This document shows positions 1 to 64,000 of a stretch of DNA of 64,000 nt, in pieces; the stretch's first letter is position 1; every line of letters starts with the position of its first letter. The notes beneath the pieces were generated by a model. That model was not told the DNA's origin and searched no databases. It was given only the letters and a program-made list of their open reading frames with translations. A program made the position numbers and the translations under genes. The DNA is taken from the NCBI GenBank assembly GCA_903869265.1, contig CAIPYE010000017.1, positions 186,001 to 250,000 of the forward strand, written 5' to 3'. Source of the stretch: an uncultured delta proteobacterium. Its GTDB lineage: Bacteria > Desulfobacterota > Desulfobulbia > Desulfobulbales > Desulfurivibrionaceae.

Positions 1-161
1 GCCTCTGCTCGCCGGATGGCAGGCACTTGGCCATGATGCCGCACCCGGAACGGGCTTTCTTGCCATGGCAATGCCACTGGCTGCCCGAGGAAATGAAGCA
101 GCTTGAGGTTTCGCCCTGGTTGCGGATGTTCCAGAATGCCTATGATTGGTGTGTGAAGTAG
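1..161 (+). CDS. purL: PurL C-terminus (phosphoribosylformylglycinamidine synthase), 5' truncated by the window edge
   Basis: Only the last 52 codons are present, read from base 3 to the TAG at 159-161. The residues include the stretch MMPHPERAFLPW followed by SPWLRMFQNA. That matches the C-terminal glutaminase part of single-chain FGAM synthase, where the PHPER motif carries catalytic His and Glu of the amidotransferase triad. The enzyme makes FGAM from FGAR, glutamine and ATP in purine synthesis. It converges on the minus-strand nuclease gene, whose stop is only about 10 bases away. The motif supports the family well, but the rest of the gene lies outside the window. Confidence 0.88.
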   Translation, partial: LCSPDGRHLAMMPHPERAFLPWQCHWLPEEMKQLEVSPWLRMFQNAYDWCVK

Positions 162-171
162 GGAGCTGGCA

Positions 172-1218
172 CTACAAGCCAAACAGCGTCCGCTGGCGGG
201 GGTCCACCCCGTTATCCGAACCTTGGTTCAAGGGAGCCGAGCCATCATCATCCTGATGGCCCTTGACAAAGAGGAACCGTTCCAGGTTGCGCTGGAATTC
301 CGTCCATTGATACCCTTCGCCTTTTACCTGTCCGGACAGGCGATCCAGGTAGTTGATCTTGGCGTCGAGGTCGTCGAGAAAGTTCAGGGCAAAGGCCTCC
401 TGCATCATGGGCAGGGAGGGCGAGCCGAACTCATACCGGCCATGATGGCTCAGGATCAGATGCTTGAGCCGGTCACCCAAGTCTTCCGGAAACCCGGAGA
501 TCCCATTGATTTTTTCCTGGATCATCTCTATCCCCAGAACCATGTGCCCCACCAGACGGCCCCGATCCGAGTATTCAAAGGGGAAGGAGTCGAAGCTGAA
601 TTCTTTCAGCTTGCCGATGTCGTGGAGAAGCGCCCCGGCCATGAGCAGGGAGCGGTCCAGGCTCGGGTAGAGGGAGCTGATGCTGTCCGCCAACCGGGCC
701 ACACCCAGGGTGTGCTCCAGCAACCCGCCCACATAGGCGTGGTGCATCGCCTTGGCGGCTGGCGCTTTTTTAAACGACTGCATGAGTCGCCGTTCCCCGA
801 ACAGGGCTAGGAGCAGCTCTTTGAGAAAGGGGTTCTCCACGCTGCCTGCCAGTTTGAGCAATTCTTTGGCCATGAGACCCACGTTGCCCTGGACGCTGGG
901 AACAAACTGGGCCAGGTCAACCTCGCTCTCCGCAATTCGGGAGAGGTGGTCGATTCTAAGCTGGAGGATGCCTTTGTAGGCCTGGGCCTGACCAATAACG
1001 GAAACAACGGCTCCGGTGGGGCATTCGCCCATGAGCTGTTCGGCATTCTCCCAGACCCGCCCGGAGATTTCGCCGGAGGCGTCCATTAGAACGAGGCTCA
1101 GATAAGGCTTGCCCGCTTTGGTCTCGCCCCGGCTCATTTCCCGGACCAGGAAAAGGTCTTGGATTGACTGGCCGTCTGTAATCTCTTTTATCTGGATGGT
1201 TTTGTTGGCTGTTGTCAT
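172..1218 (-). CDS. OB-fold/HD-domain 3'-5' exoribonuclease, YhaM-like
   Basis: This 348-residue protein has an N-terminal OB-fold nucleic-acid-binding region (about residues 5-95) and a C-terminal HD phosphohydrolase domain. The HD pair is LLHDIGKL at residues 197-204, with upstream histidines at about 159, 160 and 169. The architecture is that of YhaM/CBF1 3'-5' exoribonucleases, which trim RNA and possibly single-stranded DNA. An open frame extends 35 codons further upstream, but the first residue that begins the conserved domain is the Met at 1218. An alternative Met lies at 1248. Neither has a clear Shine-Dalgarno sequence. The gene is the last member of the minus-strand polysaccharide operon, about 110 bases after the GT9 gene, so the two may be co-transcribed. 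Confidence 0.85.
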   Translation of the reverse strand: MTTANKTIQIKEITDGQSIQDLFLVREMSRGETKAGKPYLSLVLMDASGEISGRVWENAEQLMGECPTGAVVSVIGQAQAYKGILQLRIDHLSRIAESEVDLAQFVPSVQGNVGLMAKELLKLAGSVENPFLKELLLALFGERRLMQSFKKAPAAKAMHHAYVGGLLEHTLGVARLADSISSLYPSLDRSLLMAGALLHDIGKLKEFSFDSFPFEYSDRGRLVGHMVLGIEMIQEKINGISGFPEDLGDRLKHLILSHHGRYEFGSPSLPMMQEAFALNFLDDLDAKINYLDRLSGQVKGEGYQWTEFQRNLERFLFVKGHQDDDGSAPLNQGSDNGVDPRQRTLFGL

Positions 1219-1328
1219 GGGGCTCGGGAATGGGTGGGGGAATCTCATGTTGCTGTTGCGTGTTGAGGCACTATACCAGAGTGAAAAAAATTGGGACACC
1301 CTTTCTCTGCGGAAGGCCGACAACCGCT

Positions 1329-2411
1329 CTATCGTGGCAGGAGCATCATGGCTGCTCGAAAAATCTCATCCGAGGTAATTTTTTTCATGCATTCAGCGTT
1401 ACGTTGGCATTTTTGCGTGTAGCCGAATTTGGTGCAGGGTGAGCAGGGCAGGTTGTGGTTGAGTACGCGATGGTTCGGTCCGCGTGGTGCCCATTTTTTG
1501 GCAATACCGGGGCCGAAGAGCGAAACCGTGGGGGTGCCGAGACCAACCCCAAGATGGAGCACCCCGGAATCACCACTGATGAGCAGTGCCGCGCGTTCGA
1601 TGAGTGCTGCGGTCTCGGCCAGAGAGGTCTGTCCGGCGAGATTGAGAGTAACGACGGAGTTAATGATTGCTGCCCCGGTTGCGGCATCATCCTTGCCGCC
1701 GATCACCACGATATTATAGCCTTGCTCTGCGAGACGAACCGCCACCTGGCGAAAACGCTCGGCCCCCCAGCGTCGTTCCGGGATGCTGGCGCCGGGGAAG
1801 AGGGCGATAAAGGGGCGATCGGACAGGGGGGCGAGCAATTGGGTTGCCAGGATGTGTGCCGCGGCGGGGACTGACAGGAAGGGGGTATCAATCGAGGTCG
1901 GTGGGGTGATGCCGAGCGGGGCCAGCAACCGGAAGAAGCTGTCGGCTTCGTAGTCGTCGTGGGAATAAGGAACGGCATGGTGGAAAAGCCGCGCTCGCTC
2001 GTTGGTGCCATAGCCGATGAGGGTGGTAGCCCCGATCAGCCGGGCCACCACGGCCGAAAGCCGGTGGTACTGTTCGGTGTCGATGCTCACGTCGGGCTTC
2101 AGGCGGAGGGCGACCAGGAATTCCCCCAGCACGTCATAGCGCAGGATCCGGTCAACGTCGGGGATCAAGGAAAAGACCCCGGCGTTTCGTTTTTCCGCCA
2201 GCACGGTAATCTTTGCCTGGGGGAATTTCTTTTTGAGTGCTCCAATGGTCGGGGCCAGCAGCACAGCATCGCCGATGCCACCCGGGCGGATGATAAGGAT
2301 CGTGTCCGAGGGCTGATTGGTGGAGGACAAGGCTGGTTGCGGGAAGAAGCGACACAACATCTGTCCCAGTGTTTTGTCGAGATATTTCAGGATGGAAATA
2401 GAGAGGCGCAT
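1329..2411 (-). CDS. Glycosyltransferase family 9 (heptosyltransferase-like)
   Basis: This 360-residue protein has the GT-B fold signature of family 9 (ADP-heptose:LPS heptosyltransferases). The N-terminal Rossmann segment ILIIRPGGIGDAVLLAP starts near residue 38, and the C-terminal GDSGVLHLGVGLGTP is the typical donor-binding loop. The C-terminus is unusually cysteine-rich (CSPC, C, C within about 20 residues), which recurs in some GT9 proteins. It should add a heptose or similar sugar to a lipid-linked surface glycan at the inner face of the cytoplasmic membrane. Its ATG overlaps the upstream glycosyltransferase stop by one base (TGATG), which implies translational coupling. The exact sugar cannot be read from sequence. 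Confidence 0.88.
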   Translation of the reverse strand: MRLSISILKYLDKTLGQMLCRFFPQPALSSTNQPSDTILIIRPGGIGDAVLLAPTIGALKKKFPQAKITVLAEKRNAGVFSLIPDVDRILRYDVLGEFLVALRLKPDVSIDTEQYHRLSAVVARLIGATTLIGYGTNERARLFHHAVPYSHDDYEADSFFRLLAPLGITPPTSIDTPFLSVPAAAHILATQLLAPLSDRPFIALFPGASIPERRWGAERFRQVAVRLAEQGYNIVVIGGKDDAATGAAIINSVVTLNLAGQTSLAETAALIERAALLISGDSGVLHLGVGLGTPTVSLFGPGIAKKWAPRGPNHRVLNHNLPCSPCTKFGYTQKCQRNAECMKKITSDEIFRAAMMLLPR

Positions 2412-3418
2412 CAGATTTTTGGGTTGTTTTTGTGGGCTTTTTGTCGCGCAAGAATCGCCAGCCGCTCCCGCAGGTATTCACCCAGAGGAACTAATCCCTG
2501 GCGGATCTCTTTCCGGGTTAAACGAATTTTTCTCTGGATGGCTTTGCGCTTTTTGAGCATGGCGGGCAACCCTTTCAGCGAATGGTATTTGCCCCGTAAA
2601 AACGGACGCCAGCGGTGTGCCACCAAGCAGAAAAAGGCAAAAGAGGCCATTTCGTAAGCGATGCGATGATGGAGGTAACGGAACAGGAAATAGGTGGGGG
2701 TGTTTTTGATCCAAACCCACAGGCTGTTTCTGGCGAAATAATAGACGGAGGTTTCGCTCAACTTGCCGATTGTGGTGCTGACGCTGTGTTCCACCACCGC
2801 CTCAGGGACGTAGAGACATTTCCAGCCAGCCAGCCAGGCCCGGAGATTGAGGTCGGTATCCTCGTGGTTGAGGAAAAAATCATCGTCCAGAAAGCCGATA
2901 TCATCGAGCATTTCTCGCTTGTAGATAACGGCGGCGGCACAGGCTCCGGGGATGTAACGGCGTTCTTCAAACTCTTGCATGTCGTGGAGTTCGCCAATCT
3001 TGGTGCCGGTGAAGGCGGTGGTCAAGGTGTCGCCTGCGCTATCGATCTGATTGGTTCCTGCGATGACAATGCGAGAAGAACAAAAGCCTATTTTTGCATC
3101 AGAGCCAAAGGCGGCAATCATGAGTTGAAGCCAATCGCATGGCAGGATTGCATCGTTGTTGATCAAAGCCACATATCTTCCCTTTGCATGGCAGAGCCCT
3201 TGTATGTTCCCTCCTGTAAAACCGTAGTTTTTGTCCAGGGGCACAAGCACGACCTCGGGATATGATTCTGCCATGAAGGCAACTGAGCCATCGGTCGAGC
3301 CATTGTCAACCACGATGATTTCAAAATCGTGGATTGATTGCCGCAAGATGGCATCAATGCATTCTGTTAAGAATGATTTCCCATTCCAGTTTACGATGAT
3401 GAAGCTAACCATAGGCAT
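2411..3418 (-). CDS. Glycosyltransferase family 2 (rhamnosyltransferase-like)
   Basis: This GT-A glycosyltransferase of about 335 residues begins MPMVSFIIVNWNGK, the classic family 2 opening. It has an acidic metal-binding stretch (ALINNDAIL) near residue 95. A second acidic cluster (FFLNHEDTDLNLRAWLAG) matches the ED-D/E part of the rhamnosyltransferase-type subgroup. The basic C-terminus (KKRKAIQRK) may associate with the membrane. The chosen Met leaves 7 bases after the previous gene. A TTG at 3460 would overlap the neighbour by 35 bases, and neither start has a clear Shine-Dalgarno. It belongs to the surface-polysaccharide operon and should transfer one sugar to the growing glycan. Confidence 0.87.
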   Translation of the reverse strand: MPMVSFIIVNWNGKSFLTECIDAILRQSIHDFEIIVVDNGSTDGSVAFMAESYPEVVLVPLDKNYGFTGGNIQGLCHAKGRYVALINNDAILPCDWLQLMIAAFGSDAKIGFCSSRIVIAGTNQIDSAGDTLTTAFTGTKIGELHDMQEFEERRYIPGACAAAVIYKREMLDDIGFLDDDFFLNHEDTDLNLRAWLAGWKCLYVPEAVVEHSVSTTIGKLSETSVYYFARNSLWVWIKNTPTYFLFRYLHHRIAYEMASFAFFCLVAHRWRPFLRGKYHSLKGLPAMLKKRKAIQRKIRLTRKEIRQGLVPLGEYLRERLAILARQKAHKNNPKI

Positions 3419-3425
3419 AGTTATG

Positions 3426-4313
3426 TTAACAATGATCCTTGGTTGTAGGATATTTCCCAAGCCGACTTTTTTTGTAATCCAAGAATCCCTTGAAAATCAT
3501 TTCGTATTTTTGGAATCTATCCTTCTCAAAAAGAAAAATAACAACAAGGTCCTTCCAAAATAAGATCAAGTCTTCCTTGAAAAAAGTTGGAAAGTAACCT
3601 TTGAAGCGTGAAGCAACATGGAATCTGTTGCGCGTAATGTAATAACGCCTCAAGGCGGAATGGTTGGAGGCAACGGGAGTGGTCCACAGGAATTTGTGTC
3701 GTTTCAGGCCAGTGCCTAGTTCGTGTGTCAAGATGGCGTTGTTCACCTTGAAAATTTTATAGCCCGCGAGGTTGAGGCGGAGACAATATTCGTGGTCAAC
3801 AAAATCGATAAAAAGGTTCTCGGTAAATAATCCGGCAGCCTTGTATGCCTCAAGGTTCAACAAGCTTCCAGATGTCCATGCGGTTAAAACCTGAAAGCAT
3901 TCACCTCCGGCAGGCGGGCATGGATCGGTTGCTGTCGAGTGGAATGGGGAGAGTATGCCGATCTCCGGTAGGTTTTGTGCGGCATTGCAATTGATAAGAT
4001 CTGCAACCATGGTAGGGGAGGCTTTGCTGTCCTGATCCATGGTTAATAAAAATTTATAACCTGCCTGGATAGCATTGCGTGCCCCGATATTTAAGGCTTT
4101 GGCGATTCCGAGATTTTCGTTGTTGGGGCTGTAGATTATCTTTTTGTTTTCTGTGAGTTCCGCGAGCAATGTTGCCTTGATATGGCCTTTTTCGGTGTTG
4201 TCGATTGCGAAAATGACGTCAACCTGATCGACGTAGCTGTGCAAATTGCCAATAACTGAATCATCCGGATGATATAAAATAACTGTGGCGGCAATCTCGT
4301 TATGCTTGATCAA
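3426..4313 (-). CDS. Glycosyltransferase family 2 (rhamnosyltransferase-like)
   Basis: This 295-residue protein is a second GT2 enzyme. It has a GT-A nucleotide-binding N-terminus (ATVILYHPDDSV, then FAIDNTEKG), a DxD-like MDQDSKA at about residue 97, and FIDFVDHEYCLRL as the acceptor-side acidic motif. The layout resembles RfbN/RfbF-type rhamnosyltransferases. The frame opens with TTG at 4313, 13 bases after the methyltransferase stop; no better in-frame start is evident. The local sequence is more AT-rich than the flanking ABC genes, as is common for surface-sugar genes. Donor and acceptor are unknown. Confidence 0.84.
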   Translation of the reverse strand: MIKHNEIAATVILYHPDDSVIGNLHSYVDQVDVIFAIDNTEKGHIKATLLAELTENKKIIYSPNNENLGIAKALNIGARNAIQAGYKFLLTMDQDSKASPTMVADLINCNAAQNLPEIGILSPFHSTATDPCPPAGGECFQVLTAWTSGSLLNLEAYKAAGLFTENLFIDFVDHEYCLRLNLAGYKIFKVNNAILTHELGTGLKRHKFLWTTPVASNHSALRRYYITRNRFHVASRFKGYFPTFFKEDLILFWKDLVVIFLFEKDRFQKYEMIFKGFLDYKKSRLGKYPTTKDHC

Positions 4314-4326
4314 GGGGGATTATCCT

Positions 4327-5028
4327 TCAATGGCAGCTTTTGCGATGATCGCTGGCGATGACGGTTCCCGCCCTGCTTTTGAGTTTTCTGATAATAACGG
4401 TGAAACCGTTGCCGACCTTATCGTCTCTGTCTTCAACCCTGAGCAAATCCCAGGCCACTTGATACGCTGACATCATGTGATGTATGAGTTCCACGATGTC
4501 CTCGGTAATCCAGACATGGTGGTGACCATGCTCATCATCGGTGGGGCCGCTGCTATTGCTGTGAAAATCGTCGATCAAGTGAACAAGTGGGGTGCGTTCC
4601 CTTTTTTTGTCAAAAGTTCTTTCCTTGTGGGGCACGATCATGAAAATGATGCCCATCGGTCGGATGACCCGGTCCCACTCAAGGAGTGTTTTTATGGGAT
4701 TAGCGAAATGCTCCAAGACATGGGAGCTTACCACAAAATCCTGGCTTTCATCCGCCAAAGGTAAATAGTCGCCAGCGGCCACAATATCGACAGGGAGGGC
4801 CGTACCGCATAGGTGTTTCTCGTTTTTTTTGAAACTGGTTCCCATGGAATCAGAATAATCAATATTCAGTGTATCAAGGGCAAACGGGTTGTGGGCGGAC
4901 CCGCCAATTTCGATGCCTTTACCGAGGCAGTATTGATGGGCAAGTTTTGACTCTCGAAAAACGCCAAGATTTCCCGCGAGCCAGTGAAGGCCGATTTTTT
5001 GGAGGATTTTTCGTGTGATGTTCTTCAT
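4327..5028 (-). CDS. Class I SAM-dependent methyltransferase of the glycan operon
   Basis: The protein is about 233 residues from the Met at 5028. A SAM-binding motif I appears as GKGIEIGGSAHNPF. An acidic motif follows (LNIDYSD), then DYLPLADESQDFVVSSHVLEH, the motif II/III region of type 11 methyltransferases. It probably methylates a sugar or lipid-linked intermediate, because it sits between a flippase and glycosyltransferases. The chosen ATG overlaps the flippase TGA as ATGA, a coupling arrangement. In-frame starts at 5067 and 5100 would give longer versions overlapping the flippase by 43 to 76 bases and cannot be excluded. The substrate is unknown. Confidence 0.8.
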   Translation of the reverse strand: MKNITRKILQKIGLHWLAGNLGVFRESKLAHQYCLGKGIEIGGSAHNPFALDTLNIDYSDSMGTSFKKNEKHLCGTALPVDIVAAGDYLPLADESQDFVVSSHVLEHFANPIKTLLEWDRVIRPMGIIFMIVPHKERTFDKKRERTPLVHLIDDFHSNSSGPTDDEHGHHHVWITEDIVELIHHMMSAYQVAWDLLRVEDRDDKVGNGFTVIIRKLKSRAGTVIASDHRKSCH

Positions 5029-6542
5029 CTGTCGCAAGCGTTCGAAAAGAAATTTTTTAAGAAACATTTTTCTTTGGTGTCTAGGAGTCGCAACCAACAA
5101 CTATAAAAAAAGAATATCAGAACAAGAAGGACGGCCACCAATTTTATCGCTAAGTGTTGGGCCATGCTGGCGGGAAAACAGATTAAAATGCATGATACTG
5201 ATATGGCCAAGATAATTTTTTTTATGGGACGCGCTGCTTCCGGTAGAATTTTTACCCTTACCAAAGAAAAAAGGACGACGGTGTCGAGGATGATTCGCAA
5301 AACCCAGGCAATGGCTGCTCCTTCAATGCCGTATTTTTTGAGCAGCCACAGGAGTAGAACGATGTAAAGGGGAAGCTCAAGTATATGCAGCTTGGCGGTC
5401 AGGTCTGGCCGTCCAACTGCTTGAATTAAGGTGTAAGGAATTAAGGCCAGGCTATTTATAAAGACGCCGAGCATGAGAAGTTGCATGGGCACGGTGCCAT
5501 TGGAGGCAAATTCGTTGCCAAGCCAAAGGGTTAATCCTTCACGGGCGAAGGTTATTACAATGAGGGCAATCGGATAAAGCCCCATGAAGAGATATACTTG
5601 CCCTCGGTCAAAGAGCCGGATGAGATACTGATTGTTGTTTTGGCCATAGTTCATGGCAAAGGCAGGAAAAAGGACTCCGACCACAGAAAACGGTATTATC
5701 CAAAGTTTTGTTACGATTTCATATGGGGTGGCATAGTATGCAACTGCAGCCATGGAAATTATGGCGCCAATCAAAAACCGGTCGAGATAAACCATCAACG
5801 GGCCAATGATGTTGCTTACCGTCATCCAGCCGCCGAACTTGAAAAGGCTTGCGATGGTGCGGGAATTTGGCTTGGGCGCTTTGGAAAGTGTGGGCAATGA
5901 CCGCCGACAGAGGAGAAAAAAGACCAAAAAAGCCGTTGTTCTTCCGATAACCAGCAGGATTACAATAGGAATGAGGCTAGGCGAAAATGCGAGGGTCGCA
6001 AGAGGGGCCAGCAAAGTAAAGCCGCCGAGGGTCGCTTTTACCCAATTGATGAGATCAAAACGCTGTATCGCTTCCAGATATCCCTGCAAACAGGCGGTGC
6101 TAAGTGTTGCCGGGAGAGAAAAAGCCATGACCTCAATCGCCACGATGGTTTCTTGGTGCAGGCTGGGTGGGATTTTCAGCACCTGCATAACAAGTGCTGA
6201 AGCGAAAAAAAGAAGGAGGGCAGCCGCGACGATTCCTAACGCCATGGTGATGTGAAGTGAGGCATGAAGGAGTCCCGGAATCTCTTGGGTTTTTCCGGCG
6301 GCAAGAGCCTGTGATACTTTTTGGGTCAAAGCCCGGCCAAGGCCTAAATCGAATAGTCCAAAATAACCGATGATCAGCCAAATAAGGGTTAAAATCCCAA
6401 ATCGATCCGTTCCCGCCCTTTGTATTATGATCGGTACGGCAAAGATGGCAACGGCAAGAGGAATACCTTGTCCAGCGATGTTGATGATGGTGTTTCGCGT
6501 GAGGAGCGCTTTGCTCTGTAAAAGGGGAGGGGGCGGTTTCAT
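5025..6542 (-). CDS. Polysaccharide flippase, Wzx/MATE-like
   Basis: This integral membrane protein of about 505 residues has some 12-14 hydrophobic segments. Its N-terminus, TRNTIINIAGQGIPLAVAIFAVPIIIQ, belongs to the polysaccharide-biosynthesis (PST/Wzx) family, which flips undecaprenyl-linked oligosaccharides to the periplasmic side. The reading frame extends 50 codons further upstream, but that part lies inside the preceding UbiA-like gene. The ATG at 6542 overlaps that gene's TAA by one base (TAATG), so I place the start there. It is the membrane step of the sugar operon, which also carries an ABC exporter. Whether the two act on the same glycan is not clear. Confidence 0.87.
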   Translation of the reverse strand: MKPPPPLLQSKALLTRNTIINIAGQGIPLAVAIFAVPIIIQRAGTDRFGILTLIWLIIGYFGLFDLGLGRALTQKVSQALAAGKTQEIPGLLHASLHITMALGIVAAALLLFFASALVMQVLKIPPSLHQETIVAIEVMAFSLPATLSTACLQGYLEAIQRFDLINWVKATLGGFTLLAPLATLAFSPSLIPIVILLVIGRTTAFLVFFLLCRRSLPTLSKAPKPNSRTIASLFKFGGWMTVSNIIGPLMVYLDRFLIGAIISMAAVAYYATPYEIVTKLWIIPFSVVGVLFPAFAMNYGQNNNQYLIRLFDRGQVYLFMGLYPIALIVITFAREGLTLWLGNEFASNGTVPMQLLMLGVFINSLALIPYTLIQAVGRPDLTAKLHILELPLYIVLLLWLLKKYGIEGAAIAWVLRIILDTVVLFSLVRVKILPEAARPIKKIILAISVSCILICFPASMAQHLAIKLVAVLLVLIFFFYSCWLRLLDTKEKCFLKNFFSNACDR

Positions 6543-7384
6543 TATTTGATGCAATATAGTGTGTAACTGATCATCATCAGCCACAGCAGGCTGACGGAAA
6601 GGAGCACCTTGTCCTGGAGTAGCGCTTCGGTGGGGTCGCCGGTGGCATCCTTTATGACCCGATACATATACCGGAATAGCCCGAAACAGCAAAGAGGAAT
6701 CGTGTAGAGCAGGCCAGGGTGGACCACGACATACATGGCATAGGTGACCAGAACGGTGGCGCCGGTCATGTACATGGTTCCGTGGAGAAAATTGAGGGGG
6801 TATTCCTCAAGCACCGGGCGGTGATGGGCGCACCCTTCTTGGAGTAGTTGTTTTTCCGCGATGCGTTTGCCAAGGCTGAGAAAGATGGAGAGTAGGAAAA
6901 CGGTCAAAAAAAGCCAGTCGGAGATGGGGATATTAAAGGCGATGCCGCCGGCGTGCAGACGCAGTAAAAAACCTGCAGAGACGCAAAAGATATCCACCAC
7001 CGGGATATCTTTGAGTCGAAAGCTGTAAGCCGAAGAGAGGAGCATGTAGCCCAGCAGGGTGAAAAAAAATGGCATGGAAACGGTGAAGCCCAGCGCCAGC
7101 GCCACAATAAAGAGGCAGGCGCCTACCGTGAAGGCGGTTTTGGCCTGAATGGCGCCGGAGGGGATGGGTCGATTTTTTTTCACCGGATGGCAGGCGTCTT
7201 TCTCCGCATCCAGCACATCGTTGATCGCATAATTGCCGCTCGAGGCCAGGCAAAAGGCCAGGAAAGGGATGGCAAGATGTAGGAAGACTTCGGGCGCAAA
7301 AAGCACCCCGCCAAAGAGCGGCGGAAAGAGGAGCATCAGATTTTTGAGCCATTGCCTGGGGCGCAGAAGCCGGAGAAAGTTCAT
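6542..7384 (-). CDS. UbiA-family prenyltransferase, decaprenyl-phosphate phosphoribosyltransferase-like
   Basis: The 280-residue multi-spanning protein carries the prenyl-diphosphate/Mg-binding motif NDVLDAEKDACHPVKKNRP at about residue 55, the UbiA Asp-rich motif. The RPRQWLKN opening and the HPxKxxRPI variant are those of the subgroup related to mycobacterial DPPR synthase, which moves phosphoribose onto a polyprenyl phosphate. Bacterial glycan clusters often carry such genes to make a lipid-linked pentose donor. Here it lies between a GT-C/TPR protein (ATGA overlap) and the flippase (TAATG overlap). A polyprenyl-phospho-sugar donor for the periplasmic GT-C enzyme is my inference. Confidence 0.84.
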   Translation of the reverse strand: MNFLRLLRPRQWLKNLMLLFPPLFGGVLFAPEVFLHLAIPFLAFCLASSGNYAINDVLDAEKDACHPVKKNRPIPSGAIQAKTAFTVGACLFIVALALGFTVSMPFFFTLLGYMLLSSAYSFRLKDIPVVDIFCVSAGFLLRLHAGGIAFNIPISDWLFLTVFLLSIFLSLGKRIAEKQLLQEGCAHHRPVLEEYPLNFLHGTMYMTGATVLVTYAMYVVVHPGLLYTIPLCCFGLFRYMYRVIKDATGDPTEALLQDKVLLSVSLLWLMMISYTLYCIK

Positions 7385-9120
7385 GTTCCACCCTGCTGGT
7401 TGCGTACAAGCTTGGCGGCGAAGGGCCGGTACTCATGGTCGGGGGGCATGTGGCTTAAGGCTTGTTTCCAGTATTCTCTGGCCTTCTTCGTCTTGCCCGC
7501 GGCGTGGAAGGCCTTGCCGAGCTGGTAAAGCGTCATGGGGTCCTTGTTTTTTTTGAAAAGTGCGAGACCTGCCTCTTCGAGGGCAAGAAGGTGTCCTGCT
7601 GTCGAGATATCCTGCGGATGCTGATAAATATAGGCCGTGTGGATTTCTATCATTCCCTCCAGAGCGCTCTGGGAGTCTTTTTTGCTGCGCTGGTAAGCCC
7701 TTGCGTAGGCTACAAGCGCTTCTTCGGTTCTGCCAAGTCGGAAGAGGCTTTCGCCCATGAGGTTGTCGGCGTCGGGGTTATAACCGAGCATGGGGGTGGC
7801 GGCTGCCCGTTGTGCCACGGCAAGGGCCTTTTCCGGTTGGTCTGAGCTGAGAAGGGCTGAGCTGTGGAGTGCCAGGATCGTTCGGTTCCCGTCCGATTGT
7901 ATCGCGGTATCCTCAAGCAGTGCCAAGTTGGTCTGCCAGAGCAGGTTTCTCTGGAAGGTGGTCACGGCAAAGAGGGTGATGATGCCTCCGAGTGCAATTT
8001 TGCCGATGGTCGCTGGCATTTTGGGTGCAATGTGTTTTGCGGCAAAAAGGCCAGCGGCCAGGGTGACGAAGATCGAGGGCAGATAGAGGTAGCGTTCAGC
8101 ATAGGGCATCCAGGCGATTTGGCCCATGGCGATGGTAAAGGCCGGGGCAATAAGGAAAACCCCGGCAAGAAAAAGTGCGGACAGGAGAGAGCGGTTCCAG
8201 AGCAGAACAAGGCAGAAGCCTAGCAATGGAAATGCGAGCAGTTCGTACAGGGGATCCACCCCGTCGATGGCGAAGTTGAGCGGCCAGGGGTAGAAGAGTT
8301 TTTTCATATAAAATCCTAAGGCCCGGAAGACGGTGAAAATGCCGAACTGGGGATTGTTTTGAAGGATTTTGAGAGAGAGTCCGATCTTGCCATAGTTGGA
8401 AGAAAAGGCGAAGGAACGCATCAGGAAAAAGAGAAGGAGAACGAGGCAACCGAGGCCTATAAACAGGGCGATCCTTTTTTTCCGGACGGAGACGCTTTCT
8501 TCCATTGTTCCATGGGGAGCAAGGAGCAACAGCAGCGCGCCGGGAAGAAAGGTGAGGGCCACTTCCTTGGAAAGGACTCCGCCGAAAAAAGCAAGGAGTG
8601 CCAAAGCCAGGGAAAGAGAGGCGCGGTTCTCCCTAAAGCGCAAGATGAAGGAGGCGCTGAGCAGCACGAAAAAGGCGGCGAGGATGTCCGTCCGCCCGGA
8701 GATCCAGTCCACGGATTCGGTGACAAGCGGATGAAATCCCCAGAGAAGGGCCAGTGCCAGGGGCAGGAGCCTCTCCTTTTTTTCTGTCGGATCAGTGGCG
8801 AATTGGGGAGCAAGCTGGGAGGCGATGCGGAAGACCAGCAGGGTGTTGGCCAGATGCAGGAGCACATTGACCAAATGCATCCACGCGGGATCAGGGCCGA
8901 TGAGTTTGAGATCCAGAAGATAGGAGGCGATGGTCAGGGGGCGATAATAGAGGCCGCCGCCATTGCCCGGGAAAAAGATGGACTTGAGGTTCCAGGGATG
9001 ATTGAGGCAGGCCGCGAGCATATCGCGGTCATCGACCACGCTGATTTCCCCAAAGATCACCGGAAAGAAAACGAGCAGGACGGCGGCGATAATGGCGAGA
9101 ATTTGCGCACGCTTTGTCAA
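7381..9120 (-). CDS. Membrane GT-C-like protein with C-terminal TPR repeats
   Basis: The 579 residues start with about ten transmembrane segments. A periplasmic acidic motif (VVDDRDM) falls just after the first segment, followed by LYYRPLTIASYLLD. This resembles GT-C glycosyltransferases of the TMTC/PMT type, which use polyprenyl-phosphate sugars. Residues about 400-579 form tetratricopeptide repeats (for example YNPDADNLMGESLFRLGRTE and MTLYQLGKAFHAAGKTKKA). It overlaps the ABC ATPase stop and the UbiA start by four bases each. A periplasmic glycosyltransferase using the UbiA product is plausible but unproved; the TPR domain could instead bind a partner protein. Confidence 0.75.
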   Translation of the reverse strand: MTKRAQILAIIAAVLLVFFPVIFGEISVVDDRDMLAACLNHPWNLKSIFFPGNGGGLYYRPLTIASYLLDLKLIGPDPAWMHLVNVLLHLANTLLVFRIASQLAPQFATDPTEKKERLLPLALALLWGFHPLVTESVDWISGRTDILAAFFVLLSASFILRFRENRASLSLALALLAFFGGVLSKEVALTFLPGALLLLLAPHGTMEESVSVRKKRIALFIGLGCLVLLLFFLMRSFAFSSNYGKIGLSLKILQNNPQFGIFTVFRALGFYMKKLFYPWPLNFAIDGVDPLYELLAFPLLGFCLVLLWNRSLLSALFLAGVFLIAPAFTIAMGQIAWMPYAERYLYLPSIFVTLAAGLFAAKHIAPKMPATIGKIALGGIITLFAVTTFQRNLLWQTNLALLEDTAIQSDGNRTILALHSSALLSSDQPEKALAVAQRAAATPMLGYNPDADNLMGESLFRLGRTEEALVAYARAYQRSKKDSQSALEGMIEIHTAYIYQHPQDISTAGHLLALEEAGLALFKKNKDPMTLYQLGKAFHAAGKTKKAREYWKQALSHMPPDHEYRPFAAKLVRNQQGGT

Positions 9121-9881
9121 TGGCTGCCCTTTCTTACGATTTCAAGGAAGAATTTTTCCAGGCTCTGTTGCGCTGAATCTCCGGGGGAGAGTTCCGCGTC
9201 GGGCGTCATGATGGTCTCAACCCGTTCGACGCACTGCAACCTCCCTTGGAGGATGATCCCCACCCGGTCGCAAATCGCCTCCGCATCGCTGGTGATGTGG
9301 GTGCTGAAAAAGACGCATTTGCCAGCGGCCTTCAGTTCCAAGATGATTTCTTTGACCAGGGCTCGGCCAATGGGGTCGAGGCCGCTCATCGGTTCGTCGA
9401 GGATGTATACCTGCGGGTCGTGGAGCAGGGCCTGGGCCAAGCCGAGCCGTTGGGTCATGCCCTTGCTGTAAGTACGGATTGGCCGTTGCCGTGCCTCCCA
9501 GAGATCGAGGCGGTGAAGCATTGCCTGGGAACGCTCATGCAGCATGGGGCCGGTCATGCCAAACATTTTACCCGTGAAGTTCAGGTATTCCTCGGCGGTC
9601 AGGTAATCATAGAATGACGGATTTTCCGGGAGATAGCCAACGTTGCGCCTTGCGGTATGGGAGCTGACCGGTATCCCCATAATCGAGGCTTGGCCGCCAG
9701 TGGCTCGGATCAGACCCATCAGGATCTTGATGGTGGTGCTTTTGCCCGCGCCGTTTGGCCCGAGGAAGCCAAAGACCTCGCCTGGAGGGATGGACAGTTG
9801 TAATCCTTGCAACGCCTCCACCGACCTGCCGCGTTTCCCCTTGAAGGTTTTTGAGAGCGCCTCAATAGTGATGGCATCCAT
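9117..9881 (-). CDS. ABC transporter ATP-binding protein
   Basis: A complete nucleotide-binding domain of about 254 residues: Walker A GPNGAGKST, signature YSKGMTQRLGLAQALL and Walker B VYILDEPMSGLDP. It belongs to the ABC-2 export type and should pair with the permease two genes upstream. The start at 9881 follows AAGGA by 7 bases. An earlier ATG at 9923 overlaps the TPR gene stop as ATGA and may also be used, adding 14 residues. As I recall, Geobacter sulfurreducens has an ABC exporter gene (xapD) in the polysaccharide cluster behind pilA. This gene is in a comparable position. Confidence 0.92.
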   Translation of the reverse strand: MDAITIEALSKTFKGKRGRSVEALQGLQLSIPPGEVFGFLGPNGAGKSTTIKILMGLIRATGGQASIMGIPVSSHTARRNVGYLPENPSFYDYLTAEEYLNFTGKMFGMTGPMLHERSQAMLHRLDLWEARQRPIRTYSKGMTQRLGLAQALLHDPQVYILDEPMSGLDPIGRALVKEIILELKAAGKCVFFSTHITSDAEAICDRVGIILQGRLQCVERVETIMTPDAELSPGDSAQQSLEKFFLEIVRKGSH

Positions 9882-9919
9882 GGTCGTTTCCTTGGGTAGA
9901 GTAGAGCGATTCATCGCGT

Positions 9920-10774
9920 TCATTTGGCGTTGTTGCTTGGCAGGGCGGCGAACTTGCTGGTGGTGCGCACCCGGCCCGTATTATCCAGATAAAAGGTGCC
10001 GCCGTAAGGATCGATGACAGGCGTGGCAAGATAGCCGGCCTGGGCTATTTCCTCGATTGTCTTGGCTGGCCGACCCAGATCGCGGAGAAAGGCTGCCTGT
10101 GCGTCTTCAATGCGTTTGACTGCCATGAAGGCTGTCAAACGCAGATCGAAGGATTTTTTGATCGTCTCGTTGCGGGCGCCAGCTTTCATGGTCTGCAGAT
10201 AGGCGATGGCCAGGCCCGTTTGATTGGCCTCGTACATGTACCGGCTGGCCAGCCGGATGAAAAGATCGGAACCGGTCAGCTCCCCTGCCCTTTTGTAGTA
10301 GAAAGTTGCCTTGTCGTAATCTTTTAGAAAGTACGCATGGTTGAAGCCGGCGAAAAACGGCAGGTAGAAATCCCAGGTCCGGTACTGCATGCCGTAATCA
10401 AGCAGCGCATTGGCCTCGTCGATGCGCCGCATGTCCCATACCAAAATGGCCTGGGCAAAGTAATAGGCATCCATGTTGTAAGGGTCGAGCCGGGTGGCGG
10501 TCTTGATCAGGGGGTACATGCCTTGGAAATCATGGACGATGTCCTGGTGCTGCTGGGCTTTTTCCAGGGAGGTGCCGTAATAGATGAGCACCTTGAGCAC
10601 CTCCAGCGCGCCGAATATCTGCTTCTGGTCGGCGGTGACAAAGCGCATGACTGCGGGCTGGGGGCTGACCCCGACGCGTTGGACAAAGGGCCGCTCCTGC
10701 ATGTGGCGGGCGACCGGTGCCAGCAGGCAGAGGAGAAACGCCGCGCATAATGTCAGGGATAAGGCCTGCTTCAT
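9920..10774 (-). CDS. TPR-like protein with N-terminal membrane anchor
   Basis: The 284-residue protein begins with a signal or anchor segment (MKQALSLTLCAAFLLCLLAP). The rest is helical-repeat sequence resembling tetratricopeptide units (NMDAYYFAQAILVWDMRRID, FNHAYFLKDYDKATFYYKRA). A C-terminal tail, VIDPYGGTFYLDNTGRVRTT, looks like a small beta element of the kind seen in pseudopilin ends. It lies 3 bases after the permease and overlaps the ATPase by 4 bases. It is therefore probably an accessory periplasmic component of the export system. I do not recognise a specific family. Confidence 0.75.
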   Translation of the reverse strand: MKQALSLTLCAAFLLCLLAPVARHMQERPFVQRVGVSPQPAVMRFVTADQKQIFGALEVLKVLIYYGTSLEKAQQHQDIVHDFQGMYPLIKTATRLDPYNMDAYYFAQAILVWDMRRIDEANALLDYGMQYRTWDFYLPFFAGFNHAYFLKDYDKATFYYKRAGELTGSDLFIRLASRYMYEANQTGLAIAYLQTMKAGARNETIKKSFDLRLTAFMAVKRIEDAQAAFLRDLGRPAKTIEEIAQAGYLATPVIDPYGGTFYLDNTGRVRTTSKFAALPSNNAK

Positions 10775-10777
10775 GGT

Positions 10778-11569
10778 CTAATGCAGCTCGCGTCTGGTAA
10801 ACAGCATCGCGGCGGCGGAAAGCAGCAGGCCGCAGTAGGCAAGGCTGTATGCCAGCGGCAGCAGAATCCCGTTGGCAGGGAGGGGGATGCTGTAAACGGC
10901 ATTTGCCTTGAGATCGAACACTGCAAAATTGGGCAGCAGGTAATACAAAAATAGGGCGATCTGTTTGGTCAGCGCTGGCAGGGCAGCCCCCGCAGGGGTT
11001 TGCAGGTAGTCGTAGACCTCCTGGGTGACGTTGCCGCCAAGAAACAGGGTGATGGTGCCAAAGATGGGCAGAAAAAAAGAGGTGCTCACCGTGGAGAAGA
11101 GAAAGGACACCGCCACCACCATAATGTACTTCAGGCAGTCAAAGGTAAGGGCCATCAGGATGTTTGTCCAAAGAATTGGACGTGCTGGCGGATCGGTCAG
11201 AGAAACATACCAGATGGTGGCGGAAGCCAAGAGCCCCAGCACCAGAGAGATCAGCAGCAGAAACCCGGCGATGCCGAAGAATTTGCCCAGCAAATAATTG
11301 GTCCGACTGATGGGCAGCCCCAGGACGCTATAGATGGAATGTCGGTCGATATCTTTCCAGAGGGCCGTGCCCCCGCAGAATATCGCGATCAGCAGCAGGA
11401 TGAACGAGGTAAGGGAAAGGGAAAGGGTGATGGCAAGTTCCCCCACCTGCCGCATGGACAGAACGCTGACCGAAGGGATGAACAGAAAAATGCCGGTCGC
11501 CACCAGGATTCCTTGCAGGATTCGGTCGCGGAGCAACCCCTTCCAGGTAATGAGTATCAGGTGGTGCAT
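10778..11569 (-). CDS. ABC-2 type transporter permease
   Basis: About 263 residues with six hydrophobic segments and an N-terminal MHHLILITWKGLLRDRILQG. This is typical of the ABC-2/NatB-type permease family that partners cytoplasmic ATPases. The start at 11569 follows AAAGGACCC with good spacing; the in-frame extension upstream has no such site. It is the first gene of the polysaccharide operon and lies just past the hairpin terminator of the pilin unit. I find no convincing separate promoter in the short gap, so read-through from the pilin promoter is possible. The substrate is unknown, perhaps a polysaccharide or lipid-linked sugar. Confidence 0.86.
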   Translation of the reverse strand: MHHLILITWKGLLRDRILQGILVATGIFLFIPSVSVLSMRQVGELAITLSLSLTSFILLLIAIFCGGTALWKDIDRHSIYSVLGLPISRTNYLLGKFFGIAGFLLLISLVLGLLASATIWYVSLTDPPARPILWTNILMALTFDCLKYIMVVAVSFLFSTVSTSFFLPIFGTITLFLGGNVTQEVYDYLQTPAGAALPALTKQIALFLYYLLPNFAVFDLKANAVYSIPLPANGILLPLAYSLAYCGLLLSAAAMLFTRRELH

Positions 11570-11624
11570 GGTGGGTCCTTTTGATGTGAGCCAGGAGCAG
11601 GGGGAGCGATTTTGGTGAAACGTC

Positions 11625-11658
11625 AAAAGAGGATTGCCGTTTCCGACAATCCTCTTTT
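11625..11658 (-). terminator. Hairpin terminator of the pilin unit
   Basis: A 12-bp stem (AAAAGAGGATTG at 11625-11636 with its complement at 11647-11658) encloses a 10-base loop. It is T-rich on both sides and lies 50 bases past the secreted-protein stop. It should end or attenuate the pilA transcript before the ABC permease. It is nearly symmetric and could work in both directions. Confidence 0.72.
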
Positions 11659-11709
11659 TTGCAATGCGCTGGTAAAGAATTACCGAAGCCTGGCTGTCCG
11701 TCGCCGGGG

Positions 11710-12060
11710 TTACTTTGTTGCAGTAAAGCCATCAGCAGCCAAACTGGTTTCTGATGCGGGCACTACAACGCCTTTCAGGGTGGAAGTGGTGCCAACGGTT
11801 GTGCCAGCGTCAACGCCGTGGAAAAAAATACTGGTGTTCGTGGAAACGATGCCGTAGACCTCCGTGCCCTGTGTATGGCCAGACATGGCGGAATAGGTTG
11901 CACCTGAGTTCGAGAGAACCCCAAGGGATACGCTTTTCGAGGGGCTGAAAGCGACGGTTCCTAGAGAGGTGGCGGCGCCAATGGTCCCGGCGAGGGCACT
12001 CATGGGCACGGCCAAGCAGCCCGCGATGGCCAACAGTATAGTCAGAGAATATTTTTTCAT
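11710..12060 (-). CDS. Small secreted protein beside the pilin, candidate PilA-C/Spc-like partner
   Basis: This 116-residue protein has a clear Sec signal (MKKYSLTILLAIAGC, cleavage probable after SALA at residue 24). The mature part is about 92 residues with no cysteine, rich in Ser, Thr, Gly and Ala, and looks all-beta. The start at 12060 has a strong AAGGAGA site; the longer in-frame extension covers the pilin gene and is false. It follows pilA by about 50 bases. In Geobacter the short N-terminal pilin is followed by a secreted partner (Spc, also called PilA-C) that forms the globular part of the pilus. The mature pattern (HTQGTEVYG, then TSIFFHG) is the kind I recall for that family. The identity is an inference from position, size and pattern. 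A lipoprotein reading (IAGC) is less likely. Confidence 0.6.
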   Translation of the reverse strand: MKKYSLTILLAIAGCLAVPMSALAGTIGAATSLGTVAFSPSKSVSLGVLSNSGATYSAMSGHTQGTEVYGIVSTNTSIFFHGVDAGTTVGTTSTLKGVVVPASETSLAADGFTATK

Positions 12061-12109
12061 GGGAGAATCTCCTTTTGCATATGTATATGGATGAAGGTTG
12101 TTCATGGAG

Positions 12110-12310
12110 TTAGATAATCGGATATACCTGGTTGTCGGCAAAGGAAACTTCCATGCCGGTCTTGAAGTTCCGCAGGTCGCTGATGGCTGCCGAGTTGAAG
12201 GCCCGCTGCCGATAGGCTGCGAACTGCGGGATGGCGATGGCCGCCAGGATACCGATGATCGCGACAACGATCATCAGCTCGACCAGGGTGAAACCTTTCT
12301 GATTGTTCAT
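12110..12310 (-). CDS. pilA: Type IV major pilin, short Geobacter-type PilA-N
   Basis: The precursor is 66 residues (MNNQKG leader, cut before F1) and the mature pilin only 60, far below the 130-160 of ordinary type IVa pilins. The N-terminal helix [20 protein letters not shown] has Glu5 for assembly. Aromatic residues are F1, F24, Y27, F32, F43, F51 and Y57. All six aromatic positions of the G. sulfurreducens pilin, as I remember it (F1, F24, Y27, Y32, F51, Y57), are aromatic here, and F43 is extra. The C-terminal globular domain is missing, as in PilA-N. The start has an AAGGAGCG site, and a sigma-54 promoter lies upstream. It is the first gene of a two-gene unit with the secreted partner. 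Whether it conducts or only assembles cannot be judged from sequence. Confidence 0.93.
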
Positions 12311-12394
12311 GATGCGCTCCTTTTTTTGTGGGTGGTGGTGTGCATAAAATTGATAGTACATAAATACTATGACATTGCCATTGCCTGCGTCAAT

Positions 12395-12410
12395 TCCAAT
12401 TTTCGTGCCA
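12395..12410 (-). promoter_or_regulatory. Sigma-54 (RpoN) promoter of pilA
   Basis: Read on the minus strand, TGGCACG-AAAA-TTGGA fits the consensus TGGCACG-N4-TTGCA. The -24 element is perfect, the -24/-12 spacing is correct, and one base of the -12 GC is altered. Transcription would start near 12384, giving a leader of about 74 bases before the pilin ATG. The divergent regulator has the GAFTGA motif needed for sigma-54 activation. Confidence 0.82.
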
Positions 12411-12494
12411 CACCACAGAGATCGTGCGGCAAGCCGTGAAATAATTTTTAATTTCAGGCAGTTGTCTTGGTTGATTGCGAGCGAGTCGGGGATA

Positions 12495-12526
12495 GTGTCG
12501 AGTGTGTCTGGTGACAATAATTGTCA
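12495..12526. promoter_or_regulatory. Candidate activator-binding region upstream of pilA
   Basis: GTGTC occurs at 12495-12499 and 12504-12508, followed by the perfect dyad TGACAATAATTGTCA at 12512-12526. The block lies 85-116 bases upstream of the -24 element, the usual distance for sigma-54 enhancer sites. I recall that Pseudomonas PilR binds repeated (C/G)TGTC motifs at such a distance. Assignment to PilR is an inference. Confidence 0.45.
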
Positions 12527-12825
12527 TAAATGACGTATTTTGTAAGCTTGTGGGTTGTGTGACATTGCTTGTTAGCTAGCTATTGCCATATTCTGTTGTC
12601 TTGCTGTGCGTGAATACGGTTATACTGGGAAAGAAGCGGGCTCGGCAACAGGACCAGGATCAGCCGGTGTTTCAATCGCAGTACAGAGAGGCGAGAAGTT
12701 GATAAAAAGTGATCCGGCAATGAGAGAAATGATTGCGGGGATAGGAACAATAGAAAGATAGCAAGCAACGTCCCCAGTTAGGGTATGATTTTTTGTAAAA
12801 CCGTGATGAGCCCTGGAGGCGATGC

Positions 12826-14385
12826 ATGCGGGTTTGGAATTTGAAGGTACAGACGATTCTAGTCTTTTTTCTGGTTCTCGGGGTTGGCATGTTACTGGTG
12901 AACGCCGTGTCCCTGCAGCTCTGGAAACGACAGGCCTTGCATGCAGATCTGGATCATGCCCGCACCCTGCTTGTGGCCATGGCCCGGCTTGGGACCAATG
13001 GTGGCGGAGAAGAGCGGTTCAAGGCTGATATCGCGCAGGTATTGCAGTCGGATGAGGCGATTTTGTGTTTCGGTTCGGCAACCGCACTGGGTAAAACCAT
13101 CAACATCTCCCCGGGGTGTGAAGATTTTGCCAAAGCTCTGGAAATTTCCCTGGCGAATGCCGCGCATTCTGGAGTCGAGTACAGCCGCCTTCTCCCCCCT
13201 CATGAGGTTGATGGTTCAGCCCAGCGAAATAATGTGGTGATTATTGCGCAGCCTTTTCGGTCCCCGGATGGGGCAAGGGGTGCTCTGGCCATGGTCCGTT
13301 CCACGGAACCGATCAATGCGCAGTTGTGGGAAAACGAAAAGATCATCCTGGCCTATATTCTTGCCAATGCGGTGGTGCTTGCGGTTGTCGGTTTTTTCCG
13401 TATGGTTAAGCTCGTTGTCCGCCCCCTGGAGCGCCTTGCCGAACAGGCGGACACCTATTCTCTCCGGCATGATGTTTTGCCTTTTCCGGGGCGTACGGGG
13501 AATGAATTTGGGCGTCTTTCTTCAAGCTTGAACCGGATGATCGCGCAACTTGAAGAGGATCGGGCAGCACTTCATCAGAAAGTGGACTCGCTGAAGTTTG
13601 CAAACGAGGAATTAGGTCGGAACCGACGGGAGATGGTCAGGGCGGAAAAGATGGCATCCATAGGCAGGCTGGCCGCCGGGCTTGCCCATGAGATTGGGAA
13701 TCCGCTTGGCGTTGTGCAAGGATATCTGGATCTTCTTGGGCAAGTGGGTTTATCCCCTGAGGAAAGGAAGGAGTTTGCAGGGCGTGCGGAAAAGGAAGTG
13801 GTGCGTGTGGGCAGGTTGATCAGGCAGTTGCTCGACTATGCCCGACCTGTTGACAGCGCCCCTGCTTCGCTAAGGGTGGGAGTGCTTTTGGCGGAATGTC
13901 TAGAGCTGCTTAGTCATGGAACAGTTCCTGGCCACATAGAGTTTTCTTTCAGCTCGGAGGTGGAGGAAGATCTGGTGTTGGCCGATGCCGACGGCATGCG
14001 CCAGGTTTTTGTGAATTGTTTAATGAATGCGGTTGATGCCGTGAGTGGACTTCCGGAAGGGAAGGTCGCCGCGCGATGTTGTAACGGAGAGGATGGAAAT
14101 CGGCGATATATTCGGGTTGCTATCGAGGATAACGGTCCGGGAATTGCAAAAAAACATCTCGAGAGCGTATTCGAGCCTTTTTTTACAACCAAGGAGCCGG
14201 GCAGAGGCACAGGACTTGGGTTGGCGGTGTCCTGTGCGCTCGTTGAGAATTGGGGAGGGAGGATGTGGGCTGAAAGTGGGCGGTCTGATGCTGGTGGGGG
14301 GGCTACCATCTGGATTTCGTTGCCCTTGGTTGTTTCTGCGGGTGGGGGGGATTTTCCGGCGGACAATGGCATGGCGGCGGGATAG
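12826..14385 (+). CDS. pilS: Sensor histidine kinase, PilS-like (NtrB class)
   Basis: The 519-residue kinase has a first membrane helix (about 8-30), a periplasmic sensor region (about 31-170), a second helix (about 171-193) and HAMP. A dimerisation/phosphoacceptor domain follows with His288 in LAHEIGNPLG, then a HATPase domain ending near residue 510 (DNGPGI, GRGTGLGL). It starts with ATG after GGAGG. It should phosphorylate the sigma-54 regulator encoded immediately downstream. The name rests on its place beside pilA and pilR. Its topology, two helices around a periplasmic domain with no PAS domain, differs from the six-helix PilS of Pseudomonas. The signal sensed may therefore be extracytoplasmic rather than pilin level in the membrane. 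Confidence 0.8.
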   Translation: MRVWNLKVQTILVFFLVLGVGMLLVNAVSLQLWKRQALHADLDHARTLLVAMARLGTNGGGEERFKADIAQVLQSDEAILCFGSATALGKTINISPGCEDFAKALEISLANAAHSGVEYSRLLPPHEVDGSAQRNNVVIIAQPFRSPDGARGALAMVRSTEPINAQLWENEKIILAYILANAVVLAVVGFFRMVKLVVRPLERLAEQADTYSLRHDVLPFPGRTGNEFGRLSSSLNRMIAQLEEDRAALHQKVDSLKFANEELGRNRREMVRAEKMASIGRLAAGLAHEIGNPLGVVQGYLDLLGQVGLSPEERKEFAGRAEKEVVRVGRLIRQLLDYARPVDSAPASLRVGVLLAECLELLSHGTVPGHIEFSFSSEVEEDLVLADADGMRQVFVNCLMNAVDAVSGLPEGKVAARCCNGEDGNRRYIRVAIEDNGPGIAKKHLESVFEPFFTTKEPGRGTGLGLAVSCALVENWGGRMWAESGRSDAGGGATIWISLPLVVSAGGGDFPADNGMAAG

Positions 14386-14394
14386 GAGATGAGC

Positions 14395-15765
14395 ATGGGT
14401 GATGCCGGGCGATTGCTGATTATCGATGATGAAGAAAGCATGCTGGAAATGCTTTCCATTGTTACCTCCAAGGCTGGATATGAGGTGACCCTCGCCAGAA
14501 ACGGGGAGGAAGGCCTCATCGCTCTGGGTAAAGGGGATTTCCCCCTTGTTCTGTGTGATTTGAAGATGCCCCGTCTTGATGGGATCGGGTTTCTGGAAAA
14601 AGCCAGGGAGCTGGGCTTTGATGCGCCTATTATTATGATGTCCGCCTATGCCGCTATTGAGGATGCCGTGGCCGCGATAAAGGGCGGTGCCTATGATTTT
14701 ATCACCAAGCCTTTTAAGGCGGATGAAGTGCTCCTGACCCTGATGAGGGCTGCGGAACATATGCGGTTACGCCGGGAAAATCTCCTGTTGCGCCGCCAAA
14801 TCGATGAGTTGCAGGTTTCGCAGGGGCTTGGCGGGATTGTCGCGCAAAGCCCGGTCATGATCGCTTTTCTCAAGACCGCTTCCAGGGTCGCACAGTACGA
14901 TACAACGGTTCTCATCACCGGAGAGAGCGGCACCGGCAAGGAGTTGTTGGCACGGGGCATTCATGCCCAAAGCAGTCGGGCGCACAAGCCATTTTTGGCG
15001 GTTAATTGCGGGGGAATGCCGGAAAATCTTCTGGAAAGCGAGTTGTTCGGGTATGTGAAAGGCGCCTTTACCGGTGCGGAAAAAGACCGGAAGGGGATTT
15101 TTCAGGAGGCTGAGGGCGGGACGCTGTTTTTGGACGAGATCGGCGAACTCCCAGTCAATGCCCAGGTGAAATTGTTGCGGGTCCTGCAGGAACGGGAGGT
15201 GCGGCCCGTGGGCGGAGCACGAACAGTGTCGGTCGATGTGCGGGTGCTGGCGGCGACAGCCCGTGATTTGCAGGAAGAGGCGAAGGCCGGTGCCTTCCGC
15301 GAGGATCTTTTTTTTCGGTTGAATGTGATTCCCTTGCATGTTCCGCCGCTCCAGGAGCGGAAGGAAGATATTCCGCTTCTGTGTGTGCATCTGCTCACCA
15401 AGATCGGTAAGAGGTTCGGGAAAAGCGTTCCGGAGTTGTCTCCGGCCGCATTGGCGTTGCTTTTGCATCACCATTGGCCTGGAAATGTGCGGGAGTTGGA
15501 GAATGCCCTGGAGAGGGCCGTTGTGCTTGCAGATAAAATTATCCTGCCTGAACATCTGCCCGAAAATCTGTTGGAGCAGGAATCAAAAAATTGCCTGGAG
15601 GGAGTGTTGGGAACATTTTCACTGAAAAAGGGGCAGCGTGAGATGGAAAGGGTTTTGATCAGGCGCGCCCTGGACGCAACCGGAGGCAACAAGAGCAAGG
15701 CAGGCCTCCTGCTCGAAATCAGTTATCCTTCCCTGTTAAGTAAAATGAAAGAATATGGTTTCTAG
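14395..15765 (+). CDS. pilR: Sigma-54-dependent response regulator, PilR-like
   Basis: The 456-residue protein has three domains: a receiver with phospho-acceptor Asp55 (LCDLKMPRLDG), an AAA+ sigma-54 activator domain and a Fis-type helix-turn-helix. The AAA+ domain has Walker A GESGTGKE, the sigma-54 contact GAFTGA, and Walker B GGTLFLDEIGEL. The C-terminal helix-turn-helix is in GGNKSKAGLLLEISYPSLLS. The start at 14395 uses TAGGAG with six-base spacing; an ATG six bases earlier overlaps that site. It follows the kinase by 9 bases. Phosphorylated protein would bind the upstream dyad/GTGTC block and open the pilA sigma-54 promoter. As in Geobacter, it may also control other surface genes. Confidence 0.88.
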   Translation: MGDAGRLLIIDDEESMLEMLSIVTSKAGYEVTLARNGEEGLIALGKGDFPLVLCDLKMPRLDGIGFLEKARELGFDAPIIMMSAYAAIEDAVAAIKGGAYDFITKPFKADEVLLTLMRAAEHMRLRRENLLLRRQIDELQVSQGLGGIVAQSPVMIAFLKTASRVAQYDTTVLITGESGTGKELLARGIHAQSSRAHKPFLAVNCGGMPENLLESELFGYVKGAFTGAEKDRKGIFQEAEGGTLFLDEIGELPVNAQVKLLRVLQEREVRPVGGARTVSVDVRVLAATARDLQEEAKAGAFREDLFFRLNVIPLHVPPLQERKEDIPLLCVHLLTKIGKRFGKSVPELSPAALALLLHHHWPGNVRELENALERAVVLADKIILPEHLPENLLEQESKNCLEGVLGTFSLKKGQREMERVLIRRALDATGGNKSKAGLLLEISYPSLLSKMKEYGF

Positions 15766-16075
15766 CTGGGCACCAGTGAATTATTAAACAATTTTATAAT
15801 TGTTCCTTGGGGAAAGGGCATGATATAAAAAAAAATGACAATCACGCATCGTTTGGGCAAGCAGCCAAAAGCGACGCCGTTGTTTTTTGGTGGGCAACAG
15901 CCTGTATTTCCGTTAGTTCTCTTCTGGGTTCATTTTTTCGGCATGTTTTTTGTATGTGTCAGGAAATGACTCTGGGAAAAAATAAAAATGGGCGGCGGAC
16001 AAAATAAGGTGCTTGGCCGGTATCTTTTACTGTTGAGAGACAGGAGGCATCAAGATCGGTACTGGCGGAGAAAAA
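15766..16075. other. Intergenic region before the minor-pilin operon
   Basis: This 310-base stretch contains a weak AT-rich hairpin (ACAATT/AATTGT at about 15788-15803) just after pilR. It is AT-rich sequence without an obvious gene. I looked for GG-N10-GC sigma-54 elements and found none. A GGAG site precedes the fimT ATG. A promoter for the minor pilins probably lies here but I cannot place it. Confidence 0.5.
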
Positions 16076-16603
16076 ATGAACCATCTGGGAAGGGCCATAT
16101 TTTCAAAGCGGGAAGGCGGGTTTACCTTGGTCGAATTGGTGGTTACGATCGCTATCCTCGCTATACTTGTGGCGATTGCCCTGCCGCAATTCTCCGCGAT
16201 GATGCGGAATGCGGAATTGCGCGGCGCGGCGCGGGTTCTCACCTCAACCCTGCAACGGGCGCGCAGCGAGGCCATAACCAGGAAGATTGATGTCGGGGTC
16301 GAGTTTACCACCACACCCAACGCCACAACATTGGGCGGCAGTTATCGGATGTACCTGGACGCTGACAACAATGGAAGCTGTGATGCCGGAGAAACGGTGT
16401 TGGAGCAGAGAAATGTCCCCGCAACCGTAGCCCTGTATTCCTCCATCTTTGCAACGGGCAGCGCCCGATATGACAGCCGGGGGCTTGCCAACGGCGCTGG
16501 CAGTATCAGGTTGGCCAACCTCACCCCCATGTATTACAAGATAACGGTTTCCACCACCGGCAATGTGCGGATACAAAAATCATCAGACGCAGGCGCCATA
16601 TGA
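16076..16603 (+). CDS. fimT: Minor pilin, FimT/GspH family
   Basis: The 175-residue prepilin has a cleavage site in KREGG-FTLVELVVTIAILAILV, with Glu at +5 and the hydrophobic helix. The C-terminal half matches the GspH/FimT pseudopilin layout (AELRGAARVLTSTLQRARSE, then a beta-rich domain). It would act with the other minor pilins to prime pilus assembly and to carry PilY1 at the tip. The ATG follows GGAG with suitable spacing. The next gene overlaps its stop as ATGA. It is the first gene of the fimT-pilW-pilV-pilX-pilY1 operon. Confidence 0.9.
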   Translation: MNHLGRAIFSKREGGFTLVELVVTIAILAILVAIALPQFSAMMRNAELRGAARVLTSTLQRARSEAITRKIDVGVEFTTTPNATTLGGSYRMYLDADNNGSCDAGETVLEQRNVPATVALYSSIFATGSARYDSRGLANGAGSIRLANLTPMYYKITVSTTGNVRIQKSSDAGAI

Positions 16604-17400
16604 CCAGAGGATTGTCGTCCCACAAAAGGAGCCTTTTTGTGCCCTGCGGCGAAAATCGTGGATTTTCCCTGGTTGAGCTGCTCATTGTAATGCTCATGTC
16701 CGGCGTGGTCATGGGGGCAATCTACAATATTTACAGTTCCCAGCAGAAGGCCTACTCCTCCCAGGAGCTTGTCGCCGAAACCCAGCAAAACTTCCGGGCT
16801 GCGATCACCGTGATGGGCAGGGAGATCCGGCTGGCTGGCCATCGGGATCCTTCGACTGTCGCCGATGTTCCGTCCACGAGCACCGATTGTCTCGTCGCCC
16901 CGGGCGTGTGTATTGGCTCCGGCGCCAGCCAGCTTGTTTTCACCTATTTTGACACCACGGCCACGGACAATGCGGTTGATTATGACGGTGACGGGGTTCT
17001 TCACGGGGTACAAGGCCCCAGCGAACTGGTCAAGGTCACCTATGATCTGTACGACGCCTATGGCGCTGGGGTTAGCGATGATCTTGGCCGGGCGGTTGGC
17101 GCCGGGAACAGGGTACCAACGGTTTTGAATATCCATGGGCTTCAGTTTCGCTATCTCCTTGATGATGGTGTCGGAGGTTTTACCTTTGCGCCTGTTGGAA
17201 CGGTGGTGAGTGCCGGAAACATGCGGAGCGTACGCGGGGTTGAGGTGACGATTCTTGCTAAAAGCTCGGGGGTGGACAGGAACTATGCAGTTGCCCCGTC
17301 CTTTACCGCCCCTGGGCCGGGACCAACCTGGGTGCTTCCCACCGGGGTTCGGGGCCGGATGTTCTCTACAACCATCATGTGCAGGAACCTGAGTATATGA
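16600..17400 (+). CDS. pilW: Minor pilin PilW-like
   Basis: The 266-residue prepilin has the cleavage region CGENRG-FSLVELLIVMLMSG and the PilW-family helix continuation (SSQELVAETQQNFRAAITVM). The leader is longer than usual at about 25 residues. A beta-rich C-terminal domain follows. Acidic repeats such as DYDGDGVL at about residues 127-134 resemble calcium loops. It overlaps fimT by four bases and pilV by four bases. PilW belongs to the minor-pilin subcomplex that initiates type IV pilus assembly at the inner membrane. Confidence 0.86.
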   Translation: MTRGLSSHKRSLFVPCGENRGFSLVELLIVMLMSGVVMGAIYNIYSSQQKAYSSQELVAETQQNFRAAITVMGREIRLAGHRDPSTVADVPSTSTDCLVAPGVCIGSGASQLVFTYFDTTATDNAVDYDGDGVLHGVQGPSELVKVTYDLYDAYGAGVSDDLGRAVGAGNRVPTVLNIHGLQFRYLLDDGVGGFTFAPVGTVVSAGNMRSVRGVEVTILAKSSGVDRNYAVAPSFTAPGPGPTWVLPTGVRGRMFSTTIMCRNLSI

Positions 17401-17789
17401 GCCCACAAGGATTGACCGGCAATGAGAAGGGCTTCACCCTGATCGAGGTGATGGTCGCCATTACCATTCTGGCAATCGGACTTCTGGCTGTGGCTGCGAC
17501 CCCCGTCATGGTGATGTCGGGCAACAACAGGGCGCAGCGGATCACCGAGGCCTCTTTCGGGGCGATGGACCGCTTTGAACAGTTGATGATGTTGGATAAC
17601 TCCGCAGCGGATCTTACCTCCGGCAACCATTCCGCCACAGTAACCCAGGGGGGGCTGACCTATACCGTGAAATGGGTCGTCACCGATTTGGACAGCTCGC
17701 GGAAGCAGATCGACGTCACCGTACAGTGGAGCGAAGGCCTGCTTACCAAGCAATACCAGTATGCCTATTACAAAACGGATTTCATGTAG
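17397..17789 (+). CDS. pilV: Minor pilin PilV-like
   Basis: The 130-residue prepilin has cleavage in NEKG-FTLIEVMVAITILAIGL and the PilV-type short C-terminal domain. The start is set by the ATGA overlap with pilW at 17397; a slightly longer upstream frame overlaps pilW coding sequence. It lies between pilW and pilX, the usual order of minor-pilin operons. It should join the pilus-initiation complex and help present PilY1. Confidence 0.88.
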   Translation: MSPQGLTGNEKGFTLIEVMVAITILAIGLLAVAATPVMVMSGNNRAQRITEASFGAMDRFEQLMMLDNSAADLTSGNHSATVTQGGLTYTVKWVVTDLDSSRKQIDVTVQWSEGLLTKQYQYAYYKTDFM

Positions 17790-17798
17790 GTGGAAGGG

Positions 17799-18284
17799 AT
17801 GAATATTTTTAAGGTGGGCAAGGGGGAAGATGGCTTTGTGCTGGTGGCGGCATTGCTGATTATGCTGATCCTCCTTCTCTTGGGCGCGACCTCCCTGAGC
17901 AATACCAATGTCGAGCTGAAGATCGCCAGTAATACACGGGAAATGGTGCAGGATCTGTATGTGGCCGAAACGAGCTGGCAGGAAGGGGCCAATTGGATGC
18001 TGAGCTATTCCAAGCCGCCTCCGGACGCCAATGTCGGGGTGGAAACAGCTAATGTGCGGAATTTTGGCAACGGCGGCATCGATGTGGTGAACAACACCTT
18101 TCCCGCTGGCACCCAGGATGGCACCCTGGGTGGGGTTCCGTACTGGTACAAGGTTGCCTATCGTGAAGATCACCCGAGCCCGGGCAGCAGCAAGGATTAT
18201 CGGGATTATTACTACACTGTCACCGGCAATGCCAATCGGGCGCAGGAAATCGAAACCGTTGTCCGTGTGGTTTACGGAAAATGA
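17799..18284 (+). CDS. pilX: Minor pilin PilX-like
   Basis: The protein is 161 residues from ATG 17799. A GTG nine bases upstream is also in frame, and the purine-rich bases between fit a ribosome site for the ATG. The N-terminus GEDGFVLVAALLIMLILLLL is the PilX-N signature: a prepilin-like cleavage region followed by a long hydrophobic helix, but without the usual Glu at +5. That absence is characteristic of the family, where the residue is often not conserved. It ends just before pilY1 and should form the tip subcomplex with the other minor pilins and PilY1. Confidence 0.85.
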   Translation: MNIFKVGKGEDGFVLVAALLIMLILLLLGATSLSNTNVELKIASNTREMVQDLYVAETSWQEGANWMLSYSKPPPDANVGVETANVRNFGNGGIDVVNNTFPAGTQDGTLGGVPYWYKVAYREDHPSPGSSKDYRDYYYTVTGNANRAQEIETVVRVVYGK

Positions 18285-18340
18285 CCATGGCCGCAGTCGT
18301 GGCTGATGGCAAAGAACTGCAAGGAACAGTGAGGTGCACC

Positions 18341-21300
18341 ATGAAATATCGAATCGCTGGGAAGATCGTTGCGGCCTGTATTTTGGTTTTGCTTTCTGCC
18401 GCCTTGTGTGCTGCGGATACGTTGCGCGTCCAGGTCGTTTCTAGCACCGATGATGCCCAGGAGTATCTTCAGGCCGGGTGTAGCGGTTCGAGGGCCCTGG
18501 GGCAAGTTCTCCGGGGCGATAATTATCTGGAGTTTGGCAAAGACGATTGCACGTCAACCCCTGCCACCCTGATTGGCTTGCGTTTTACCCTCCAAAACAT
18601 TCCGAGGGGTGCGCAAATAACCGCAGCCCATCTTGAACTGGTCGAGGACAATGCATCCTGCGGCGGGGGCATTGACTGGACCGTGCGTGGCGAGAATGTC
18701 GATAATGCCGCGACCTTCGGCAGCGCCAATTTTTCCATTTCCAGCAGAAAAACAACGAATCCCACCACCGCCTCTGTAAACTGGGCCAACGATAAAGATG
18801 TCTGTAACGGCAAAAATAGCAGAACGACCATCTTGGGCCCTGACATCAAAGCCATTATCCAGGAAATCGTCAACCGGGCGGGCTGGTCGACGGTTGTTCC
18901 CTACACCGATTCCCTTGCGCTGTTTGTCAGCGGCACGGGCCGCCGCAATGTGTATTCTTACGACCAGAAATCGTCAAGAGCCCCCTTGTTGCATATTGAG
19001 TATCTGCCCGTTGCTGCTCCAAAGATCAGCGTCGATCCCGTCAATCTGGGGATTTCTTCCTTTCAGGGAACCAACCCCGTTGCTGGCTCTGTTACTCTGA
19101 CCAATACCGGAAACGCCAATCTGGTATATACCATTACCGATGATGCTTCCTGGCTTTCTGTTTCCCCGGCAAGCGGCACCCTGGCTGCTGGAGCCAGCCA
19201 GACCCTGGCAGTCACCTATACCACCGCAGGCCTTGTCGCCAGCAGCTACGCCGCAACGATCACCATTACCGATCCCAACGCCACCAACTCCCCGCTGGAT
19301 ATCCCGGTGAGTCTCACGGTGCAACCGGCGCCGCATAGCAGCGCCTGCGGCGAGGTTCCGCTGTATACCGAAAATCTGGTCAACCCGGCCATTCTCATCC
19401 TGCTGGACATCTCCGGCAGCATGACAACCCTGATGGATCTGGTAGACTCGTCAACCACGGTTAATACAACGCCGGATGTGGGAAATATTGTTCAGGAGAT
19501 TGTCAACCGGGGAGGCTGGGCCGCACTCAACCCGATGAATTTTATCCTTACCGGAAATGGCAGCGGCAAGCGGCAGGCCAGATCCTATGATAATTCTGCG
19601 GCATACGCGCCTGTGTTGACTGTGAGCTATATTAGCTCGGATGACAGCATACGATACGACAATGTGGAATTCCCGGTGGTGCGTTCCAAGGATGATGCCT
19701 ACCAGTCGTCCGGCGGCACCATGTATCTCACAAACACGACGCTCCAGATGGGAGGGAGCTACACCACTGGGCTCCGGTTTGATGCGGTGGATATTCCGCC
19801 GAACTCCACAATCTTGAATGCAAGTATCCGTTTTGTGCCCGCCTTTTCCGATACTATCGCCACCACTGTGACTGTCTACGGGGAGGCTGCAGACAGCGCG
19901 GCAATCTATAGCACGGCGGCAAACAATATCACCGGCCGGACGAAAACGACCGCCAGCGCGAGTTGGGCCATCCCGAGTTGGTCGCCCCCCACCCAGGAAT
20001 CACGGCTCAAGATCGCCAAGGATGTCTTGAGCAAACTGGTGGCGGATCGCAGCATCGCTTGGGGTTTCGGCTCCTGGACAGGCAACTACAGCAGCTCCGA
20101 CCCAACCCATTACACAAAGGTGCATACGGGCTGCAAGTTCAACGATGATCCCCACCAGACCAAATTGCAGACCTCAATTGCCAGCGTCAGCGCTGCCGGA
20201 ACCACGCCGCTGGTGCCGGCAATGCAGCAGGCCCAGGCATACTTTGCCGGAACCAAGGCGGACCTTGAGGGGGCGTATTATGTACCCCTTTCATGCCAGC
20301 CGAAATTCCTCATCCTGATCACCGATGGCCTGGGCAATCTGGATACCGACTTGCCTGGGGTCACCACCGAGGCGGGTAAACTGGCCGATCAAAAGATCAC
20401 CACCGTGACCATCGGTTTTGGTCTTGACGATGCAACCCAGCTCAACGAGATTGCCAAAATCAGCAACCAGCGGGGCGAGGCTGTTGCCGATGATGACCTC
20501 TATGCCATGCATGACGAGGTTGCCGGCGTGGGCGTACCCTTCCTTGCCCAGAATAAGACTGCCTTGGAGGATGCCCTCCAGAATGTTACCACCAATGTCA
20601 AGGCGCAGGTGTTTTATGGGTCCACCCCGGCGCCCACCACCTCCGCCGGGCGGGAAGACCTGATTGTCAACGCCCAGTTCAGTGCGGGGGGCTGGACCGG
20701 CGACCTGATCTGCACCAATCTAGACACCAAAAATGCCCAACTCGGCACGCAGAAATGGAAGGCGTCCACTGTTATGCCGGTTACCAAGAAGGCCTATACC
20801 GTTACCGACCTGGTTACGAACGCCGTGGTTCCCTATACCGATGCCACCCTGGCCAGCGACAATTATCTTTGCAAGTCTCTGGGCGATATCATCAATTCGA
20901 CTCCGGTTATTATTGATCCGCCGACCCATTATTACCCGTTCAATAACTACGCCGCATTCAGAACTTCGCAAGCCAAGCGAAACACCATAATTTATGTCGG
21001 CTCCAACGATGGCGCTCTCCATGCCTTTAAGCTGGACGATGGCGTTGAGCAATGGCGGTTTTACCCCAACAGCATCCTTGCCAAGCTCAATGAGGCGAGC
21101 GACCCCACCAAGAATATGTGTTCTGCCGAGTTCTGCCACCGGTATCTGGTGGATGGCTCGCCCATCGCTGCGGACATCTATGACGGTAGCAAGTGGAAAA
21201 CCGTGTTGATGACCGGTTTGCGGCGAGGCGGTGCCGCGTATTTCGCCCTTGATGTCACGGGGGGCAGGCCGTTTGACGCTGTTGCTGTAGATCCGCTTAA

Positions 21301-22441
21301 TCCGGATAACAGGGTGAAATATCTCTGGCAGTTCACCGACAGTCAGCTTGGCCAGACCTGGGCGCAGCCGGAGGTGTACCGGGCCGGGGTCAAGAGTTCG
21401 ACTGATACAGTGTGGGCCGTTTACTGGGGTTCGGGCTATGCCGAGGATGTTCTCAATCAACCGAATAAACAGGCATACCTTTACGGAGTGGAGGCCAATG
21501 ATGCATCTGTTCCTTTATGGAAAGACGCCACCGGGGTTGCCACCAACAGGATCAAGCTCCCCTCTGCGGCATCCACCTTGATGGACGATGCCTTGGGAGG
21601 GGTGGTGGTTACCGAGATGAATGATGATTACCGGGGAGACAGGCTGTACACCGGCAATCTCTACGGAACCATGTACAGAGTGACCAATATCGGGAAAAAT
21701 GAGACTCCTCAGGTCTCCACCCTGTTCAGCTTCAATCGCGGCACTCCGGATCATTCAACCCCCATCAGGGTAAGACCATCCGATGCCTACTATGCCGAAA
21801 ATATTACCTGGCTTTATTTCGGTACTGGGAGCTATGAGGTGCAGGCCGACAAGACAACCACTGCTATGCAGTACTTCTTCGGCCTGCGGGATGATACCAC
21901 CTACCCCAGTTATAGCCTGGCCACACTGCCGATTTTCACCACCCCCACGGTAACGAATGCTGCGACCGGGAAGGATTTTCGTGTAATCTCGGGGAGCGCT
22001 CCTGGGCCGGCGCCATATTCCTGGGCGCTGGAGTTGGATAACCGGTTGGTTTCCGGGGGGGCATCCGAGAGGGTGATCAGTGACGCACTGGTCGTGGGCG
22101 GGGTGGTTTTTTTCACCACCTTTACCCCTGCGGCTGATGTCTGCGAGGGAACCGGCCAGGCGTGGCTGTTTGCCCTGGATTACACCACCGGCAAGCCTCC
22201 GGCGAAGCCGGTATTTGATATCAACGGCGACAAAACTTTTGACAGCAAGGATATGATCAAGGATGCCAGCGGGAACACATATTCGGTCGCAGGCATCTAT
22301 TTGGGAGAGGATATTGCCTCCAATCCGGTTCTGCTCAAGGACGTCATTGTCGTTGGCACCAAGACAGGGGGGACCGAGACATTTAAGGTGAATCTCCCCC
22401 GAACGAAACCAGCAATGCGCTCTTGGTGGGAAAACCCTTAA
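18341..22441 (+). CDS. pilY1: PilY1-type tip adhesin with VWA domain, inserted repeat domain and propeller
   Basis: The protein is 1366 residues with a Sec signal. Residues about 25-225 form a DNRLRE/disaggregatase-related-like domain, then an Ig-like segment about 230-330 (SWLSVSPASGTLAAGASQ). A von Willebrand A domain starts with the MIDAS motif DISGSM at Asp356. It is interrupted by about 185 residues resembling the first domain in rearranged order, then resumes at about 553 (KLVADRSIAWGFGSW) with the remaining MIDAS parts TTPLVPA and LITDG. The C-terminal half is the PilY1 propeller (IIYVGSNDGALHAF) with a calcium-loop motif DINGDKTFDSKD near the end. The start at 18341 has GAGGTG; a frame 20 codons longer lacks a signal peptide. 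It should sit at the pilus tip and control retraction or adhesion. Confidence 0.9.
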   Translation: MKYRIAGKIVAACILVLLSAALCAADTLRVQVVSSTDDAQEYLQAGCSGSRALGQVLRGDNYLEFGKDDCTSTPATLIGLRFTLQNIPRGAQITAAHLELVEDNASCGGGIDWTVRGENVDNAATFGSANFSISSRKTTNPTTASVNWANDKDVCNGKNSRTTILGPDIKAIIQEIVNRAGWSTVVPYTDSLALFVSGTGRRNVYSYDQKSSRAPLLHIEYLPVAAPKISVDPVNLGISSFQGTNPVAGSVTLTNTGNANLVYTITDDASWLSVSPASGTLAAGASQTLAVTYTTAGLVASSYAATITITDPNATNSPLDIPVSLTVQPAPHSSACGEVPLYTENLVNPAILILLDISGSMTTLMDLVDSSTTVNTTPDVGNIVQEIVNRGGWAALNPMNFILTGNGSGKRQARSYDNSAAYAPVLTVSYISSDDSIRYDNVEFPVVRSKDDAYQSSGGTMYLTNTTLQMGGSYTTGLRFDAVDIPPNSTILNASIRFVPAFSDTIATTVTVYGEAADSAAIYSTAANNITGRTKTTASASWAIPSWSPPTQESRLKIAKDVLSKLVADRSIAWGFGSWTGNYSSSDPTHYTKVHTGCKFNDDPHQTKLQTSIASVSAAGTTPLVPAMQQAQAYFAGTKADLEGAYYVPLSCQPKFLILITDGLGNLDTDLPGVTTEAGKLADQKITTVTIGFGLDDATQLNEIAKISNQRGEAVADDDLYAMHDEVAGVGVPFLAQNKTALEDALQNVTTNVKAQVFYGSTPAPTTSAGREDLIVNAQFSAGGWTGDLICTNLDTKNAQLGTQKWKASTVMPVTKKAYTVTDLVTNAVVPYTDATLASDNYLCKSLGDIINSTPVIIDPPTHYYPFNNYAAFRTSQAKRNTIIYVGSNDGALHAFKLDDGVEQWRFYPNSILAKLNEASDPTKNMCSAEFCHRYLVDGSPIAADIYDGSKWKTVLMTGLRRGGAAYFALDVTGGRPFDAVAVDPLNPDNRVKYLWQFTDSQLGQTWAQPEVYRAGVKSSTDTVWAVYWGSGYAEDVLNQPNKQAYLYGVEANDASVPLWKDATGVATNRIKLPSAASTLMDDALGGVVVTEMNDDYRGDRLYTGNLYGTMYRVTNIGKNETPQVSTLFSFNRGTPDHSTPIRVRPSDAYYAENITWLYFGTGSYEVQADKTTTAMQYFFGLRDDTTYPSYSLATLPIFTTPTVTNAATGKDFRVISGSAPGPAPYSWALELDNRLVSGGASERVISDALVVGGVVFFTTFTPAADVCEGTGQAWLFALDYTTGKPPAKPVFDINGDKTFDSKDMIKDASGNTYSVAGIYLGEDIASNPVLLKDVIVVGTKTGGTETFKVNLPRTKPAMRSWWENP

Positions 22442-22453
22442 AGAGGACAGCCA

Positions 22454-22813
22454 ATGAAAAATTTTATATATGCGGTCATTTTTGTTCTGGGTGTTTGCTT
22501 TGTCCCGTTCGGTGTACAGGCAGGAACCAGGTATCTCCCCGAAAAAACTTTTTTGGGGAGAATTCTGGAGCTGGGTGCTAACCAGTCGCTGGTGCAGGTT
22601 GGAGATTACTCCTTTGTCGTGGGGCCTGTCTTTGTGGACAGCGGAACCGGGGAGGTGCCTGCAAATCGCGCCGATCTCCAAGCGGGGCAACTTGTGCAGG
22701 TGGAGGTTGCCCGCAAGGGGGTGGATCTTTCCGAGGCAAAAAAAATTATCATCTTGAAGGGCGAGCGGTTGCAGCAGGCAGTAAAGCAAATGGCGTTTCC
22801 TCCAATAGATTAG
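22454..22813 (+). CDS. Small secreted protein of the pilY1 operon, function unknown
   Basis: The 119-residue protein has a Sec signal (MKNFIYAVIFVLGVCFVPFG, cleavage after VQA). The mature part is a compact, probably beta-rich domain (FLGRILELGANQSLVQVGDY) ending in a helix (LKGERLQQAVKQM). It starts 12 bases after pilY1 behind AGAGGA and is surely co-transcribed. I do not recognise a family. The pattern of short beta strands around a charged segment could be an OB-like fold. Its position between pilY1 and pilB suggests a periplasmic role in pilus assembly or PilY1 export. Confidence 0.72.
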   Translation: MKNFIYAVIFVLGVCFVPFGVQAGTRYLPEKTFLGRILELGANQSLVQVGDYSFVVGPVFVDSGTGEVPANRADLQAGQLVQVEVARKGVDLSEAKKIIILKGERLQQAVKQMAFPPID

Positions 22814-22883
22814 CAAATATGGTTCGGGCAGCAAAACCGCAGCTGTCTGGCGATTTGCTTGTCGCGGTGGTCCCCCTAAAAAT

Positions 22884-22919
22884 GCTGGCTATTGCTGCCG
22901 ATCAGGCGCAATAGCCAGC
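22884..22919 (+). other. Strong hairpin between the pilY1 operon and pilB
   Basis: GCTGGCTATTG at 22884-22894 pairs perfectly with 22909-22919. One more pair, a single bulged base and a GCC/GGC tip extend the stem around a GATCA loop. No T run follows, so it is not a normal rho-independent terminator. It lies 23 bases before the pilB ATG and could stabilise the upstream message or modulate pilB translation. Confidence 0.6.
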
Positions 22920-22942
22920 GTGTGTGTGAGAGATAGCGTTGG

Positions 22943-24751
22943 ATGACAGCCACCCTGAATGACGAAAAATATCTTCTGGAATTGCTTGCGCGAAACCGGC
23001 TGATCACCCCCGAGCAGCGCTTTTTTGTTGAAAGCCACAAGGCCCAGCAGCGGCAGCTTCTGCTGAAGCAGCACAGCGCCCGGCGAAAGAGTGATACCGG
23101 CAAAGAGCGGGATGAGAGCCTGAACTTCGTTGATATCGTTGTCTCGATGAACCTGGAATTGTCTGGGAAGAAAGGGCAGCTTCTCACCGAGGAGCTGATT
23201 GTCCGGGCCGTGGCCAAGGATATGGGCCTGCCGTTCAAAAAACTCGACCCCCTTGAGCTGGATCTGAAAACGGTTACCAAGACCATCCCCCGCACTTTTG
23301 CCTTCAGGCACCTGCTGCTGCCATTTTCCATTGCCAATGGAGTGCTTGAGGTTGCCATCTGCAACCCTGAGAACAAAACGGTTCTGGCCGAGATCGAGCG
23401 GGCTAATCAGCTTTCAGTCAAGCCCTATCTGGCCACCAAGAGCGACATCCGCAAGACCCTGGCTGAGTTCTTCGGTTTCCAGTCCTCCATCACCGCGGCG
23501 GAAAGCCATCTGGCAAGGCCCCTGGTGGATCTGGGCAATCTCGAGCAGTATGTGCGCATCTCCTCCACCGAGGAGGCGGCCTCTTCGGACCAGCATGTGA
23601 CCTCGGCGGTGGATCATATGTTCAACTATGCCTTTGAGCAGCGGGCCAGCGATATCCACATCGAGCCGAAACGGGAGCAGGCCCAGGTTCGCTTGCGCAT
23701 CGACGGGGTGCTGCACACCATCTACAAGCTGCCCAAGGTTGTCCATGCTGCGGTGATCTCCCGGATCAAATCACTAGCCCGGATGGACATTGCCGAGAAG
23801 CGGCGGCCCCAGGACGGCAGGATCAAGGTGGATCGCTCCGGACAGGAGGCGGAGATTCGGGTCTCCACCGTGCCGGTGGCCTTTGGGGAAAAGGCGGTGC
23901 TGCGAATCCTTGACCCGGATATCCTGTTCCAGGATGTGGACAAAATAGGCTTTTCCTCGCGTGATCTTGAGGTGTACCAGGGGTTTATGACCGCGCCCCA
24001 TGGCATTTTTCTTGTCACCGGGCCAACGGGTAGCGGCAAATCCACCACCCTTTATTCGACCCTCAAACAAATCGCCACCCCGGAAAAGAACGTGGTTACG
24101 GTGGAAGATCCGGTGGAGATGGTGCATGAGGAGTTCAACCAGATTCCGGTGCAGCCGCAGCTGGATGTGACCTTTTCCACCATCCTGCGCAATATCCTGC
24201 GCCAGGACCCGGACATCATCATGATCGGCGAGATCCGCGATCTGGACACGGCGGTGAATGCCGTGCAGGCGGCGCTCACCGGGCATCTTGTCTTTTCCAC
24301 CCTGCATACCAACGATGCCGTTGCTTCCATCAGCCGATTGCTGGATCTGGGGGTGCAGCCCTTCATGGTCGGATCCACTCTGCTGGGAGCCATGGCCCAG
24401 CGGTTGGTGCGGCGGATCTGCCCCCATTGCAGCGAAAGTTTTCGCATGTCGGCCGACGAGCTGCGGGGCTTCGGCCTGCCGGTTGTCGAGGATGGGGAGT
24501 TCGAACTGCGGCGGGGTAAGGGGTGCCAGCAATGCCGGGGCACCGGCTATCTTGGGCGCTGCGGAATTTTTGAGATCTTCGCCATGAGCGACAAGATTCG
24601 CAAGCAGATCAGTGGTGGAAGTGCGGAAATGGAGATCAGGCAGACCGCCAGGGAGGAAGGCATGACCACGCTCAAGGAGGATGCCTGGTGCAAGGTGAAA
24701 AGCGGGATCACCACCCCGGAGGAGGCCTTGCGTGTAACCGGTGCGGATTAG
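22943..24751 (+). CDS. pilB: Type IV pilus extension ATPase PilB (GspE family)
   Basis: The 602-residue hexameric ATPase powers pilin polymerisation at the inner-membrane face. An N-terminal MshEN-like region spans about 60-190. The Walker A is GPTGSGKST from Gly360, the Asp box VTVEDPVE, Walker B DIIMIGEIRD, and the His box ALTGHLVFSTLHTND. A tetracysteine zinc site is CPHC at 493-496 with CQQC at 528-531, typical of PilB/GspE. MshEN regions can bind c-di-GMP. It follows the hairpin and the small secreted gene and ends just before a strong terminator. No PilC or PilT gene lies in the window. Confidence 0.92.
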   Translation: MTATLNDEKYLLELLARNRLITPEQRFFVESHKAQQRQLLLKQHSARRKSDTGKERDESLNFVDIVVSMNLELSGKKGQLLTEELIVRAVAKDMGLPFKKLDPLELDLKTVTKTIPRTFAFRHLLLPFSIANGVLEVAICNPENKTVLAEIERANQLSVKPYLATKSDIRKTLAEFFGFQSSITAAESHLARPLVDLGNLEQYVRISSTEEAASSDQHVTSAVDHMFNYAFEQRASDIHIEPKREQAQVRLRIDGVLHTIYKLPKVVHAAVISRIKSLARMDIAEKRRPQDGRIKVDRSGQEAEIRVSTVPVAFGEKAVLRILDPDILFQDVDKIGFSSRDLEVYQGFMTAPHGIFLVTGPTGSGKSTTLYSTLKQIATPEKNVVTVEDPVEMVHEEFNQIPVQPQLDVTFSTILRNILRQDPDIIMIGEIRDLDTAVNAVQAALTGHLVFSTLHTNDAVASISRLLDLGVQPFMVGSTLLGAMAQRLVRRICPHCSESFRMSADELRGFGLPVVEDGEFELRRGKGCQQCRGTGYLGRCGIFEIFAMSDKIRKQISGGSAEMEIRQTAREEGMTTLKEDAWCKVKSGITTPEEALRVTGAD

Positions 24752-24801
24752 CCGGGCACCTCGCTTTTTTAGCCAAGATGTATTATAGTGTTGCCATGAT
24801 C

Positions 24802-24831
24802 CCCTTGTTCCCCCGGAGCAAGGGTTTTTTT
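24802..24831 (+). terminator. Rho-independent terminator after pilB
   Basis: CCCTTGTTCC pairs with GGAGCAAGGG around a CCC loop, including one G-T pair, and is followed by seven T. It separates the pilus operon from smpB. It also argues against an smpB start at the TTG at 24833, which directly abuts it. Confidence 0.85.
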
Positions 24832-24865
24832 CTTGGCGTTTGGCTATGACCCTGTGGGTGAACAT

Positions 24866-25321
24866 GTGGCTGTGAAGGTTGTCTGCACCAATAAAAAAGC
24901 CTATCACGACTATACCATCGAGTCGGAGATCGAGGCTGGCCTCCAATTATTGGGCTCGGAGGTGAAATCCCTTAGGGCCGGGAAGGCCAACCTGCGTGAC
25001 GGGTTTGCCAAGATCAAAAATAACGAGGTTTTTATCCAGCGGGTGCATATCTCGCCATACAGTCACGCCACCTACGATGCGCCCGACCCTGTGCGGGAGC
25101 GCAAGGTGCTGCTCAAGAAGCGCGAGATCCTCAAGCTCGTTGGCAAGATTCAGGAAAGAGGGTACTCTCTGATTCCCCTCAAGATGTATTTCAACGAGAG
25201 GGGGAAGGCCAAGGTGATTCTTGGTCTGGCCAAGGGCAAAAAGCTTTACGACAAGCGCGAATCGCTCAAAAAGAAAGATACGGACCGGGAGATTGATCGG
25301 GCCATGCTAAAATACAGATAG
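24866..25321 (+). CDS. smpB: SsrA-binding protein SmpB
   Basis: The 151-residue protein has the SmpB motifs KVVCTNKKAYHDYTIES, EAGLQLLGSEVKSLRAG and the basic tail KGKKLYDKRESLKKK. It carries tmRNA to stalled ribosomes for trans-translation. The open frame begins 11 codons earlier at a TTG, but that codon abuts the terminator. The GTG at 24866 gives the usual MAVKVV-type N-terminus; a second GTG lies two codons on. Its ligand gene ssrA follows 38 bases after the stop, a common arrangement. Confidence 0.95.
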   Translation: MAVKVVCTNKKAYHDYTIESEIEAGLQLLGSEVKSLRAGKANLRDGFAKIKNNEVFIQRVHISPYSHATYDAPDPVRERKVLLKKREILKLVGKIQERGYSLIPLKMYFNERGKAKVILGLAKGKKLYDKRESLKKKDTDREIDRAMLKYR

Positions 25322-25359
25322 ATTTTTCAGTGGTTGTTGTTAACTTTTCATTCAAACAT

Positions 25360-25714
25360 GGGGGCGAAACGGATTCGACGGGGATATGTAAGCTCAGGTT
25401 GCATGCCGAGGTTTCTACCAACCTCGTAAAATAGGTAGAGCAAAATATAGTCGCAGACGACTATTCTTACGCTGTAGCAGCTTAAATGCTACCGGTCTTT
25501 CGGCTTACTCCTGCGCGGCCGGAAAGAACGTCGACTAGCGGGATAGCCTACGGTGCGCGCCTGCCGTGCCGATGGCGAAATTCAGTAGGATAGTGCCAAA
25601 AGCCTCTTGTTCTGGAGGGGCCAAGGCACGATAAGCAACCAAACAGAACTAAGCATGTAGATATCGGGAGGGGAGTATTTTCGGACGCGGGTTCAACTCC
25701 CGCCGCCTCCACCA
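25360..25714 (+). ncRNA. ssrA: Transfer-messenger RNA (SsrA)
   Basis: The RNA starts GGGGGCGAAACGGATTCGAC and ends in a TpsiC arm plus CCGCCTCCACCA. Its 5' GGGGGCG pairs with the 3' CGCCTCC through one G-U pair, and CCA is encoded. The tag frame resumes at GCA 25453 and encodes ADDYSYAVAA before TAA at 25483-25485, a typical degradation tag with a hydrophobic end. It is a one-piece tmRNA. It directly follows smpB. Confidence 0.97.
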
Positions 25715-25765
25715 TTTTTTTATTAGTAATTTCAATATGTTATCTGTTTTTTCAACAGGTCTAGA

Positions 25766-25804
25766 CCGTGTTCCACTTGTCCATTTTTGCCAAGTGGAAC
25801 ACGG
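25766..25804. repeat. Perfect 14-bp inverted repeat downstream of ssrA
   Basis: CCGTGTTCCACTTG at 25766-25779 is followed by an 11-base loop and the exact complement at 25791-25804. No T run follows on either strand. It may be an imperfect terminator of ssrA, or the relic of a small mobile element beside a tmRNA gene, a well-known insertion site. Confidence 0.65.
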
Positions 25805-25983
25805 TTAGCGCATCTTCCGAATTTCGCTGAAAATACCACTCAAACGCTTTGCTCGTGCAATGCTTGTATCAGCCTTGATCTGTTTACTCGTGGGATCGAA
25901 AACACCGGATCAGGCCAACCTTTCCGTGTTTCAGGATATCAGATGGAACCCTGAGATGCGAAAAATGCGGTTTTTCGGGTTGA

Positions 25984-26020
25984 AACGAAAAAATCCGAAC
26001 AGCGATTAACTGTTCGGATT
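25984..26020 (-). terminator. Terminator of tRNA-Arg
   Basis: On the minus strand AATCCGAACAG and CTGTTCGGATT form an 11-bp stem with a 7-base loop (25992-26020), followed by a run of T. It lies just past the tRNA 3' end. Confidence 0.82.
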
Positions 26021-26033
26021 CGTGGTGTTTTTG

Positions 26034-26110
26034 TGGTGCGCCCGACAGGATTCGAACCTGTGACCTACGGCTTAGAAGGCCGGTGCTCTATCCGGCTGAG
26101 CTACGGGCGC
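26034..26110 (-). tRNA. tRNA-Arg(UCU)
   Basis: The minus strand folds into a full cloverleaf. GCGCCCG pairs with CGGGCGC in the acceptor stem. The anticodon loop CTTCTAA carries TCT, and the T arm contains GGTTCGAATCC. CCA is encoded (26034-26036). The anticodon reads AGA arginine codons. Confidence 0.96.
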
Positions 26111-26184
26111 CAATGTGCGACAGATATTAGAATGATCGGGCCAAGAAAGCAATACCGTTTTCGCCTCGCATCTTGGGGCAGGCG

Positions 26185-28542
<2,358 letters not shown>

Positions 28543-28693
28543 GGCGGACTCAGCCTTTGGTGTCTGCATCCCGGAAAGAAAATGGGACAATATCAGGATC
28601 AAATATCAACGATATCGGTAGAATACAACAGAACCGTTGGGCAAACCACCCATATTATTGTCCACAAAGGGGTGGGTTGCTGCGGGGAAAGCA

Positions 28694-28729
28694 TAAAAAA
28701 AAAGGCAAGCTCCATGAGGAGCTTGCCTT
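28694..28729 (-). terminator. Terminator of the dsrMKJOP operon
   Basis: On the minus strand a perfect 12-bp stem (AAGGCAAGCTCC with its complement) around a TCAT loop is followed by nine T in the transcript sense. It lies just after the dsrP stop. Confidence 0.9.
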
Positions 28730-28765
28730 GAATCAACCATGCAGTACAGAGAAAAAGACTGATTT

Positions 28766-29935
28766 TTAGGCTTCGTTCTCCAGCTTGACGCTGATGGCCA
28801 CCTTGTAGAGGATTGAGAGAATGAAGAAGCCTGTGGCCCAGATGGCGGCGGTAATACCAATCTCCTGGGCGCTGGGGTAGTACTCGGTGACCTGGTCCAG
28901 CATGGACGGAACAAAGCCGCCGAGCACCAGGCCAAGGCCCTTGTCGATCCAGAAGGCAAAGAAGATCAGCAGGCAGGAAATCACCAGCAGGCCGTCGGAC
29001 TGTTTTGCCCGGGAGACAAAGATCAAGGCGATGCCCGCCAAGCCCATGACCACCGAAGCCCGCATGAAGGGCACCAGGTTGTTGTACACCTGGTCGCCAT
29101 GGCCGAGGCCCCAGAAAAGGTAATCCAGGGTGTGCATGTGGCCGGGAATCTGGCTGTAGTAGGCAACAAAGAATTCGCAGCCCAAAAAGAAAAAGTTGAG
29201 CAGCGCGGCATAGCCGATGATGGTCACCAGTTTATCCTGTGCCTCGCGGCCCACGTCAAACTTGGTGGTCCGCTTGAGGATCATGGCAATGACCATCAAA
29301 AGCGCAGGTCCTGCGGCAAAGGCCGAAGCCAGGAAGCGGGGGGCCAGAATGGCGGTGAGCCAGAAATGGCGGCCCGGCAGACCGCAGTACAGAAAAGCGG
29401 TGACGGTGTGGATGCTGATGGCCCAGGGGATGGAGAGGTAGATAAAGGGCTTGATCCACTTTGGGTATTTGATCCCTTTATACTCGGACTGCAACACCAC
29501 CCAGCCACAGAGGATGTTGAGGAACAGATAGCCGTTGAGCACGATCATGTCCCAGAACAGCATGGAATGCGGAGTGGGGTGGAGCAGTACGTTCATGGCG
29601 CGCATGGGCTGGCCCAAGTCGGCGATGATGAACATCAGGCACATGGCGATGGCGGCAATGGCCATGAATTCGCCAAGGATGACGATGCGGCCGAACGCCT
29701 TGTAGTTATGAAGATAATACGGCAGCACCAGCATCAGGCCGCCGGCTGCAACCCCGACCAGAAAGGTGAACTGGGAGATATACACGCCCCAGGTCACATC
29801 CCGGCTCATGCCGGTGATGCCCAGACCATAGTTAAACTGCTGCACGTAACAGAGTCCGCCTACCCCCATTATGGAGAGCAGGAAGAGCATCCATAGCCAG
29901 TATCCTGTGCTTCCCTTTAATGCTTTTTCGATCAT
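28766..29935 (-). CDS. dsrP: DsrP, NrfD-type membrane subunit of the Dsr complex
   Basis: The 389-residue membrane protein has about ten helices and belongs to the NrfD/PsrC family of quinone-interacting subunits. The N-terminal region TWGVYISQFTFLVGVAAGG is characteristic, with the acidic HSMLFWDMIVLNGYLFLN further on. It anchors DsrO and exchanges electrons with the menaquinone pool in the DsrMKJOP complex. It is last in the operon, 10 bases after dsrO. The complex links the membrane to sulfite reduction through DsrC. Confidence 0.95.
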   Translation of the reverse strand: MIEKALKGSTGYWLWMLFLLSIMGVGGLCYVQQFNYGLGITGMSRDVTWGVYISQFTFLVGVAAGGLMLVLPYYLHNYKAFGRIVILGEFMAIAAIAMCLMFIIADLGQPMRAMNVLLHPTPHSMLFWDMIVLNGYLFLNILCGWVVLQSEYKGIKYPKWIKPFIYLSIPWAISIHTVTAFLYCGLPGRHFWLTAILAPRFLASAFAAGPALLMVIAMILKRTTKFDVGREAQDKLVTIIGYAALLNFFFLGCEFFVAYYSQIPGHMHTLDYLFWGLGHGDQVYNNLVPFMRASVVMGLAGIALIFVSRAKQSDGLLVISCLLIFFAFWIDKGLGLVLGGFVPSMLDQVTEYYPSAQEIGITAAIWATGFFILSILYKVAISVKLENEA

Positions 29936-29945
29936 GGTCTGTACC

Positions 29946-30791
29946 TCAAATAATATAGAAGAGGGATGGATGTGTCCCTGCAGAAGGTTTCCGCTGGATG
30001 GTGAAGGTTGTCTTCAGTACCTGGCTAACCTCTGAAGCGGGGTCGTTCAGATCGCCAAAGACAAGGGCCTTGGATTCTGCGGCGACTTCGACGCAAGCCG
30101 GAATCTGGCCGATGGTAAGCCGTTCCACGCAGAAATTGCATTTCTCGACAACCCCGCGCATCCGGGTGGGGAACTTCGGGTTTATCTCCTTGATAAAAGG
30201 CTGGCCATCGGCATTCTTGCCGCGCGGCTCACGCCAGTTGAAGCTCCGGGCCCCATAGGGGCAGGCAGCCATGCAGAATCGGCAACCGATGCAACGATGA
30301 TAGTCCATGGCGATAACGCCGTCCTTGGTCTTGAATGTAGCCTGGGTGGGGCAGGCACGGACGCAGGGCGGGTTGTCGCAGTGGTTGCACAGGGTCAGGA
30401 AGGGCATGGACTCCAAGGCTTCCGGCTTTTTGTACTGGCTGCTGTCATCCGGGAAAACATGCTCGAAGGAATCCACCCATATCCATTTGATCTCATCCTT
30501 CTTGTTGCCGAAATCCGGCACATTGTGGATGGCGTGGCAGGTGGAGACACATTTTTCTGCAAGCCCAGGATTTGCGGCGAACTTTTTAACGTCAATGACC
30601 ATGCCCCAGCGTTTGCCGGTGGGAGCTGCAGCACCGTGGGCGCCAGCAGCAGCGTTAGCGGCGGCGGCCTCGCCGTGCTCAGAGGCCACTGCCTCACCCT
30701 TGAGCAGGGAGTTAAAGGCCGAGGGAACGGCAATGCCGGCAATGGCGCTAAGCCCGGCTATCTTCAAAAAATCTCTTCTTTTGCTATCCAT
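29946..30791 (-). CDS. dsrO: DsrO, periplasmic ferredoxin-like subunit
   Basis: The 281 residues begin with a Tat signal (KRRDFLKIAGL). Four ferredoxin-type clusters are visible: CVSTCHAIHNVP, CNHCDNPPCVRACP, CIGCRFCMAACPYGA and CNFCVERLTIGQIPACVE. It is a periplasmic iron-sulfur protein that passes electrons between DsrJ and DsrP. A short Ala-rich linker follows the signal. The gene abuts dsrJ with only one base between stop and ATG. Confidence 0.95.
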   Translation of the reverse strand: MDSKRRDFLKIAGLSAIAGIAVPSAFNSLLKGEAVASEHGEAAAANAAAGAHGAAAPTGKRWGMVIDVKKFAANPGLAEKCVSTCHAIHNVPDFGNKKDEIKWIWVDSFEHVFPDDSSQYKKPEALESMPFLTLCNHCDNPPCVRACPTQATFKTKDGVIAMDYHRCIGCRFCMAACPYGARSFNWREPRGKNADGQPFIKEINPKFPTRMRGVVEKCNFCVERLTIGQIPACVEVAAESKALVFGDLNDPASEVSQVLKTTFTIQRKPSAGTHPSLFYII

Positions 30792-30792
30792 G

Positions 30793-31173
30793 TTACATCG
30801 CCTCCTTCGGCTGGAGATGGCAATCCCAGCAATACGGTTTCACGGAGGCATAGTTGTGGCAGGTGTCACAGAATTTTTTCTTGTCGCTGTGACATTTCAT
30901 GCAGCCATTCTGCAGGCTCCGTACATATTCTGTGCCGTTGGCGGTTTTCCCGATGCGGGCGCCGTCTTCGCGCAGGATGTTATCGCGCCACTGGTTGAGC
31001 AGCACCATGTGCGAGGTGCGCATAAACGCAGTTGGGGCAACACACTCCTTGTAGTCCTTTGGTTTTTCAGGTTTAGGCAATTTGCTGAGATCCCCGGACT
31101 TATACCACATCGGGGATGTCATGACGCCCAAGAACAGTATCAACGCAGGTATGATTCTTCCTTTCCCGTACAT
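30793..31173 (-). CDS. dsrJ: DsrJ, triheme cytochrome c
   Basis: The 126 residues have an N-terminal hydrophobic anchor (MYGKGRIIPALILFLGVMTS) and three CXXCH heme motifs: CMKCH, CDTCH and CWDCH. A Cys in the KECVAPTAF segment before the hemes is a candidate for the unusual His/Cys ligation known for DsrJ. It faces the periplasm and links DsrO to the membrane subunits. It lies five bases after dsrK. Confidence 0.95.
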   Translation of the reverse strand: MYGKGRIIPALILFLGVMTSPMWYKSGDLSKLPKPEKPKDYKECVAPTAFMRTSHMVLLNQWRDNILREDGARIGKTANGTEYVRSLQNGCMKCHSDKKKFCDTCHNYASVKPYCWDCHLQPKEAM

Positions 31174-31178
31174 GGCTA

Positions 31179-32834
31179 TTAGCCCTCCATTCCTGCAAGT
31201 GGCTCAAAACGGAGACCCGTTTCACGCTCTTTTTCTCCTTCCATGACCAGGGCGTTGCCAACCAGCTCGGACACGCCGCAGACCTCCACGTCGGGATTCC
31301 AGTAGTTCATCAGACTCGTCAAGGTGGCGCGGTCGATGGCGCATACGCAGGAGAGCATATTGACCGCATGCTTGTCGCGTACATGTTTGACCGCGTTAGC
31401 CCGTGGCAACCCTGACCGCATTCTCAGTTCCATAATCTCATCGGTGTTCAAGCCGGTGCCGCTGCCGCAGCAGAAGGTTGACTCACGGATGGTGTTTTCC
31501 GGCATCTCATGGAAATTATTAACCACATTCTGCAAGACATACCGGGGTTCTTCGATCAAGCCCATGGCGCGGGCCGGGTTGCAGGAGTCATGGTAGGTTG
31601 CAATCCGGTGATCGTTGCGTTTCGGGTCAAGCTTCAGCTTGCCGTGCTTGATCAAATCCGCAGTGAACTCGCTGATGTGGACCATCTTGGTGGAGGCCGC
31701 GTTGTCGAAGCGGGTTCCGGTGATCGGCGAGGTGGGCACTTCCAGGAAGTCGGCAGGGCCGTTCATGGTGTCCATATACTGATGCACAACCCGCCACATG
31801 TGGCCGCACTCGCCGCCCAGGATCCATTTGACCCCCAAGCGCTTGGCCTCGGCATACATCTTGCCGTTGAGTTTTTTCATCATCTCGTTGTTGGTGAAGA
31901 GACCGAAATTGCCGCCTTCCGAAGCGTAGGTGGACCAGGTGTAGTCCAGCCCGATGTGGTGGAAGAGCAGCAGATAGCCCATGGCCGTGTAGATGCCCGG
32001 TTCTGCGAAGACATCCGCCGAGGGGGTGATGAACAGCACTTCCGCACCCTTGCGGTTGAATGTCGGCTCGATCTTGATGCCGGTGATCTCTTCGATATCA
32101 TCGCAGAGATAGATGATATTGTCTTTGAAGGTGTGGGGCTGCAGCCCCATGTGGTTACCGGTGCGGTTCGAGTTGGCAGCCGGCTCCATGATCCAGTTGA
32201 TGTTGACCCCCACCAGATGGAGCAGTTCGCGGCCCATCATGGTGATTTCGGCGGTATCGATGCCGTAGGGGCAGAACACCGAGCAGCGGCGGCATTCGGT
32301 GCACTGGTAGAAGTACATGAACCATTCCTTCAGCACCCCGAAGGTCATCTCGCGGCCGCCGGCAATCTTGCCGAGGATCTTGCCGCCCAGGGTAAAGTCG
32401 TTCCGATATACGGAGCGCAGAAGTTCTGCCCGGAGAACCGGCATGTTCTTGGGATCGCCGGTGCCCAGGAAGAAGTGGCACTTGTCGGCGCAGGCGCCGC
32501 AGCGTACGCAGCAATCCATAAAGATCTTCAGGGAGCGGAATTTGTCCAGCCGCTCTTTAATGCCGTTAAGAATGATCTCTTTCCAATTTTCCGGCAACTT
32601 CCAGTCGTCGGCCTCAGGATCCCAATCGCGCGGTTCACCAAACAGCCCAGGATGGTTGGGGAAGGTCTTTTGCGAATGATATTCCATCATTTCTTTTTTT
32701 GCGGGATACGCATAGTTTCCCGGTTTGAATATGGCCTCGACATCGGGCCAATCCTTTTTCGGAACAGCCCCTGTCATCAGGGACGGACCCTTCGCAACGC
32801 TTACACCGAGTTTGTCTGCTTTCATGATTGCCAT
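31179..32834 (-). CDS. dsrK: DsrK, HdrD-like iron-sulfur subunit
   Basis: The 551-residue cytoplasmic subunit has two ferredoxin-type clusters (CCVRCGACADKC, then CTECRRCSVFCPYG). The C-terminal part carries the cysteine-rich CCG pattern of heterodisulfide reductase catalytic subunits (HDSCNPA, FCCGSGTG, LSCVCA). That site is thought to act on the DsrC trisulfide during sulfite reduction. It pairs with DsrM to pass menaquinol electrons to sulfur. AAGGA precedes the ATG by about ten bases. Confidence 0.95.
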   Translation of the reverse strand: MAIMKADKLGVSVAKGPSLMTGAVPKKDWPDVEAIFKPGNYAYPAKKEMMEYHSQKTFPNHPGLFGEPRDWDPEADDWKLPENWKEIILNGIKERLDKFRSLKIFMDCCVRCGACADKCHFFLGTGDPKNMPVLRAELLRSVYRNDFTLGGKILGKIAGGREMTFGVLKEWFMYFYQCTECRRCSVFCPYGIDTAEITMMGRELLHLVGVNINWIMEPAANSNRTGNHMGLQPHTFKDNIIYLCDDIEEITGIKIEPTFNRKGAEVLFITPSADVFAEPGIYTAMGYLLLFHHIGLDYTWSTYASEGGNFGLFTNNEMMKKLNGKMYAEAKRLGVKWILGGECGHMWRVVHQYMDTMNGPADFLEVPTSPITGTRFDNAASTKMVHISEFTADLIKHGKLKLDPKRNDHRIATYHDSCNPARAMGLIEEPRYVLQNVVNNFHEMPENTIRESTFCCGSGTGLNTDEIMELRMRSGLPRANAVKHVRDKHAVNMLSCVCAIDRATLTSLMNYWNPDVEVCGVSELVGNALVMEGEKERETGLRFEPLAGMEG

Positions 32835-32839
32835 CGTTC

Positions 32840-33838
32840 TTATTCCTTCTCAACGGGTATTCCGCCTTCCTTCATGAACTCCCTGAACTCGTCTTCGTAT
32901 CCAGCGTAGGAGTGCGGCTTGATGTTGGGGTCATTCCACGGATTGATGTGCCGGACCATCCGGCTGTTGTTGATCATGTTCCGGGTGGGGCTCATGAAGA
33001 CGCCGGCCATGTGCATGAGTTTGCTGAAGGGGAGGTAGATCAACAGGGCGCAGACCAGGAAGACATGGATGAAAAAGACTGGGCTGATCTGTCCGGCGAC
33101 GATGGCCGGGGTAAAGGTGGCCAGGCCATGGGTCAACTGCTTGATCGCCACCACGTCCGCCCGGAAGACATAGCGCATCAGGATGCCGGTGAGGGCGATG
33201 CTGAAGATCAGGAACAGCGGAAAGTAATCGGCTGACAGGGAGATGTACCGGATATTGGAAAGCATCACCCTCCGAAGGAACAAAAAGGCAATGGCGCCGA
33301 GAAAAATGGCGTCGGTCATGTAGAGCACCGGGGCGCCGATCTGGAGGAAGCCGTCGCCGAACTCAAGGGCGGCGACAAAGCCGGGGACCGGGTCCATGAA
33401 CAGTCGCATATGCCTCAGAACAATTACCAGGAAGCAGTAATGGAACATCAGGGCGAACAGCCAGAGGAACTTGCTTGAGCCGTACACCAGCTTGGGACCT
33501 TCGTACATCTCTGCCTTGGTGTTGCGGAACAGGGAGCGGAACAGGAAGACTTCCAGGAACATCCTGGCGATGACCCCGAGCTTGCTGGAGGGGCAGTCGA
33601 TCTTGTTCTGCTTGATCCAGGGCAGGGAGTTGGCCTGACCACAGGTGGTCGGAATCCGGAAGGGAACCGGAGATTTTGCCCAGTACAACACGCGATAGGC
33701 AAACCCTCCCAGAAAGAGGGCAAAGGCAAGATAGGGCAAGACGATCCCTATCAAGGCCTGACCACCCGGCACCTGGGCGGCCACCAGGCCAACCGCGATA
33801 AGCGCCAACACTGCGATGAATGGACTCAGGATTCTCAT
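32840..33838 (-). CDS. dsrM: DsrM, NarI-like cytochrome b subunit
   Basis: The 332-residue membrane protein has about six helices and conserved histidines (LMFHYCFLVIVLRHMRL, LTHGL, FFIHVFL) that could ligate heme b as in NarI. It oxidises menaquinol and feeds DsrK. The C-terminus ends in a soluble tail (NDPNIKPHSYAGYEDEFREF). It precedes dsrK by five bases and follows the RsbRD-N gene, the usual gene order in sulfate reducers. Confidence 0.94.
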   Translation of the reverse strand: MRILSPFIAVLALIAVGLVAAQVPGGQALIGIVLPYLAFALFLGGFAYRVLYWAKSPVPFRIPTTCGQANSLPWIKQNKIDCPSSKLGVIARMFLEVFLFRSLFRNTKAEMYEGPKLVYGSSKFLWLFALMFHYCFLVIVLRHMRLFMDPVPGFVAALEFGDGFLQIGAPVLYMTDAIFLGAIAFLFLRRVMLSNIRYISLSADYFPLFLIFSIALTGILMRYVFRADVVAIKQLTHGLATFTPAIVAGQISPVFFIHVFLVCALLIYLPFSKLMHMAGVFMSPTRNMINNSRMVRHINPWNDPNIKPHSYAGYEDEFREFMKEGGIPVEKE

Positions 33839-33864
33839 TTACTGTTACCTCGCATCATGGTTAC

Positions 33865-34410
33865 TTACACATTAATGGTTTTAAGCTCCGCCTTCGGGGC
33901 GATATTTTTATCCATCAGTTTCGAAGGGCAACCGCCGTCCGTGGTGATGTGGTTTCCGCTTTTAATCTCCGCGATCCTGGTCTGATAAAGCCTTTCCCGG
34001 CTGACGGCATACAGGTCGAACATGGTGTAGGCCAGGATATCGGCTTTTTCTTCAAATGCCTGCCAGCCTTCAAGATCCGCCACTTTTTCTTTGTGGCAGA
34101 CAGACTTGACCACTCTTTTCAGGGTGTAGGCCATGGAGACCGCTTCGGAAGGCGCAAAGGTCTGCACGGCGCGGATTTGGACCATCTGCTCCAGAGCAGC
34201 AACGATCTTTGCGGTTTCGTTCTTTTCGAAAAGTAAGGTGTACACTTCCCACAGGCTGTTTTTCACCGCATAGCCCACCGGGTTGGCAAACTGGTCCTTC
34301 TCTTTTTTGAATATCCGGGCGCCATCCTCCGGGTAGGTCGCCAGCACCTGATCGACCCAAGCCTCGAGAATTTCGCCCTTATTTTCGATGAGCAGTTCTT
34401 GCAACAGCAT
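33865..34410 (-). CDS. RsbRD N-terminal domain-like protein preceding dsrMKJOP
   Basis: The 181-residue cytoplasmic protein is mainly helical (LLQELLIENKGEILEAWVDQ, LWEVYTLLFEKNETAKIVAAL). It matches the RsbRD N-terminal domain seen in front of dsrM in many sulfate reducers. In stressosome proteins this fold senses ligands; here its role is not established. Being first in the dsr operon suggests a regulatory or assembly job for the complex. It has no STAS domain. Confidence 0.85.
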   Translation of the reverse strand: MLLQELLIENKGEILEAWVDQVLATYPEDGARIFKKEKDQFANPVGYAVKNSLWEVYTLLFEKNETAKIVAALEQMVQIRAVQTFAPSEAVSMAYTLKRVVKSVCHKEKVADLEGWQAFEEKADILAYTMFDLYAVSRERLYQTRIAEIKSGNHITTDGGCPSKLMDKNIAPKAELKTINV

Positions 34411-34455
34411 GATGCCCCCTTAGCGACCCCTATTTTTAGGGGAAAAAACTGTATC

Positions 34456-34501
34456 CTGAATGACCATTCAGAATATGAAAGGCATTGGTAGCATGTTTCA
34501 A
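34456..34501 (-). promoter_or_regulatory. dsr operon promoter with overlapping dyad
   Basis: On the minus strand TTGAAA (34496-34501) and CATATT (34472-34477) are 18 bases apart. Immediately downstream is a perfect dyad CTGAATG-AC-CATTCAG (34456-34471), covering the likely start site. An operator for a repressor or activator is plausible. The -10 is imperfect. Confidence 0.5.
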
Positions 34502-34542
34502 AATAGATTTCAACAAGAAAAATATGCGGGGAAGGGAGCGGA

Positions 34543-34965
34543 TCAGGAGATGGTGTCGAGGAGAATACCGGCTTCCTGCTGGAGGTTTTTGAGGAGAACC
34601 GGAAGGTCGTTCAGGTCAATGACCACATCGCCGATAATGGAGCAACGGTCATTGTGAGTGCAGTCGTAGACATCAAGAGAATAGCCGCGCTCGTCTTTGC
34701 TGAGCACAAGATGGATGAGGATTTTCTGGTTTTCAAGGTGGGTGTTGACTTGTCCCACCAACCGCCGTACTGCGGTTTCTTCGGTGGAGGGCAAAAGAGC
34801 GTGTTCCTTCTGTCGGCGTTCCTCCCTGTTGCGCTGCCATTCCCGCGTGAAAGCGCCGATGCGGGCAACCGGGGTGAGGCCGTCAATGGGGTCGACCTTT
34901 TTTCCCTTGCGATACGGATCGATTCGTATCGGTCGTGGAAATTTGATCTCATCGGAAATAACCAT
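34543..34965 (-). CDS. Small FlaG-like protein, function uncertain
   Basis: About 140 residues from the ATG at 34965, which follows a G-rich ribosome site; a long upstream extension of the frame is not supported. The N-terminal half is basic and low in structure (RIDPYRKGKKVDPIDG). The C-terminal half (NQKILIHLVLSKDERGYSLD, then LLKNLQQEAGILLDTIS) has the length and layout of FlaG flagellar proteins but lacks their IPPEE motif. I would call it a hypothetical protein with FlaG-like features. It is not in an obvious operon with its neighbours. Confidence 0.6.
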   Translation of the reverse strand: MVISDEIKFPRPIRIDPYRKGKKVDPIDGLTPVARIGAFTREWQRNREERRQKEHALLPSTEETAVRRLVGQVNTHLENQKILIHLVLSKDERGYSLDVYDCTHNDRCSIIGDVVIDLNDLPVLLKNLQQEAGILLDTIS

Positions 34966-35078
34966 TGTTTCCCCCCCCCTGGCCGTTTCCTGGTGGTGGT
35001 TTATGCTTCTCCTTGATATTCTGTCACAATACCCATCGACATTATTGTCAGCGAACAATAGTCTTTTCGGTTTTCGCT

Positions 35079-36002
35079 TTAAATCTCCAGTTCCACGCCT
35101 TCCTTGGCAAAGAAAATTTCCGTGGTGCCCTGTCCTGCCGCCACGCAATATTTCTCCGCCAAGGCGTCGATCTGGTCGTCGGTGCGCATGGGATCATGAT
35201 GGAACAGGGCCAGGGCTTTCACTCCGGCTGTGTTGGCTGCGGCAACGGCATGTTCAAAAGAGGAATGCCCCCAGCCCACAAATCTGCCCGTGTATTCCTC
35301 GTGGGTGTATTGGCTGTCGTGCACCAAAAGGTCCGCCCCGGAAAAAAACTGTTCCAAAACACCATTCTGTTCCTGGGCCACCATTTCGCCCTCGGTGGCC
35401 ATGCCTTCGTCATAGGATGGGTCCTCCGGGTCCGTGCAGAAAACATTGCGGAACGGCTCGGTGTCATAGGCCGTGCAGATCGTTTTCCCTTGGTAGGCAA
35501 AGCGGTAGCCAAGGCAGAGGATGGGGTGATTCAGGTATTTTGCCGTGACGGTGATGCCGTCGCCCAGATCGCGCACTCCCTCCTTGAGATCGATATATTC
35601 AATCTTGGCGGCAAGCTCTGCCTGGCGAACCGGAAAATACCGGTAAGTCAGCTGCCCGCCCACGATTTTTTCCAGGGTGTCGCCCTCGAAACTGACCGGG
35701 CCATGGACCCGGATGCTGCTGCCCGGCACATAGATGGGGGTGAAGAAGGGAAAGCCCATGATGTGGTCCCAGTGGGTATGGGTCAGAAAGATATCCGTGT
35801 TGATCGGCCCTTTCTTCAAATCGCTGGCCATCATGAAGTTGCCCAGTTCCCGGAGACCGGAACCGGCATCGATGATGATGAGGCGATTGATTTCCGGGAA
35901 ACGCAGCTCAATGCAGGCGGTATTCCCGCCGTACTTCATGGTTTTTGGGCCGGGACAGGGGATGGAGCCCCGGACCCCCCAGAATTTGATCCGTATGCTC
36001 AT
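35079..36002 (-). CDS. Metallo-beta-lactamase-fold hydrolase
   Basis: The 307-residue protein has the MBL signature HTHWDHIMGF for zinc binding. The N-terminus IKFWGVRGSIPCPGPKT is typical of a subgroup near the RNase Z/phosphodiesterase branch. Further conserved parts are HDSQYTHEEY and LALFHHDP. It could be a phosphodiesterase, and in this family it is often linked to signalling. It overlaps the HDOD gene by four bases, so the two are co-translated. Confidence 0.85.
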   Translation of the reverse strand: MSIRIKFWGVRGSIPCPGPKTMKYGGNTACIELRFPEINRLIIIDAGSGLRELGNFMMASDLKKGPINTDIFLTHTHWDHIMGFPFFTPIYVPGSSIRVHGPVSFEGDTLEKIVGGQLTYRYFPVRQAELAAKIEYIDLKEGVRDLGDGITVTAKYLNHPILCLGYRFAYQGKTICTAYDTEPFRNVFCTDPEDPSYDEGMATEGEMVAQEQNGVLEQFFSGADLLVHDSQYTHEEYTGRFVGWGHSSFEHAVAAANTAGVKALALFHHDPMRTDDQIDALAEKYCVAAGQGTTEIFFAKEGVELEI

Positions 36003-36895
36003 GAGGTCTCCTTGGCGACCTGGAGAAAAATCTGGGCCTTTTCGATTTCCTGTTGCACAATCGGGTGCAGGTTTGAAAGGTCATACCATTTCAGGCCGAC
36101 CAAGGCGAGAAGCTCCTTGACTCGGGATATGTCCGGGTAGCGGTCTCCGGCTGAGCCGACGTCAAAGAGGTTGGCGTAGGTGTTCGCCAGGGCTACCACG
36201 GCGATCAGCTGCTGGTTGTCTGCCGAGGCCTTTTCCGGGACGTGGTGGAAGCGGAGCATTTCGGTGAGTCCAAGGTTAAGCTGCCATTTGTCGGCGATCA
36301 TCTTTCCGGCCCGGCTATGATCGAAGCCCAGCATCATCTCCTCGGCTCTCGATAATGGCCCCTGCTCAAGGGTGGACAACTCCAGAGACTGCCGGTATTC
36401 CTCGGCGAAACAGTTATTGAGCGGGATTTTTCCCAGATCATGGAGCAGCCCGGCTACAAAAAATTCCTCCTGCATCATACCGGGGATTCCCTTGAGGCCG
36501 GCCAGGGCCTTGGCCATCACCCCCACACAGAGGGAGTGGGTCCAGAACGCATCCATGGACAGCGAGCGAAAGGAGTCTTCCCTCCCCATGCTGCCCAGAA
36601 CCGCGGTGCTCAAGGCCAGGTTTTTCACGGTGTTGATCCCGAGCATGATGATCGCTCGGGTGAGGGAATTGATCTGGTTGGGCAGGGAATAATAGGCCGA
36701 GTTAATGAGCTTGAGCACCTGTCCGGTCAGGACCGGATCCAGGGCGATGACCCGGTTGAGGTCGTTGGCCGAGGTGCTTGGAGTATTGCAGACTTCCAGA
36801 ACCTTTGTCACCGTGGTGGACAGGCTCGGCATCCGCTCGATATATTTCTGGATCAGCGCGAAACGCTGTTCGTTGGTCAGGGGAGCCTCGGGCAT
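35999..36895 (-). CDS. HDOD domain protein
   Basis: The 298-residue protein has an HDOD region through its middle (LPNQINSLTRAIIMLGINTV, FFVAGLLHDLGKIPLNN). It keeps an HD-like pair LLHDLG and later FDHSRAG. HDOD proteins act in signal transduction, often with c-di-GMP or PAS partners. It overlaps the MBL gene by four bases. The target is not identifiable. Confidence 0.85.
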   Translation of the reverse strand: MPEAPLTNEQRFALIQKYIERMPSLSTTVTKVLEVCNTPSTSANDLNRVIALDPVLTGQVLKLINSAYYSLPNQINSLTRAIIMLGINTVKNLALSTAVLGSMGREDSFRSLSMDAFWTHSLCVGVMAKALAGLKGIPGMMQEEFFVAGLLHDLGKIPLNNCFAEEYRQSLELSTLEQGPLSRAEEMMLGFDHSRAGKMIADKWQLNLGLTEMLRFHHVPEKASADNQQLIAVVALANTYANLFDVGSAGDRYPDISRVKELLALVGLKWYDLSNLHPIVQQEIEKAQIFLQVAKETS

Positions 36896-36978
36896 CGGCA
36901 GAACCAGTTGTTCTCGTTTAGACGCAAGTGATTACGGGTAAAAAACTAAAGCTAAAACCTGCACCCCATACTTTGTAA

Positions 36979-37018
36979 GCGATCATGGGGTGGTGCGGAT
37001 GTGCCGTCCCATGATCGC
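36979..37018. repeat. 11-bp inverted repeat downstream of the RHH gene
   Basis: GCGATCATGGG at 36979-36989 is exactly complementary to 37008-37018. Outer, imperfect arms (CTAAAACC and GGGTTTAG) extend the symmetry to about 36952-37028. It could form a cruciform or act as a terminator, but there is no T run. Confidence 0.5.
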
Positions 37019-37071
37019 GTGGGTTTAGACCATACTAGCTGAGGCTGATCGTGCGGTCAAGGAGGGGTGGG

Positions 37072-37257
37072 TCAACAATCGTGCTTTATTAGAAAATCAC
37101 GGACCATTTCATTCATGATCTCGATTTGGGGCCTGCCGGTTTCATGGACAATGATCCAGACGCAGCGTTGAAAGGCCCGGAAAAGATCGCGGTCCACCTG
37201 AAGAGTGAGGCGTTCGGTGTCCCCGACAGGTTCGGCGCCGGTTTGATCCAAGTCCAT
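37072..37257 (-). CDS. Small ribbon-helix-helix-like protein
   Basis: About 61 residues from the ATG at 37257, which follows AAGGA at a suitable distance; the Met nine bases earlier overlaps the HisA stop. The core (ERLTLQVDRDLFRAFQRC, then IEIMNEMVRDFLIKH) fits a beta strand plus two helices as in CopG/MetJ-type DNA-binding proteins. No toxin gene is beside it, so an antitoxin role is not suggested. It probably shares a transcript with hisA. Confidence 0.6.
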   Translation of the reverse strand: MDLDQTGAEPVGDTERLTLQVDRDLFRAFQRCVWIIVHETGRPQIEIMNEMVRDFLIKHDC

Positions 37258-37259
37258 GG

Positions 37260-38030
37260 TCAGCATCCTTCCCGTCTGTTAAAGGCCACCGCCTCGGCGT
37301 AGGTGATGCCGCTTCCGCCAAAGATATCCAGGGCGCTGCCGATAGTGGCGTCCAACCGGTTTAACCCCAACTCCTTGACCCGGTACAGATCGGCCAGATT
37401 TTTCACCCCGCCCGCATAGGTGGTGGGAATGGGGCTGAAGCGGCCAAGCAGCGCGGTGAGTTCCTCCTCGATTCCGGCGCATTTGCCCTCCACGTCAACG
37501 GCGTGGATCAGAAATTCGCAGCAGTGGTCGGCGAAATACGCAAGGGACTGCTCGGATACCGTCACCTGGGTGAATTTCTGCCAGCGGTCGGTGACGATGT
37601 AGTAGGCGTCTCCCTCTTTCCTACAGCTCAAGTCAAGGACCAGCCGTTCCTTGCCCACGGCCTGGACCAATTCGGCAAGGCGGTCTTCGTGCACCTGTCC
37701 GTCCTTGAACACCGCCGAGGTGACAATCACCGCGCTGGCCCCCTGGTCCAGCCAATGGGCGGCGTTATCCGCCGTGATCCCGCCGCCGATCTGCAAGCCT
37801 TGGGGAAAGGCCTGCAAGGCTCCGGTTGCCGCAGCTTCGTTGCCCGGACCCAGCATGATCACATGGCCGCCGAACAGCCGATCCGCCTTGTACATCTCGG
37901 CATAATGGGCTGCAGGCTGGTCCGAGGCAAAGTTGGTGGCCAGGCTCCCCTGTTGTGCGTCGGAGAGGGTGGAGCCGACAATCTGCTTTACCCGGCCATG
38001 GTGGAGGTCAATGCACGGTCTGAATTTCAT
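37260..38030 (-). CDS. hisA: HisA of the eukaryotic type (ProFAR isomerase)
   Basis: The 256-residue TIM-barrel begins FRPCIDLHHGRVKQIVGSTL. This is the pattern of the eukaryote-like HisA/His6 subfamily and differs from the usual bacterial MIIIPAIDLKDG. Catalytic Asp is in CIDLHHG and the phosphate loops are IQIGGGI-type (QIGGGITADN) and TYAGGVKNLADL. It converts ProFAR to PRFAR in histidine synthesis. It is not next to other his genes here. The family is known from some bacteria, so this is odd but not unique. Confidence 0.87.
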   Translation of the reverse strand: MKFRPCIDLHHGRVKQIVGSTLSDAQQGSLATNFASDQPAAHYAEMYKADRLFGGHVIMLGPGNEAAATGALQAFPQGLQIGGGITADNAAHWLDQGASAVIVTSAVFKDGQVHEDRLAELVQAVGKERLVLDLSCRKEGDAYYIVTDRWQKFTQVTVSEQSLAYFADHCCEFLIHAVDVEGKCAGIEEELTALLGRFSPIPTTYAGGVKNLADLYRVKELGLNRLDATIGSALDIFGGSGITYAEAVAFNRREGC

Positions 38031-38102
38031 GGGGTGTCATCTGTCCTGGCGTACGTGGCTATTTTTCTGGCCAGAGTAGTCTTTTCTTCTGAAAAAGGTC
38101 AA

Positions 38103-38135
38103 TAAAAAAGGTGGGCAGCTTGCGCCGTCCACCTT
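38103..38135 (-). terminator. Rho-independent terminator after the P-loop gene
   Basis: Minus-strand AAGGTGG pairs with CCACCTT around a GC-rich loop and is followed by a run of six T. It ends the P-loop gene transcript before hisA. Confidence 0.7.
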
Positions 38136-38174
38136 GTGTAAAACAATACTAATTTACTCTAGAAAAAAGTCCTT

Positions 38175-38245
38175 TGGCAGGCTCAGGATGAACGGAACAT
38201 TACTATATTGAGAGACTCTCCGTTCGTGCTGAGCCTGTCGAAGCA
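38175..38245. repeat. Dispersed-type inverted repeat
   Basis: The arms AGGCTCAGGATGAACGG (38179-38195) and CCGTTCGTGCTGAGCCT (38220-38236) are inverted copies with two mismatches. Text of the form TTCGACAGGCTCAGCACGAA is a widely dispersed intergenic repeat in environmental bacteria, as I remember it. It lies just past the P-loop gene stop. Confidence 0.6.
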
Positions 38246-38262
38246 CTTGTAACGCCAACCGC

Positions 38263-38976
38263 TTACTTGCAGTCTTCCCTGATCATGAAGGTTTTGGGGT
38301 CAAGCTTGAGGAGCTTGCCGCACTTGCTCACCGCGGCGGAGCCCTTGATGATCTTCAGGTCGATGCAGTCGCTTTGGGCAATCGGCTGGAGGAGGACAAC
38401 GGTATTGAACAGATCCTCCAGGCCATTGCAGGGGGCAGGCACCCCTGCTGCGCTCTGGCTGTCAACGCCATCGGTGGTTACGGCGGAAAACCAGATCTGC
38501 AGGTCCATGGTCTTGGCCATCTCCCGCATCCCTTCCAGCACCGCGCGGTCGGTTTTGACAAAATCAAAGCCGTCAACCACCATACAGTTCGGCTTGATGA
38601 CGTTCTGCTGCACAAGGTCATGCAGCCGCTCTTCCAGTTTGGCCAGGCTGAACTTGGACTCGTTGAAGGTGATGATCATCCGGTTGCGCATGATCGAGTC
38701 GTGGATTTCTCCGGCATTGTCAAGCTTGCAGGCCTCGGCGATATCCTTGAACATGTCGTCGTACCAGAGCTTGGTCTTGTCCAGGCTCTGACCTACGCTG
38801 ACATGGACCACCTGCTTGTCATTCATCAGGCTGTCCATGGCGATCTGCACCAGCAGCGCGGTTTTGCCCAAGCCGGCCCGGGCCATGACCAACCCCATCC
38901 TGCTGGATTCCTTGGCGTCGCTTTCACCCTTCAGGTGGCGGATGGGATTCTTTTCAATCAGCTCTTGTTTCAGCAT
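38263..38976 (-). CDS. P-loop ATPase-like protein of unknown function
   Basis: The 237-residue protein has a RecA/KaiC-like Walker A (ARAGLGKTALLVQI) and a Walker B-like MVVDGFDFVK. The C-terminal half has no clear marker. RecA-type folds like this drive DNA, RNA or protein remodelling. No partner gene is adjacent; terminator and repeat follow it. I do not recognise the specific family. Confidence 0.7.
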   Translation of the reverse strand: MLKQELIEKNPIRHLKGESDAKESSRMGLVMARAGLGKTALLVQIAMDSLMNDKQVVHVSVGQSLDKTKLWYDDMFKDIAEACKLDNAGEIHDSIMRNRMIITFNESKFSLAKLEERLHDLVQQNVIKPNCMVVDGFDFVKTDRAVLEGMREMAKTMDLQIWFSAVTTDGVDSQSAAGVPAPCNGLEDLFNTVVLLQPIAQSDCIDLKIIKGSAAVSKCGKLLKLDPKTFMIREDCK

Positions 38977-39016
38977 GGCGGTATCCTGTTTTTGTAGTAA
39001 CTACCTTGGTTATTTA

Positions 39017-39069
39017 GACTGAAGGCGGAAGTCTGAAGACCGAAGTATTGTGAAAAGAAACCTTCAGTC
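39017..39069. repeat. Inverted repeat between fusA and the P-loop gene
   Basis: GACTGAAGG (39017-39025) is the complement of CCTTCAGTC (39061-39069), spaced by 35 bases rich in near-repeats of GTCTGAAG. It sits just past the fusA stop and could slow or end transcription, but no T run follows. Confidence 0.5.
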
Positions 39070-39084
39070 TATCCACCCGAGTAG

Positions 39085-41163
39085 TTACTGTTTTTTGTTT
39101 TTCAGGGCCTTGGCGATCAGCTCTTCGGCAACGCTCTTGGGCACCTGTCGGTAGGTGGCAAATTCCATGGTAAACTCTGCCTTGCCCTGGGTCAAGGAGC
39201 GAAGATCGGTTGAATAGCCAAACATCTCGGAAAGCGGAACCTCGGCCTCGATGACCGTGTAGGCATCTTCCTCGTTGGTGCCGATGATCATGCCGCGGCG
39301 CTGGTTCAGGCTGCCCATGATCGAACCCTGGAACTCGGTGGGGCCCTCAACCGCGACCTTCATGATCGGTTCCATGATAACCGGCTTGGCCTTGAGGTAT
39401 GCGTCCTTGAATCCGCCCATGGCGGCAAGCTGGAAGGCGATATCCGAGGAGTCCACGGCATGGGAGGCGCCGTCGTTGATGGCGCAGCGCACCCCGGTGA
39501 CATGGGCGCCGACGAGCGCGCCTTTGTCCAAACACTTCTGGAAGCCCTTGTCGCAGGAGGGGATATATTCCCGGGGCACCGAGCCGCCGACAATCTGGTC
39601 GACAAATTCATATTCGCCCTCTTCCAGGGGCTCGATGAAGCCGGCAACCCGACCGAACTGGCCGGAGCCGCCGGTCTGCTTCTTGTGGGTATAGTTGAAG
39701 TCGGCCCGCTGGGTGATGGTCTCGCGGTAGGCAACCTGGGGGGCGCCCACGGTTACCTCGGCCTTGTATTCGCGCTTCATCCGTTCGACGTACACGTCGA
39801 GATGCAACTCGCCCATGCCGGAGATGATGGTCTCCATGGTCTCGGGGTCAACAAAGGTTTTGAAGGTGGGATCTTCCTTGGTGAAGCGGTTTAAGGCCTT
39901 GGACATGTTGTCCTGGGCCTTGTTGTCGATCGGGGTGATGGAAAGCGAGATAACCGGGGCCGGCACATGCATGGAGGTCATGGAGAAGTTGTAGTCCCCG
40001 CCGCCGGTGAAGGTGTCGCCGGAGGCGCAGTCAATGCCGAACAGGGCCACGATATCGCCGGCGCCTGCTTCATCGATTTCTTCCATGTCGTCGGAATGCA
40101 TCCGCACCAGACGGCCAACCTTGGCCTTTTTGCCGGTGCGGACATTGACGATGGAATCGCCTTTTTTCAGGGTGCCCTGGTAGGTGCGCACATAGGTCAG
40201 CTGCCCGTAGCGGCCATCTTCAAGCTTGAAGGCCAGGGCCAGCAGGGGGTCGCTGGAAATGTTGCTCACCTTGACCTCGGCCTCTTCGTGATCCAGATCC
40301 AGGGCGAAGTTTTCAACGTCGGTGGGGCAGGGCAGATAGGAGACGACTGCGTCGAGCAGGAGCTGCACGCCTTTGTTTTTGTAGGCGGTGCCCATCATTA
40401 CCGGGGTGAATTCAAGGGCCAGGGTGCCCTTGCGGATCGCGGCCATGATCATTTCCTCGGTGGGCGTGCCTTCCAGCACGGCCTCCATCAATTCGTCGGA
40501 GAACATGGAAACCGCGTCCAGCATCTCTTCCCGCTTGATGTCGCACTCTTCCTGGTACTGGGCGGGAATCTCCTCTTCGCGGATCTTGTCGCCGTTTTCC
40601 CCGTCAAAATAGACGGCCTTCATCCGGACCAGATCGATCAACCCCTGCATGTCGCCTTCGAGGCCCATGGGCACCTGGATGGGCACCGCATTGAGGGCCA
40701 GCTTCTCGCGGAGCTGTTTGATAACCCGGTCAGGGTTGGCGCCGGTGCGGTCGCATTTATTGATAAAGGCCACGCGGGGAACCCGGTAGCGGGTCATCTG
40801 CCGGTTGACCGTGATGGACTGTGATTGTACGCCGCCAACGGAGCAGAGGATCAGCACCGCGCCGTCGAGTACGCGCAGGGCGCGCTCAACCTCGATGGTG
40901 AAATCCACATGGCCAGGGGTGTCGATGATGTTGATGGCATGGTCCTTCCAGTCGCAATAGGTGGCGGCGGAACAGATGGTGATGCCCCGTTCCCGCTCCA
41001 GCTCCATGGAGTCCATTTTGGCGCCGACGCCGTCCTTGCCGCGCACTTCATGGATGGCATGAATACGCTGGGTATAAAAAAGAATGCGCTCGGTCAGGGT
41101 GGTTTTTCCCGAGTCGATATGGGCGCTGATTCCAATATTGCGGACCTTCGTAATGTCTCTCAT
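39085..41163 (-). CDS. fusA: Elongation factor G, spdEFG1/mitochondrial EFG1-like
   Basis: About 692 residues from [10 protein letters not shown] at 41163. The GTP-binding motifs are [17 protein letters not shown] and NKCD. The variant text ([36 protein letters not shown]) is that of the EFG1 branch shared with mitochondria, spirochaetes, planctomycetes and Desulfobacterota. It translocates the ribosome. It is not near str-operon genes, which fits a duplicated, separately located copy. The longer frame adds nine residues without a better start. Confidence 0.93.
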
Positions 41164-41425
41164 GGTAAATCTTCCACTCCATTCATGCATGTGTGCGGTT
41201 GCGGCTGGCGTCGGTCAAGGCACCATGCCTTGGTAAACAGGCTACTAAAAAACGGCCCTGGTTTGGGGCGGTATGGACAGTCTTTTTAAGAACCGGCACT
41301 TTTACCCTTAAGCCCTGTTGCTGTCAAGGGAAAAATTCGGCGCATTCGCACGCAGTTACTGGCGGCGGTGAAGGGGGAAGTTATCGATGATCTTGACTTT
41401 TCCGCACGCTAATGCATAACGGTCA

Positions 41426-41457
41426 TGACTATTCTGCAAACGCGTGCACAATAGTCA
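41426..41457. repeat. Inverted repeat before the ATPase remnant
   Basis: TGACTATTCTGCA and TGCACAATAGTCA are complementary with one mismatch and a six-base spacer. It lies in the 290-base gap between fusA and the remnant, where I see no gene. It may be an operator or a mobile-element trace. Confidence 0.45.
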
Positions 41458-41481
41458 GCATGGAACGTTCGCAATTCTCCT

Positions 41482-41802
41482 GTGGTTGAAAAAGATCTGC
41501 GCCAGAAACGGGTTTTTCTGACCGGTCCTCGTCCGGTTGAAAAAACGCACCTCACCTTTGACCTGCTCAAAAAATCCACTAACGGGGTCTACCTCACCTC
41601 CGACAACCTGGAAGAGCTGGGTAGCGCGTCATTATCTGCGAACCAAGGAAAAAAAGAGGTTGATTTTGCCTTGGCGGTGGAGGACCAGCCACCCAACATC
41701 ATTGAGGCCACACTCAGCGAAAGCGACCGTGAGGCCCGACCAGCAGGCCCAAGAGATTTATGTTCCTTCCGGAGCAACACCAAATGCAACGTGGTTCGAT
41801 AA
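41482..41802 (+). pseudogene. Remnant of an AAA/DUF4143-type ATPase
   Basis: The frame reads MVEKDLRQKRVFLTGPRPVE, which fits the N-terminus of DUF4143 ATPases (family text VGPRQVGKTT). The P-loop is degenerate (GPRPVEKTH in place of GPRQVGKTT). After about 45 codons the text jumps to GKKEVDFALAVEDQP, the C-terminal nuclease-like part of the same family. That implies an internal deletion of several hundred bases. The frame is open but too short to be functional. It lies immediately before higBA. Confidence 0.65.
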
Positions 41803-41822
41803 AGGGAAAAAGACTTGTCTTT

Positions 41823-41841
41823 TGTAACAATGAGCGTTACA
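41823..41841 (+). promoter_or_regulatory. Candidate operator of higBA
   Basis: TGTAAC at 41823-41828 and GTTACA at 41836-41841 form a perfect dyad with a seven-base spacer, and a second dyad CAATG/CATTG overlaps it. It ends 8 bases before the higB ATG, the place where HigA autorepression sites are found. Confidence 0.45.
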
Positions 41842-41849
41842 TTGTGTTC

Positions 41850-42146
41850 ATGATAAAAAGCTTTCGAGATAAATGGTTGGAGAAGTTTTTTGTTGAGGGA
41901 ACAACAAACAAAAAAATCCCTTCGACAATCAGCGAAAGGCTTTTCAGGAAAATACAAATTCTCGACGACTCCACCTGCGATGCAGACTTACGGTCTCCGC
42001 CGAGCAATAATTTTGAGAAATTGACAGGCAACCTTAAAGACAGGTGCTCAATCAGGATCAATGACCAATGGAGGCTGATCTTCCAGTGGGACAACGACAG
42101 GGGAGAAGCTGAAGGCGTGTATCTCGACAACCACACCTATGGATGA
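41850..42146 (+). CDS. higB: HigB-type toxin (RelE/ParE superfamily)
   Basis: The 98-residue protein begins MIKSFRDKWLEKFF and ends SIRINDQWRLIFQW..VYLDNHTYG, the HigB signature of the RelE-like mRNA interferases. It cleaves mRNA on the ribosome. The ATG at 41850 is chosen because the family begins here; the longer upstream frame is read through the remnant. Toxin before antitoxin is the usual higBA order. Confidence 0.9.
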   Translation: MIKSFRDKWLEKFFVEGTTNKKIPSTISERLFRKIQILDDSTCDADLRSPPSNNFEKLTGNLKDRCSIRINDQWRLIFQWDNDRGEAEGVYLDNHTYG

Positions 42147-42156
42147 GGAAACAGAT

Positions 42157-42468
42157 ATGATTACAACAAAACGGCAACCGGTAACGGTTGGAGAAATGAT
42201 AGTCGCGGAGTTCCTGGAGCCTTTGGGGATCACCCAGGATACCCTTGCAAAAGCAATGATGGTAAGCCGAAAGACGGTTAACGAACTGTGCAACGATAAA
42301 CGGACGATTACGGTTGATACTGCCTTGATTCTGGCAAAAGTTTTCGGAAACACCGCCGATTTTTGGCTGAACTTGCAAAAAAGAAACGATATCTGGAATG
42401 CGATGCACTCCCCAAAACGCAAAGCAAGGATAGATCGGGTTCAGCCAATCCAAGCGCATGCCCATTAA
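42157..42468 (+). CDS. higA: HigA-type antitoxin, Xre family
   Basis: About 103 residues from ATG 42157, which follows GAGGAAAC by seven bases; an ATG six codons earlier overlaps the toxin gene. The text KRQPVTVGEMIVAEFLEPLG and ITQDTLAKAMMVSRKTVNEL is a HigA helix-turn-helix that binds the toxin and represses the operon. It follows higB at once, so the two are co-translated. Confidence 0.92.
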   Translation: MITTKRQPVTVGEMIVAEFLEPLGITQDTLAKAMMVSRKTVNELCNDKRTITVDTALILAKVFGNTADFWLNLQKRNDIWNAMHSPKRKARIDRVQPIQAHAH

Positions 42469-42626
42469 AAACTACAGGTGGTGTGCTTGGTGGTTGCTCT
42501 GGTGGTTTTAATGCCGGGAAATGACAGATTCCAAATAGGGGATGTAGCGTTGGCTGTTTGCGAGTTATGTTGCTGATGGTCACGGGGCAACTCAACGAAG
42601 TCATGGAAAAATAGCAGAGTAATAGG

Positions 42627-42658
42627 AAAAGGGGATGCCCATTTGGGCATCCCCTTTT
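42627..42658. terminator. Bidirectional terminator between higA and the porin gene
   Basis: AAAAGGGGATGCCC and GGGCATCCCCTTTT form a perfect 14-bp stem with an ATTT loop. The A-rich and T-rich flanks suit both the converging higA and porin transcripts. Confidence 0.88.
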
Positions 42659-42689
42659 CACTGCAATTAAGGATTCTGGTTGGCCTAGT

Positions 42690-44729
42690 TTAGAATCCGT
42701 ACTTGACCATTACATAGCCAACGTTAGCTTCGTAGTTCGGGTTGGCATATACTCCGCTGTAATAATTGGAGCCGACAACATAGGCGTAATTCGCATAACT
42801 TGCGTCGGAATAATCCAGTTTTTCATAAATATACCCAATAGTTACCCCAAGCTTGGAGTCAATGGCATAGTTGGCCTTGGCTTCCAGGGTCTTTTTGGTG
42901 TAGTCATCCGATGCGGTGATATCTTGATACGCAGTGCCGGCCAAGCTGTTGTTGAAGTCCACCTCTCCATCGGATTTTTGATACTGCCATGACAAATTAA
43001 ATGTCAATTTATCGGTGGCGGCAACCTTGGCTCCCAGACCGTAGGTCCAGAAAGAGTCATCGGTCATTTCAATACGATCGAGAGTCAGTAGATTGTTGAG
43101 TCGCTTGTTGGAGTCGGTTTTCGTTTTTTCGTGTCCAACAAAGCCGGTCAGCGTGACAGCCTCAACAGCGCGCCAGGTAACATCGGCATATACATTCTGC
43201 CGTTTGTCACCGTCAATGCTCGAATTAGTCCAGTCATAATTATTGTTCGTGTAGGTGTAACTCAGCCCCAGGTCAAGTTTGTCCACAGGGAAAATGTCAA
43301 AGGACAATTTCCACTCATCCATGGTTTTATCCGCAGAATCGAAGCGAGCTGTGTATATGGTCGGAGCAGTGACGCCGGCGGTATAAATATCGGAATTCCG
43401 ATCGAGCCTTTTGTACCGAATCTTGGCCGTAAGCCAGTCCAATGCACTATTTTTGAGCCCGAGATAAAAGCTGTCGTCCGTTGTCGATCCAGGATTGTCA
43501 TACCTATACAAGATACTAGCACTTGTGAATGACGGCAATGCGGTTGAACGATCGATATTCATATATTCATACCCTGCGTCCAGCTTGGTCTTGTTGGGCA
43601 GGCGGTAACCGACATCAATGCCGGCGGTATTCTTATCGTAGCTGAGCAGTTCCTGGGCGTTGTTGGTAGCTACTGGTGCAGTGCCGTAGGAAATAATGGA
43701 CGAGTTGTTGTCTCGTTTAATATAATTATAATAAAGCTTGGTGTCCAGCTTGTCCAGGGGCCTGGAACTCAGGGCGATGGAGGCGTTTGTATAATCAATG
43801 TCGCCCTCAAATGTGCTCCGATTCAAACTAGTAAGTGTCGCCAACATGGCGCTACTGTAATTAATATCAGTGGCTGTAAAATTATTTTTCAGACTAGAGC
43901 GGCTTAACCCGGCAGCCAAAACGGAGCTAAGAGGGAGATCACGCCAGCTGAGGTCGGCGGCTAGCTTGTGGTAGTCGTTGTCCGGAGCAAGAACGAAATC
44001 GGTATCAACGCCATTAGCTCCAATTTGAAGATATTTGTTGTCGTTTTTGAAGGAGCTTAATGTGCCGGTAAGTGAAACGGAAAGGGACTCGCCAAGATAA
44101 CCGGTCTTCAAGTTCAGGTTGTCGGTGGTGTTTGAAATGGGCTCTGGCCCTTCAGATAGGCTGCCAAACCCGGTTTTTACAGTAAAGGGTCTCAGGCCAC
44201 TCTGTTCCTGTTTTTCAGCACCGATTTTGACATAGAACGGGGAATGTAGCGAAAGTTCAAGTTCACCGCCATAACTTTTGTGATCCACCGCATAATCAAA
44301 TTTTGTCCAGTTAGAGGTGTTTGCAGGGGTGCCGACAATGGTGATATTTTGTGTTCCCAGCCCTGTATATGGTGTTATGGCATCAAACTGGTAGTTGTGC
44401 GTCCATTGACTAAAATCGAACTTATACTTGAAATTGTCGTACTCTCCGCCATTAATCTGGAAGGATCGATCATCCTCGCCGCTATTCTTCCCCTCGGCCT
44501 CGAAATGATACGCACCCTTCAGGGCTTCGAGTTGAATATTGCCAAGGAAAGAGTCATCCAAGTCACGGAATTCCTGTAAGCGGGCCTTGTCTCCATTGGA
44601 GTGGACTGCTTGGGCGCCCAGTTCTATAGTTCCATGGACCTCTGCATTTGTATTTTCATCCGCCGCAACTGCCAAGGCAGGAACGGCAAGCGACAACGCG
44701 ATTACAGCAGAATAGATTCTTTTTTTCAT
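42690..44729 (-). CDS. MtrB/PioB-family outer-membrane beta-barrel
   Basis: The 679-residue protein has a signal peptide (MKKRIYSAVIALSLAVPALA, cleaved after VAA) and then long alternating beta-strand text (NYQFDAITPYTGLG, DLGLSYTYTNNNYDW). It ends in YVMVKYGF, a C-terminal Phe typical of outer-membrane barrels. I see no cysteine, so the N-terminal CXXC of Shewanella MtrB is absent. Proteins of this family form the sheath for a decaheme cytochrome across the outer membrane. Its partner gene is 12 bases upstream. No outer-surface MtrC/OmcA-type cytochrome gene is present here. Confidence 0.88.
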   Translation of the reverse strand: MKKRIYSAVIALSLAVPALAVAADENTNAEVHGTIELGAQAVHSNGDKARLQEFRDLDDSFLGNIQLEALKGAYHFEAEGKNSGEDDRSFQINGGEYDNFKYKFDFSQWTHNYQFDAITPYTGLGTQNITIVGTPANTSNWTKFDYAVDHKSYGGELELSLHSPFYVKIGAEKQEQSGLRPFTVKTGFGSLSEGPEPISNTTDNLNLKTGYLGESLSVSLTGTLSSFKNDNKYLQIGANGVDTDFVLAPDNDYHKLAADLSWRDLPLSSVLAAGLSRSSLKNNFTATDINYSSAMLATLTSLNRSTFEGDIDYTNASIALSSRPLDKLDTKLYYNYIKRDNNSSIISYGTAPVATNNAQELLSYDKNTAGIDVGYRLPNKTKLDAGYEYMNIDRSTALPSFTSASILYRYDNPGSTTDDSFYLGLKNSALDWLTAKIRYKRLDRNSDIYTAGVTAPTIYTARFDSADKTMDEWKLSFDIFPVDKLDLGLSYTYTNNNYDWTNSSIDGDKRQNVYADVTWRAVEAVTLTGFVGHEKTKTDSNKRLNNLLTLDRIEMTDDSFWTYGLGAKVAATDKLTFNLSWQYQKSDGEVDFNNSLAGTAYQDITASDDYTKKTLEAKANYAIDSKLGVTIGYIYEKLDYSDASYANYAYVVGSNYYSGVYANPNYEANVGYVMVKYGF

Positions 44730-44741
44730 TGCTTGCCTCCT

Positions 44742-45641
44742 TTATCGGCTGAATGATCTTTTGAAACTGGCGGAACCATGGATGGCGTGATGACATTCCA
44801 AACAGCCCCTGCCTCTGAATTGGGTTGCGCTGTGGGTTCCGCCAAAGCCAGAAGTATTGTCATATGCCGTGGCATGGTGGCTACTATTGTCATGGCAATT
44901 TTGACACAGAGTAACCTCTCTTTCCACCAACAATGTCTCATGGCGGCTGCCATGCGGACTATGGCAGATCAGACAGTCCTCTTCCACCGGCGGATGCTCC
45001 CAAATCCATGGGCCGCGCTTGTCAGCATGACATTTGTAGCAGAGCTGGTTGTTGCTCTCGGCATTGATCATGTGTTTTGTCAGAGTGCCGTGAGTGTTGT
45101 GGCAGTCGGAACATTTGACCTTGCCTTCGATTATGGGATGATGCGATATCTTGTTGGCGTCGGAACGGACATCTTTATGGCAGTTGAAGCAGACCTCGGG
45201 TTGTTTTACTGCGGAGCGCGGGGAATGGATATTGTGGCAGGCGACACAGGTCACGTCATTCTTCTTGTGCGCACCCATATCCCAGAGGGCAAGATGCTCT
45301 GCTTTCTTGTGGCAACCCAGACACTGCTTGCTGAGTTCTTCGGCAGAACGGCCGTTACCTTTGCCAAAGGAGATTATTGTTTGCTTGGATGGATCGTTTT
45401 CATGCTTGTCTGTTGCACCATGGCAGGACTGGCAATCGTTTTTGCCCTGCCAGATTTTTGCATGGAATGAAGCCTTGAAACTTGCCACCGGTTTTTCATG
45501 GCAGCCGACGCACGCGGCGCCGAGCTCAGCCGCCTGGGCAAAATCTGGCGCAAGAAACTGCCCCAGCAGACCCCCTCCCATTGCGATCATGGCCAAAGAC
45601 CATGTCGATACTACTAGTTTTGGCAACAACTTGTTTCGCAT
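44742..45641 (-). CDS. Decaheme c-type cytochrome, DmsE/MtrA family
   Basis: The 299-residue periplasmic protein has a signal peptide and ten CXXCH motifs: CVGCH, CQSCH, CLGCH, CVACH, CFNCH, CSDCH, CYKCH, CLICH, CQNCH and CLECH. Their number and spacing match the DmsE/MtrA family. With the barrel encoded next, it should pass electrons across the outer membrane. The ATG follows AGGAGGAG, an ideal ribosome site. A sigma-70 promoter with an overlapping dyad lies upstream. Confidence 0.95.
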   Translation of the reverse strand: MRNKLLPKLVVSTWSLAMIAMGGGLLGQFLAPDFAQAAELGAACVGCHEKPVASFKASFHAKIWQGKNDCQSCHGATDKHENDPSKQTIISFGKGNGRSAEELSKQCLGCHKKAEHLALWDMGAHKKNDVTCVACHNIHSPRSAVKQPEVCFNCHKDVRSDANKISHHPIIEGKVKCSDCHNTHGTLTKHMINAESNNQLCYKCHADKRGPWIWEHPPVEEDCLICHSPHGSRHETLLVEREVTLCQNCHDNSSHHATAYDNTSGFGGTHSATQFRGRGCLECHHAIHGSASFKRSFSR

Positions 45642-45949
45642 AACTCTCCTCCTCTCCTTGTTTTCCCCTGTTGTGTGGCCTGGAAGAGGCCCGTGAAAGC
45701 GGCCCCCTCGTTAGGTATTTGGAACATTATATGCTAAATATATGCAGAGATGCAAATGTAATTTACATGTGCGGAAAATTGGGGAGATAGCAACTGTGTC
45801 GGATCTTTGCCAGTATGGGTTTTCTGGCAATATCGGTGATATGCCCAGGTGGCGTTTGGGCATATCACCAAATTTTTGTTACGGGGGGATGAATAGGCTA
45901 GGGTTGGTGGGAAGATTTTCTTTCAGCGAAACGCGCTTGCAATAATTGG
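45642..45949. other. Intergenic region between the decaheme cytochrome and the MFS gene
   Basis: This 308-base gap contains the cytochrome promoter and dyad and two perfect hairpins, TTGCCAG/CTGGCAA at 45807-45830 and GGTGATATGCCCA with its complement at 45835-45869. The second is followed by AAATTTTT on the plus strand only. They probably end the MFS transcript, although no T run is present on the minus strand. No gene is visible. Confidence 0.6.
45726..45768 (-). promoter_or_regulatory. Promoter of the decaheme-porin operon with upstream dyad
   Basis: On the minus strand TTGCAT (45750-45755) and TATAAT (45726-45731) are 18 bases apart. The dyad ATGTAA-T-TTACAT (45756-45768) touches the -35 element on its upstream side, where an activator would bind. 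The leader to the ATG is about 75 bases. Confidence 0.65.
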
Positions 45950-47206
45950 CTAGAGATACTCCTCGAAATAGTCCAGATCCTTGTGAAAGGTTTCCTCAAG
46001 TCCGTTCAGGGCGAGGAAGGCGGCAGCCAGGCAGACTGCCCCGACTACCAAAGCGCTGGACTCCAGGCTGAGATAGCTGCGGCCAAGCTGGAAAACAGTG
46101 GTGATGGGTACGACCATACCCCGGACGAAGTTGGGCACGGTGGTGGCCACCGTGGCCCGCAGGTTGGTGCCGAACTGCTCCGCCGCCACGGTGACGAAGA
46201 TCGCCCAGTAGCCCCCGGCAAAACCAAGAAGGGTGCAGACCCCGTAGAAAAAGGCGGGGCTCTGGCCGGACTGGAGAAAATAGAGGGTGATCCCGGCCAC
46301 GGTCAGCAGCATGAAGAGGGTGATGGCCTTTTTTCGGCTCTGGAGAATCTGGCTCAAAAAACCGCTGGAAAAATCTCCGAAGATCAAGCCCAGATAACAA
46401 AACATCACGGCATTGCCGGCCGAGACCTCTCCGCTGATGCCCAGGGAAATAGCAAACTCCGGCGAAAAGGTGATCAATACCCCGACCACGAACCAGATGG
46501 GGATGCCGATCAAGATGGAGTTGAGGTAGCGGCGGAAGCGCTGCCAATCGGTGAACAGGGCCAGGAAGTTTCCCCGGCGCACCCCCGTTTTCTCCCCCAT
46601 GGCCCGGAACATCCCCGACTCCGCCACCCTGATCCGGGTGACGAGCAGCAGCAACCCAAGCACCCCGCCGATGACAAAGGCCGTGCGCCAGTCAAAGGTG
46701 GAGGCCACCAGATTGGCCAGGATGGCGCCGGAAACGCCCACCGAGGCGACCAGCATGGTGCCGTACCCCCGGATGCTCTTGTGCAGAATCTCGGAAACCA
46801 GGGTGATGCCTGCGCCCAGCTCCCCGGCCAGGCCGACACCGGCAACGAGCCGGAGCGCGGCATAGGACGGCAGCGAGGTGGCCATGCCGTTGGCCAGATT
46901 GGCAAGGGAATAGAGGAAGATCGAGGCGAACATGATCGTAAGCCGCCCCTGGCGGTCGCCCAAGATACCCCAGAGAATCCCGCCGACCAGCATCCCTGCC
47001 ATCTGCATGTTGAGAAGAAACACGCCGTTGCTGATCAGTTCCTGGCCTGAAAACCCCAGGGCCTTGAGGCTCGGCACCCGGACGATGCTGAAGAGCACCA
47101 GGTCGTAGATATCCACGAAATAGCCCAGGGAGGCGACAATGACCGGCAGGCTGAAGATCTGGCGAAGGGTCGTTTTGGTGAGTGGTTGCTGGCTATTTTT
47201 TTGCAT
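45950..47206 (-). CDS. Major facilitator superfamily transporter
   Basis: The 418-residue protein has twelve hydrophobic segments and the MFS loop ILGDRQGRLTIMF between helices 2 and 3. The rest (GVGLAGELGAGITLVSEILH) resembles the sugar/organic-acid proton symporter branch. Substrate cannot be told. The first 14 bases overlap the end of the hybrid kinase gene, so expression is coupled to the sensor. Confidence 0.83.
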   Translation of the reverse strand: MQKNSQQPLTKTTLRQIFSLPVIVASLGYFVDIYDLVLFSIVRVPSLKALGFSGQELISNGVFLLNMQMAGMLVGGILWGILGDRQGRLTIMFASIFLYSLANLANGMATSLPSYAALRLVAGVGLAGELGAGITLVSEILHKSIRGYGTMLVASVGVSGAILANLVASTFDWRTAFVIGGVLGLLLLVTRIRVAESGMFRAMGEKTGVRRGNFLALFTDWQRFRRYLNSILIGIPIWFVVGVLITFSPEFAISLGISGEVSAGNAVMFCYLGLIFGDFSSGFLSQILQSRKKAITLFMLLTVAGITLYFLQSGQSPAFFYGVCTLLGFAGGYWAIFVTVAAEQFGTNLRATVATTVPNFVRGMVVPITTVFQLGRSYLSLESSALVVGAVCLAAAFLALNGLEETFHKDLDYFEEYL

Positions 47207-49451
47207 CCAGCACTTTCCGCACCGTCTGGCCGAGCTCTTGCACCGAAACGGGTTTCATCAGGTACGCCCGGATACCCATGGCCTGGGCTTGCTCCTTGTT
47301 GAGCAATTCGCTGAAACCGGTGCAGAGAATAATCGGCAGGTCCGCCTGGATGGCCAGGGCTTTTTGGGCGAGATCAAAGCCGGTCAGGTTCGGCATGGTC
47401 ATGTCCGTAATAAGGAGATCAAAAGCTTTTGGATCTTGTTCGATAAGGGCTAGGGCTTCCAGGCTGTTGCAGGAACAGGTCGCCTGATAGCCAAGACTCT
47501 CCAGGATAAGCTGCAGCATTTTGGAAATCATCTCTTCATCGTCCACCACCAGCACCCGTTCCGTGCCGGTGGGGATTGTCTCGCTGCTGGCAGCCTCAGT
47601 CAAGGAAGGCGCTTCTTCTCCTATCCTGGGCAGATAGACAGAAAAGCGCGTACCCTGGCCCAACTCGCTGTACACCGTAATATGCCCCTGGTAGCTTTTG
47701 ACAATGCCGTGGACCACAGAAAGACCAAGGCCGGTGCCTTCGCCCTCAGCCTTGGTGCTAAAGTAGGGCTCAAAAATATGGGGAATAATTTTTTGATCCA
47801 TGCCGCAACCGGTGTCGCTGACCTCGATCACCACATAGTTTCCTGGGGCGAGCTCGGCGCTGGGTCCCTGGCGGTTATCCGCAATGGTGGTTTTTTCCAG
47901 GCGCACTCCCAACACCCCGCCGGTCTTCCGCATGGCATGGTAGGCGTTGGTGCAGAGGTTCATGACGATCTGATGGATCTGGGTTGGATCGGCCAGAATA
48001 GCGCCACAATCCGAGGGAATCTCCTCGCGGATTTCAATGGTGGCGGGGAGGGAGGCCCGGAGAAGCTTGAGCGCCTCCTGCACCACCAGCTGCGGCTGAA
48101 AAGGCTTGATCTCTTGCGGAGCCAGGCGGCTGAAAGCGAGAATCTGCCGCACCAAATCCTTGGCCCGCCCGGCGGCTTTGTTGACTTGCTGGAGGTCGGC
48201 AGCCAGAGGATCATTTGGGGAGATCCTGGTCAGGGCCAGCTCGGAATACCCGAGAATAGGGGCCAGGATGTTGTTGAAGTCGTGGGCAATGCCTCCGGCC
48301 AAGGTGCCCATGGCCTCCATCTTCTGAGTCTGCCTGAGTTGCTCCTCCAATTTTTTCTGCACCGTGATATCGCGGACACTTTCAATCCCACCGATAATAT
48401 TCCCATCGGCGTCCTTCATGGGGCTGGAGGTGACTTCGAGATGGATGACCCCATTGTTACCGGGGGCAGTGGTCTCGCGGCGATGAACCTCGCCATCTGC
48501 AAAGGATCGAGCGAGGAGGCAGCCATCACAAATTGTCTCCCGCTGTTGATACGCCCGGTAGCAGTATTCCCCCGTATGCACCCCCTGTCTGTCAATATGT
48601 GCCTTGTTTTGATACAGAATCCTGAAATCGGTATCCTGAACGGTGATCCCGTCTTGCAGGGTGGCGAGTAACGACTCAAGCTTGTTTTTTTCCGCAAGGA
48701 GCGCTCGGGCCTGAGCCTTGCGTTCGCTGATGTCGCGGACAATTGAAACGACAAAATTCTTTGCATTGCGCGGGACAAAGCTGGCATTTACCTCAACCGG
48801 GATGAGGCTGCCATCCTTGCGAATCTGTTCCGCTTCAAAGAGCTGGCTTTGTTTGCGGAGGTTGGCCACCTGCTTGTGCCAACTGGGCATGTCAACGGCA
48901 AGCTTTGAAATATCGACGACCCGGAGGGCCAAGAGTTCCGCGGCGCTGTACCCCAGGCTGGAGCATGCCTTGTTGTTGACGAAGAGGAAGGCGCTGGTGT
49001 CGGCATCAATAACGAAAATGGCGTCATTGCTTTGGTTGATAAGGGTTTGCAGCAGGGAGAGCTCTTCCTTGGCAAGATAATTCTCCGTAATGTCCATGAT
49101 CAGGGATTGTTTGGAGATGGTGCCATCACCATTGTGGATGGGGGTGTTGATAATATCGTACCAGCGCTCATCCTTGGGGCTTTTCACTTGCCAGCGGATG
49201 GTTTTCAGCTCGCGGAATAATCTGTCGTTGTTGCACCAGGGACAGATCGCATCGCAACCGTGCAGGATTTTGTAGCAGTATTCCCCTGTGGCGTCATAGC
49301 CGGTACGCTCCCGGAGCTTGTCGTTCATGTACTGGATGCGATAATCCTGGGAACAGATGTAAATAAATCCGTTGAAGGCTTGGATCAGAGCATCAAGGTC
49401 CGGCGAACGCTGCAGGGACTTGGCAGGTTTGGTGGGGTCAGGAGGAGGCAT
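47193..49451 (-). CDS. Hybrid PAS sensor histidine kinase with receiver domain
   Basis: The 752-residue cytoplasmic protein has three PAS-like regions (about 20-115, 135-255 and 260-360). The phosphoacceptor helix is MGTLAGGIAHDFNNILAPIL, the ATPase domain includes VSDTGCGM and GTGLGLSVVHG, and a C-terminal receiver has Asp in LLITDMTMPNLTGF. PAS 1 carries a Cys cluster (CYKILHGCDAICPWC) that could hold a redox or metal site. There is no transmembrane region, so it senses a cytoplasmic signal. No DNA-binding partner is nearby; the MFS gene overlaps its end. Confidence 0.88.
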   Translation of the reverse strand: MPPPDPTKPAKSLQRSPDLDALIQAFNGFIYICSQDYRIQYMNDKLRERTGYDATGEYCYKILHGCDAICPWCNNDRLFRELKTIRWQVKSPKDERWYDIINTPIHNGDGTISKQSLIMDITENYLAKEELSLLQTLINQSNDAIFVIDADTSAFLFVNNKACSSLGYSAAELLALRVVDISKLAVDMPSWHKQVANLRKQSQLFEAEQIRKDGSLIPVEVNASFVPRNAKNFVVSIVRDISERKAQARALLAEKNKLESLLATLQDGITVQDTDFRILYQNKAHIDRQGVHTGEYCYRAYQQRETICDGCLLARSFADGEVHRRETTAPGNNGVIHLEVTSSPMKDADGNIIGGIESVRDITVQKKLEEQLRQTQKMEAMGTLAGGIAHDFNNILAPILGYSELALTRISPNDPLAADLQQVNKAAGRAKDLVRQILAFSRLAPQEIKPFQPQLVVQEALKLLRASLPATIEIREEIPSDCGAILADPTQIHQIVMNLCTNAYHAMRKTGGVLGVRLEKTTIADNRQGPSAELAPGNYVVIEVSDTGCGMDQKIIPHIFEPYFSTKAEGEGTGLGLSVVHGIVKSYQGHITVYSELGQGTRFSVYLPRIGEEAPSLTEAASSETIPTGTERVLVVDDEEMISKMLQLILESLGYQATCSCNSLEALALIEQDPKAFDLLITDMTMPNLTGFDLAQKALAIQADLPIILCTGFSELLNKEQAQAMGIRAYLMKPVSVQELGQTVRKVLDAKK

Positions 49452-49454
49452 CTG

Positions 49455-50147
49455 TCATTCCCGATCGATTTTATTATAAAGATCTGGATAGAGTTTCTTT
49501 GCGCAATCCGGGCAGATTCCATGGCTGAATTGTGCTTCGGAGCGATCCCTGATATAGGTTTCAATCTGATTCCAGGCCCCGTTGTCGTCACGGATCATCT
49601 TGCAAGATGAGCAGATGGGCAGGATTCCTTCCAGGGATTTCACTTTGGACAATGCTTCTTTAAGATCAGCAATGAGCATCTCTTTTTCCTTTTCAAGGAG
49701 TTTGCGTTCGGTAATATCACGGAAAATACCGAGAAGCTCCACCGGTTTCCCGTTTTTAAACTTAGGAGTACAGCGTCCCTCCACGACAAATTTTCGACCG
49801 TCTTTCGCCGTAAACAGTGTTTCGGTTGGCGCACATTTCTCGCCGGTCATGAGACGGTTAAAAATCAATTCACACTTTGTTTGGCAGCTGGCGTCCACAA
49901 TGTCGAATATTTTCATAGTCGTGGCTTCTTCTTCAGAATATCCAAGGGTCTCGCGCCAGAGCTTGTTTACAGTGAGAATGCGACCGTCGGTATCCAAGGA
50001 ATGGATAAGATCATTGGCATTCTCAAAGATATCTCTATATCGTTTTTCGCTCTTGCGTAAAGCCTCTATCTCTTTTTTCTGGGAAAGGATTTCATTCTGC
50101 AAGGCAGAAAGCTGTTTTTCGAGGTTTTCACATCCATTCTTTTTCAT
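49455..50147 (-). CDS. PAS-domain protein with Cys-rich C-terminus
   Basis: The 230-residue protein has a coiled-coil-like N-terminus (NLEKQLSALQNEILSQKKEI), a PAS domain (about 40-165) and a C-terminal segment ILPICSSCKMIRDDNGAWNQ ending in a second pair CPDC. That Cys-pair module is recurrent in PAS-containing signalling proteins. It has no kinase domain of its own and lies 3 bases before the hybrid kinase, so it could modulate it. The in-frame extension upstream is not supported by a ribosome site. Confidence 0.75.
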   Translation of the reverse strand: MKKNGCENLEKQLSALQNEILSQKKEIEALRKSEKRYRDIFENANDLIHSLDTDGRILTVNKLWRETLGYSEEEATTMKIFDIVDASCQTKCELIFNRLMTGEKCAPTETLFTAKDGRKFVVEGRCTPKFKNGKPVELLGIFRDITERKLLEKEKEMLIADLKEALSKVKSLEGILPICSSCKMIRDDNGAWNQIETYIRDRSEAQFSHGICPDCAKKLYPDLYNKIDRE

Positions 50148-50526
50148 AATTATCGCCGTGTGCAGGTTGCAGGGGAAGCGCCCCATGATTGCGTCCGTAA
50201 ACTGCCAAAACTACAGTTTGCGGGCAGCCACCGCTTCGCTTCGATACAAAGCCGATTTGAGACGCAAATCAACCGAAGGAGCAGAAGCGATGAGCGGATA
50301 ATTATGATGTTAGCGTTGGCAGGGATTTATTGCCAGAATTATTGAGTGGTCGGGATGGATTGACAAAGCTGGCGGAGCGGTGCTCAACCAGCTTTGCGCG
50401 TTTGCTAAAGCTTGAAAAGGCTCTGAAAATCCCGTTGGGAGCGGTATTTATCCACAGCGACCAGAGAGCGACCAGAAAGAAAAAAAGGGTTTGCAGCTGA
50501 AAAGCTGCAAACCCTTTGATTGTCTG
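50148..50526. other. Intergenic region before tRNA-Phe
   Basis: The 379-base region holds two inverted repeats, CCGTAAACTG/CAGTTTGCGG at 50195-50223 and CAAAGCTGG/CCAGCTTTG at 50364-50396, and the tRNA terminator. No gene is visible. The repeats look like small element remnants. Confidence 0.5.
50480..50517 (-). terminator. Terminator of tRNA-Phe
   Basis: Minus-strand AAAGGGTTTGCAGCT pairs perfectly with its complement (15 bp, loop TTTC) and is followed by T residues. It lies just past the tRNA 3' end. Confidence 0.9.
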
Positions 50527-50602
50527 TGGTGCCGGGACCAGGATTCGAACCAGGGACACTCGGATTTTCAGTCCGATGCTCTACCGACTGAGCTATCCCG
50601 GC
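50527..50602 (-). tRNA. tRNA-Phe(GAA)
   Basis: The minus strand gives a full cloverleaf: GCCGGGA acceptor, D arm GCTCAGTCGGTAGAGC, anticodon loop CTGAAAA with GAA, T arm GGTTCGAATCC and encoded CCA. Confidence 0.97.
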
Positions 50603-50651
50603 AAAAAAGTAGCTATCATATATTGAAATCTGGCCTGCTTGTCAACCTATT

Positions 50652-51143
50652 TCACGAGGATGCGGTCACAACCACCCGGGTGGCGGCCAGATGGTCGTGC
50701 CAGGCGCATTTTTCCCGGTCGATGATGCTCCAGAAAAGCCCAAGCCCCAAAGGCAGGATCGACAGAGCAAAGCCGATAAGGCGCAGAAAGGCGAGGCCCG
50801 GGGTCACCTCGCCGCCGTCGATTCTTACCACTCTTAGGCCCAGGAACATCTTGCCCAGGGTCTGTCCCTGCCAGCTATGCAGCGCCAGAAAATAGACGGC
50901 GATAAACAGGGGAAAGGTGAGCAGGAAAAGGAGCAGGCAAAAGAGGATGGAGGGAATCAGGGCGAGCCAGTGTGGGGAATGCGCAAACAGGGCTGCTACC
51001 ACCGCGCACAGGCAGCCGAAATAGAGCAGGTGGATCAGGAGGATGTCGATACCCAGGGCCATTCCGCGGGCCAGGAAACCAGCGTATTGGGGCTGGAGGG
51101 TTGGTTCTCCAGGCATGGGCGTGTCTGTTCCCTTACTGGTCAT
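50652..51143 (-). CDS. RDD family membrane protein
   Basis: The 163-residue protein has about three to four hydrophobic segments and the RDD signature: an Arg in FLARGMALGIDILLIHLLY, the Asp of that helix, and the later QTLGKMFLGLRVV. The family function is poorly known; some members move small ions or solutes. It overlaps the zinc-ribbon gene by 11 bases, so the two are coupled. Confidence 0.86.
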   Translation of the reverse strand: MTSKGTDTPMPGEPTLQPQYAGFLARGMALGIDILLIHLLYFGCLCAVVAALFAHSPHWLALIPSILFCLLLFLLTFPLFIAVYFLALHSWQGQTLGKMFLGLRVVRIDGGEVTPGLAFLRLIGFALSILPLGLGLFWSIIDREKCAWHDHLAATRVVVTASS

Positions 51144-51936
51144 CGTTTTCCAGGGTCAGGCCGAGATCCGCGATGTCGGCTACGGTGGTGGTCGACTTTT
51201 TTGGCGTTTCCGCTTCCGCTGGGGTATTCTCGCCAGCTTCAATGTTTAAGTGCAACTCGTCCGGTTCATCTCCAAGGGACAGCTCGAAAATATCGTGGTC
51301 TTCTTCCTTGTCTGCCGGTTTTGCGGGCTCGTCAAAACTCATCAGGGAGGAGAGGTCGATAATCTCCTCATCCTCGGCATTGTCCTGGGGCGTTGCCGCC
51401 GCACCTTCAAGGTCGTCACCCAGGAAACTCGCTTTCTCGGCAACGTTCAGAGTAGCATCGGAATTGAAACCGGGAAACTCGATGCCCACGAGAGAATCTT
51501 CCCGTGCATCCTCATCTTGGGCTGGAGCCGAGGGCAGGATCGTTTCTTTCTGCTCATTTCCCAGGTGCAGGACCACTTCTTCTTCCTCTTCCTGTGGCGG
51601 CATAAGGTCTGAAACATCGATATCTTCGAGGCCAAGAGACGGCAGGGTCTGGTCGTCCAACGGCGCTCCGGCGAAATCAAGATCATCCTCGTCGGCTGGC
51701 GGAGCATCGGCTTCCAGTTCGTTCAGGTCAAGGAGTTCTTCTTCCTCGTGGAGAGTCGGTCCAGGCTCGGCGTCGTCGGGTTCTTGTTTTCCGAGGATTG
51801 CGCCAAGAAAAAATGGGGATGCCGCCTTGCCCACTGTGCCCTGGAGCTGTTCGGCCACAGCGGTTAAGTCATTGCTGCACTTGCTGCAGGATTTTTGCCG
51901 GTCAAACGAGATATAGCCGCATTTTGGGCAACGCAT
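51133..51936 (-). CDS. Acidic zinc-ribbon protein, function unknown
   Basis: The 267-residue protein starts with a zinc-ribbon (MRCPKCGYISFDRQKSCSKC). After it comes a long, very acidic and probably disordered region rich in Glu, Asp, Pro and Ala (LHEEEELLDLNELEADAPPA), with short repeats of LLDLNELE- and IDLSSL-like motifs. No catalytic residues are visible. The ribbon could bind protein or nucleic acid while the tail provides an interaction surface. The RDD gene overlaps its end. Confidence 0.65.
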   Translation of the reverse strand: MRCPKCGYISFDRQKSCSKCSNDLTAVAEQLQGTVGKAASPFFLGAILGKQEPDDAEPGPTLHEEEELLDLNELEADAPPADEDDLDFAGAPLDDQTLPSLGLEDIDVSDLMPPQEEEEEVVLHLGNEQKETILPSAPAQDEDAREDSLVGIEFPGFNSDATLNVAEKASFLGDDLEGAAATPQDNAEDEEIIDLSSLMSFDEPAKPADKEEDHDIFELSLGDEPDELHLNIEAGENTPAEAETPKKSTTTVADIADLGLTLENDDQ

Positions 51937-52195
51937 GGTGGATCTCCCTTCGCACAGTGGCGCCGACGCTCAAACCGCTGGCCAGCCAAGAAAAAAAGTA
52001 TGGATAACACTACAACTTTATTATATATCTTCACGGACGGTCAAGACATTCTCCTGTATCCGTAGTAAAAAAGCAACCGCAGTCTGCCCGGCCAGAAAAA
52101 ACTCGGCGTACGGTTTCTTGCAAAATAGGGCGAATCGCGGTACCTTTCCCCTGTTCGTGCGTTTGCGTCAACCCATTTTTTCAGAGGAGAGAAAA

Positions 52196-52588
52196 ATGAG
52201 ATGTGCCTTCCCCCTGCGTTTTGTCGTGTGCCTTTGTCTGCTGGCCCTTGTCGGCCCAGGTTGCTTTTACCGTGATTCGGTGCGTCATCTTTCTTCGGAT
52301 ATTTGTCTGATCACCCCCAACCTAACCCAGCAGGAGGTCCTTGCCACTCTTGGAGCTCCGGATCAAAAACAGAAGGGAGAGCAGGGCGAGATCTGGGTCT
52401 ATCGCGAGGTGAACAAAAGCTTTCTGCGGAAGACCCCCTATATCGGGGAAAAGCTGGGCTCGGAAAATTATGATGTGGTGACCATAACCTTTGCCGGGGA
52501 CGTTGTTTCCACCTGCCTCTATCGCGCCTATAACGAAGAGGAACTCAAGAAAAACAGCGTTGTCATCAGTGGGCCGCGTGCGGATTAA
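52196..52588 (+). CDS. BamE/SmpA-like small lipoprotein
   Basis: About 130 residues from the ATG at 52196, behind AGAGGAGA. The N-terminus has a hydrophobic signal ending LALVGPGC, a slightly unusual lipobox. The mature part LTQQEVLATLGAPDQKQKGE, then EIWVYREV, matches the SmpA/OmlA (BamE) fold used in outer-membrane assembly. It overlaps pcm by 11 bases. A true BamE and a generic BamE-fold lipoprotein cannot be distinguished here. Confidence 0.72.
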   Translation: MRCAFPLRFVVCLCLLALVGPGCFYRDSVRHLSSDICLITPNLTQQEVLATLGAPDQKQKGEQGEIWVYREVNKSFLRKTPYIGEKLGSENYDVVTITFAGDVVSTCLYRAYNEEELKKNSVVISGPRAD

Positions 52589-53231
52589 CAAGTACGAAAA
52601 ATTTCGGGCCCGTATGGTTGAGGAGCAGCTGCTCCCCAGAGGTATTGAAGATAAAGGGGTGCTCCACGCCATGGAGGCGGTGCCCCGGCATCTTTTTGTC
52701 GCAGGGGCTTTGCACGCCCAGGCCTACGGCGATTTTCCCCTGCCCATCGGCCACGGCCAGACCATCTCCCAGCCCTATGTGGTGGCCCTCATGACCCAGC
52801 TGCTCCAGCTCACCGGGCAGGAGAAGGTGCTTGAAATCGGCACCGGCTGCGGCTACCAGTCTGCCATTCTTGCCGCGCTTTGCGAACGGGTGTATACGGT
52901 TGAACGGCTCAAACCCCTTCTGGCCCGCGCTCGCCGGACTTTTGACCAGCTGCAGATTTACAATATTATGAGCAAGGTCGCCGACGGCACCGAAGGCTGG
53001 CCGGAAAATGCCCCCTTTGAGGCGATCATCGTTACCGCCGCCGGGCCGGGAATTCCGCAGCCGTTGGTGGATCAGCTGGCAGACCCTGGCGTCATGGTTT
53101 TGCCGGTGGGTGATCAGGAAGGCCAGACCCTCATGGTTGTCAGAAAAGAAGGAGGGGGGGTGACAACCACCGCAGTGGAAAGCGTCTGCTTTGTCAAGCT
53201 GGTCGGCACCCACGGTTGGAAGGCGGCCTGA
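52578..53231 (+). CDS. pcm: Protein-L-isoaspartate O-methyltransferase
   Basis: About 217 residues from GTG 52578. The opening YEKFRARMVEEQLLPRGI is the Pcm signature, as is AMEAVPRHLFVAGALHAQAY. The SAM motif is VLEIGTGCGYQ. It repairs isoaspartyl residues by methyl esterification. The GTG overlaps the preceding lipoprotein stop, as in coupled genes; a later Met would omit conserved text. Confidence 0.92.
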   Translation: MRINKYEKFRARMVEEQLLPRGIEDKGVLHAMEAVPRHLFVAGALHAQAYGDFPLPIGHGQTISQPYVVALMTQLLQLTGQEKVLEIGTGCGYQSAILAALCERVYTVERLKPLLARARRTFDQLQIYNIMSKVADGTEGWPENAPFEAIIVTAAGPGIPQPLVDQLADPGVMVLPVGDQEGQTLMVVRKEGGGVTTTAVESVCFVKLVGTHGWKAA

Positions 53232-53360
53232 AGAGTAAGCGGCCACAGGACACCGCATCTGCTTCGCCGCTACGCTGCTGTCATCGGCCCGCCCGCATAC
53301 CTGGTGTATAGCGGACAGGCCTCTTTCGCACATCTGCGGCACCCTGTGGCCGCTTACTCT
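53232..53360. repeat. Palindromic element of about 129 bp, MITE-like
   Basis: The terminal arms AGAGTAAGCGGCCACAGG (53232-53249) and CCTGTGGCCGCTTACTCT (53343-53360) are perfect inverted copies. Extending inward to 26 bases gives three mismatches. The interior is GC-rich and without an open frame. It lies just past the pcm stop. A non-autonomous element is my best reading. Confidence 0.65.
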
Positions 53361-53430
53361 GGGGTCACCTTTTCGGGCGCCCCCCCGTGATCAGTTACCT
53401 GGGTCTATTTTTGGCTCTGTTTCAAGCCAC

Positions 53431-54759
53431 TCACCCTTTTACCCCCCCTGCTTTCACCCGTCTGGCCAGACGCCGGACTTCATTCATGGTTTCCTCAATA
53501 TTAAAGGAAAGAAGCCGCCGGTCCTGCATGACCACCCTGCCGTCAATGAGCACGGTGGCGACATCGCTGCCTCTTCCCGCATAGACCAGAGTTTCGGGAT
53601 TATGAAAGGGTGTCAGGTGGGGCTGTCTGGTGTCGATGATGATGCAGTCTGCCCGCAGGCCCACGGCAAGGCGGCCGGTCTCTCCGGCCAGGCCCAGCAC
53701 CCTGGCGCCCATCTCCGTTGCCATGCCCAGCAGGGTGGCGGCGGGCAGGCGGGTTGGCGCATGGGCGGCAACCTTGTGTAGCCTGGCGCAATTTCCCATC
53801 TCTTGGAAAAGGTCCAGATCGTTGTTGCTGGCGCAGCCGTCCGTGCCCAATCCCACAGGGATCCCGGCGTCGAGCAATTCGGCCAGGGGGGCGATGCCTG
53901 AGCCGAGCTTCATGTTGCTCTCCGGGCAGGTTGCCACCTTGGCCCCGGTCTCTCGCAACAGCGCGATATCTCCCTCTTCCAGCCAGACACAGTGCACGCA
54001 GACCGTGTTTTCATCCAGCAGCCCAAGCCCATGGAGCAGGGCCACCGGGGTGCACCCGTGTTGTTCCTTGAGCTGCGCGGTCTCCTCCCGGGTTTCGGCA
54101 AGATGGATGAAAAAAAGGCTTCCGGCCTCGCGGGCCAGCTCCTTGGCCCGTTGCAGGGTGTCGAGGCCACAGGTATACGGGGAATGGCAGAACAGGGCCG
54201 GGGTGAGCAGGGGGCTTTTCCCCTGCCAGGAGGAAAGAAAATCCGCAGCTGCCGTGATGTTTTTGCTCGGGTCCGGCACGCCAGGGGCTGGGAAATCGAT
54301 GATGCCCTGGGCCGCCACCGCCCGCAGGCCGGATTCGCAAAAAGCCTGTGCCGCCGCATCCTCATAGAAATAGGCGTCCGCCACCGTGGTGGTGCCGCCC
54401 ATGAGCATTTCGGCGGCGGCGAGCTTGCTGCACCAGTAGACCATTTCCGCATCGACCAAACGCGCTTCGGCGGGGAAGATATGCTCGGTAAGCCAGGTCA
54501 TGAGCGGCAGATCATCGGCCAACCCCCTGAACAGGGTCATGGCGCCATGGCAGTGACAGTTGACCAGCCCCGGCATGACCAGATTGCCCCCAGCGTCAAT
54601 GATCCGATCCGCCCCAGGTAGCACGGGCAGGTCGGCCATTTTGCCAAGCTCGACAATGGCTCCATCCGTCACGGCAAGATAGGCATCCTTTTGCAAACGG
54701 CAGTCCGCCGGATTCGCCAGGAGCGTGGCGTTTGTGATGAGCAGATCATGGTTCAGCAC
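53431..54759 (-). CDS. mtaD: Amidohydrolase, 5'-methylthioadenosine/S-adenosylhomocysteine deaminase-like
   Basis: The 442 residues follow the MtaD/TrzA pattern: metal motif NCHCHGAMTLFRGLADDLPL, then HSPYTCG, HLAETREE, VHCVWLEEGD and GTDGCASNNDLD. These supply Zn/Fe ligands and the catalytic Glu/Asp. It would deaminate MTA or SAH to the inosine forms in methyl-donor recycling. A guanine- or cytosine-deaminase relative is possible. It is a single gene with no clear operon partner. Confidence 0.85.
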   Translation of the reverse strand: MLNHDLLITNATLLANPADCRLQKDAYLAVTDGAIVELGKMADLPVLPGADRIIDAGGNLVMPGLVNCHCHGAMTLFRGLADDLPLMTWLTEHIFPAEARLVDAEMVYWCSKLAAAEMLMGGTTTVADAYFYEDAAAQAFCESGLRAVAAQGIIDFPAPGVPDPSKNITAAADFLSSWQGKSPLLTPALFCHSPYTCGLDTLQRAKELAREAGSLFFIHLAETREETAQLKEQHGCTPVALLHGLGLLDENTVCVHCVWLEEGDIALLRETGAKVATCPESNMKLGSGIAPLAELLDAGIPVGLGTDGCASNNDLDLFQEMGNCARLHKVAAHAPTRLPAATLLGMATEMGARVLGLAGETGRLAVGLRADCIIIDTRQPHLTPFHNPETLVYAGRGSDVATVLIDGRVVMQDRRLLSFNIEETMNEVRRLARRVKAGGVKG

Positions 54760-54862
54760 GGAGGGAAGTCCTCGTAATGGGCAAAGGCTTATAGGGAAAG
54801 GATTCGAGGGCGTCGGATAAGCAGAAAGGACAACGCGGAGAGTTTTTCCCCAGGGGCGCTGG

Positions 54863-55366
54863 CTACGGCATCAGGTAAAATCCCAGTTCCCTGTCGGCGC
54901 TGGCTGGCTCGTCAAATCGCAATCCCAGGTACGAACCCTCGACAAGCTGCGCCACCCCGATTTTTTCTATCCAGGTTTTCTTGGGATTATCAAGGGTAAA
55001 GCCCAGGATGAGCCGGGTATCCTTTTCGATCCTGTGTCGACCCAGGGCCGAGAACCCGGCGCCAGGCATGGAGATATTTTTAATCCGGCAGTTTATTGTT
55101 TTTTTGGCCAGGGAGAGGTCGGGGAGATCCCTCTCGTCGAAGAGCACATGGTAGGTCCCCTCAAGATTGGTGGCCTTGCGGTAAAACTTCCGGTACTCGA
55201 ACCGTACTGGAAAAACAGCGGCGCAGGCGCAGCGGATACGGACCACCGGCGCTAGGGAGGCAAGATCCTGCATGCGCACCGTTTCCACCAACCCGCATGA
55301 TTCGCAGCGTATTAACGCACTGCTGTCCTCTTTTACGAAAACCTTTTGCGCGTGTTCCTCCGCCAT
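54863..55366 (-). CDS. PilZ domain protein with N-terminal cysteines
   Basis: About 167 residues from ATG 55366, behind GGGAGC. The N-terminal part has CESCG and later CACA, a possible metal site. The C-terminal PilZ domain carries RKFYRKATNLEGTY (an RxxxR-like c-di-GMP motif), then NISMPGAGF (N/DxSxxG) and LGLRFDEP. It should bind c-di-GMP and control motility or surface traits. In the longer frame the extra 51 residues have no support. Confidence 0.75.
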   Translation of the reverse strand: MAEEHAQKVFVKEDSSALIRCESCGLVETVRMQDLASLAPVVRIRCACAAVFPVRFEYRKFYRKATNLEGTYHVLFDERDLPDLSLAKKTINCRIKNISMPGAGFSALGRHRIEKDTRLILGFTLDNPKKTWIEKIGVAQLVEGSYLGLRFDEPASADRELGFYLMP

Positions 55367-55540
55367 GTCTTTGCTCCCATGGTGTAGATTGTTACCGGAA
55401 GAACTTTTTCCCTGACACGAAAAAACTCTATCACGTTCCCCAGCCGGAAGGAAGGGGGTCGAAGCAGATTTTACCTGTTGCTGGATTTTTTGGGGGGATG
55501 TTCTAGGCATGACCCTCAATTAAGAACGAGACAGCATGGT

Positions 55541-56284
55541 TCAGCGTGGCGCCTTGGTCCCTTTTTGGGACAGAAGTTGGAGCAGATCTTTGCCGTGCTT
55601 CTCGTATGCCGTGCGAATGAGTTCGTTGAGTGCGGAACGAATAATTTTCAGGTGGGGCAAGGGCTGGATAACCGGCAGGTAGTGTTCCGGCGACAGTTGC
55701 GGCTCGATGCGCATTTTGGTTTCCATGCTCTGGGCCATCCCCATTTCCATTCCCCCCTCCATGCTTCCCGCCTTGTTTGGGTCACCCAGGGTTTTGAGAA
55801 AGCCCATGATGGAGCCGAGATCGTTTTTGCGGTAGAAGGTCTCGATTTCTTCGTTGATTGCATCCCGGTATTTTTTGAGTTCGTCAAATTTTGTCCGGTA
55901 TTCGGCAGTGTGCACCTCAAGGCGTTCGTAGCAGTCGAAGACCAGATTTTTAAAGCGCCCGGCATGGGTGAGTCCGTGGATGCGCACCCCGGAAAAAACC
56001 CTTTGTCGGATGGTGTTGGATTGGGTGAGGTAGGGGTCGTAGAAAAGATCTGGTGGCAGGCCGGTAAGCGCCAAAAACTGGTGGATGAGGTTTTCGTCCT
56101 TGAGCACAATGTAGATGCGGATCAGGTCAAAACTGATTCTTTTTTCCAGGATAAAGGAGTATTGCCGCGTTTTTTCGACAAAGTCGAGTTTGTCATCCTC
56201 GATGAGTTTTCTAAAGCCGAAATAACGGTCTGCTATCTCTTTTTTTATCTCGTAGGCAAGCACTTCGTTGATGTCCGGGCTCAT
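55541..56284 (-). CDS. Conserved protein with Met/Gly-rich loop, function unknown
   Basis: The 247-residue protein is mostly helical (FGFRKLIEDDKLDFVEKT, LEVHTAEYRTKFDELKKYRD), with no transmembrane segment or catalytic motif. Residues about 172-192 read GSMEGGMEMGMAQSMETKM, a Met-rich, low-complexity loop that may be flexible or bind metal. I do not recognise the family. It is isolated between the PilZ and protease genes. Confidence 0.6.
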   Translation of the reverse strand: MSPDINEVLAYEIKKEIADRYFGFRKLIEDDKLDFVEKTRQYSFILEKRISFDLIRIYIVLKDENLIHQFLALTGLPPDLFYDPYLTQSNTIRQRVFSGVRIHGLTHAGRFKNLVFDCYERLEVHTAEYRTKFDELKKYRDAINEEIETFYRKNDLGSIMGFLKTLGDPNKAGSMEGGMEMGMAQSMETKMRIEPQLSPEHYLPVIQPLPHLKIIRSALNELIRTAYEKHGKDLLQLLSQKGTKAPR

Positions 56285-56381
56285 TCACTGCATCCCTTTT
56301 TGTGTTTCTCGGCAATGGCGCGGGTATCCTGCAATCAAGTGTAGCATAGAAGAGAAGATGCGGCGGACAGATAATATTTAT

Positions 56382-57005
56382 TCAGCCAAGAATCAGCCCT
56401 TGGGCAAAGGAGATCAGGGGGTGCATGATCTTTGGGATGACGCCGGTGTAAAACAGGGCCAGCAGGATGAAAAAACCGAGGGGTTCCAGTTTGCCGTAGA
56501 TTCTGGCCGGTTCAGGAGGAAGAAGATTGCGGAGCACCTGACTGCCGTCCAGGGGCGGGATGGGGATCAGGTTGAAGACGGCCAGCATCACGTTGATCCA
56601 GACACTGGCGGCGATCATCTGGATCAGCGGCCAGAAGATGGTCATGGGCAGCACATTGCCGATCGGAATCAGCAGCCGGGCGGCCAGACCGCTGGCTACA
56701 GCCAGCAGCAGGTTGGCGGAAACGCCGGCCAGGGAGACCCAGATCATGTCCCGGCGCGGATTTTTGAAATAGCGGGCATCCACCGGCACCGGTTTGGCCC
56801 AGCCGATCTTCATGATGATAAAGGCCAGCACCCCAAGGGGGTCAAGATGGCGGAGCGGATTCAGGCTGAGCCGCCCCAACCGTTGGGCCGTGGGGTCGCC
56901 AAGCTTGTAGGCGATGAAGCCGTGGGCAAATTCGTGCACCGTGAGGGCCAGCAAAAACGGAGGGGCAAGGATGGCAATTTCCTGAATGAGCTGCGGGATG
57001 TTCAT
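56382..57005 (-). CDS. Site-2 protease family membrane metalloprotease
   Basis: About 207 residues from ATG 57005; the longer frame covers the next gene. The zinc motif is LTVHEFAHGFIAYKLGD (HEXXH-like), with the third ligand Asp in NLIPIPPLDGSQVL. Hydrophobic segments before and after fit the short S2P/M50 type of intramembrane protease. It may act on membrane regulators. It lies 7 bases past the nucleotidyltransferase gene. Confidence 0.88.
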   Translation of the reverse strand: MNIPQLIQEIAILAPPFLLALTVHEFAHGFIAYKLGDPTAQRLGRLSLNPLRHLDPLGVLAFIIMKIGWAKPVPVDARYFKNPRRDMIWVSLAGVSANLLLAVASGLAARLLIPIGNVLPMTIFWPLIQMIAASVWINVMLAVFNLIPIPPLDGSQVLRNLLPPEPARIYGKLEPLGFFILLALFYTGVIPKIMHPLISFAQGLILG

Positions 57006-57012
57006 GGGCGGT

Positions 57013-59652
57013 TTATTGATCCGGGAGAGAAAAATGTTCTTTGATGAAGGCGGCTTCCGTGGCCCGGTCGTGTACCAGGCCATCCAGCCGCGCATCGAGC
57101 AAGCAGCGCAGGATGGTACCATAGAGCGGCCCTGCCCGGTAGCCCATTTTTTCCAGGTCGTTGCCATCGGTTTCCGGCTTCAGATGGCGCCAATCCGTGA
57201 CGTAGAGTGAAATGGCTTTTTTCCCGGATTTCTTTTTTATGAGTCCCATCAGGTACAAAAGCCCTTCCGGGGAAAGATCCTTGAGCAGGTGGTACAGGCC
57301 GCTGGCGCTTTCCGGCATGGCGCGCTTCATGATGCCGAGAATGCGGGTGGCCGCAAGTTTTTCTCGGACAAGAAACTGCCGGTGGCGCAAGGGCACCTCG
57401 AAGCGGTCGCAAAAGTTCACCACCTCTCGAACCGGAAAGTTGGTCATGAGGGCCATCAGATAGACCAGCCATTGTCGGCATGGCTGGTCAAGGTAGAGAA
57501 GCCGATGCCAGGCCAGGGCCTGCCGGGTTTCCTCCAGAATCGTGGTGAGCTTTGGGTCGATGCGGAGGGTGGGATGGAGAAACCTCAGCAACCCGAGGTC
57601 TGCCATGCGGTTTATGGCCGGGAGAGGATTCTCCTCGGAGAGAATGAACGTGAGTTCGTTGAAAAAACGCTGGCCGAAGAAGCGGTCGAAAAGCTCCATT
57701 TTCACCGCGTTTTTAATGAGTTTTTCCGTGTGCTTGCCGATCTTGAAGCCCATGCGCTGCTCAAAGCGGATGGCGCGGAAGATTCGGGTCGGGTCTTCCA
57801 CAAAGCTTAAGTTGTGCAGGATTCTGATCTGCCGGTCTTTCAGGTCGTTCTGGCAGTTGAAGAAATCCACCAGGGTACCGAAGGTGTCCGGATTGAGGTG
57901 GATGGCCATGGCATTGATGGTGAAATCGCGTCGGTAGAGGTCCAGCTTGATGGAGCTCAGTTCCACGGTGGGCATGGCTGCCGGATATTCGTAATATTCC
58001 AATCGGGCGGTGGCGATGTCGATCTTGAGCCCGTCGGGCAGTTTCACCACGGCGGTGCCGAATTTTTCATGGGTGCGCACCTTGCCGCCCAGTTTTTTGG
58101 TGAGCTTCTTGGCATAGGCCAACCCATCGCCCTCGATGACCACATCCAGATCCAGATTTTTGATGTGCAGCAGCAGGTCGCGGACAAACCCGCCCACGGC
58201 ATAGGCGTGGCAGCCGGTTTCCTGCGCCACCTCGCCCAAGGTTTTTAGAAGCAGGACGATCTCGCGATTCAAGACTTCCGCCATCAGACCGCTCAGATTG
58301 CGGTGGCGGGCGGTGGAGGGCTGGTCGTTGTCGGCCAGTAGACGGCGCGGGATGTGGGCTGGATCGTTGACCAGCAGGTGCAAAAGATCGGTGCGGGTGA
58401 TGACCCCCATGACCACGCCCTCTTCCACCACCGGGATGAAGCGCTGGCGGTGGCCGATGATGAGTTCCTGGATATCGGCCAGGGTGGCGGTGGGCGGCAG
58501 GGTGGCGAAATCGGTGGTCATGTAGTCGCTTACTGGGGAGTCGCCGAGTCCTAAATGGATGGATTTGCCCACCACCAGACGGGAGATGAGGCCGATTGCT
58601 TCGTGCTGGTCATTGACGATCAGCAACACCGTGATGTTGTAGCGGTTGAGCAGCTCGTCCGCCCCGTTGATCGTAAGCGTGGGCGGGCCGGAAATCACCG
58701 GTGCGGACATGAGCTCTCGGGCCAACCGCTGGGGTCGCACGTGCTTGTGCAGGAGCTGGATCAGTTTTTCTTCCGCCTCGATCAGGGTGAGATCCTTGAT
58801 GGTGGCCGAGGCGGCCGAGGCGTGGCCCCCGCCCCCGAAATCGCGGGCAATGGCGCCGACATTCACCTCCGGGATCCGGCTGCGGGCAATGAGATGGGTG
58901 CGGCCTGCCATGTGGGTCAGGGCGAACAGGGTGTCCAGGTTCTCCATCACCATGAAGCGCCGGACAACAATGGAAAATTCATCAACATATTCAGGCAGTT
59001 CTATCTTGGCCACCACCAGGTCAAGGCCATGGATGGTGTAGGTGGTGGCGGATTTGATCAGGGCGTGGAGCAGGGTGACTTCCTGACTGGTGAGTTCCTG
59101 GGCAATGAACTGGGCGACGGCGTTGAGGTTGGCGCCCTGGGAAAGGAGCCAGGCGGCGGCCTCCAGATCTTCCGGGCAGGTGGTGTCAAAGGCGAAGGAG
59201 CCGGTGTCCTCATAGATGGCCATGGCCATGAGGGTGGCTTCCTCTTGGGTGAGTTGGAGCCCTTTTTCCCGGAGGAGTTTGACGAAGATGGTGGTGGTGG
59301 AGCCAACTTGCCGGACCTGTTCCACCGAACCGCGCAGGTCATCGGGGGTGTCGGGATGGTGGTCGTAGAGGTGGATGTCCAACCCCGGGTTCTTCAGGCA
59401 TTGGGCAAAGTCGCCGATGCGCGAGGCCTGGCGGGTGTCCACCACGATGAGCCGTTGGATCTGTTCCTGGGGGATGCTTTTCAACCTCCGGAAGGTGTAC
59501 TGATATTGCACCGATTGGGCAATGAAATCCCGCAGGTTTCTTTCCTGGGAGCCGGAAAAGGCCAGCACTGCTTCTGGATAGAGCTTGTGCGCGGCGATCA
59601 TGGAGGCCAGCCCGTCAAAATCGGCGTTTACATGGGTGGTGATAACTTCCAT
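57013..59652 (-). CDS. DHH-CBS-tRNA nucleotidyltransferase fusion
   Basis: The 879-residue protein combines three modules. The DHH/DHHA1 phosphoesterase (about 1-310) has NADFDGLASMIAAHKL, DTRQ and DHHPDTP. A CBS pair (about 315-450) has LISRLVVGKSIHLGLGD and VMGVITRTDLLHL. The C-terminal tRNA nucleotidyltransferase/poly(A) polymerase fold (about 470-860) has VGGFVRDLLLH and LDVVIEGDG. It adds A or CCA ends to tRNA. The fusion is known from Desulfobacterota and some other lineages; A-adding enzymes have this layout. It overlaps none of its neighbours but shares direction with the protease. Confidence 0.88.
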   Translation of the reverse strand: MEVITTHVNADFDGLASMIAAHKLYPEAVLAFSGSQERNLRDFIAQSVQYQYTFRRLKSIPQEQIQRLIVVDTRQASRIGDFAQCLKNPGLDIHLYDHHPDTPDDLRGSVEQVRQVGSTTTIFVKLLREKGLQLTQEEATLMAMAIYEDTGSFAFDTTCPEDLEAAAWLLSQGANLNAVAQFIAQELTSQEVTLLHALIKSATTYTIHGLDLVVAKIELPEYVDEFSIVVRRFMVMENLDTLFALTHMAGRTHLIARSRIPEVNVGAIARDFGGGGHASAASATIKDLTLIEAEEKLIQLLHKHVRPQRLARELMSAPVISGPPTLTINGADELLNRYNITVLLIVNDQHEAIGLISRLVVGKSIHLGLGDSPVSDYMTTDFATLPPTATLADIQELIIGHRQRFIPVVEEGVVMGVITRTDLLHLLVNDPAHIPRRLLADNDQPSTARHRNLSGLMAEVLNREIVLLLKTLGEVAQETGCHAYAVGGFVRDLLLHIKNLDLDVVIEGDGLAYAKKLTKKLGGKVRTHEKFGTAVVKLPDGLKIDIATARLEYYEYPAAMPTVELSSIKLDLYRRDFTINAMAIHLNPDTFGTLVDFFNCQNDLKDRQIRILHNLSFVEDPTRIFRAIRFEQRMGFKIGKHTEKLIKNAVKMELFDRFFGQRFFNELTFILSEENPLPAINRMADLGLLRFLHPTLRIDPKLTTILEETRQALAWHRLLYLDQPCRQWLVYLMALMTNFPVREVVNFCDRFEVPLRHRQFLVREKLAATRILGIMKRAMPESASGLYHLLKDLSPEGLLYLMGLIKKKSGKKAISLYVTDWRHLKPETDGNDLEKMGYRAGPLYGTILRCLLDARLDGLVHDRATEAAFIKEHFSLPDQ

Positions 59653-59735
59653 ATTGTGCAGGGCCTCTGTTTTGCGGAATTCTTGGAATGATTATAGACG
59701 ATCATCCCAAGTGAGCAATGACATTTAGGGGCCGT

Positions 59736-59797
59736 GACGAAATCATGGAGAAAGTGACCATTTCGTCGCCGTTAACAGCAGCGTTAGCGGCGCTGCT
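59736..59797. repeat. Palindromic intergenic sequence before xerD
   Basis: GACGAAAT/ATTTCGTC (59736-59767) and AGCAGCG/CGCTGCT (59777-59797) form two hairpins, with further GTTAGC repeats up to 59820. It lies between xerD and the fusion gene and may end xerD transcription. Confidence 0.45.
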
Positions 59798-59839
59798 ACG
59801 GCTCCTTACGCCGTTAGCACTGCTGCCGATTACGACGGC

Positions 59840-60826
59840 TCAGCCCCGGGGGTGGAATTTCTGGTGGGAGGATTTGAGGCGGTTGCTGTCCACATGGGTG
59901 TAAATCTGGGTGGTGGCGATGTCGGCATGGCCCAGCATCATCTGCACGGAGCGGAGGTCCGCGCCATGTTCCAGCAGGTGGGTGGCAAAGGAGTGGCGGA
60001 GCACGTGGGGGCTGATTTTCTTGGTGATTCCGTTCAGGCGTGCAATTTGCTGGACGATTTGCCAGAAACGCAGACGGGTCATGGGTTTGCCATGGCCGGT
60101 GACAAAGAGGAAATCGCTCCCCTTTTTTTTCAGAATCCGGGGACGCGCCTCCTGGGTGTAGACCTTGAGGTATTCGCGGGCCGCTTCGCCAAAGGGGATG
60201 AGCCGTTCCTTGGAGCCTTTGCCGAAAACCCGGACATAGCCGCCCATGAGATTGACCCCGGCCAGGGGCAGATTGACCAACTCCGAGACCCGCATGCCCG
60301 TGGCGTAAAGCAGGTGGAGCATGGCATTGTTACGCAGGGCCAGGGAATTGTCATTGGCCGGAGGGGCAAGGAGCCGGTTCACTTCGGGGATAGTGAGCAC
60401 CTTGGGGAGCGGGCGGCCAGGCTTGGGCAGATCAAGGATGGCGCTGGGATCGGTGTCGATGGTTTTTTCCGCCAGGAGAAACTTGAAGAAAGCGCGCAAC
60501 GAGGAGATTCGGCGGGCATTGCTTCGGTTGGAGATGCCCTGGCCATGACAATGGTCGAGATAGGCGCGGAGGTGCTTGGCTTCAATCTGGGCCAGGCTGG
60601 TGAGGCGTTTTGGTCTGAGAAAATCAAGAAAGGAGGCGAGATCAGCCTGGTAGGCCAGGATGGTGTTGCCCGCCAGGCGGCGTTCCAGGGTGAGATACTG
60701 AAGGAACTGGTCGAGGAAAGGCTCGGAAAAAAAAGACGCTCCGTCGGGGGAAGAAGACAGCGGTTGAGGCCGGTCCCGGTCGGAGCGTGGGCAGTTATCA
60801 GCAGGTTTTCCTCTTTTGTTGTTCAT
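59840..60826 (-). CDS. xerD: Tyrosine recombinase XerD
   Basis: The 328-residue site-specific recombinase has an N-terminal core-binding domain (FLQYLTLERRLAGNTILAYQ) and the catalytic residues Arg in ATGMRVSEL, Lys in KGSKERLIP, HVLRHSFATH, LGHADIATTQIYTH with the Tyr nucleophile. It resolves chromosome dimers at dif together with XerC. The N-terminal 30 residues are low in conservation, and a downstream start is possible. It is a chromosomal Xer type and not an integrase next to an att site. Confidence 0.9.
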   Translation of the reverse strand: MNNKRGKPADNCPRSDRDRPQPLSSSPDGASFFSEPFLDQFLQYLTLERRLAGNTILAYQADLASFLDFLRPKRLTSLAQIEAKHLRAYLDHCHGQGISNRSNARRISSLRAFFKFLLAEKTIDTDPSAILDLPKPGRPLPKVLTIPEVNRLLAPPANDNSLALRNNAMLHLLYATGMRVSELVNLPLAGVNLMGGYVRVFGKGSKERLIPFGEAAREYLKVYTQEARPRILKKKGSDFLFVTGHGKPMTRLRFWQIVQQIARLNGITKKISPHVLRHSFATHLLEHGADLRSVQMMLGHADIATTQIYTHVDSNRLKSSHQKFHPRG

Positions 60827-60859
60827 TTGTTCAATGAGCCAACGAGGAAGAGCGGCAAG

Positions 60860-61054
60860 TTAGTCGCGCTCGGTGCGCATCATGAGCTTACGGATTTTCC
60901 GTTTGGACTCTGCTTGCTTGCGGCGGCGTTTGGCGCTGGGTTTCTCGTAGTACTCGCGGCGTTTGAGCTCCTTTTTCATCCCATCAAGCTGCATCTTTTT
61001 CTTGAGCAGCCGAATCGCCTGTTCGATATCCCCTCTCACTTCTATTTCGATCAT
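60860..61054 (-). CDS. rpsU: Ribosomal protein bS21
   Basis: The 64-residue basic protein has the S21 pattern IEIEVRGDIEQAIRLLKKKM and a C-terminal Arg/Lys tail (KRRRKQAESKRKIRK). It belongs to the small ribosomal subunit and helps initiation. It lies between xerD and the oxidase gene with short gaps. Confidence 0.93.
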   Translation of the reverse strand: MIEIEVRGDIEQAIRLLKKKMQLDGMKKELKRREYYEKPSAKRRRKQAESKRKIRKLMMRTERD

Positions 61055-61183
61055 GATCTCTCCAGTATGCGGGTTGCAACGTCACGTTTCAGAATTTTTA
61101 GCCAACGCCTGTTTCACAAGAAGCTGAAGTGGCGCAGATTTTTAAAAAGAAACCGTTTATATAGCCGATCATTGCGCTGATTG

Positions 61184-62584
61184 TCAAATATTTTTTTCCG
61201 GCTTGGTCTGGGGCGGAAAGATCTTGCCCGGATTGAGAATGTTGAGCGGGTCAAAGAGTTTTTTGATCTCTTGCATGAGCGCCCTGGTCGGTTGGTCAAT
61301 CTCCATGGGCAGATAGGCAGCCTTAGTGAGGCCGATGCCATGTTCGCCGGACAGGGTGCCGCCCAACCGCAGAACCTCTTCAAAAAGAAGTTGTTTGGCG
61401 GCATTGGCCTGCTGCACCTCCTGCGGAATACTCCTATCGAGCATGATATTGACGTGGATGTTGCCATCTCCGGCGTGGCCGAAGGTGAAGATGACGACCC
61501 CGAGCTCCCGGCTTAATTTTTCTGTGCAGGAGACCAAGTGCGGCAACCGGCTGCGGGGAACCACCACATCTTCGCTCATCTTGTGGGGCTTGAGGCTGAA
61601 GGCCGCAGGGGAGATGACGCGTCGTGCTGCCCAGAGCTGCTCGGCCTCAGCTTCGCTTTCGGCGGTGCGGCTCATAATGATTCCAGGCTGGGTCTGCAAA
61701 AACTCCGTCAACTGGCCGGTGGCAAGGGGCACAGCATCCTTCTGGCCGTCAAGCTCGATCAGGAGAAGGGCCCCACCCTCTTCCGGGAAGGGGAACGGCA
61801 GTTTGTCCCGGACAATGGAGAGGGCGGTCTGGTCCATGTATTCCAGGGTGCAGGGGGTATGGTGGGCGAGAATCCTTGCCACCAGACCAGTCGCCTCGGC
61901 CATGCCACGGCAGAGGACCAGCAGGGTGGAGCGGGCCTCCGGGGCGGGGAGGAGCTTTACCGTGATCTTGGTGATGATGGCCAGGGTTCCTTCGGAGCCC
62001 ACCAGCAGCCGGGTGAGATCGTAGCCCACCACCCCTTTGGCGGTCCTGACCCCGGTGTGGATGAGGCGGCCATCGGGCAGCACCGCTTCCAGGCCAAGGA
62101 CATAGTCGCGGGTTACCCCATACTTCACCGCGCTTGGCCCACCGGCGCATTCGGCGACATTGCCGCCCATGGTGCAGAATTTCAGGCTGGCTGGGTCCGG
62201 CGGGTAATAGAGGCCATGCCGCCCTGCCTCTGCGCGCAGATCTCCGGTGATGACCCCTGGCTCGACCACTCCGATCTGATTGTCCCGGTCGATTTCCAGG
62301 ATCCGGTTCAAGCGGCTCATGACCATGACCAGGCCGCCCGCCACCGGCAGGGCGCCGCCGGTCATGCCGGTGCCAGCTCCCCGTGGGACCACGGGAAACG
62401 GGGTGGTTGAGGCCAGCTCCATGATGCGGCAAATTTCTGCGGTGGAGCCGGGGAAGACCACGGCAGCGGGAGGATATTCCTGGCCGGTTCCGTCGTAGGA
62501 GTAGCAGGCCAGCTCTTCCGGAACCGTGGTCACCTGGTCCTGTCCGACAATTTCCCGCAGTCTCTGGATGGTGTCCTGGTTCAT
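61184..62584 (-). CDS. glcD: FAD-linked oxidase, glycolate oxidase GlcD/D-lactate dehydrogenase type
   Basis: The 466-residue protein has the PCMH-type FAD domain (FPVVPRGAGTGMTGGA, PDPASLKFCTMGGNVAECAG) and the C-terminal FAD-oxidase part (FTFGHAGDGNIHVNIM, LGGTLSGEHGIGLTK). It oxidises a 2-hydroxyacid such as D-lactate or glycolate and passes electrons to partners. No GlcE/GlcF genes are adjacent; D-lactate dehydrogenase is as likely. It starts 153 bases from ddl in the opposite direction. Confidence 0.87.
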   Translation of the reverse strand: MNQDTIQRLREIVGQDQVTTVPEELACYSYDGTGQEYPPAAVVFPGSTAEICRIMELASTTPFPVVPRGAGTGMTGGALPVAGGLVMVMSRLNRILEIDRDNQIGVVEPGVITGDLRAEAGRHGLYYPPDPASLKFCTMGGNVAECAGGPSAVKYGVTRDYVLGLEAVLPDGRLIHTGVRTAKGVVGYDLTRLLVGSEGTLAIITKITVKLLPAPEARSTLLVLCRGMAEATGLVARILAHHTPCTLEYMDQTALSIVRDKLPFPFPEEGGALLLIELDGQKDAVPLATGQLTEFLQTQPGIIMSRTAESEAEAEQLWAARRVISPAAFSLKPHKMSEDVVVPRSRLPHLVSCTEKLSRELGVVIFTFGHAGDGNIHVNIMLDRSIPQEVQQANAAKQLLFEEVLRLGGTLSGEHGIGLTKAAYLPMEIDQPTRALMQEIKKLFDPLNILNPGKIFPPQTKPEKNI

Positions 62585-62736
62585 TTGGTGGTTTTTCCGT
62601 GTGGTAGGAGTAAAAATCCCTATAAAATAAACAGGGAAGTTATTATAAGGATACGTACTTGGCAGACACTTCGCTGTTGCCCGCGTTGGCAGCAGGATTC
62701 CTTACAAATCAGTACGCAACTATTCGGAAAAAAGCT

Positions 62737-63672
62737 ATGGAAAAGAAGATTAGACTGGCCCTTATCGCCGGAGGTAAATCCGGGGAGCGTGAGGTCTCGT
62801 TGGCCGGAGCCAAAGGGGTGGAACAGGCGCTCGACCGGGAAAAATATGAGGTTCACCGCTATGACCCGGCCACGGATCTGGCTCAGTTGGCTGCGGATGC
62901 CCCAGAGATTGATATGGCCTTTATCCTGCTCCATGGTCTCTTTGGGGAGGATGGCACCATGCAGGGTTTTCTCGATCTGCTGGGCATACCTTATCAGGGG
63001 GCCGGAGTTCTGGGCTCCGCCTTGGCCATGGACAAAAATCTGGCCAAGATCCTCTACCAGCAGGCCGGGCTCACCGTGGCGGCCTGGGAGATGGCGCAGC
63101 CGGAAGATCAAAAAAATCCGGGCCGGTTGCTTTCGCGGATTTCCTTGCCGGTGGTCATCAAGCCCATTCGTCAGGGCTCAAGTCTTGGGATGAGCCTGGC
63201 CCGGAATGAAGAGGAGCTGGTCCAGGGTCTGGCCAAGGCGTTTACCTTTGACAGCGAGGTCATGGTCGAGCAGTATGTGCAAGGGCGGGAGATCACCGGC
63301 GGGGTGCTGGGCAACAAGGAACTCACCGCCCTGCCCTTGGTCGAGATTATCCCCGGCGAGGAGTATGCTTTTTTTGACTATCAGGCCAAATACCAGGTGG
63401 GTGCTTCCCGGGAGGTGTGCCCGGCGGAGTTGGAGCCCGAGGTAACCGCCAAGGCTCAGGCAATCGCGCTGACCGCGCATCGGGCCTTGCATCTCAGAGG
63501 GTATAGCCGGACAGACATGATTGTTGCCGATGATTTCATCTATGTGCTTGAGACCAACACCATCCCAGGCATGACCCCGACCAGCCTGTTGCCCCAGGCC
63601 GCCGCTGCCCATGGCTTGCCCTTTTCGGCCCTGCTCGACCGTTTGATTGAGCTGGCCTTGGCCCAGAAATGA
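62737..63672 (+). CDS. ddl: D-alanine-D-alanine ligase
   Basis: About 311 residues from the ATG at 62737, where the family begins (IRLALIAGGKSGEREVSLAG). Further motifs are LHGLFGEDGTMQGFLD, VVIKPIRQGSSLGMS and YVLETNTIPGMTPTSLLP of the ATP-grasp fold. It makes the peptidoglycan dipeptide. A longer upstream frame has no family match. A separate promoter lies just after it for the next gene. Confidence 0.92.
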   Translation: MEKKIRLALIAGGKSGEREVSLAGAKGVEQALDREKYEVHRYDPATDLAQLAADAPEIDMAFILLHGLFGEDGTMQGFLDLLGIPYQGAGVLGSALAMDKNLAKILYQQAGLTVAAWEMAQPEDQKNPGRLLSRISLPVVIKPIRQGSSLGMSLARNEEELVQGLAKAFTFDSEVMVEQYVQGREITGGVLGNKELTALPLVEIIPGEEYAFFDYQAKYQVGASREVCPAELEPEVTAKAQAIALTAHRALHLRGYSRTDMIVADDFIYVLETNTIPGMTPTSLLPQAAAAHGLPFSALLDRLIELALAQK

Positions 63673-63689
63673 GTATGGCTGCATATTTT

Positions 63690-63719
63690 TTGAAACAAAT
63701 CGGACAGGTTTGCTATACT
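63690..63719 (+). promoter_or_regulatory. Sigma-70-type promoter of the receiver-domain gene
   Basis: TTGAAA (63690-63695) and TATACT (63714-63719) are 18 bases apart. The leader contains a small hairpin (CCCGGC/GCCGGG, 63740-63759). Confidence 0.6.
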
Positions 63720-63781
63720 TTGTAAAAAGTTGCGACAACCCCGGCGAGACAGTGCCGGGAAAATCCAGCGGAGTGGCTATC

Positions 63782-64000
63782 TTGACAGAATGTGCGTCGG
63801 GAAATGCAGGGCTCACCGCCCTGATCGTCGAGGATGACCAGGCCGTTTGCGATCTTTTACAAAAGATTGTGGAAAGCCAAGGTTACACCGTTGTTGTCTG
63901 CACCACCGCTGCCTCAGCCATGGCGGCCTTTGCCGCAGATTTCCCACATCTTGTTCTCATGGACTGGATGCTGCCAGACATGGATGGGCTGGAACTCATC
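63782..64000 (+). CDS. Response-regulator receiver protein, 3' truncated by the window edge
   Basis: Seventy-three codons are visible, from a TTG at 63782 (an in-frame GTG at 63773 also fits). The receiver fold starts ALIVEDDQAVCDLLQKIV and includes the phosphoacceptor Asp in VLMDWMLPDMDGLEL. The output domain lies outside the window. A sigma-70-type promoter precedes it, so it is transcribed on its own. Confidence 0.85.
   Translation, partial: MTECASGNAGLTALIVEDDQAVCDLLQKIVESQGYTVVVCTTAASAMAAFAADFPHLVLMDWMLPDMDGLELI

Follow-up and report, generated by a model that had tools for sequence, protein, structure and literature searches.

Short pilins rich in aromatic residues are often taken as evidence of conductive pili. 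A gene for such a protein, pilA-N, lies at positions 12110 to 12310 on the minus strand of the 64,000-nt stretch of DNA analysed here (the window), and it raises the question of whether its product forms a conducting fibre by itself or is one part of an ordinary pilin.

The gene encodes, at 12113 to 12310, a type IVa prepilin of 66 aa, with the leader MNNQKG and a mature part of 60 aa. In its translation, aromatic residues occur at F1, F24, Y27, F32, F43, F51 and Y57 (7/60, or 11.7%); the frame, length and aromatic fraction given in a preliminary description of this DNA were thus all right. The Pfam N_methyl model matches with 46.2 bits (cut-off 21.2), and a phmmer search of the PDB retrieved "geopilin domain 1" chains as best matches (7tgg_A, E = 9.4e-27; 9egp_A, 4.9e-26; 2m7g/6vk9, 4.7e-24), as expected from the claim that this is a Geobacter-type short pilin. 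GGAG ribosome-binding sequences precede the start codons of both pilA-N and the next gene. Together, the N_methyl score, the geopilin matches and the GGAG sites argue that pilA-N is no chance reading frame, and the protein has the makings of a short pilin: about 60 aa when mature, a class III leader and an N-methyl helix. When aligned to PilA-N, the 2m7g chain shows aromatic residues at positions 1, 24, 27, 32 (Y), 51 and 57 and a leucine at position 43. The preliminary description had all G. sulfurreducens aromatics kept plus one extra; the extra residue is real, but it is F43 and not Y57, the latter being common to the G. sulfurreducens protein.

The gene that follows, pilA-C (11710 to 12060, minus strand), begins 49 nt after pilA-N and encodes, at 11713 to 12060, 116 aa with a signal-peptide-like start. 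Pfam and NCBIfam searches with PilA-C gave no match, and the window protein alone retrieved the "Geopilin domain 2" chain 9egp_B weakly (phmmer, E = 0.0085). A profile was then built from six PilA-C neighbours (A1: the window, G023, G020, G021, a Thermodesulfovibrio MAG and a Geobacteraceae MAG). This profile found the known PilA-C chains 9egp_B (3.2e-11), 7tgg_a (2.7e-5) and 6vk9_D (0.034). Relatives of PilA-C are 23% to 30% identical to the window protein, which lacks the W..L end seen in four of the five A1 relatives (the fifth sequence being truncated where its contig stops). The gene beside pilA-N thus specifies a secreted-looking homologue of geopilin domain 2. AlphaFold modelling gave low confidence for PilA-C and for a one-piece pilin (mean pLDDT 48.5 and 46.1). 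A strong hairpin, terminator-like in both directions, follows pilA-C at 11625 to 11658 on the minus strand (-23.7 kcal/mol; z -4.8; 0/200 shuffles as good); a consensus scan did not call it.

A separate secreted-looking reading frame follows the short pilin in each of the ten other short-pilin loci that were read. Five of these carry a second PilA-C subtype with a WTWMGG-like tail, which is assigned by position and motif, since only two of the five exceed 10 bits with a profile of the mature domain (13.7, 11.1, 9.5, 5.8 and 5.1). In locus L005, from a Geobacteraceae MAG, two short pilins stand in tandem (2127-2306 and 2519-2716) ahead of pilA-C. The arrangement in the window resembles the PilA-N/PilA-C pair of Geobacter (GSU1496/GSU1497; PDB 7tgg, 6vk9, 9egp), with a short pilin of similar length and an adjacent secreted geopilin-domain-2 protein, and PilA-N keeps K44, E48, D53 and Y57, residues conserved in truncated pilins according to an excerpt of PMC5174107. 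It differs in having F32 rather than Y32, R30 rather than K30 and the additional F43, and in belonging to a different order of bacteria.

The same domain was recognized inside longer pilins. When residues 61 onward of 164 distinct pilins were scored with the mature-only PilA-C profile, 32 C-terminal domains exceeded 10 bits, as compared to 0/820 shuffled sequences (best, 9.0); seven of the 32 stand under locus identifiers that the PilA-C profile itself had fetched. The 32 are mostly from Desulfobacterota, the rest coming from Nitrospirae, Zetaproteobacteria and Mariprofundaceae loci; the top beta/gamma pilin reached 3.7 bits. The domain scores above 10 bits in the C-terminal half of 10/13 one-piece pilins from the genus of the window genome (the others being G005, 8.2; G010, 6.6; and G006, -1.4; the pilins of G002, G012 and G013 fall outside the 13). 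The alignment has a shared core, S/G..V and Y.A.SKH..G...YG..SD.T..Y. In the one-piece PilA proteins of the genus and family (for example L025, from MAG HGW-Deltaproteobacteria-3; G004; G008), the first 28 residues are in most cases identical to those of the window and the aromatic positions are in most the same; however, theirs is one mature polypeptide of 182 to 225 aa, as opposed to two genes in the window.

Judged by these profile matches, PilA-C is homologous both to geopilin domain 2 and to the C-terminal half found in one-piece pilins. The presence of the domain in the latter indicates that the window encodes as two genes what the one-piece pilins of its family join in a single protein. 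We put at about 85% the probability that the type IVa major pilin is split here into two pieces, PilA-N and PilA-C, with pilA-N encoding the N-terminal half. Homologies, gene order and genome content carry this reading; from them we infer co-assembly, regulation, exchange and function. The lack of a globular domain, which the preliminary description had treated as a property of the fibre, most likely means that the globular half comes from the neighbouring PilA-C homologue gene.

Genes on the plus strand beside the pilin pair are those of a pilus locus. A PilS-type sensor kinase (12826-14385; HAMP, HisKA and HATPase domains) and a PilR-type sigma-54 response regulator (14389-15765), both named from position, are 75-77% and 77-90% identical, respectively, to copies in G001, G007, G008 and G015. 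They are followed by a FimT/GspH-like minor pilin (16076-16603; GspH PF12019, over cut-off), by PilW-, PilV- and PilX-like minor pilins (16600-17400, 17379-17789 and 17790-18284), by a PilY1-type tip protein with VWA and beta-propeller parts (18281-22441; PF05567, 88.5 bits, and PF00092, 33.3 bits, both over cut-off) and by a PilB/TfpB-type assembly ATPase (22943-24751; PF00437, 415 bits, over cut-off; NF053534, 634 bits, and TIGR02538, 510 bits, both under cut-offs). The PilW-like protein scores 21.3 bits, under the cut-off of 26, and PilX_N 27.8 bits, over the cut-off of 25.5; the PilV-like gene is named by position. The minor pilins and PilY1-type protein are 69-78% identical to those of G004, whose pilin is one-piece (69% for the FimT/GspH-like, 72-77% for the three other minor pilins and 78% for PilY1).

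On the minus strand lie an ABC transporter permease (10778-11572; PF12679), a 284-aa protein with a signal-like start and no Pfam match (9920-10774) and an ABC transporter ATPase (9117-9923; PF00005). In a gene-order comparison of 20 stretches and five named loci, a subset of the relatives, these three genes accompany both long and short pilins of the order, in varying gene order. A fourth minus-strand gene (7381-9120) encodes a TPR/PMT-like membrane protein, a candidate glycosyltransferase by a PMT_2 match below cut-off (E = 0.0032), which among the loci compared turned up next to the split pilins of G020, G021, G023 and a contig of G010 and nowhere else. It is a candidate pilin glycosylation enzyme. 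Locus L005 differs from the window in being without the TPR/PMT-like neighbour and in that none of the ABC and 284-aa genes was seen beside it.

A sigma-54-like site, TGGCACGAAAATTGGA, is found on the minus strand at 12395 to 12410, 118 nt before the codon for the mature F. Ahead of the one-piece pilins of G001, G004, G007, G008 and G015 the sequence is TGGCATGAAAATTGGA, at 115-119 nt, and G011 has a one-base variant of TGGCATGAAAATTGGA before its one-piece pilin. A near-identical site thus precedes the one-piece pilins in six of the seven same-genus genomes looked at; it is absent at that place in G016, of the same genus, and in G018, of the family. Across the window the sigma-54 pattern is no rarer than chance (2 found, 3.1 expected), and weaker matches (8-10 of 11) lie upstream in 22/22 loci scanned, shuffled sequences attaining them in 0-28% of trials; consequently, the evidence for the site is its place and exact letters rather than the match count. 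Among 13 relatives, G004 is the closest to the window in the upstream region (identity 0.80 over 79 columns), the other 12 ranging between 0.48 and 0.70. With the gene of a sigma-54 regulator nearby, the site is a candidate pilA promoter on which PilS/PilR and sigma-54 may act.

In each of the 16 other same-genus genomes searched, the best or second-best match is a long major pilin (open frames of 166-244 aa). One of these, G010, has a short-pilin contig besides its long pilin; over 5980 bp this contig shares 99.88% identity with G023, which belongs to another genus, and the bin has a contamination rating of 7%, so G010 was left out as a further instance of a split pilin. In a phylum-wide draw, the PilA-C profile matched 22/395 genomes: 14 with a separate PilA-C beside a short pilin, seven with the domain inside a one-piece pilin and one unclear. 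Genome G017 encodes pilins of both kinds, short on C130 and one-piece on C148. The latter, L127 (G017:C148), has a C-terminal half matching the window PilA-C and is followed by a second, divergent one-piece pilin.

A tree was made from 22 split and 31 one-piece pilins; it is based on 173 columns, and 21 of its 50 inner branches are left open. Four of the split rows, here and in the aromatic counts below, represent the second PilA-C subtype and were assigned by position and motif; L011, with an N in its PilA-C, was dropped from both tree and counts, and L127, with a cut 5' end, from the one-piece aromatic counts, which therefore comprise 30 of the 31 rows. The window groups with the split pilins of G023, G020 and G330 in a starred set of four (99/84), with G021 next (84/88); these relatives are from other genera and one other family. 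The one-piece pilins of the window's own genus lie apart from it, in a separate 25-row set (95/96). The fewest changes of pilin state on it number three; a single origin, one old split with differential loss, is also conceivable.

How might a split pilin have come to lie in a genus of one-piece pilins? Codons 1-28 of pilA (12209-12292, minus strand) show a DNA identity of 0.87-0.95 in 13/13 relatives, regardless of pilin kind. Over codons 29-60, identity to the window is 0.69-0.76 with four split relatives of the window type, 0.57 with the second-subtype G017 and 0.46-0.60 with eight one-piece pilins. Same-codon identity in codons 1-28 is 0.67-0.85 against seven same-genus genomes, and in four of those it is 0.52-0.70 for pilR and 0.63-0.66 for pilS; the higher value in pilA hints at recombination, although the comparison comprises 27 codons and the codon bias of a highly expressed gene may also explain it.

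Fission of a pilin gene into PilA-N and PilA-C is already published as the origin of the Geobacter pair (excerpt of PMC5174107), and the split in the window could have arisen likewise, in place, from the lineage's own one-piece pilin; the promoter-like site and first 28 codons common to the genus' one-piece pilins would fit such a history. This is unlikely, however, as from codon 29 the DNA resembles the four split relatives more than the eight one-piece pilins, the tree groups the window with split pilins from other genera and from one further family, and the TPR/PMT-like gene nearby was confined to split pilins among the loci compared. Since the two-piece cassette occupies the place of the sisters' one-piece pilin, it was most likely gained by exchange rather than by fresh fission in the window lineage, and its replacing a one-piece cassette under the old promoter would be the simplest reading. 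The broader proposition has about even odds of being correct: one- and two-piece major pilins would be interchangeable cassettes of a single pilus machine, and within this genus of sulfur bacteria the former would have given way to the latter through recombination at the conserved 5' end of pilA, with promoter, PilS/PilR and minor pilins undisturbed. Next to the published fission, what is new is a likely exchange of one pilin for two within a single genus under a conserved promoter.

Turning to conduction, a rule for e-pili quoted in a section of PMC7399161 calls for at least 9.8% aromatic residues, gaps of at most 22 and aromatics at positions 1, 24, 27, 50/51 and 32/57. The window PilA-N has the published density and positions. 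Under a strict test in which aromatics at 1, 24, 27, 32, 50/51 and 57 were all required, 18/22 split pilins, 23/30 one-piece pilins and 0/48 pilins from beta/gamma- and unspecified proteobacterial loci passed; with the looser published rule, the numbers were 22/22, 23/30 and 7/48, respectively. As 23 of 30 one-piece pilins share the "conductive" positions, the aromatics say little on conduction. We reject the pattern as a mark of short pilins; among the proteins compared, it is this branch of pilins that it marks. An aromatic residue at position 43 occurs in 8/22 split and 0/30 one-piece pilins, F43 thus not being unique to the window. Position 32 is Y in 11 of the 22 split pairs, F in seven (the window included) and Q in four; an excerpt of PMC5174107 describes Y32 as typical of truncated and F32 as typical of full-length pilins. 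An e-pili aromatic distribution has already been described in a Desulfobulbaceae PilA from the groundwater cable bacterium MAG Dsb_1MN (passage in PMC6976610), which is of the same wider group as the window genome but is another genome (3.1 Mb, 57% GC).

Whether PilA filaments conduct is disputed in the literature. In the part of a 2026 review that deals with them, solved G. sulfurreducens pili contain as much PilA-N as PilA-C and are poor conductors, 7TGG being a type IV pilus of this composition; a passage of PMC9207759, in contrast, calls the Geobacter PilA-N/PilA-C filament a mutant-strain artefact and argues for conductive PilA e-pili. In line with the latter, PilA-N alone might form a thin conductive e-pilus for extracellular electron transfer, PilA-C acting only as chaperone. 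The sequence rule for e-pili and the cytochromes and porin described below speak for this possibility; the one-piece pilins that pass the same positional test, the equal proportions and poor conduction of the solved pili, and the distribution of MtrB-like genes speak against it and make it improbable. The aromatic set is weak evidence for a conductive fibre.

The electron-transfer genes are as follows. At 42690 to 45641 on the minus strand, a decaheme DmsE/MtrA-family cytochrome (238 bits; cut-off 192) is followed by an MtrB/PioB-family porin (182 bits, below the cut-off of 240, although the match spans its full length); the two are candidates for an outer-membrane electron conduit. The 64-kb window showed no further reading frame rich in CXXCH. 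Elsewhere in the genome (G000:C15:458000-462300; L208 10932-14220), adjacent MtrA-like cytochromes with 26 and 16 CXXCH motifs, much longer than the family model, stand beside an NHL-repeat-like protein. MtrB-family matches occur in 24/58 relatives (10 over cut-off). Within the genus they occur in 13/17 genomes, 12 of them with one-piece pilins, hence in 12/16 of the other same-genus genomes; among the split-pilin genomes of the panel they occur in 3/8. Conduit genes and pilin type are therefore not linked here. An extracellular-electron lifestyle, which the preliminary description took to be suggested by the pilin beside Dsr-type sulfur metabolism, is plausible on account of the MtrA/MtrB-like pair and multiheme cytochromes; MtrB-like genes do not track the split pilin. 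The window also encodes DsrM, DsrK and DsrP, each scoring above its NCBIfam cut-off.

The rest of the genome (2.82 Mb, about 1% missing; window GC 54.9%) was searched for the machinery of the pilus. Over cut-off were PilM (286 bits), PilB (757 bits) and two PilT-type ATPases (455 and 369 bits); PilO (139 bits), one prepilin peptidase and one T2SSF protein were also present, a PilP-like gene scored 23.8 bits, under the cut-off of 25.6, and PilN was not identified in the genome. The sole intact secretin found passes the MshL cut-off (258 bits) and not that of PilQ (135 bits). It lies in the pilus cluster (G000:C14:83800-85700; L214 6843-8651) with two separate AMIN-domain reading frames upstream, where a single PilQ might be expected. 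PilB, PilT, a PilC-type platform, PilM, PilO, a secretin and a prepilin peptidase are thus all in the genome, as befits a type IVa pilus. The split pilin is the only major-pilin candidate among the genome's four pilin matches, and none of the four is a one-piece major pilin. A decayed type II secretion locus (G000:C14:155000-157000; L211) contains a whole gspG (TIGR01710, 179 bits) and GspE matches in three frames that run into a secretin fragment; no intact GspD/E/F set was found in the genome. With pilus genes present and this locus broken, one intact type-4 filament system was found. Loss of type II secretion might have accounted for a secretory pilus, but the split relatives G020, G021 and G023 keep 3, 2 and 2 secretin matches. 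That PilA-N is a pseudopilin of type II secretion is very improbable and was rejected, for despite its weak GspG resemblance (TIGR01710, 43.9 bits; cut-off 88.85) and the whole gspG-like gene elsewhere, assembly and retraction genes are present, no intact type II system was found, the only intact secretin scores best as MshL with one T2SSF protein and a GspE divided among three frames, and the window pilin sits with PilS/PilR-type genes, minor pilins, PilY1 and a PilB-type ATPase.

We thus favour a two-piece major pilin, which could work in the following manner. Prepilin peptidase would cut PilA-N, whose hydrophobic helix would hold it in the inner membrane; PilA-C, exported by its own signal peptide, would dock on PilA-N and replace the missing globular domain. 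The PilB/PilC/PilM/secretin machine would polymerise the heterodimers, with PilT able to pull the filament back; minor pilins resembling FimT, PilW, PilV and PilX would be part of it, along with a PilY1-type tip. Expression of the pilA-N/pilA-C operon would be driven by PilS/PilR and sigma-54. Most likely such a filament is a retractile pilus of the ordinary kind, serving adhesion or secretion, and not an electrical conductor.

The host is a sulfur-metabolising relative of cable bacteria whose main pilus protein is most likely in two pieces, as in Geobacter, while that of its sister species is in one. The occurrence of one-piece pilins in most close relatives, which have MtrB-like genes and the same aromatic positions, together with the globular partner of the short pilin, argues against inferring conductivity from the short pilin. 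Matched species pairs allow the effect of pilin splitting to be tested. If pilins are indeed exchanged as cassettes, the sister species would constitute a natural experiment on the effects of such splitting, electron transfer included.
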